Shown here: in pieces, positions 1-20,714 of the stretch
Numbering within the stretch: position 1 is the stretch's first letter
Layout of the letters: each line of letters begins with the position of its first letter
IMG/VR virus record: IMGVR_UViG_3300037153_001095
Location: 1-20,714 of that record
DNA length: 20,714 bases
Direction: 5' to 3' (one strand)
Source of the DNA: a virus
The notes under the pieces: generated by a model
The model's input: only the letters and a program-made list of their open reading frames with translations
What the model was told of the DNA's origin: nothing
The model's database searches: none
Position numbers and translations under genes: made by a program

Positions 1-74
1 GGGTCCGGCAATATTTCAATGTGCCCGATCGCCGTGCTCATGCGCTTGAGGCCTTCATCATTGTAGAACGCCAT
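1..74 (-). CDS. Possible host gene fragment, running off the left edge
   Basis: Outside the left attachment repeat, a minus-strand frame is open from an ATG at 74..72 to the window edge. It reads MAFYNDEGLKRMSTAIGHIE and onward, and looks like real protein. The same frame is open further upstream to a TGA near 131, so the true start could be earlier. No clear ribosome binding site is visible before the ATG. If this is host DNA, it is the gene that lay downstream of tRNA-Tyr before integration. I do not recognise the family, and 24 codons are too few to assign a function. Confidence 0.3.
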   Translation of the reverse strand, partial: MAFYNDEGLKRMSTAIGHIEILPD

Positions 75-147
75 GATGGCCTCGCGGCACGCATTTCGCC
101 GGTCGACGTAGGATATGTGAGGGCGCCAGCGTCAAACGCGGAACGAG

Positions 148-164
148 TGGTGGGGGAGGTAGGA
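148..164. repeat. Left attachment core (17-bp copy of tRNA-Tyr 3' end)
   Basis: TGGTGGGGGAGGTAGGA is identical to 20403..20419, which is the CCA, discriminator, acceptor strand and start of the T-arm of tRNA-Tyr read from the minus strand. The match ends at both sides (G versus C before, A versus C after). A 17-base match to a tRNA end at the far side of an integrase-bearing segment is the usual mark of tyrosine-recombinase integration. It sets the left boundary of the element. Confidence 0.88.
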
Positions 165-388
165 ATTAAATTTGCGCCCGCTTTCAAGCCGTTACGACCG
201 AGGTAAGACCAAAAATGCCCCATTGGTTTGCCAAACGAATTCGGCCGCTGGGTCTTACCTTGTGCCGCGTTTAGCTCCAATCCTCCTCGGCTTCGCGCCT
301 GACCGCCCGCGTGCAGGCGCGCTTAATAGACGCGCTGCGCTTAGCCGTGACTTGTAATAGCATGGTGGGAAGGCTCCGGGAGGGATGA
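165..388. other. Left-end noncoding stretch
   Basis: Between the left core repeat and the first gene there are 224 bases. They hold the two inverted arm-type repeats and, at the end, the purine-rich GGGAGGG (378..384) that serves as ribosome binding site for the next gene. I see no convincing promoter hexamers and no RNA gene. Short frames on either strand here lack a good ribosome site and recognisable protein character. Confidence 0.5.
201..260. promoter_or_regulatory. Left arm-type integrase sites (inverted AGGTAAGACC pair)
   Basis: AGGTAAGACC at 201..210 and its exact reverse complement GGTCTTACCT at 251..260 lie 36 and 86 bp inside the left core repeat. The same 10-mer pair recurs near the right core, at 20333..20342 and 20349..20358. 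Short repeats placed inside both ends of an element are typical of arm-type sites bound by the integrase N-terminal domain. The repeats are seen; the binding role is inferred. Confidence 0.65.
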
Positions 389-1339
389 GTGATCAAGTCC
401 ACAATGATAGGTATACTGCTTCTGTGCGCGTCGATGACGTGGGCGACGGCGGCGACAATTACGGCCAAACCGTGCTATGAGCACAATACAAAATGCTTCT
501 CGTCAGTCTATCCCCACATAGAACTCACACTGATCGGTCCCATACAACAGGGCGACCTCGCAAATCTCCAGCAGCAATATTTTTCTGCATCAACGATCTT
601 ATGTGTCAATGAAATAGAGCCGGGTCGCTTTGTCCCGATGACGGCTGAAGAATATAAGGCCTGGCAGAAAGCGCATCAGGCAGAAACATCAAAGCCAAGT
701 CAGCAGACACAATACACGCCAGCCGAAAAGCAATGCTTCGATCATGCGATCCCAAATCGGCTCGGCCGTGTGAACGGGATGCTATTTATCAATTCGACGG
801 GTGGCGATCTTAGTGAAGCCATCGCGATTGGCCATTGGACGCGTCAATATCGCCTAGGGACCACGGCGCTATGGAATTGCGACAGTGCATGTATATGGGT
901 CTTGGCTTCAGGTCTTACGCGGGACATTTGGCCAAACACGATGATGAGGATTCATCGTCCATTTCTGACGACCAGCGGACTAGGCGCGGCCGGAAGGTTG
1001 CGAGCCTTATTGCAGCAGTCGAAGGTATATTTTGAGGAAATGGGCATCCCTCCAGAACTTGCTGAGCGCATGTTCTCCACTCCGCCCGATGAAGCGAAGA
1101 GCTTAAACGACGAACAAGTTTCCTACTATCGTCTTAATCAACCGGACATGGGTTTTCAGGAAGAATTCGACTTTGTGAACGCAAAAAGTCTCGGGATCAG
1201 TCGAGGAGAATATACCAAACGAAAGCAGATTTATAATGCATGGAACAGCCACTCACCGTGCCCTTTTGACGAAAAAGACACCTCTCCCTTTCTCAAATGT
1301 CTCGAAGAGCGCCAGCGTGAAGTTGGCCTCCTGCGATGA
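389..1339 (+). CDS. Exported ClpP/SDH-like serine protease homologue (COG3904-like)
   Basis: This 316-aa protein has an N-terminal signal peptide: a charged start, a hydrophobic core at about residues 6-19 and a likely cut after ATAA near 22. The second half carries ClpP/crotonase-fold features: STGGD at 136-140, which can form the oxyanion loop, CDSAC with the candidate nucleophile Ser166, and RIHRP with His189. Their spacing resembles the Ser-His pair of ClpP. Periplasmic proteins of this type are widespread in alphaproteobacteria with mostly unknown substrates. The GTG at 389 is chosen because GGGAGGG lies just upstream; the next ATG, at 404, is too far from it. It is a single gene convergent with the minus-strand pair. 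Base composition looks lower in GC than the core genes, consistent with cargo. The fold is fairly sure, the substrate unknown. Confidence 0.75.
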   Translation: MIKSTMIGILLLCASMTWATAATITAKPCYEHNTKCFSSVYPHIELTLIGPIQQGDLANLQQQYFSASTILCVNEIEPGRFVPMTAEEYKAWQKAHQAETSKPSQQTQYTPAEKQCFDHAIPNRLGRVNGMLFINSTGGDLSEAIAIGHWTRQYRLGTTALWNCDSACIWVLASGLTRDIWPNTMMRIHRPFLTTSGLGAAGRLRALLQQSKVYFEEMGIPPELAERMFSTPPDEAKSLNDEQVSYYRLNQPDMGFQEEFDFVNAKSLGISRGEYTKRKQIYNAWNSHSPCPFDEKDTSPFLKCLEERQREVGLLR

Positions 1340-1450
1340 GACGCAAAGACTGAATCGCGTTCCACTGTGCCATGCTCGAAGGTCGAAAAACTCCACATCA
1401 TTTGTTTGGAATTTATTTGCTCGCTTGTGTGCGCCGCATTGCGATACCGG

Positions 1451-1481
1451 GTGGAGCGCGCGCGAATCAAACTCGCTCCAC
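1451..1481. terminator. Possible terminator hairpin between convergent genes
   Basis: GTGGAGCG (1451..1458) pairs perfectly with CGCTCCAC (1474..1481) around a 15-nt loop. It lies in the 152-bp gap between the end of the plus-strand protease-like gene and the end of the minus-strand gene. No T-run follows on either side, so it may only slow transcription, or it may be fortuitous. Confidence 0.35.
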
Positions 1482-1491
1482 CAATGGCAAG

Positions 1492-2127
1492 TTAAATGCG
1501 GATATTCTTTGCTTGACTAATGGTCATGTCATCGTGACGTTCGGCGCTGCGGTCCCTTTCGTGAGCGCGAATATGCGCGGCGATCTCTATTAAGGCCTTG
1601 CTCCAAGGACCCATGTTCAACGCGTTTACGGTAAAGTAGTGCCACTGAGCGAACTCTCCGTTGTCAAGATGAACGTCGAGGCCGAGTACTATTTCACCGT
1701 TTGCAACGAACTCGACCTTACCGCTGCGAAAAAGATCGCCGTCCGGCATGGACGTTGTCCCATTGTCGGTGAATACGATTCCATATCGGCCGCCCCTGTA
1801 TATGAAAAGAACGATGATCGTTTTTGTGGAGCTGTATTTCTCTTGAGTTCGCTGTTCCTTTGCAAGAACCTCTTCAATTGGGAAACCCACCCAATGCTTG
1901 AAATCATCGCGCTGCGACCAGGTAGGCCAATGCTTTGTATGCTCCAACAACGTGACTAGGGCCTGTCCCAAGCCACTTTGATCTACAAGCGCTTTCGCCC
2001 GATTTATTCGTTCTTGCGCCTCGGCAGCGTCTCGATTGGGGACAGCCTGCAGACTTCTCTCGAATTCTTGTTGATAATCTGCGAGGGCCGTCGCGAGTTT
2101 GTCGGCAGCCTTATTGGTTGGGAACAT
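1492..2127 (-). CDS. Orphan soluble protein, 211 aa
   Basis: I do not recognise this family. The protein has no signal peptide or membrane helix. The N-terminal third is helical and charged, with DAAEAQERINRAKALVDQ as a likely coil. The middle has a hydrophobic beta-rich run around TIIVLFIYRGGRYGIVF, followed by alternating strands such as KVEFVANGEIVLGLDVHL, which suggests a small beta-sheet domain. The C-terminus is charged. The start is supported by GGGAG about 8 nt upstream on the minus strand. It follows the zinc-ribbon membrane protein gene by 42 bp on the same strand, so the two probably form an operon. The low GC by eye and terminal location mark it as cargo. The open frame and ribosome site make it a real gene; function is unknown. 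Confidence 0.65.
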   Translation of the reverse strand: MFPTNKAADKLATALADYQQEFERSLQAVPNRDAAEAQERINRAKALVDQSGLGQALVTLLEHTKHWPTWSQRDDFKHWVGFPIEEVLAKEQRTQEKYSSTKTIIVLFIYRGGRYGIVFTDNGTTSMPDGDLFRSGKVEFVANGEIVLGLDVHLDNGEFAQWHYFTVNALNMGPWSKALIEIAAHIRAHERDRSAERHDDMTISQAKNIRI

Positions 2128-2169
2128 GCCATACTCCCGAATATAGATTGCTCGCCGGCAACTTTCCCT

Positions 2170-2721
2170 TCAATGAGACACTATGTCGATGCTCACAACT
2201 CGATCGGTTTTGAGATCGTAAACGCACAAAACACGTGAATGGACCATCGCTCCAAATCCATTCTGAAACTGGGCGTCCGGTTCGATCAATGTTGCCCGGC
2301 CCGTCTGAACGTAATTTACTCCGGCAAAGAAGCGGCCAAAGGAAAGCCATGGCCATTTTGGAGTGCCGTAGAGGGCCTTTTCCTCGGCCGATATCTTGCA
2401 GCCCGTCTTGGCCTTGTACAGCTCAGAGTAATGATTGATCAGATCGGCATTGTCGGTGCACTTCGTCCAATCTGAAGAGCAGGCTGCTGCTGCTGGGCTA
2501 CTGGCACTGCCATCGACGTTGCGAAAAACCGCAACAGCAAACATCAGCAACAAAATCAGCCCTATTCCTTTGAAGAACCCGAAACGCGCTTTGGGCTTGG
2601 CTTCGTGACCGGAATTTGGGTTGTCGATAATAATGCCCTTAACCGGCGAACGTGTGCCGCAGTGTTGGCAATATTCAGCTTTTCGCCAGACCTTAGCCCC
2701 ACACTCGCGGCACCGAGCCAT
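2170..2721 (-). CDS. Zinc-ribbon membrane protein, 183 aa
   Basis: The N-terminus has two cysteine knuckles, Cys4-x2-Cys7 and Cys18-x2-Cys21, the pattern of a rubredoxin-like zinc ribbon. A single transmembrane helix follows at about residues 49-67. A C-terminal domain of about 115 aa begins in an Ala/Ser linker and contains three further cysteines (CSSDWTKC and KTGC). If the N-terminus stays in the cytoplasm, the C-terminal domain lies outside and may hold a disulfide. Zinc-ribbon plus one-TM proteins of this kind are common in bacteria without a known reaction. It is the first gene of a minus-strand pair, transcribed away from the main plus-strand block. GGGGGA lies about 10 nt before the ATG. 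Confidence 0.65.
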   Translation of the reverse strand: MARCRECGAKVWRKAEYCQHCGTRSPVKGIIIDNPNSGHEAKPKARFGFFKGIGLILLLMFAVAVFRNVDGSASSPAAAACSSDWTKCTDNADLINHYSELYKAKTGCKISAEEKALYGTPKWPWLSFGRFFAGVNYVQTGRATLIEPDAQFQNGFGAMVHSRVLCVYDLKTDRVVSIDIVSH

Positions 2722-2997
2722 CCTCGTTTTCCCCCGTAAGACGTTGTGGATGGATAATTGGACAACCCGGCCGAGCGCGCAAGTGGGGGCGCGCCGACGG
2801 CGTGACTTAGACTTTTGGCTTTGCGGGACTCAGTCGCCGGGTTATGATTCGGGCGCCGCGAGGGACGGTTGGCCCCGCCCCCCGCGACTTCCGACCACCT
2901 GGTCACAGCAGGACCTGGCGATGGCATGCCGTTTATATCACACCCGACATTCCGCGCTGACTGCCTGCCTTGGCCTCAAACCAAGGATAAATCCCCC
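2722..2997. other. Divergent intergenic region
   Basis: These 276 bp separate the minus-strand cargo pair from the long plus-strand block, so promoters for both directions should lie here. I see no clear -35/-10 pair. Two small inverted repeats stand out: GACCA-CC-TGGTC at 2893..2904, and CCTTGG (2968..2973) with CCAAGG (2981..2986), which overlaps the ribosome site of the next gene. No gene is supported inside. Confidence 0.4.
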
Positions 2998-3267
2998 ATG
3001 CGTTCAAAAATATCTCGCCGTGCTGTTCTCGTCGGCGCGCCGGCGATTGTCGTTTCGACAGCCTTACCGTCCGCTGCTGGCATCGCAGCTGCAAATAGCC
3101 GCTGGTCGCCGGCCCAATTGAAGGCGGCGAACGAGCTAAGCCAACAGCTGGTGTGTGAAGCGTGGCGGCGCTTGGATGAAGGTCGCTCCGCATTTTCGCG
3201 TTGCCGCTCGGCACTTGTTGAAAACCAAGGTGCGGCTGATTTCTGTGGCGCCGCGTCGTCGCGGTAA
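2998..3267 (+). CDS. Small protein with Tat-like leader, 89 aa
   Basis: The ATG at 2998 is chosen because AAGGA sits about 10 nt upstream and the N-terminus then forms a leader. It reads MRSKISRRAVLVG, followed by a moderately hydrophobic stretch to about residue 28 and an Ala-rich cut region. The twin Arg followed by a hydrophobic segment resembles a twin-arginine signal, though the full S-R-R-x-F-L-K consensus is incomplete. The mature part is about 55 aa, helical, with three cysteines. Small Tat-leader proteins of unknown role occur in alphaproteobacterial accessory regions. A longer frame reaching back to 2869 lacks a ribosome site. The C-terminal residues look less protein-like, so a frameshifted remnant of a longer protein cannot be excluded. 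Confidence 0.45.
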   Translation: MRSKISRRAVLVGAPAIVVSTALPSAAGIAAANSRWSPAQLKAANELSQQLVCEAWRRLDEGRSAFSRCRSALVENQGAADFCGAASSR

Positions 3268-3364
3268 AATAGCGATTCGCGGGGCTAGGCTGGCCGGCCG
3301 ACAAGTCGAGACCGCACTCGATTGCCCCGCATTTTCGAAATTTGGGAGGGGAGGCTGAATACAA

Positions 3365-4735
3365 ATGAATCTGATGTCGTTGGTTACGAACAGAGCGAAT
3401 GCCGCGAAGCTGAAGGCCGCGGCGCTTAAGGCCGCGGAAACCAAATGTGCGGTCGTAAAAAGGTACGGCGACATTTTGGGCGATCTTAAAGCAGCAGGTG
3501 GCGTGATGCCGCGCGCGCGCGACACGTGGCCGGAAATACCTCGGGTGCTAGATCATCCCGCGGGTTCCGATTTATTCGACATTCCCCAACATTTGGCGTC
3601 CGAATTAGGGCTTCGGGAAAGCGATAGAGGCGATCGTCCCGGCTGGCACCTTGCAAAACTTATGGCTCGGGTATCACTCCGCGCGCTCGGCATAGATAAA
3701 GCGCTCAGCTTGATCGAGGATGTGAGGGCGCTCAAAAATGCTGAGGAAAACAACCTCGTTGAGATCAAGCCCGGCACGCCGGAATGGGGTGCGTGGATCA
3801 AACATCATCAAGGAACGCAAGCCGAAGCGCGGATGCTTGGCTGTTTGGTTGGTCCGCGTCCTCGCCGCCGGTATTATGCTTCGTCCCTATTCCCTCCCGA
3901 GGCGCCACGGCCGGATCGCCTAATGCGGCCCGCTGATACGCCGGCACCGATCGATTTCGGCCCGCGCCGTTCAATCGGCGACGGCGAGATCGCTAAGATC
4001 GCTGATCGACTAGAGGCAAAGGCGGCGCGCGACCAGGCCGGCGTTGCGGAAGAAAGAAAGCGCCGAAAGCTGATCCGCAACGAAGAGCGGCAGCAGGAAT
4101 GCCTACTGGAGCGGGCGCGAGGAAATAGACCGCTTGATGCCCAAGGGGTGCGCGATCGAGCCGTCGTGCAAGTGCTCGACCCGGACGAGGTAGAATCTCT
4201 TCTAAATCTCGGTGCGGGCACGCTAATGAAGGTTCCCAACAAAAGCGCGCCGCGTCGCGACCGGGTTGTGTCGACCCGCGATAATCGATTTCTCCAGATG
4301 GTGACGCAGTGGCGTGACGATCGAGCGGACGCGTGGAAGTTGGCTGGCCTCGAAATTGAACGCCTATATAGGTGCATGGAAGTCGGGAAGCTGCGCGGGC
4401 ATGATCCAAGCGTCGACTCGGTCGATGGCGGCCCGCTCAATCCCAACGACGACAAGCGAATTGATGCCGTCGATCAGCTTCGTGAGATCGCGAGCAAGCT
4501 GGGCGAGGACAAAATGCGAGTGGTGCGCCGCGTCGTAGTGGAAAACTGGGGGCTTGTGGACTTGGTTGAGGAACACTGTAGCTCTGATTCCAAAAAAGCC
4601 CGTGAAAACGCACAAATTTATCTCAGTCAGCTTCTCCGTAAAGCACTGGATGAAGCGGCCGAAGTGCTCGGGCTAGCCGGCCCGGCGAAAGCATCCTGTG
4701 GATCGATCAAGGCTAGGGTCGTTATGGGACGTTGA
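3365..4735 (+). CDS. Orphan 456-aa protein, first large gene of the plus-strand block
   Basis: I do not recognise this protein with confidence. Residues about 1-45 are Ala/Lys-rich and helical. A region to about 190 ends with basic and Pro-rich sequence. Residues about 205-260 are a highly charged probable coiled coil (AKIADRLEAKAARDQ, EERKRRKLIRNEERQ). The last 140 residues are a compact helical domain with DAVDQLREIASKLG and RVVVENWGLVDLVEEH. That domain loosely recalls the DUF6456-type domains of alphaproteobacterial regulators, but this is a guess. No membrane segments are present. The ATG at 3365 follows a strong GGGAGGGGAGG with about 10 nt spacing. Two intrinsic terminators follow the gene, so it is transcribed as its own unit. 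Regulator, replication accessory or structural protein all remain possible. Confidence 0.6.
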   Translation: MNLMSLVTNRANAAKLKAAALKAAETKCAVVKRYGDILGDLKAAGGVMPRARDTWPEIPRVLDHPAGSDLFDIPQHLASELGLRESDRGDRPGWHLAKLMARVSLRALGIDKALSLIEDVRALKNAEENNLVEIKPGTPEWGAWIKHHQGTQAEARMLGCLVGPRPRRRYYASSLFPPEAPRPDRLMRPADTPAPIDFGPRRSIGDGEIAKIADRLEAKAARDQAGVAEERKRRKLIRNEERQQECLLERARGNRPLDAQGVRDRAVVQVLDPDEVESLLNLGAGTLMKVPNKSAPRRDRVVSTRDNRFLQMVTQWRDDRADAWKLAGLEIERLYRCMEVGKLRGHDPSVDSVDGGPLNPNDDKRIDAVDQLREIASKLGEDKMRVVRRVVVENWGLVDLVEEHCSSDSKKARENAQIYLSQLLRKALDEAAEVLGLAGPAKASCGSIKARVVMGR

Positions 4736-4786
4736 CAGGGGGCCCCCTCCAGGCTCTTAATCTCGAAACCTGCTAAAGGGTGATTC

Positions 4787-4820
4787 GACGCCTCGGCCGA
4801 AAGCCGGGGCGTCTTCATTT
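4787..4820 (+). terminator. Intrinsic terminator after the 456-aa gene
   Basis: GACGCCTCGGC (4787..4797) pairs with GCCGGGGCGTC (4803..4813) around a CGAAA loop, with a single G-U wobble, and TTCATTTT follows. The 11-bp GC-rich stem with a T-rich tail, 50 bp after a stop codon, is a good rho-independent terminator. Confidence 0.75.
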
Positions 4821-4857
4821 TGGCGAGCCGGCCTAAGCTGGCATCCGCCGCCAGACC

Positions 4858-4904
4858 AAAAAATCGCGCTGCCCTCGTCGTCGTGCGGGGGCGCGCGATT
4901 TTTT
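4858..4904. terminator. Bidirectional intrinsic terminator before the MerR-like gene
   Basis: AAAAAATCGCGC (4858..4869) pairs perfectly with GCGCGATTTTTT (4893..4904), leaving a 23-nt loop. The T-run continues to 4906 on the plus strand, and the A-run supplies a T-run for minus-strand transcripts. It is the second terminator in 120 bp and isolates the 456-aa gene from the next operon. Confidence 0.75.
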
Positions 4905-4946
4905 TTGGCCCGCCGAGTCTGTCTCAAACCAACGGAGAACCTGCCT

Positions 4947-5423
4947 ATGACTGAAAACTCGAACATTCGAAATATTTCGACCCCTCTCTTGGTTGAGGCG
5001 GTCGAGGGAATAACCATCTACAATATGCCAACATGGAAATCTGATGGATTTTTAAACAATGTCGGCGAACAGCGCGGCAACACTCGTTTCTATTCTCCCT
5101 ACGAGGTGGGCGCGGTTGCGGCGGCCGTCGCGTTGGCTCGCGGCGGTCTCGGCCTAAAAGCCGCTTTTGAAGCCGTTTTCGACAACCCGTCGCCGGCCAT
5201 GATCGCTGCGCTCGCCGGCCATGGGGATGCGCCGCTTGTGTTTTGGCCGCGTCGCGATCCCGGCGCAGGTCTGGCACTCACCTATTCGGTGAAAGTCGTC
5301 GTCGACGTGGCGGCGATCGTGCGCGCGACGGCAGCACGTCTCGATGTCGTGCTCACCACTGAACGCCATCGCCCGCGTCGCCGCCTCGCGTTCGAGCCGG
5401 CGCCGGCGGGAATCAGCCGCTGA
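4947..5423 (+). CDS. MerR-like DNA-binding protein, 158 aa
   Basis: The N-terminal half resembles a MerR-type winged helix: W30-x-x-x-G34-F/L followed by R43-G-N-T-R47-F-Y-S, then an acidic-hydrophobic helix PYEVGAVAAAVALARGGLGLKAA. In MerR proteins this order (T-x-x-W-x-x-x-G-L, wing R-x-x-R-x-Y, D/E-V) makes the DNA contact. No effector or cysteine metal site is visible; the C-terminal half is Ala/Arg-rich and ends basic. The ATG at 4947 follows CGGAGA with 8 nt spacing; an upstream in-frame ATG at 4905 lies in the terminator. The gene directly follows two terminators and heads the operon running to the tape-measure gene, so it may be that operon's regulator. Confidence in the fold is moderate; the role is inferred. 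Confidence 0.55.
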   Translation: MTENSNIRNISTPLLVEAVEGITIYNMPTWKSDGFLNNVGEQRGNTRFYSPYEVGAVAAAVALARGGLGLKAAFEAVFDNPSPAMIAALAGHGDAPLVFWPRRDPGAGLALTYSVKVVVDVAAIVRATAARLDVVLTTERHRPRRRLAFEPAPAGISR

Positions 5424-5468
5424 TCCCTTCCCAAGGGAAATGCAAACCAAAAACGGAGAACAAACACC

Positions 5469-5837
5469 ATGTCCTCGCTCGTTACTCATGCCCACGCCGT
5501 CATGGGGGCGCGGCGTGTCCCGGCCGCGCCTGTCGTGCAGCGCCCGGCGGTCACGCCTCGCTGGCCCAACTCGGCGACAGCAGCGAAGCAAGCCGCCGGC
5601 GCCAAGGTCGAGGCGGCCTGGCGTGCGTTGCTTGCCGCGCAGCAGCAAGCCGCCGAGGCGCGCAGGGCTTCGCTTGGGGCGGCGATCGATCGTCATGTGA
5701 GCCGCGGCCAATCCGGTGCGCATGAACGTCGGCTCGCAGGGGCCGACGCGGAAAGGCGCGCCGATGCTGCGATGCAGACCTTGCAAAGCCGGCAAGCCGA
5801 ATTTGAAACCGCGGTTCGCGAATTCTACGCGACCTAG
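5469..5837 (+). CDS. Small Ala-rich helical protein, 122 aa
   Basis: This unrecognised protein has a Pro/Val-rich N-terminus of about 30 residues, then an almost continuous Ala/Arg/Gln-rich helix from about residue 35 to the end (KVEAAWRALLAAQQQAAEARR, then DAERRADAAMQTLQSRQAEF). This is probably a coiled coil. It has no signal peptide or membrane segment. GGAGA lies about 9 nt before the ATG, almost identical to the ribosome site of the preceding gene, which ends 45 bp upstream. It lies in the set of small genes leading to the tape-measure-like gene. Scaffold, tail-assembly or regulator accessory roles fit equally well. Confidence 0.6.
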   Translation: MSSLVTHAHAVMGARRVPAAPVVQRPAVTPRWPNSATAAKQAAGAKVEAAWRALLAAQQQAAEARRASLGAAIDRHVSRGQSGAHERRLAGADAERRADAAMQTLQSRQAEFETAVREFYAT

Positions 5838-5871
5838 AAAATCCCGACCCAGCAACAAAAGGAACTTGTCT

Positions 5872-6522
5872 ATGCAGCAAGCAACAAAAGCCGTGTCCCC
5901 GCTTCGGCGCGTTGACGAATTGCGCGCCAAGGAGGCCCAAGCGAAAGCCGCCTACGAGAAAAAGGCTGTCCAGGTGGCTGGTCTGCAGGAGCGGAAAGAC
6001 CATCCCTTGGCGGCCGACACCCAAGAATCGCTTAATGCGATTGACCAAGACCTCGGCATCGCCTCGCGCGATCTTGTGCTGCTCAAACGCGACTACGAGA
6101 TCGCGGCATCGGTTCGCGCGCAGGCCGAAGAGAATGAAGCTGCCGAGCAGAACGCACGGCAGCGCCAAGACCTGCAGCGGCGTCTCGATGAGGCCGTAAA
6201 GGTCATGCCGGATGAGTACCGCCGCAATTCGCAGAAACTGGTATCGCTCGTGACCATGGTGCACGAACTCGATCGCGAGATCGATGATTTCAACAAACGG
6301 CAACCGCCCGGCAGTGACCGACTGGCTACGTTTGAGCAGCACGTACGCTGGCCGGATCGGAACGAAAAGGGCGTGGTGCCGTTCATTCCGGTCAAGCTTG
6401 CCGATGAGTTCGAAATCGCGCCGTTGCAGCGGGGCGATAACTTCCGGGTTCCTGGCACCGTTCGGCCTGGGGGTGGGATGCTCTCTATCTGGCACGATGC
6501 CAACGGCGTCCCGCGGCGATAA
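5872..6522 (+). CDS. Coiled-coil protein, 216 aa
   Basis: Residues about 10-150 are strongly predicted coiled coil by eye: DELRAKEAQAKAAYEKKAVQ, then SASRDL-type heptads, then QNARQRQDLQRRLDEAVKV. The last 65 residues are different, with Pro, Gly and beta-type sequence (FIPVKLADEFEIAPLQRGDNF), suggesting a small C-terminal beta domain. I do not recognise the family. The ATG at 5872 has AAAAGGAAC about 8 nt upstream; an earlier in-frame ATG at 5716 would overlap the preceding gene by over 100 bp and is rejected. Its place two genes before the tape-measure-like protein allows an assembly-chaperone or scaffold role, which is only a guess. Confidence 0.6.
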   Translation: MQQATKAVSPLRRVDELRAKEAQAKAAYEKKAVQVAGLQERKDHPLAADTQESLNAIDQDLGIASRDLVLLKRDYEIAASVRAQAEENEAAEQNARQRQDLQRRLDEAVKVMPDEYRRNSQKLVSLVTMVHELDREIDDFNKRQPPGSDRLATFEQHVRWPDRNEKGVVPFIPVKLADEFEIAPLQRGDNFRVPGTVRPGGGMLSIWHDANGVPRR

Positions 6523-6692
6523 AGCAAGGGCCGTGTAGGAGCTATTTCGCGAGCGAGGGCCGCGCTCCGTTGCAGGCGTCGGGATTTCGTCTCGTCGGCG
6601 CGGCCGTTTGCACGGTTGGCCGCGACGGTCGGCAGCGCGGGCAGGAAAGACCCGCGCTGCCGATGAAAAGAAACCCTGCATTGAGGAAAACT
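6523..6692. other. Intergenic region with leader hairpin
   Basis: The 170-bp gap holds a perfect inverted repeat (listed separately) and the start of the next ribosome site. An in-frame extension of the next gene upstream to 6570 lacks a ribosome site and would cover the hairpin, so I treat the gap as noncoding. Confidence 0.4.
6629..6663 (+). promoter_or_regulatory. Strong hairpin in the leader of the 108-aa gene
   Basis: TCGGCAGCGCGGG (6629..6641) pairs perfectly with CCCGCGCTGCCGA (6651..6663) around a 9-nt loop CAGGAAAGA. The stem is 13 bp and very GC-rich. It ends about 20 nt before the ribosome site of the 108-aa gene. No T-run follows, so it is not a standard terminator. It may be a protein-binding leader, an attenuator part or a processing site. 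Confidence 0.5.
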
Positions 6693-7019
6693 ATGTCGTC
6701 ATCGCTTGATGATTTTGACGCCGCTTGTGCCGATCGCCTTGCGGCCTGGATCGCCACGGCCGGCGACCGCCTGAACATCACCAAAGAGCAAAAAGATTGG
6801 ATGGCGCGCGTCGCGTGGACCATCGGCCAGGTGCCGGCCATCACAACCGAAGCCGAATGTGAAGGCCAGCAGCTGCAGCTGTGCCGCATTTTGCAAACGA
6901 ACATCGGCCATCGCTTTGAGCCGGACACTGTCGCCGCATTCCTCAAGACCGGCGACGGCGCAGTCGCGCTCGCGCTGTTGTGCCGGATCGACGCCTGGCA
7001 AAAGCGCAGGGCGCACTAA
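6693..7019 (+). CDS. Small helical protein, 108 aa
   Basis: This unrecognised, mostly helical protein (DDFDAACADRLAAWIATAG, then a KEQKDWMARVAWTIGQV helix) has four cysteines spread along it with no zinc spacing. The ATG at 6693 follows TTGAGGA with 6-7 nt spacing. It ends 17 bp before the tape-measure-like gene and is almost surely cotranscribed with it. In tailed phages, the genes just before the tape measure often encode tail-assembly chaperones. Size and position would allow that, but no frameshift site or paired extension is evident. Confidence 0.6.
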   Translation: MSSSLDDFDAACADRLAAWIATAGDRLNITKEQKDWMARVAWTIGQVPAITTEAECEGQQLQLCRILQTNIGHRFEPDTVAAFLKTGDGAVALALLCRIDAWQKRRAH

Positions 7020-7036
7020 AAAACAGAGGAATTCAG

Positions 7037-8917
7037 ATGGCAAAGGTAATTTCCGCCGAGGCGCGGATCACGGCGCTGGACGCGACCGGCGAGACGTTCG
7101 CCAACATCGCCCGCAAAGTCCGCGGCCTGTCGACGGCGTTCAAGTCGCTCGGTAACATCACTTCGCACGGCGTCGGCAACGTCAATCGCACGATCGGCCG
7201 CATGAACCGATCGATGCAGGCGTTCGGTCCGCTGGCGACCGGCACCGCCGGTCTGATGGGTGTGACCGGCCTCGAAAGCCTGGCGCGCGAGACGGTCAAG
7301 GCGACGGCGCAGCAATTCCATGAACGCATCCGCATGGAATTGGCCGGCATGGCGCCCGAGGAACGTGCCGAGGCCGAGCGGCTGTCGCTCGAACTGTCGC
7401 AGCGTTACAAAACCTTTTCGCAGACCGAGGTGTTGCATTCGCTGCGTAACATGCGCGCGATCGTCGGCACCTATGAAGAGGCGGCAAAGCTTTTAGAGCC
7501 GATCATCAAACTGCGCACGGCCGTGCTGGCGCAGCATCCCGAACATGCGGCCGAACTGGATCAGGATTTCGATCAGCTGATGAAATCGCAGGAAATCCTC
7601 GGCATCAACCAGGACCCGGCGCGTTTCGTCAAAGACATGGGTTTGATCGCCAAAGCCATGTCGGTCTTCGGCGACACGTTGAAACCGACCGACTTTTTTA
7701 CCTTTGCGCAGCACGCGCGCCTGGCCGGCCAGGGTTTTAACGATCAATTCCTTTACGGCGTTGGCCCGACCTTGATGCAGCACATGGGCGGGGCGCAGGC
7801 GGGCACGGCGCTGTCGGCGCTGTTCCAAGCGTTTGCCGGCGGTCACATGACCGTGCCGGCACTGCGCGAGTTGATGAAGCTTGGCCTGGTCGATCCTTCG
7901 CATGTCAATTTCAGCAAGGCCGGTCTGCCCACCAAAATGCTGCCGGGCGCGCTCAAAGAAAATGAGTTGTTCAAAAACAATCCCTACCAATGGATTCAGC
8001 AAGTCTTGCTGCCGACGTTGAAGGCGCACGGCATTGCGTCCAAAAACGATTTTGAAAATTTGACCGCGGTCCTAGCGTCGAGCCGCACCGCCGGCCAGGC
8101 GCTGGCGATCCTGTCGACGCAACAGCAAAACATCGAAAAAGACATGGCGCTGATGAAAGGGGCTCCGGGACTGAATAAGCAGGTCGAAATCGCCAGCAAA
8201 GACCCGTTTGTCGCGTTCCGCGGCATGACCGAGCAGCTGGAAAATCTTTTGGCGGTCGTCGGAAGTCCGCTGGCCGAGCCGGCAGCGAAGACGCTCAACG
8301 AAATCGCGGCCGGTATCGTCACCTTGGAAAAGGCCGCTAAGAACGCGCCGCTGAGTTCGCTTGCGATCGGTGTGGGTGGCCTGGGCCTTGGCGGCCTCGG
8401 CGTCTGGAAAGCCGCACGCGCGACCATGCGCGGCCTCGGCTTTGCTAGATCGGCGGCCGCTGCGACCGAGGCGGCGGCGCCCGCCGGCAGCGGTATCATG
8501 GGGCCGCTGCTCGGCACTGGGGCACCGATCCTGTTCGGCGGCCTCGGCGCGCTCGATTATCTGCGCGGCAAAGAAGCGGCCCATCAGACCGGCTTGCCGG
8601 TCGATCGCGACGTGATCACGCAGCTGCCATGGTGGCGGCGCGGTGCCGGCTGGATTCAGGAACACATGTTCGGCGCCGATCCGAATCTGCTTTATCCCGA
8701 ACTGCGCGACAAGCTGGCACCATCCGGCACACATGCCGCCGAGGTCAAGGGCAGCGCCGAGCTGAACGTCAATGTCCAGGTGCAGCCGTCCGACGATTTC
8801 GTTTCGCGGATCGTGACGGCGATCAAAAATGAAATCAACGCGTTCGGCGGCAGCACCAGCGTCGGCAGCGCCGGATCGACCGGAATGTCGATGCCGGAAG
8901 CAACGCCTAATCCATAA
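7037..8917 (+). CDS. Tail tape-measure-like protein, 626 aa
   Basis: The general make-up is that of a phage tail tape-measure protein. The N-terminus starts as such proteins often do (EARITALDATGETFANIARK). A long helical body of about 400 residues follows. Two hydrophobic Gly/Ala/Leu segments lie near residues 438-457 and 487-510. The C-terminus has a beta strand and final helix (ELNVNVQVQPSDDF, then RIVTAIKNEINAF) common at the ends of tape measures. In phages this protein fills the tail tube and sets its length. The family rule of about 1.5 angstrom per residue would give a tail near 90-95 nm. ATG 7037 has AGAGGA 6 nt upstream. No tail tube, sheath or baseplate gene accompanies it. It could instead be another long helical injected protein. 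Confidence 0.65.
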   Translation: MAKVISAEARITALDATGETFANIARKVRGLSTAFKSLGNITSHGVGNVNRTIGRMNRSMQAFGPLATGTAGLMGVTGLESLARETVKATAQQFHERIRMELAGMAPEERAEAERLSLELSQRYKTFSQTEVLHSLRNMRAIVGTYEEAAKLLEPIIKLRTAVLAQHPEHAAELDQDFDQLMKSQEILGINQDPARFVKDMGLIAKAMSVFGDTLKPTDFFTFAQHARLAGQGFNDQFLYGVGPTLMQHMGGAQAGTALSALFQAFAGGHMTVPALRELMKLGLVDPSHVNFSKAGLPTKMLPGALKENELFKNNPYQWIQQVLLPTLKAHGIASKNDFENLTAVLASSRTAGQALAILSTQQQNIEKDMALMKGAPGLNKQVEIASKDPFVAFRGMTEQLENLLAVVGSPLAEPAAKTLNEIAAGIVTLEKAAKNAPLSSLAIGVGGLGLGGLGVWKAARATMRGLGFARSAAAATEAAAPAGSGIMGPLLGTGAPILFGGLGALDYLRGKEAAHQTGLPVDRDVITQLPWWRRGAGWIQEHMFGADPNLLYPELRDKLAPSGTHAAEVKGSAELNVNVQVQPSDDFVSRIVTAIKNEINAFGGSTSVGSAGSTGMSMPEATPNP

Positions 8918-8923
8918 AAGATC

Positions 8924-10126
8924 ATGATTTCCGACTCCGCGATCGCGGACCTGAAAGCGCGCAATCCGTGCGACCAGGTCGCCGCGCAATTTGTCCGCCT
9001 GCGTAAGCAAGGCAAGATGCGGATCGGGCCTTGCCCGCTGCATTCGCCCGACCCGCAAGCGCGCGACTCCACGTCGTTCGAATGCGACGCCGATAAATGG
9101 GTCTGCGCCGTCTGTCATGACGGCGGCGACGTGCTGCGCCTGGTCGCGCTGCGGCACGGCCTCGATCCGCGTGCCAATTTCCGCGCCGTCGTCGATCTGC
9201 TTGGCGGCGTCGTCGAATTGTCGCCCGAACGGCAGGCTGAACAAAAAGCCGAGTTTGCTCGCCGCGAAAAGCAGCGCAAAAAGGAAGCCGACGATTATCG
9301 CGAGCGCGAGCGCCGCGTCGCGTTCGATATCTGGCACGCCGGCGAGGATTTCCGCGGCACGCCGGTCGAACAGTATCTGCGCCAGGCGCGCGGGATCGAG
9401 CAGCTGCCCGATCGGCTGCGGCTGCGCTATGCGCCGACCGTGGCGTTTTTTCATGGCGAGGAAACCAACGAAATCGGCCGCAAGGCTTCGCGCGTGATCT
9501 ACCGCGGGCCGGCGATGCTGGCGCCGATCGTCGACGCCGCCGGTTTTTTCCGCGCCATCCATATAACCTGGATTGACCTGGCGCAGCCGGGCGGCAAGGC
9601 CGCGATCGTGCATCCCGATACCGGCCTGGTGCTGGCATCCAAAAAGGTGCGCGGATCGAAAGGCGGCAACGTGATCCCGCTGGTCGAACCGACCGCCGAT
9701 GCGATCGCCGCTGGCGCCTTGGCCGGCAACCTGGTCGGTTATGCCGGCGAGGGCATCGAAACCGTGCTGTCGGTTTACGCCGCGCTGATGCAAGCCGGCC
9801 GGGATTTGTCGCGCGCCTGGTTTCGGGCAACCGTCGACTTGGGCAATTTGGCCGGCAAGGCGGCCGACAGCGTCCGGCATCCGACGCTGAAAGACAAAGC
9901 CGATCGCGTGCGGCGAGTGCCGGGTCCGCGACCGAACGACGCCGAGGCGTTCGCAATCCCGAAAGGAACGTCGCAGATCGTGCTTTTGGGCGACGGCGAC
10001 AGCGATCCCTTCAGCACGGCCTGCGCGCTTAGGCGGGCATCTGAGAGGCTTGGACGCCAAGGCATTCCGGCGCTGGTCGCGATGGCGCCGGCGGGCATGG
10101 ATTTCAACGATCTCCTGAGAAGCTAA
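8924..10126 (+). CDS. DnaG-like primase with CHC2 zinc finger and TOPRIM domain
   Basis: The N-terminus carries the CHC2 zinc ligand set Cys37-x2-His40 and Cys61-x2-Cys64 (CPLH, CAVC) that reads template DNA in bacterial and phage primases. A charged linker follows at about 100-135. The C-terminal half is a TOPRIM domain: acidic GEGIET (Glu276/Glu279) and GDGDS (Asp357, Asp359) are the metal-binding residues, and the ending PAGMDFNDLL is typical of TOPRIM primases in phages and plasmids. At 400 aa it lacks the helicase, which is supplied by the next gene. The ATG is 6 bp after the tape-measure stop codon with only a weak ribosome site, suggesting translational coupling. It probably synthesises RNA primers at the origin downstream. 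Function is well supported. Confidence 0.85.
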   Translation: MISDSAIADLKARNPCDQVAAQFVRLRKQGKMRIGPCPLHSPDPQARDSTSFECDADKWVCAVCHDGGDVLRLVALRHGLDPRANFRAVVDLLGGVVELSPERQAEQKAEFARREKQRKKEADDYRERERRVAFDIWHAGEDFRGTPVEQYLRQARGIEQLPDRLRLRYAPTVAFFHGEETNEIGRKASRVIYRGPAMLAPIVDAAGFFRAIHITWIDLAQPGGKAAIVHPDTGLVLASKKVRGSKGGNVIPLVEPTADAIAAGALAGNLVGYAGEGIETVLSVYAALMQAGRDLSRAWFRATVDLGNLAGKAADSVRHPTLKDKADRVRRVPGPRPNDAEAFAIPKGTSQIVLLGDGDSDPFSTACALRRASERLGRQGIPALVAMAPAGMDFNDLLRS

Positions 10127-10240
10127 CGGGCATCTGCTCCGACCGCGCCGCGTCCTGCGCAACGGTCGCCATGGGCGGGCGTCCGGTCGCGCCGGCATCG
10201 CATTCCGCAACTTGCGTAAAATCGAAAGGCGTCGGCCATA

Positions 10241-11932
10241 ATGTCCGAGGGCTGGCAAAAAATCGTCGCGGCGATCGATGCCGCGGCGCCGATCGGCGAT
10301 CCGACCGCCGCGCCGACCGAATTGGGCGAGGCGGCGAACGAAAGCGTCCACCCCGCGCCTGTCGCCGTGCCGGCCGTCAAGCAGCTCAGCGACGACGCGC
10401 GGGCCGCTGCAGCCGGCAACGTCGTCGCGTTTCCGAAAAAGGGCAAACGCAAATCCAAAAAGGCTGACAGGGCGGCAGACGCCGGCGGCGACGATGCGCC
10501 GCCGCGCGAGCCGCGCACCCTTGGGTTCTCGATCGAAGACATGAACGAGCGCTTTGCCGTCGTCCTGATGGGAGCGAAGGCGGTCATCTATACCGAACAG
10601 GCGGACGTGCCGATCGAAGATCGCAAGCGCATGCTGTCGCTGGACGCGTTCCAGACCTGGTTTCGCAATCGACGCACGGAATATCGCGCATCGGACGGCG
10701 CGATCCGCACGACAGACTGGGCAAAGGCATGGTTAGACTCGCCGGATCGGCGGCAATATTTCGGCGTCGAGTTTTCGCCGCCCGACAATGACGGCAATGC
10801 TGTCACGACGCCGGGGTATCTCAATCTGTGGTCAGGCTTTGCCGTCACGCCGGCCGAAACGCCAGACGTAAAGCGCTATAAGACGTTCCACGATCATCTG
10901 CTTAACAACGTCGCCGGCGGCGACCAGGCGCTGTTCCGTTGGGTCTTTGGTTTCTTGGCGCATCTGACGCAGCGGCCGCGCGAGCGCATCGGCGTTGCCC
11001 TGGTGCTGCGCGGTGGCATGGGCGTTGGCAAATCGAAGGTCGGCGAGGTCATCGGCCGCCTGTTCCCGGCGCATTGGGCTCTTGTTTCGAGCGCGCGCTA
11101 TGTGACCGGGAATTTCAACGTGCATCAGGCGACGTGCCTTTTGCTGCAGGCCGATGAAGCCGTATGGGCCGGCGACAAGGCGGCCGAAGGGCGCTTAAAA
11201 GACCTGATCACGTCGTCGATCCAGTATGTCGAGGCCAAGGGGATCGATCCGATCCGGGTCGCGAATTTCGTACGCGTGATGATGACAGCGAATGAAAGCT
11301 GGGTTGTGCCTGCCGGCAAAGACGAACGACGCTTTGCGGTTCTGGACGTCGACCCGCGCTGCAAACAGAATTCCGAATACTTCGCGGAAATGGAACGCGA
11401 ATTGGCAGACGGCGGCCTCGAACACTTGCTTGGTGCGTTGCTGAATTTCGACCTTAAAAGCGTCGACCTACGCAAAATCCCAAAGACCGAGGCGCTGCTC
11501 GAACAAAAGGTCCGATCGTTTAACAGCGTCGAAGCGTGGTTGTATGACCGCCTTCAGGCCGGCACGCCGACACGGCATTTGTCGGAATGGAAAACCGAGG
11601 TTCCGGTCGACGATGTGTATGAGGATTATATTTGGTCGTCGGAACGAATAGGCATCAAGCGCAAGCAGGAACGCACGACGTTCGGCACGACACTGAACCG
11701 CCTCCTTGGCAACAGTCTGCGGAAAACCAGGCCCCGCATGCAGGTAGAGGACGCCCGCGGTCACATAAAAATAGATCGCGTCTGGTGCTACGTGCTGCCT
11801 AGCCTGGGCGAGGCGCGCGCCGCGTTCGAGGCCGTGATCGAGCAATCCCCGACATGGGACGTCGTCGCCGACGATGACGACGAAGCGACCGCCGCGCACG
11901 AGCGCGATAAAGATGATCTTCCGCCGCTATAA
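10241..11932 (+). CDS. SF3/D5-like replicative helicase (DUF5906-like)
   Basis: This 563-aa protein has an Ala/Pro/Lys-rich N-terminal 90 residues, then an accessory domain. An ATPase core follows with Walker A GGMGVGKS (Lys264, Ser265), Walker B LLLQADE (Asp305, Glu306), a sensor Asn351 in MMTANES, and DERR (Arg363/364) as likely arginine finger. The core resembles the helicase half of phage and plasmid primase-helicases such as NrS-1-type and virulence-associated E/D5-like proteins. The C-terminal region (about 420-530) looks like a winged-helix domain that could bind DNA. The tail is acidic. The ATG at 10241 has GAAAGG about 11 nt before it. Placed between the primase and the iteron array, it is the likely initiator and unwinding enzyme for the element. 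Confidence 0.85.
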   Translation: MSEGWQKIVAAIDAAAPIGDPTAAPTELGEAANESVHPAPVAVPAVKQLSDDARAAAAGNVVAFPKKGKRKSKKADRAADAGGDDAPPREPRTLGFSIEDMNERFAVVLMGAKAVIYTEQADVPIEDRKRMLSLDAFQTWFRNRRTEYRASDGAIRTTDWAKAWLDSPDRRQYFGVEFSPPDNDGNAVTTPGYLNLWSGFAVTPAETPDVKRYKTFHDHLLNNVAGGDQALFRWVFGFLAHLTQRPRERIGVALVLRGGMGVGKSKVGEVIGRLFPAHWALVSSARYVTGNFNVHQATCLLLQADEAVWAGDKAAEGRLKDLITSSIQYVEAKGIDPIRVANFVRVMMTANESWVVPAGKDERRFAVLDVDPRCKQNSEYFAEMERELADGGLEHLLGALLNFDLKSVDLRKIPKTEALLEQKVRSFNSVEAWLYDRLQAGTPTRHLSEWKTEVPVDDVYEDYIWSSERIGIKRKQERTTFGTTLNRLLGNSLRKTRPRMQVEDARGHIKIDRVWCYVLPSLGEARAAFEAVIEQSPTWDVVADDDDEATAAHERDKDDLPPL

Positions 11933-11941
11933 AGGCTTTGA

Positions 11942-11976
11942 CGGAGAAAAAATCAGGTTTCGCAATTCTTTCTCCG
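11942..11976 (+). terminator. Hairpin after the helicase gene
   Basis: CGGAGAAA (11942..11949) pairs with TTTCTCCG (11969..11976) around a 19-nt loop, starting 9 bases after the helicase stop codon. The stem is only 8 bp and no T-run follows. A weak terminator or origin-edge structure is possible. Confidence 0.3.
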
Positions 11977-11983
11977 GTCCAGC

Positions 11984-12289
11984 GGTCCAAACGGTCCAAA
12001 CGGACCGCTCTGGCGACGGGCGCATTTGGACCGCAGAAGCGCCGATGAAATGGGCGTTGGTCCAAACGGTCCAAACGGTCCAAACGATTTTCCTCACGTG
12101 CGCGCGCGAGAGCGGGCAACCGCGCTGGGGCTGCCCTAGGCGGCGTCGTGAAGTCGCGAACGGACCTTTTGCTATAAGGTCAAAATTGTTTGGACCGTTT
12201 GGACCGTTTGGACCAATGCCCATTTTTTAATGACTTTTTGCGGTCCAAACGATTTTCCTTTTTCAAGGTGTGTTTGGACCGTTTGGACC
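11984..12289. repeat. Iteron array GGTCCAAAC, likely replication origin
   Basis: Eleven perfect copies of the 9-mer GGTCCAAAC are present. Plus orientation: 11984, 11993, 12059, 12068, 12077, 12242. Minus orientation: 12188, 12197, 12206, 12272, 12281. A near copy (one mismatch) on the minus strand is at 12024..12032. Copies abut in tandem blocks of two or three, so binding sites repeat every 9 bp. The triple blocks at 12059..12085 and 12188..12214 are exact inverted repeats of each other. The 18-mer GGTCCAAACGATTTTCCT occurs at 12077 and 12242. An AT-rich stretch (12215..12271) lies inside the array and could be the unwinding site. Iterons next to a primase-helicase gene are the usual form of a plasmid or satellite origin, so an origin is inferred. 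Confidence 0.75.
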
Positions 12290-12312
12290 AAGCCAATAAC
12301 GACGGAGTTTCG

Positions 12313-12385
12313 GCAGCTTTGGGCAGGATTACCCAAAGTTGCTCGCGCTGCGTCGAAGAGCTTTGGGCAATTTGCCCAAAGCTGC
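12313..12385. promoter_or_regulatory. Two TTTGGGC palindromes, operator or origin elements
   Basis: AGCTTTGGGCA (12359..12369), ATT, then TGCCCAAAGCT (12373..12383) is a perfect 11-bp inverted repeat. A related weaker site, CTTTGGG (12317..12323) and CCCAAAG (12332..12338), lies 44 bp upstream. Two dyads about four helical turns apart suggest a dimeric DNA-binding protein acting cooperatively, such as a copy-control or packaging-operon repressor. The dyads are seen; the ligand is unknown. Confidence 0.55.
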
Positions 12386-12389
12386 CGTC

Positions 12390-12816
12390 GACTGCCGGTG
12401 CGGGTCGGATTGCCTTTCCGCCCGGCATTATCACTGCGGCACTCGGGAACGCCTTAGACCGGTCATGTCCTAGTCGGCTTGACGATCGGGCGCATTCGGC
12501 CCGATGCCCATCCGGTAGGCGCATCGCCGGTCCATCCTAACGATGCGTGCTAGTCATTCTCAGTCGCGCGGTGCCGCAATCGTGCTTACCGGCCATGCGT
12601 GCCTAACAAACGAGACCGCGAACAGCGCGCTAATGCCAGCGACGCGCGCCGAATAACGAACGCTCGAGCAACGACCTAGCTCCATTCGAGCACCGGCAGT
12701 GCGGCCGGCAGTGGGTCCTTCCTGGGTAGGGTGCCTTAGCGGCCGTGCCACGGCCCGAAATCGCGCTAGTCGGACCAAATAAACACTGCCTCAACACCAA
12801 CAACATCTGAAACACC
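12390..12816. other. Noncoding stretch before terS, candidate packaging site
   Basis: About 430 bp hold no convincing gene on either strand. An inverted repeat ATCGGGC (12485..12491) with GCCCGAT (12499..12505) is present. A loose recurring motif, G/N-C-C/T-T-A-G/A, appears about ten times: CCTTAG 12452, CCTAG 12469, CCTAA 12536, GCTAG 12549, CTTA 12584, CCTAA 12601, GCTAA 12629, CCTAG 12676, CCTTAG 12734 and GCTAG 12767 (positions approximate). In lambda-like phages the cos site lies beside the gene for the small terminase subunit, so the position would fit a cos or pac region. The motif is degenerate and could be chance. Confidence 0.35.
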
Positions 12817-12829
12817 GAGGGAAGCTGTG

Positions 12830-13411
12830 ATGTCTGCCGAAACAGATAGCGCTGGCGCATCCGACGATGGTCTGTGGCTTTCGATCAGCGACATTGCGCG
12901 GGAAAAGAACGTCGATAAGGCGGCGATTTCCCGCAAGGTCGCCGAACTTGAAAACGCGGGTCGGATCGAGGTTCGCCATGGCCCTAACAGGACCAAGCTG
13001 GTCAACCTGGCGCAATTCGATGCCGAGGTCGGCGAAATAACGGATTTTGTCCGCGAGCAAGCCGCGCGGCTCACTGACGATCTGATCGGCGACTCCCGCT
13101 ACCGCGAGGCGAGGATCAAGAGCTCGCAATACGACGCGCGCCGCAAAGAGATCGAATTGCAGAAGCTAGCCGGCAGCCTGGTCGAAATTGTACGCGTCGA
13201 AGAGGTCATCGCTCAGGTCGGTGAAGAGATCAAGAAGCCGCTCGACCAGGTCCCGCTCCATGCCGAGCAGATTGCCGCTGCAGCTACGGGCGGCGGTACG
13301 CCTGCCGTCCGCAACATGCTTCGCGAGGTCATCTTTAGCGTTCGCACGCAAATCGCCGAGGCGCTTCTTAAACTCGACATCCGAGCAAAAAGCGATGGGG
13401 CTTCTGCATGA
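12830..13411 (+). CDS. Terminase small subunit, Nu1-like
   Basis: This 193-aa protein starts with a winged helix-turn-helix at about residues 15-62 (LSISDIAREKNVDKAAISRK with wing RTKLVNLAQFD). The central helical region YREARIKSSQYDARRKEIELQKLAG, with the VRVEEV segment after it, is the pattern seen in lambda Nu1-like small subunits, where it mediates assembly and contact with the large subunit. The subunit would recognise the packaging site in DNA. ATG 12830 is preferred over GTG 12827 because GAGGGA at 12817..12822 gives 7 nt spacing. The gene overlaps the large-subunit gene by 4 bp (ATGA), so translation is coupled. The neighbour makes the call fairly safe. Confidence 0.8.
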   Translation: MSAETDSAGASDDGLWLSISDIAREKNVDKAAISRKVAELENAGRIEVRHGPNRTKLVNLAQFDAEVGEITDFVREQAARLTDDLIGDSRYREARIKSSQYDARRKEIELQKLAGSLVEIVRVEEVIAQVGEEIKKPLDQVPLHAEQIAAAATGGGTPAVRNMLREVIFSVRTQIAEALLKLDIRAKSDGASA

Positions 13412-15477
13412 CCTTTACGTCCCTGTTGTCGATCGTCGCTGCTGGCCTGGCCAAGATCATCAAGCCGCAGCCGCCGATCGCGCCTTCAAAATGGGCGGCC
13501 GAGCACGTCATTTTGCCGGATGGCGAATATGGTGGGCAAAAGATCGATCTGTCGCGTACGCCACACATCATTGAGCCGCTCGATCTGCTTGGGCCGGAAT
13601 CTGCGGTGAACGAGATTGGCGTGATGAAATGCACGCAATCGGCTTTTACCACGATGCTGCTGTGTGCCATCGCCCATTCCGTCGATCGCGACCCGTGCGA
13701 CATGATGGTAGTGCAGCCGACTGACGGCGCGTTGACCGACTTCAATTCGACCAAGCTTAACCGGCTCATTGAACGCACCGAGATTCTTGGCGGCAAGGGC
13801 GGCAAGATTTTGCCGCAGACCTCGCGGTCCGCTGCGGGCTCGACCACGTTCGAGAAAAAATATCCGGGTGGGGCGCTAAACCTGGCGCTCGCGTCCTCTC
13901 CCGCGCAGCTACGGATGAAAACGATCAAAAAGGCATTTTGCGATGAGGTCGACGAATACGAGGATGACCTTGAAGGCCAGGGCGATCCGCTCAAACTCAT
14001 CGCCGGCCGGCAAATGTCGTTTCTCGCGTCCGGCACCTGGAAGCGAGCTTACGTTTCGACGCCGACCGTAAAGGGTGCCTCGAAAATCGCCGAGATATTC
14101 GAGCGCGGCGATCAGCGGCGCTGGCACGTTCCGTGTCCGCATTGCGGCTCGCGCTTCGCATTCGAATGGCGGGCACCGTACGATCCCTCCGCGCCCGGCC
14201 TGAAATTCGCAAAGACCTATCCGCACCAGGCGCATTACGTCACGCCGTGCTGCGGCTCGATCATCGAGGCTTGGCAAAAGACCGATCTTTATCGCGCCGG
14301 CGAATGGCGGGCGACACAAACCGGACCAGGCCGGTTTCCGACCTATCACTTCGACGCGATCGCTTCGCCATTCGTGCCGTGGGACGAAATCGCAAAGGAA
14401 TTCGTCGGCGCCGGCGATGATCCGACAAAGCTGAAAGCGTTCTGGAATCTCTTTCTCGGGCTGCCGTATGACGTCGCCGGCGATGCGCCCGATCACGAGC
14501 TGCTGATGCAGCGCCGTGAGGATTACGAGGCGGGCTGCATCCCGTCTGGCGCGCTTCTCGTTACCGCGTTTGCCGACGTGCAGATGCGCGGCATCTACGT
14601 CGAGGTCGTGGCCTGGGCGCCCGATCAGCAAAGCTGGACAATCTTTGCCGATTACCTCGACGGTATCACTACAGAGGTCGACGACGGCGCGTTCGCGCGC
14701 CTGACCGAAATCTATCGGCGGCAATGGCCCGACGCCTACGGCAATGCTTGGCAGTTGAACGAAATTGGCGTCGATTCTGGCTATCGCACCGACGTCGTTT
14801 ATGAATGGACCCGGCGCCACCCCGGTGCCAAGGCAACCAAGGGTGTCGACGGCTGGGGCAAGGTGCCGCTTGGGCTCGCGAGCGATCAGGACATCGATTA
14901 TCGCGGACGCAAGATGAAGGGCGGCGCAAAACTTCGCGCCATCGGCACCTGGCCGCTCAAATCGAAATTTTACAGCTATGTCGCGCTGACGCCGGTGGTC
15001 GAAGGGTCGGCCTTGATCTATCCGCCCGGCTATTGCCACTTCGGCCGTTTCCTGGACGATGGCTATTTCAAGCAGCTCACGGCCGAATTTCTGGACGAAG
15101 AGAGTTTCCGCGGGCGTGTGCGGAAGGTTTGGAAAGTCCGCGGTTCGCGCGAGAACCATTTCTTCGACTGCCGTGTCGGTAATCTGGCGCTGGCAAATGC
15201 CTATTTTATCGGACTGACCGCCGACGATTGGGCTCGCATTGCGCAGGAACGTGGCGTGCCCGCCGACTTGAAAGAACCCGACCTGTTCAATCCGCTCGCT
15301 CGTTCGCGGTCGGAAGCGGCGCCGGCTGCATTCGAGGTCTCGCTGGCAAAACTAATCGAAAAGCAAAGTCACGTTGCGCAGCCGGACGCTGCGCCCGCGC
15401 CCCAGGACGAACCATCACCGGATGTGAAATCGCGAAGCCATTTTGATGGACTCGCTGAATTGAACCGAGGTCTATGA
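13408..15477 (+). CDS. Terminase large subunit, GpA type
   Basis: This 689-aa protein has the full length of the lambda GpA family, an ATP-driven packaging motor with a nuclease domain. Visible features are an ATPase N-terminal half with a deviant Walker A region MKCTQSAFTT (residues 73-82), a Walker B CDEVDEYEDD (Asp179, Glu180), STPT at about 217-220, and zinc-type cysteine pairs CPHC (243, 246) and CC near 276. The nuclease half has acidic FADVQ, GVDSGYR and ENHFFDCRVGN segments characteristic of the family. The Walker A region lacks the usual G-K-T/S triplet; the early Lys74 may serve, as the deviant Walker lysine does in lambda. The gene overlaps terS at its start and the deoxyribosyltransferase-like gene at its end. 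The call is strong. Confidence 0.93.
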   Translation: MTFTSLLSIVAAGLAKIIKPQPPIAPSKWAAEHVILPDGEYGGQKIDLSRTPHIIEPLDLLGPESAVNEIGVMKCTQSAFTTMLLCAIAHSVDRDPCDMMVVQPTDGALTDFNSTKLNRLIERTEILGGKGGKILPQTSRSAAGSTTFEKKYPGGALNLALASSPAQLRMKTIKKAFCDEVDEYEDDLEGQGDPLKLIAGRQMSFLASGTWKRAYVSTPTVKGASKIAEIFERGDQRRWHVPCPHCGSRFAFEWRAPYDPSAPGLKFAKTYPHQAHYVTPCCGSIIEAWQKTDLYRAGEWRATQTGPGRFPTYHFDAIASPFVPWDEIAKEFVGAGDDPTKLKAFWNLFLGLPYDVAGDAPDHELLMQRREDYEAGCIPSGALLVTAFADVQMRGIYVEVVAWAPDQQSWTIFADYLDGITTEVDDGAFARLTEIYRRQWPDAYGNAWQLNEIGVDSGYRTDVVYEWTRRHPGAKATKGVDGWGKVPLGLASDQDIDYRGRKMKGGAKLRAIGTWPLKSKFYSYVALTPVVEGSALIYPPGYCHFGRFLDDGYFKQLTAEFLDEESFRGRVRKVWKVRGSRENHFFDCRVGNLALANAYFIGLTADDWARIAQERGVPADLKEPDLFNPLARSRSEAAPAAFEVSLAKLIEKQSHVAQPDAAPAPQDEPSPDVKSRSHFDGLAELNRGL

Positions 15478-16148
15478 TGCACACGAAATCTAATAAGATA
15501 AGTCCCGCTTTAGCTGCCATCGCGCAGGGTCTTGCGGAGGGATTCCGGCCAGGACCGAAACGTCCTGCGGCCGAAACTCCGAAGCGCCCTAAGCTTTATT
15601 TTGCCGATAATTCGCGGCAGCAGCCGAACGCGCATAAGCATCGCGCTTTGATCGAAGCACACTGCACCCACAATGGCGTGGTCGCGGAGTGGCCGGCCGA
15701 GCACGATCTATTTCCGACCAGCCTTACGACCGAACAGCGTAAAAATGGCGGGCCGCCGATCGATGATCCGGCGCCCGGCCGTGTGCTGCACAAGGCCTGG
15801 TACCGCATAGGTCATTGCGACGCGGTCGTGGCCGAGACCACGCCGTTTCGCGGTGTCCATATGAATCCTTTGGTGGCCTTTGAGGTCGGGATCGCTGTCG
15901 TGCACAGCGTTCCAGTTTTTGCTTGGACCAAAGATTTTGATCGGCGAGGCTTAAATTCGATGATGGATCGCCTATGGCCGAGCCGGGCGCCTGATGGGAA
16001 TTGGCGCGACCTGGTCGACGACTGCGGCGACCTGATCGAAAACTTTGGCATGAACCAGTTTGCCCAGATTGCCGGCAATTTCGTTTCGCTGTCTCCGTCC
16101 CTCTACCATGCAATAGCGGAAGCGAAACAGTATTTGGCAACGCGTTAA
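15477..16148 (+). CDS. Nucleoside 2-deoxyribosyltransferase-like protein
   Basis: This 223-aa protein carries the hallmark block of the Nuc_deoxyrib_tr family at about residues 112-140: GHCDAVVAETTPFRGVHMN followed by AFEVG, where Glu136 is the expected nucleophile. The N-terminal LYFADNS strand matches the usual Y-L-A-G/A start. Family enzymes transfer deoxyribose between bases, or hydrolyse nucleotides in related branches. The common DPGTA segment is NPLVA here, so the activity may be altered. An Ala/Pro/Lys-rich 38-residue extension precedes the domain. ATG 15477 is preferred (GAGG 6 nt upstream), though ATG 15474 is also possible; either way it overlaps the terL stop. Its tight coupling to terminase suggests a role in DNA metabolism or host-phage conflict. 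The family is likely; the substrate is unknown. Confidence 0.72.
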   Translation: MHTKSNKISPALAAIAQGLAEGFRPGPKRPAAETPKRPKLYFADNSRQQPNAHKHRALIEAHCTHNGVVAEWPAEHDLFPTSLTTEQRKNGGPPIDDPAPGRVLHKAWYRIGHCDAVVAETTPFRGVHMNPLVAFEVGIAVVHSVPVFAWTKDFDRRGLNSMMDRLWPSRAPDGNWRDLVDDCGDLIENFGMNQFAQIAGNFVSLSPSLYHAIAEAKQYLATR

Positions 16149-16273
16149 GCGCTTCGCCTGACCGACAACTTTCACTTTCAAACCCGGACCGTTTTTGTCC
16201 GCGGCTGTTCGGCCTCAAGAAGCGAGGTCGCGCGGCGCAGGCAAAAGGCGTTTTTGCGTTAGGAGCGCCTGGC

Positions 16274-16465
16274 GTGACTCGACCGCTGCGCATCAACAAA
16301 ACCGAGTTGCGACGCCTCATCGAGGTGGCGCGGGAAACCGGCATGCGCATCGTCATTCGGCCCGATCGGTCGATTGTGTTGGAGGAAAAGCCGGCCGGCG
16401 AGGGCGTGGCCGCCTTGGGACAAGGCTGCGATGGGGGTTCACCTGACCGGGAGATCGTGTTCTAA
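16274..16465 (+). CDS. Small integrase-linked protein, 63 aa
   Basis: The GTG at 16274 has AGGAG 8-9 nt upstream. The protein starts with a basic helix (RINKTELRRLIEVARE) followed by a short beta pair (RIVIRPDRSIVLEE) and a Gly-rich tail. Its stop codon directly abuts the integrase ATG, so the two are coupled. From memory, short proteins of this type, with an IVIRPDGSI-like strand, are common just before integrases in alphaproteobacterial prophages. The position and basic helix would suit a recombination directionality factor or integrase accessory protein, but there is no classical excisionase HTH. An upstream extension of the frame to 16001 overlaps the preceding gene and is rejected. Confidence 0.6.
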   Translation: MTRPLRINKTELRRLIEVARETGMRIVIRPDRSIVLEEKPAGEGVAALGQGCDGGSPDREIVF

Positions 16466-17653
16466 ATGGACCCAAAACCGAGCCGCGATATGCCGCGTCC
16501 CCGCCCGCCATACCTGCAGCGCCATACGACCCGACATGGGAATTGCGTCTGGTATGTCCGCGTTGCCGACGACGCGGGCAGGCGCAAGAATGTTCGGATC
16601 AAAGGCGAGTATGGCACGCCGCAATTCGTCGCCGCGTATGAGGCGGCCTTGGCGGGCAAGCCGGCGCCGCCGCTGCCCTATGACAAAGCGATTGCTGGCA
16701 CGGTGAAGTGGCTGATCGACCGTTACCGCGAAAGCCAGGCGTGGCGAGACTATTCGCCGGCGACGCGCCGGCAACGCGAATTTATTTTCCTGCAGATCAT
16801 CGCCAAGGCGGGCAACGAGCCGCTGCGCAATGTCACGCGCGGCGCAATTGCGAGAGGCCGCGATGAGCGCGCTAAGACGCCGGCTCAGGCGCGGCACTAC
16901 ATGGAAGCGGTGCGCGGCCTGTTTTCCTGGGCGCTCGATGCGCAGCTGGTCGCCTTCGATCCCTCGGCCGGGTTGAAAGACCCGGCGCGCAAGAAGGGTG
17001 GCGGGTTCCGCGTCTGGACCGAGGAAGAGGTGCAACGCTACGAGTCGCGTTGGCCGCTCGGCACGCGCCAGCGCGTCTGGTTGGATGTGCTGCTCTACTC
17101 GGGGCTGCGCCGGAGCGATGCCGTCAAGCTTGGCCGCGGTCATGTGCGTGTCTTCAGTTCGAAGGGCCGCCGCGTGCGCGTACATACGATCGCGACGCAG
17201 AAATCGGGCGAGACGGTTGACGTCACGCTGCCGATTTTGCCGCAGCTGCAGGCGACGCTTGACACCGGGCCGATCGGCGCCGAGACCTACATCGCCGGCA
17301 AGCGCGGCAAGCCATTCACCAGGGAGAGTTTTGGCACTGCGTTCGCCGAGGCATGCAAGCTCGCCGGCGTTCCTGGCAGGGCACACGGCATCCGCAAGCT
17401 TGGCGCCACGCGCGCCGCCAACAATGGCGCCACGATCAATCAGCTGCAGGCGCTGTTCGGTTGGACCGATGTCAAGATGCCGATGCTCTATACCAAGTCG
17501 GCGGATCGCCAGCGCCTTGGCGTCGAAGCGGCATCGCTGCTTGCATTCGACGATGCTGCCGCACGGGCGATGGTTCCTGATACCGCGACCGTGCTGCCGC
17601 TCTACAAGGAAGGTCGTGGTCGGGCCGCAGGCAAAGACCCTGACGGCGCCTGA
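16466..17653 (+). CDS. int: Tyrosine recombinase (phage integrase)
   Basis: This 395-aa protein has a basic N-terminal arm-binding region, a core-binding domain at about residues 75-165 and a C-terminal catalytic domain. Catalytic residues visible in order are Arg215 (GLRRSD), Lys246 (TQKSGE), His307 and Arg310 (HGIRK), Trp333 in place of the second His (FGWTD), and the nucleophile Tyr342 (MLYTKSAD). Trp at the fifth position is an accepted variant. It would cut and join the 17-bp core at the tRNA-Tyr 3' end. The gene starts directly after the 63-aa gene, with only a distant GGGAG, so translation is probably coupled. It ends 12 bp before a convergent cargo gene. Length and motifs indicate an intact enzyme. 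Confidence 0.93.
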   Translation: MDPKPSRDMPRPRPPYLQRHTTRHGNCVWYVRVADDAGRRKNVRIKGEYGTPQFVAAYEAALAGKPAPPLPYDKAIAGTVKWLIDRYRESQAWRDYSPATRRQREFIFLQIIAKAGNEPLRNVTRGAIARGRDERAKTPAQARHYMEAVRGLFSWALDAQLVAFDPSAGLKDPARKKGGGFRVWTEEEVQRYESRWPLGTRQRVWLDVLLYSGLRRSDAVKLGRGHVRVFSSKGRRVRVHTIATQKSGETVDVTLPILPQLQATLDTGPIGAETYIAGKRGKPFTRESFGTAFAEACKLAGVPGRAHGIRKLGATRAANNGATINQLQALFGWTDVKMPMLYTKSADRQRLGVEAASLLAFDDAAARAMVPDTATVLPLYKEGRGRAAGKDPDGA

Positions 17654-17665
17654 ACACGCGAACCG

Positions 17666-18622
17666 TTATGCATCTTTCATTCGGGCTTTCAGCACCCGGA
17701 TGGCCGGTTCGATATCCACAAAGGGCACGCAGAGATTTTCAAAGCGGTCGCCATTGTCTTTCAGAACGATCGCGCTGTCTTCGACAACAAACTGAAACCG
17801 GTTGCGCGACTCCATATAGATTTGTTTGATTTCTCGGCTAGGAGGGTGGTTGCCATATAAGCTAACCAGCGGCTTCTGTCCTTGTGGGCGGGCCAAAATC
17901 TCGCAAACCGCAATCAGCCTTTCGGCCGCAGTATCAGCAAATATTTCGACCATGGCTGAAGCCATGTGATCCTCGATCTGCTCGTAAACTGATGTAGCCG
18001 CACGAAACAATGGGACCATTTCAGGCCATAGCCGATCGATCTGTTGCCGGTTCAAAAACAGGTCATAATAGGTGGATTCATGTCGACCTTTGGTCTTGAG
18101 AAACGTTTGCGCTCGAAACTGACCTTCTCGCGCCGGAAAGTGGTGTAAAGAGTGAGTCCTCCAAGTCTTTCCGGCCACAATGACCGGAGCGGGCTCTTTT
18201 CCGATCTCGCCACCATGCATCGGTCGAGCCCAGCTAAGCAATTTTTCCTGCTCCAACAACGGCAACAGCTTATCGCGCACACTGCCGTCGAAAAGGCAGA
18301 TCGCCCATTCGCTGTCGGCGACGCGAAGGTCGGGGGCATATTGGGCAAGTAGATCGGGGACGGAATCCGGCGTCGCCGTGCTTTCTTTCACGACGTGTGA
18401 AACCGCATCCGCCTGGATCGTCCCCCTGGTCCTCGCTGCAATAAAGATAATGGCACAGCCGGCGCCTACAACGATGCTGCCGACCCAAACCAAACCAGGG
18501 TCCCATCCGCTCAGCGATAGGCCGAAGAAAGTTACGGCCCATCCGGCAAGCGACCACGCCATGGTGCCAACAAAGTGGACGCGCGCCGCCCAATCAATAA
18601 AGTCGATGATGCGGCGAGCCAT
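17666..18622 (-). CDS. Two-TM membrane protein of unknown function, 318 aa
   Basis: Two transmembrane helices lie near the N-terminus (about residues 18-37 and 43-63), followed by a soluble domain of about 250 residues. It contains DSEWAICLFDGSVRDKLLPL, a region with HSLHHFPAREGQF, and a helical middle with EQIEDHMASAMVEIFADTAAERL. I recognise no catalytic motif. With both helices crossing, the soluble part would be cytoplasmic. The gene lies between the integrase and the attachment site, the usual slot for accessory cargo, and looks lower in GC than the core by eye. The start at 18622 lacks a strong ribosome site, so the exact start is less certain. An anti-phage or superinfection role is conceivable from location only. 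Confidence 0.55.
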   Translation of the reverse strand: MARRIIDFIDWAARVHFVGTMAWSLAGWAVTFFGLSLSGWDPGLVWVGSIVVGAGCAIIFIAARTRGTIQADAVSHVVKESTATPDSVPDLLAQYAPDLRVADSEWAICLFDGSVRDKLLPLLEQEKLLSWARPMHGGEIGKEPAPVIVAGKTWRTHSLHHFPAREGQFRAQTFLKTKGRHESTYYDLFLNRQQIDRLWPEMVPLFRAATSVYEQIEDHMASAMVEIFADTAAERLIAVCEILARPQGQKPLVSLYGNHPPSREIKQIYMESRNRFQFVVEDSAIVLKDNGDRFENLCVPFVDIEPAIRVLKARMKDA

Positions 18623-18843
18623 CGTCGAATGTTTTTGGTTGAGGCGAAGGAATAGGAGAGTAGCCGCCTAGATGAGAAGAGAGTCAAGGATTTTTGGGTT
18701 GAGGTTTCCGGTAGGTCGCTTGGACCCCTCTTTCCGGCATTTGGTCGATCAATAAAGCGGCAGTTCGGCGGCGCCTTCCAGCGAAATGGTCCGTTTGATC
18801 ACGTGCTGCCTGCGCGAACCGCTGGTCAAGCTGCTGCCGTCGC
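18623..18843. other. Gap between two minus-strand cargo genes
   Basis: These 221 bp hold no gene I can support, no strong hairpin and no obvious promoter. A minus-strand promoter for the membrane protein gene should lie here but I cannot point to it. Confidence 0.3.
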
Positions 18844-20025
18844 TCAGAGCGTAAGGATGTGCCCTGAAAGTGTCGCGCCGCTCAAGTCCACTGAGCCCGT
18901 GATTGCCACATAGGTGTCGGACGTCGTCAAAGTTGTCTGCGTCTGGGGCGAAGCGGTTGGGTTCGTCGCTTCGACAACATAAGTGCTGCCGCCGTATTCG
19001 AACCAGTCGATCACCCCGGTGTGCGCTGGAATGGCGCCGCCGCTCTGCGATGCCGAAGCACCCGCCACCGCCAAGTCCCAAGCGTATTGGAGCATCGTCG
19101 CAGAAGAGACATCAACTTGATTCGAGGCGCTTGGGTGAGCCAGGATTTCAGTCGGGGCGTTATTGAAAAGGATCGACACGCTGCTGGGCAAAAATGTCCC
19201 AAAGTTTTGCAGTCCGACATGTTGCTCGCCCGTTGCGACGATCTCGACGGGCTGAGTGTTCGGCGGCGGAGTCGTTGCCGCCGTAAATTGATCGCCGAGC
19301 GCAAAGCTTTGGAAGACTTGGCTGACGGTCTGCCCTGAAGCGGTCCAAGCATCGACCTGCGCTGCTGAAGCCGAACCCAATGCATGCGTGATGATGCCTT
19401 GAGCAAGCGCGGCAGTAATCGGAGAATTCGGATCGACTGGATTGCCGTTGTTATAGGCGTCGGCGAAAGCCGTGGAGGCGACGAAGTCGGCGGCGATCGA
19501 CGCGATCGAGCCACCCGAGTCGTGGTAATTTTCCCAGGCCGCCAGTTGCGCTCCGGTCGGGACGGTGCCCGTTGCCAGCTCGATGATCTGGCTGATTTCG
19601 GCGCCGACATTAACGACAGTGGCAACCGGCGGGTGGACTCCAATGAGTGTAAGCGTATCGCCGCCACTGTAATAAGTGGCAGTGTAGGTGGCCCAATTGT
19701 TATTGAGAGCGAACGCCTCAAACACCTGGCCGATTGTTTCGCCCGAGTTGACCCAGTTGCTGACTTGCGCCGCGCTGGACGAAAACAGCGCGTGGTCGAT
19801 GATTTCCTGGGTGAGCGTGACGGTCGGCGCCGAATTGGGATCGACCGCAACGCCACCGTTGTACTGATCGGCGAACGCCGTCGAGGCGACGAAAGCATTC
19901 GCCACATCGGCAATCGAAGCGCCATTATCGACGGCTGTCGTCCAGGCGGCGATCTGATCGTTGGTCGCCTGGAAGCCGGTGGCCAGGAAGATGATCTGAC
20001 TGATTTCGGCGCCGATGTTGGCCAA
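18844..20025 (-). CDS. DUF4214-like exported protein with internal duplication
   Basis: This 393-aa acidic protein has no cysteine and no N-terminal signal peptide. Residues about 3-110 and 139-247 are two copies of one unit: both contain GAEISQII, LATG, then FVASTAFAD, VDPNS and AFAL/SFAL. The pattern (helical pairs ending in AFVxSxxF) resembles DUF4214, common in RTX-like proteins of alphaproteobacteria. The C-terminus is beta-rich with DTYVAITGSVDLSGATLSG and ends in hydrophobic residues, like the uncleaved signal for type I secretion. Likely role: a secreted or surface-attached protein; its target is unknown. TTG at 20025 is chosen because GGAG lies 8 nt upstream and no ATG gives a better site. 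No ABC exporter is in the window, so it would use one from the host. Confidence 0.7.
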   Translation of the reverse strand: MANIGAEISQIIFLATGFQATNDQIAAWTTAVDNGASIADVANAFVASTAFADQYNGGVAVDPNSAPTVTLTQEIIDHALFSSSAAQVSNWVNSGETIGQVFEAFALNNNWATYTATYYSGGDTLTLIGVHPPVATVVNVGAEISQIIELATGTVPTGAQLAAWENYHDSGGSIASIAADFVASTAFADAYNNGNPVDPNSPITAALAQGIITHALGSASAAQVDAWTASGQTVSQVFQSFALGDQFTAATTPPPNTQPVEIVATGEQHVGLQNFGTFLPSSVSILFNNAPTEILAHPSASNQVDVSSATMLQYAWDLAVAGASASQSGGAIPAHTGVIDWFEYGGSTYVVEATNPTASPQTQTTLTTSDTYVAITGSVDLSGATLSGHILTL

Positions 20026-20068
20026 TGCGGACTCCGCTACTCTGCCTCTGCACTGGGGTGCAAAACAT

Positions 20069-20086
20069 GCACCGGGCGCCCGGTGC
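20069..20086. promoter_or_regulatory. 18-bp perfect palindrome upstream of the DUF4214-like gene
   Basis: GCACCGGGCGCCCGGTGC is a perfect palindrome without spacer, 44 bp upstream of the TTG start of the minus-strand gene. It is placed where an operator would act. Nearby GGTGC/GCACC repeats (20057..20061, 20083..20087) surround it. A regulator site or a small hairpin are both possible. Confidence 0.45.
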
Positions 20087-20318
20087 GGTGCTTAAGCGCT
20101 CGCGCGCCGTTCGATACACGGTCAATACCATAAAGGCAAAGGCGGCAACTTGTCCTTGCGAGACATAAAGTTGCTTAACCGCGCCGCGACGCGCACCGCT
20201 CGCGGCCATGTTGGTGCGGTTTTAGTGCCACCACTATTCCGCAGTCAATTCAAACAAGCGTTTGAATGAGTTTCCGCGCGCGCGCCAGAGCTGCGGCGAG
20301 AACGTGCAGCGAACAAAT

Positions 20319-20358
20319 GGTCTTACTTCTATGGTCTTACCTTGCGGGAGGTAAGACC
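20319..20358. promoter_or_regulatory. Right arm-type integrase sites
   Basis: GGTCTTACCT (20333..20342) and its reverse complement AGGTAAGACC (20349..20358) form an inverted pair with 6 bp between. A third, weaker site GGTCTTACT is at 20319..20327. The pair matches the left-end 10-mers exactly and lies 44-70 bp inside the right core repeat. The inverted pair could also form a hairpin. Shared repeats at both ends support arm-type integrase binding. Confidence 0.65.
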
Positions 20359-20402
20359 CGCAGCGCGAATTATTCTTTATTTTCAATTGGTTGATTTTTT
20401 GC

Positions 20403-20419
20403 TGGTGGGGGAGGTAGGA
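20403..20419. repeat. Right attachment core within tRNA-Tyr
   Basis: TGGTGGGGGAGGTAGGA here forms the 3' end of the tRNA gene (CCA, discriminator, acceptor strand, start of the T stem). It is identical to 148..164. The tRNA on this side is intact, so integration did not destroy it. Confidence 0.88.
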
Positions 20420-20488
20420 CTCGAACCTACGAAGGCGTAAGCCAGCGGATTTACAGTCCGCCCCCTTTGCCGCTCGGGACACTCCCCC
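20403..20488 (-). tRNA. tRNA-Tyr (anticodon GTA)
   Basis: Read on the minus strand, the gene is 86 nt with an encoded CCA. The acceptor stem GGGGGAG pairs with CTCCCCC, the anticodon loop is CTGTAAAT with GTA at 20454..20452, the variable arm is long as in bacterial tyrosine tRNAs, and the T loop is GTTCGAGTC. It is the integration target; the element joins at its 3' end. Confidence 0.95.
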
Positions 20489-20555
20489 GTCAGGGCGGGT
20501 AGGTAAGGGGTTCCAAGGGGTTACGCAATAGCGGCGGCATCGTTCCGACTCGCAT

Positions 20556-20714
20556 TCAGGAATCGCGTCCGGAGCCCCAAAAAGCTGCAGGGAAAGCCGC
20601 CATTGCAAGCTTGGACTTGATCTTGCTCCCCAGTCCGGTTTTGCCGCGAACGTGGAGATTTGCTCGCCGCGACATTTTGGAAAGCATTGCCGGAGGCCGC
20701 TGGACTGGAGGCGA
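20556..20714 (-). CDS. Possible host gene end upstream of tRNA-Tyr
   Basis: A minus-strand frame is open from the window edge to a stop at 20558..20556. It contains MSRRANLHVRGKTG and then a Lys/Ala-rich helix ending in FWGSGRDS. I do not recognise it, and 52 codons are too few to judge. It may be the end of the host gene lying before the tRNA, or noncoding. Confidence 0.2.
   Translation of the reverse strand, partial: SPPVQRPPAMLSKMSRRANLHVRGKTGLGSKIKSKLAMAAFPAAFWGSGRDS

Follow-up and report, generated by a model that had tools for sequence, protein, structure and literature searches.

Among described replicons, the nearest counterparts of the locus analysed here are the origins of SaPI, SCCmec and Gram-negative PICI elements. 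The SaPI Rep protein binds iterons downstream of its own gene via its C-terminal domain, apparently as two hexamers, and in the SCCmec precedent the isolated C-terminal domain of Cch2 (residues 400-538) binds the origin of that protein (PMC7581432). The rep-ori of a Gram-negative PICI replicates a plasmid (PMC6092414). Few short-iteron origins of self-loading phage or satellite helicases are known.

Here we consider an array of 9-bp iterons in a 20,714-nucleotide viral sequence (IMG/VR record IMGVR_UViG_3300037153_001095, hereafter the window), which an earlier note, made from the letters alone, had read as a probable replication origin. We put at roughly 0.87 the probability that this array serves its element as replication origin and is recognised by a self-loading SF3 helicase encoded just upstream. 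Strong support for the earlier reading comes from a helicase-linked geometry and from plasmids that have 9-bp iterons at the matching place, both of them sequence features that are consistent with origin function.

The array, its helicase and its carrier

An exact-match search of the window found eleven copies of GGTCCAAAC within 11984-12289, so that the eleven perfect 9-mers reported previously were all recovered, position for position. The window holds 17 sites when one mismatch is allowed; dinucleotide shuffles give 3.9 +/- 1.7, with 9 as the largest count, and a single 306-bp stretch contains 12 of the 17. The features of the locus are as follows.

8924-10126, plus strand: gene for a TOPRIM primase with a CHC2 zinc finger (PF13362, PF01807, phrog_510)
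10241-11932, plus strand: gene for a DUF5906 SF3 helicase of 563 aa (Pfam PF19263, E=8e-19)
11984+, 11993+, 12059+, 12068+, 12077+, 12188-, 12197-, 12206-, 12242+, 12272- and 12281-: exact GGTCCAAAC sites, by exact match
11984-12001, plus strand: left outer iteron pair, two tandem GGTCCAAAC copies, exact, 57 and 66 bp from the left triplet
12024-12032, minus strand: left single inverted iteron GGTCCAAAT, one mismatch, 26 bp from the triplet and inside the family range
12059-12085, plus strand: left iteron triplet, three 9-bp units head to tail, exact
12086-12187, no strand: core between the triplets, 102 bp, 61% GC
12095-12108, no strand: CG-alternating element CACGTGCGCGCGCG at the left edge of the core
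12188-12214, minus strand: right iteron triplet, exact
12215-12271, no strand: AT-rich right-arm DNA around the single iteron, 38% GC
12242-12250, plus strand: right single inverted iteron, exact, 27 bp from the triplet
12272-12289, minus strand: right outer iteron pair, exact, 57 and 66 bp from the triplet

The block order given in the earlier note (2+, 3+, 3-, 1+, 2-) is right for the exact copies and had passed over a twelfth site, GGTCCAAAT, which lies on the minus strand and differs from GGTCCAAAC at one position. With this site included the mirror symmetry is complete, the twelve sites forming an exact dyad (2+ 1- 3+, core, 3- 1+ 2-) in which the gaps counted outward from the triplets are 26/57/66 bp in the left arm and 27/57/66 bp in the right. 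The array begins 51 bp past the helicase stop (11932); of the two genes that it was thought to follow directly, the helicase does adjoin it and the primase is one gene further upstream. Similarly, an AT-rich stretch that the iterons were said to surround does exist (35-45% GC, at about 12160-12299) but it sits in the right arm, the core between the triplets being GC-rich; the AT-rich right-arm DNA is a candidate melting region. In relatives the GC content of the core ranges from 37 to 76%. The 27-bp stem envisaged for the opposed triplets is part of a longer inverted repeat, with 44-nt arms at 12048-12091 and 12182-12225 that are 95% complementary; it is a by-product of the dyad and not the conserved feature.

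Exact searches with an 18-mer and a 23-mer returned only chance or coding matches (Paenibacillus, Paraburkholderia and two viral records), which indicates that the word GGTCCAAAC is itself rare, and the one locus with a 9-bp array that is related, though degenerate, is L008. Near the array of the window no exact match to the DnaA box (TTWTNCACA) is present. A second inverted-repeat cluster, CTTTGGGCA/TGCCCAAAG, occupies 12311-12387, between the array and the gene for the small terminase; its form is iteron-like, and it may serve the terminase or packaging.

The helicase scores 68.8 bits against PF19263, for which the gathering cut-off is 27.6, and the same family is matched by all 47 of the 47 aligned helicase relatives; weak RFX/Pox_D5 domain matches also occur among the relatives. 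Its AF2 model (mean pLDDT 84) has a predicted C-terminal winged helix at about residues 453-533, with a beta-helix-helix-beta wing. Foldseek comparison of the model returned NrS-1 (6k9c, E=6e-18), PriRep1 with dsDNA (7pds, E=7e-10) and SaPI5 (7ola, E=1.5e-9), the latter two each with a probability of 1.00. A sequence profile search returned NrS-1 (6k9c, E=1.5e-26) and no SaPI chain, the SaPI structures being reached by fold only. We propose that the DUF5906 helicase is the iteron-binding initiator, and that the TOPRIM primase, which has homologues in 15 of 21 related records, is its priming partner. No non-helicase initiator of the RepA, TrfA or Pi type was recognised by Pfam or PHROGs among the main open reading frames of the window.

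The carrier itself is an integrated element. A 17-bp direct repeat, TGGTGGGGGAGGTAGGA, is present at 148-164 and at 20403-20419, the right copy coinciding with the 3' end of a tRNA-Tyr gene (20403-20488, minus strand). These repeats mark the attachment sites, and hence the window holds a complete integrated element of 20.2 kb. The element encodes an integrase, the primase and helicase, small and large terminases, and a homologue of a gene whose place in a contractile-tailed phage is after the tail sheath. Positions 6980-17653 of the window share with two related loci, L125 (G409) and L124 (G006), the order tape-measure-like gene, helicase, array, TerS, TerL, deoxyribosyltransferase-like gene and integrase, to which the window and G409 add the primase. 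No portal, capsid or sheath was recognised in the window element or in those of G409 and G006. A contractile-tailed phage (G010) has a TerL 71% identical and a tape-measure-like gene 51% identical to those of the window. The three elements may represent a satellite family that brings its own terminase, or else parallel decay.

Arrays beside related helicases

An alignment-based scan yielded 80 loci with related helicases, none of which had been returned by a single-sequence search. In 44 of the 80 relatives a cluster of at least six copies of an 8-mer lies no more than 720 bp from the 3' end of the helicase gene; the rest of these loci, 581 kb in all, contain two such clusters. Opposed triplets, sought by a consensus-free test, occur within 800 bp of the helicase in 35 of the 80, twice in 571 kb of other sequence from the loci, and not at all when the loci are shuffled. 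Both outlying instances belong to phages in which the helicase is present as well, with the array some 2.3 or 3.4 kb further downstream. In most relatives the array is 3' and not 5' of the helicase gene, and most of the closer ones have a differing 8-9-mer in 4-12 copies just past the gene. The check advised in the earlier note, to look beside helicase homologues for the 9-mer array, thus finds arrays at 44 of the 80 loci, with the geometry conserved and the iteron sequence not.

Homologues without such repeats, which had been named in advance as evidence against an origin, do occur among the distant YuA-like phages (33-40% helicase identity), which encode a DNA polymerase of their own and lack an array; the closer loci that lack a clear array are in part of another kind, several of them having degenerate sites in the matching layout (e.g. 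L021, L031). No array was detected in isolated YuA-group phages, a Rhizobium phage, Vibrio J2, Achromobacter JWX or Rhodobacter RcRudolph.

Iterons in the relatives were called with no assumed word and then oriented. The geometry of the GGTCCAAAC array recurs with other words, among them GTCCAACCT, GCCCCACCT, TGTCAGACC and GTCATAGGT. Across the 36 loci with opposed triplets (33 once near-duplicates are removed), exactly three outer sites are present in 34 of 36 left arms and 33 of 36 right arms, and in 52 of 61 arms the single site is 26-29 bp from the triplet. Between triplet and outer pair the gap takes two values: 35 arms have 44-47 bp and 25 arms have 55-57 bp, with none at 48-54 bp. These classes differ by one helical turn, which is what assembly of a protein on one face of the DNA would be expected to impose. 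The triplets themselves are 77 to 160 bp apart from centre to centre (loop length 50-133 bp), and no phasing of this distance was detected (Rayleigh p>=0.12), which suggests that each arm is a unit independent of the other.

Two further elements accompany this layout. Many relatives have, at a fixed offset in the spacer between triplet and single site, a motif YAANNNNTTGATW that we take to be IHF-like from the general IHF consensus. With up to two mismatches it is found in 30 of 66 arms against 4.8 expected, and exactly in six against 0.04 expected, L030 and L052 being among the relatives with exact sites; in the spacers of the window the motif is degenerate, with at least three mismatches in both arms. 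The first 35 bp of the core, at its left edge, contain CGCG in 32 of 33 elements, against 7 expected and 7 at the right edge.

Some arrays depart from the usual position or form. A 74-kb phage record (L086) has at 7708-8038, 2.3 kb downstream of the helicase, a perfect 2-1-3/3-1-2 array of ACCCTGACC in which every outer site is oriented opposite to the triplets; a nearly identical word is used by E. coli plasmid pEC224_4 and Microcystis phage MJing1. Another locus (L059, about 5850-6118) has the architecture of the window with an iteron period of 10 bp in place of 9 bp (AAGGTATGT), and Ruegeria phage Tedan (L106, 8235-8529) has nine copies of GCCTTACA in a looser arrangement about 3 kb past the primase-helicase gene.

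The helicase family is also found in plasmids. In a 9.7-kb Roseomonas plasmid with a DUF5906 helicase, an array in 9-bp steps overlaps and follows the end of the gene, and in pEC224_4, also with a DUF5906 helicase, such an array lies 300 bp past it; since pEC224_4 encodes a RepB initiator as well, the array may not be its only origin. In MJing1 the array begins right past the annotated primase gene. The 7.6-kb Vibrio vulnificus plasmid pMP1, whose sole recognisable replication gene is the helicase, has nine copies of AACTGTACC (L013, 6574-6931) in opposite orientations on two sides, with wider and irregular spacing. No array was detectable in M. nodulans pMNOD07 or Rhizobium pTH2c, both of which have the helicase family.

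The word and the helicase vary together. Within an element the iterons are on average 87-99% identical to their own consensus, and between elements the mean identity is 64%. Iteron distance tracks helicase distance (Mantel r=0.54, p=2e-4, n=31), a correlation to which common descent contributes, and which, taken region by region, is similar along the protein and singles out no one domain. That a dozen dispersed sites change in concert implies a reader protein changing with them, and we infer that the reader of GGTCCAAAC is the C-terminal winged helix of the helicase.

Proposed origin function and its alternatives

If the array is an origin, its use might be pictured as follows. The winged helix of the helicase would bind the GGTCCAAAC sites, and each arm would probably be bent within its spacer of 26-29 bp, with IHF as the bending protein in many relatives. 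A bent arm could bring its six sites, three distal and three proximal, together in a single complex for the loading of one hexamer, so that two hexamers would face each other across the core, melt either the core or the AT-rich right arm, and then run outward. The TOPRIM primase would start synthesis, and the excised element would replicate bidirectionally in theta mode. Binding, the loading of one hexamer on each arm, bending, melting and forks that move both ways are all drawn from the SaPI, SCCmec and Gram-negative PICI precedents.

A bolder and more tentative formulation, to which we give somewhat less than even odds, is that the array consists of two mirror-image six-iteron half-origins, independent, IHF-bent and helically phased, each of which loads exactly one SF3 hexamer. 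Twelve sites would then specify one double hexamer and bidirectional replication, and the 9-bp word would be an address that can be exchanged and that evolves jointly with the winged helix in phages, plasmids and putative satellites alike, which together would make a previously undescribed class of origin.

Two alternatives, both improbable, deserve discussion. The first is that the array serves for packaging, as a pac/cos site to which the small terminase binds; the gene for that protein starts at 12827, 540 bp downstream of the array, with the CTTTGGGCA/TGCCCAAAG repeats (12311-12387) in between. Across the relatives, however, the array tracks the helicase, and beside the same form of array the large terminase varies, being GpA-like (phrog_15) or phrog_9. 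Moreover, the Roseomonas and E. coli plasmids have arrays and no annotated terminase near the helicase, and in L086 the array is 2.3 kb away from the helicase gene. To the second, a partition centromere or transcription operator, we assign an equally small likelihood. Some centromeres and operators also consist of short direct repeats in phase, and the related phage G010 has ParA/ParB-like genes, but the window contains no recognisable par gene, the usual place of the array is 3' and not 5' of the helicase gene, and the geometry of the sites follows the helicase clade. A dual role, as origin and in autoregulation, is possible. Least probable of all, and barely credible, is an RNA stem-loop terminator or attenuator in the helicase transcript, formed by the inverted triplets: the 95% complementarity of the 44-nt inverted repeat would suit it, yet no significant Rfam family was found (one miRNA match, E=0.29, far under the gathering score), the loop length varies from 50 to 133 bp, and the single sites and outer pairs, which would not lengthen the stem, have conserved distances.

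The origin reading has consequences beyond this element. One geometry across dozens of divergent elements, with a word that is free to change, provides a natural code-breaking set for helicase-origin specificity, and the spacing rule, with its two values 10 bp apart, predicts the shape of the loading complex. The shared geometry also offers a simple route to origins, and to replicon grouping by compatibility type, in uncultured phages and plasmids. If it is true that each six-site arm loads one hexamer, the anatomy of the origin would directly count helicase subunits.

Comparison with known origins

The classical iteron plasmids (RK2, R6K, pSC101) have direct repeats bound by an initiator, often with the involvement of IHF. 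Their units are of 17-22 bp in one tandem block, and their non-helicase WH1-WH2 initiator needs host DnaA and DnaB. The 9-bp units in both orientations do not fit an origin of this type. By both sequence and fold the solved structure closest to the helicase is the helicase region of the NrS-1 primase-polymerase (6k9c), which, unlike the protein here, has an N-terminal primase-polymerase fused to it.

The PICI and SaPI elements (SaPIbov1, SaPI5, EcCICFT073) share more. Like the locus here they have a self-loading helicase with a C-terminal DNA-binding domain, in our case a predicted one, and an origin directly 3' of rep in which two sets of short iterons are placed around a central stretch (PMC6092414, PMC7581432). 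The window helicase also resembles PriRep1 (7pds) and the SaPI5 primase-helicase (7ola) in fold. Here, by contrast, the primase is a separate TOPRIM protein, the carriers are mostly temperate phages, and the AT-rich stretch that lies between the iteron sets of PICIs and SaPIs is replaced by a GC-rich core (61% GC in the window) with a CG-alternating element, AT-rich DNA being located in the right arm. The twelve-site 2-1-3/3-1-2 geometry is fixed here, although this comparison was made without PICI iteron coordinates and PICIs may share it.

In P4, the type I iteron CTGTTCACC is short, resembles TGTCCAACC and occurs as a 9-bp tandem pair, and in the annotated genome crr is directly 3' of the alpha gene. 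The six type I sites of ori1 are in 3-1-2 order with 56-57 bp from triplet to pair, matching one arm here. In P4 the single site is nearer the triplet and the sites are split between ori1 and crr, several kb apart, whereas all exact GGTCCAAAC copies lie in one 306-bp stretch. Homology of the helicase to P4 alpha was not supported (hhalign probability 17%, with alignment of the Walker region only). Because the P4 likeness is a single case and could be coincidence, we limit ourselves to saying that the array probably works like P4 alpha/ori, not that it is one. It probably works like the PICI/SaPI rep-ori as well. Among origins of the PICI, SaPI and P4 kind, what is notable, and supported by the comparison of sequences, is a strictly conserved twelve-site dyad whose iteron words appear to be exchangeable.

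Follow-up and report, generated by a model that had tools for sequence, protein, structure and literature searches.

An NDT-fold protein encoded directly behind the large terminase gene of a satellite-like island, with an N-terminus that probably resembles that of TerL

The window, i.e. the whole stretch of DNA analysed here (an IMG/VR record of 20,714 bases), holds a tRNA-integrated, satellite-like island without lambda-type portal or capsid. In this island, a gene whose product has the fold of nucleoside deoxyribosyltransferases (NDTs) overlaps the end of the large terminase gene, terL. Profile comparisons indicate that the N-terminus of this protein and of its relatives very probably resembles the N-terminus of TerL itself. 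We read the protein as satellite-borne, packaging-associated and built on a known fold.

The island and its genes

The island spans about 20.3 kb between its att repeats and encodes its own integrase. Its features are as follows.

148..164, no strand: putative attL, a 17-nt direct repeat (TGGTGGGGGAGGTAGGA), identical to the 3' end of tRNA-Tyr
6980..8917, plus strand: tape-measure-like protein (tblastn), ORF from GTG 6980, likely start ATG 7037
8924..10126, plus strand: primase with CHC2 zinc finger, DUF7146 and Toprim (domain searches)
10241..11932, plus strand: DUF5906 / D5-like replication helicase (domain searches)
11984..12289, no strand: iteron cluster, 11 exact copies of GGTCCAAAC in both orientations, candidate replication origin
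12827..13411, plus strand: small terminase TerS (phrog_57, E 9e-17)
13408..15477, plus strand: large terminase TerL, GpA type (PF05876, PF20454; phrog_15, E 2e-186)
15474..16148, plus strand: gene for the NDT-fold protein, TerL-coupled (Pfam, alignment, predicted structure)
16274..16465, plus strand: small ORF of 63 aa with GTG start, between the NDT-like gene and the integrase
16466..17653, plus strand: tyrosine integrase (PF00589, E 4e-15; phrog_1)
20403..20419, no strand: putative attR, inside the 3' end of tRNA-Tyr (tRNA 20403-20488, minus strand; repeat and tRNA call)

As background for the att assignment, 3 of 2000 random 38-mers from positions 7000-20714 had a match of at least 17 nt in positions 1-6500. 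Two related elements are likewise bounded by repeats at tRNA genes, the one in G021 at tRNA-Met (15-nt repeat, about 19.6 kb between the copies) and the one on contig C223 of G025 at tRNA-Lys (45-nt repeat, about 18.6 kb), and directly behind the integrase lie a tRNA-Trp in L040 and a tRNA-Tyr in L005. The iteron sequence GGTCCAAAC occurs 17 times in the window when up to one mismatch is allowed, a number reached in 0 of 100 shuffles (mean 3.86), and L007, L001, L003 and G021 have other repeated 9-mers in the corresponding position. Three genes inside the att repeats (389-1339, and 17666-18622 and 18844-20025 on the minus strand) gave no Pfam match above cut-off and are likely cargo.

A search of the window for two families, PF05136 portal and PF03864 capsid, found neither, and a tape-measure-like gene is present. 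The product of the latter had no match in Pfam, and its best alignment by tblastn with annotated tape measure proteins reached E 1e-26 (27.6% over residues 147-462). The same gene lies upstream of terS in L001, L003, L007, L021 and L041. The gene precedes the primase although the island lacks lambda-type portal and capsid genes; its product may set the tail length of helper particles. In the L040 element, a gene resembling minor tail protein Z (PF06763; L130:308-856) is situated just upstream of terS.

The order tape measure, replication, TerS, TerL, NDT, integrase recurs partly in relatives (L001, L003, L005, L007, L010, L021, L040 and L041), several of which are fragments with genes missing. 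Where a host is named for the metagenome-assembled genomes of the relatives, it belongs to Hyphomicrobiales. To our knowledge, few satellites have been described in this group.

PICI, cfPICI, P4-like, PLE and PICMI satellites have an integrase, att repeats, their own replication genes, a size of about 18-20 kb and no full structural module (PMC11389934); the island described here shares the first four traits and may likewise lack a full structural module. PICIs are further recognised by phage-dependent induction, PICI-specific genes and the layout of their origin (PMC6092414). Compared to the satellites covered in PMC11389934, the island differs in encoding both terminase subunits, TerS and TerL, without a lambda-type capsid, whereas cfPICIs form capsids, and in carrying a tape-measure-like gene and, behind terL, an NDT-fold gene. 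The gene order of the window was not found described in the satellite literature consulted, including the accessible portions of PMC11389934 and PMC4936722, and searches for NDTs together with terminases and satellites, or with phage satellites, returned no paper from a body of literature that mostly excludes subscription journals.

Association with the large terminase gene

The NDT-like gene is an open frame of 224 aa on the plus strand (15474-16148), counted from the first of two adjacent ATG codons (ATGATG), which runs into the terL stop as ATGA; the second ATG follows in frame at 15477. A preliminary description had noted that the start overlaps the terL stop, and this applies to both ATGs, as the stop codon TGA occupies positions 15475-15477. 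The same description had called the overlap odd for a metabolic enzyme, but it is ordinary for the slot behind terL: in lambda, W (2633) likewise follows A with an overlap of 4 nt across the A stop (2636).

TerL relatives were collected from 42 loci, of which 26 were followed because their TerLs are the closest (L001-L023 and L039-L041; tblastn identity at least 46%; 25 records). With profile A1, an NDT-like gene was found in 10 of 25 records, or in 11 of 26 including the window; the same element seems to be represented twice, as L001 and L002, from two assemblies. The distance from the terL stop to the likely NDT start ranges from -4 to +6 nt, with the exception of L001/L002, where an ORF of 123 aa lies between. 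A PF05136 portal was present in 15 of the 26 records, exactly those without the NDT-like gene, and all 11 NDT records were portal-free; a PF03864 capsid was found in 5 of 5 portal-type records (in G009 below cut-off) and in 0 of the 8 NDT records given to the search. Because several of the NDT records are short fragments, these absences can be relied on chiefly in the window, G021 and G025 C223, which are bracketed by att sites. In the portal-type relatives, TerL is followed by a short ORF and then the portal. Within L041, terL itself (9980-12090) is split over two overlapping frames, reflecting a frameshift or an assembly error.

A larger TerL scan covering 78 loci yielded 57 with portal, 8 with NDT and 13 with neither, of which 9 have less than 600 nt behind TerL; the 8 NDT loci were on contigs already in the set, and no new NDT-coupled element was found among the 78. 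At two loci, L166 (6042-6533) and L181 (5985-6641), no portal was detected and TerL is followed by other genes whose products have no TerL-like N-terminus, so that the content of the slot may vary.

Among 397 genomes of the order, the NDT family was found at 74 places (69 genomes) and this TerL family at 41 places (37 genomes). Comparison of the two listings by eye gave an NDT beside a TerL of this family at 2 of the 74 places, both in G025. The family of G025 (341 genomes) contained no further window-type protein by score, and the TerL profile found no such TerL near the NDT genes at 8 other loci on phage contigs. A general rule by which NDT homologues follow GpA-type terL is therefore not supported, and 15 of the 26 TerL relatives have a portal instead. 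Generic NDTs are scattered; the terminase link proposed in the preliminary description is specific to one clade (gene behind TerL in 11 of 26 records), and a TerL-like N-terminal segment also connects the protein with the terminase.

In the NDT tree, a starred clade (100/100) with a stem of 1.22 changes per column unites the 8 proteins of the window type, and the 11 coupled NDTs make up one side of a branch (87/77) that is not starred. The TerLs coupled to an NDT fall into three groups among TerLs of portal-type loci, which shows that the TerL and NDT histories are partly separate; so the terminases moved between satellites and phages, or had several origins, with the NDT gene staying in position.

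The N-terminal segment and a possible part in terminase assembly

The preliminary description had placed a 38-residue basic, Pro-rich extension in front of the domain. Residues 1-39 do precede a strand that begins at residue 40, but the extension also contains a predicted helix (H11-23) within residues 10-28. The two segments compared are:

15501..15557, plus strand: TerL-like N-terminal helix of the NDT-fold protein (residues 10-28, SPALAAIAQGLAEGFRPGP; profile comparisons)
13408..13467, plus strand: N-terminal helix segment of TerL (residues 1-20), which the NDT-like protein resembles (profile comparisons)

TerLs of this family begin with a helix and a Pro-rich stretch, e.g. VKISLPHSLLTIVAGALATMLEP in L021, whose NDT-like protein begins with MKQSSTPSALAIVAGTLARAIDP. 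An HMM of the TerL N-terminus was built from 15 TerLs without an NDT-like gene behind them (10 shown with a portal, the remaining five being L084-L086, L088 and L089) and scanned against 3816 ORFs, each represented by its first 60 residues. The six helix-bearing NDT-like proteins, which are related and therefore count as one origin, ranked 1, 2, 4, 5, 10 and 13 among 3738 non-TerL ORFs; the top two were those of L021 (best E 9e-7) and L007. Conversely, the first 19 matches outside the NDT set to an HMM of these six proteins were all TerLs (3775 ORFs, 78 of them TerL). Alignment of NDT and TerL N-termini by hhalign ran from start to start with a probability of 92.9 and E 3.6e-7, and residue shuffles reached the real score in 0 of 1000 cases for each of the six proteins. 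Based on the two profiles, the ORF background and the shuffles, a chance likeness was ruled out for the group, though not for the window taken alone, whose helix by itself is weak (TerL HMM E 0.34).

Where residues agree, codons often differ (at 58 of 98 positions between NDTs and at 211 of 333 between NDT and TerL), which places the likeness at the level of the protein; a regulatory likeness at the DNA level is not favoured. Five NDT/TerL pairs were tried in codon shuffles, which reached the DNA score in 0, 2 and 3 of 500 cases for L007, L040 and L021, respectively, and in 34 of 500 for L004; for the window, 39 of 500 did so, and the DNA match between its helix and the beginning of its terL falls short of significance. 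The helix is not needed for linkage to terL, since it is absent from the coupled NDT-like proteins of L001, L003 and L005. It is also missing, through an in-frame deletion, from the L039 protein, a close relative of that of L040, and the L041 protein scored 2.9 bits in the TerL N-terminus profile when started at ATG 12096. A second likeness, WPSEH in NDT and WAAEH in TerL (repeat D13), may be coincidental, as WP or FP is already present at this place in generic NDTs. The predicted model of TerL was poor (pLDDT 58) and unusable. In passing, we noted by eye that the TerL of L207 (956-4084; 1042 aa) carries an intein-like insert after its KSAQTGFAL motif.

In P22, TerL attaches to TerS through residues 1-23, and in lambda the C-terminus of TerS binds TerL (PMC9611059, PMC6739421). 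By analogy, the N-terminal segment of TerL may bind TerS in the present TerL family as well; the lambda gpA N-terminus was not recovered by the TerL profile (0.2 bits), so this docking role is carried over by position. Should docking work here as it does in P22, the NDT-like protein would possess the part of TerL that attaches to TerS while lacking the motor and the nuclease. Translationally coupled to TerL, it might then dock through its TerL-like helix onto TerS, be it the satellite's own, that of a putative helper, or both, and intervene when the terminase is assembled: it could be a third component of the satellite terminase or, alternatively, a decoy that keeps the TerL of the putative helper off TerS. 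Binding of TerS by the NDT-like protein is a step that we consider somewhat probable on these grounds, and it would presumably favour the satellite. The whole chain, in which an NDT-fold protein with a TerL-like docking helix joins or competes in terminase assembly, is put forward as plausible but tentative.

A satellite protein that grips the TerS of its helper has been described: according to PMC6739421, Rpp of E. coli PICIs and Ppi of SaPIs bind TerS and redirect or block helper packaging, to which the role proposed here would be alike. For RppC, the TerL-binding residues 100-181 of TerS are dispensable (PMC6739421); a TerL-like helix, by contrast, should occupy that very part.

Fold, active site and competing explanations

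The NDT family signature reported in the preliminary description was borne out by Pfam (PF05014, E 4.1e-9, 37 bits, cut-off 28.8); two members do not reach this cut-off, L021 at 23.3 bits and L041 at 28.2 bits. An AlphaFold2 model of the window protein (mean pLDDT 72.6) gave 15 Foldseek matches at E ≤0.001, all of them NDTs, and VIA aligned it with the NDTs of T. brucei (2a0k; Z 15.0, rmsd 3.5, 150 residues) and Leishmania (6qai; Z 15.0, rmsd 2.6, 143 residues). The product of 15474-16148 has the NDT fold. With the T. brucei and Leishmania enzymes and PF05014 it shares the fold, the PFRG loop, the position of the Glu and the Tyr; unlike these two enzymes, it has NPxxA for DxGTA, a lost NLM motif, ADN for AGP and the additional TerL-like helix. 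None of the 8 NDT-like proteins given to NCBIfam had a match there, and a viral scan with the NDT protein alone as query gave none either. Elsewhere, an NDT-like domain and a DnaB-like helicase were seen by eye in one open frame (L116:5725-8046).

15864..15884, plus strand: altered active-site segment N131-PLVAF-E137 (canonical DxGTAxE; alignment)

The L. helveticus enzyme PDT uses Glu101 as its nucleophile and binds the sugar through Ser14, Tyr17 and Asp95 together with Asn128 from the adjacent subunit (PMC4270796). The sugar-anchoring Asp, located six residues before the Glu, is N131 in the window protein, in agreement with the earlier statement that the DPGTA segment reads NPLVA, and N or S replaces it in 8 of 8 members of the window clade as opposed to D in the other 10 rows of alignment A4. 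The NLM motif, which on the basis of the alignment we take to correspond to Asn128# of that enzyme, reads FAQ in the window protein and is missing in 8 of 8; the AGP loop (LAGP), lost across the clade, has become FADN. The nucleophile position is invariant in 8 of 8; the earlier Glu136 is this same residue, numbered E137 from the first ATG. The conserved Tyr is retained as Y42, and D45, N46, R48, E76 and H77 are new residues invariant in the clade. From this pattern, the site looks re-tooled rather than plainly decayed, and Glu137 may still be doing chemistry.

Such a site would also suit an accessory effector in a cargo slot, i.e. an NDT-fold N-glycosidase that acts on a nucleotide or NAD-like substrate and, without being physically attached to the terminase, damages rival phages or the infected cell. 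Besides the retained Glu137 and Tyr42 and the new clade-invariant polar residues, the other genes behind TerL in L166 and L181, where no portal was detected, speak for this explanation, and NDT-like genes occur in retron operons (PMC12548924), where, as in the window, a domain of this kind is found in the context of mobile elements or defence. PADLOC, however, gave no match for the NDT-like protein at E 1, the L001 and L003 proteins have Gln at the nucleophile position, and the TerL-like N-terminus and the near-constant contact with terL are left unexplained. We consider an effector rather unlikely.

Replacement of the head-tail joining protein gpW by the NDT-like protein, which would then serve as an assembly or DNA-end factor in packaging into helper heads, seems improbable. 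The slot and the 4-nt overlap are as for lambda W, and the portal-type relatives have their short ORF and portal in this slot, but the NDT fold is unlike a small adaptor and the tape-measure-like gene is the only virion-type gene seen in the element of the window. Least probable of all, an ordinary NDT carried as a metabolic gene for nucleotide salvage would account for the PF05014 match and the similarity to 2a0k and 6qai (Z 15.0), but was rejected as the main reading because the substrate-binding residues (the Asp, the Asn of the neighbouring subunit and the AGP loop) are replaced clade-wide and its generic kin are not found beside this terL.

These considerations leave a role in terminase assembly as our preferred reading. 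In its most far-reaching form, which we regard as rather unlikely, the island would represent a satellite family outside the known ones, in which a TerL-like TerS-docking helix and a re-tooled NDT make up a packaging switch or third terminase subunit that mimics TerL to occupy TerS and, during packaging, works at the DNA end by a new activity of a glycosidase-like or nucleotide-sensing kind. If a role in terminase assembly is true, an NDT-type enzyme fold would have been recruited into DNA packaging by carrying the docking end of TerL. This would explain the loss of nucleoside-transfer residues in the TerL-coupled NDTs and would bear on how satellites seize terminases.
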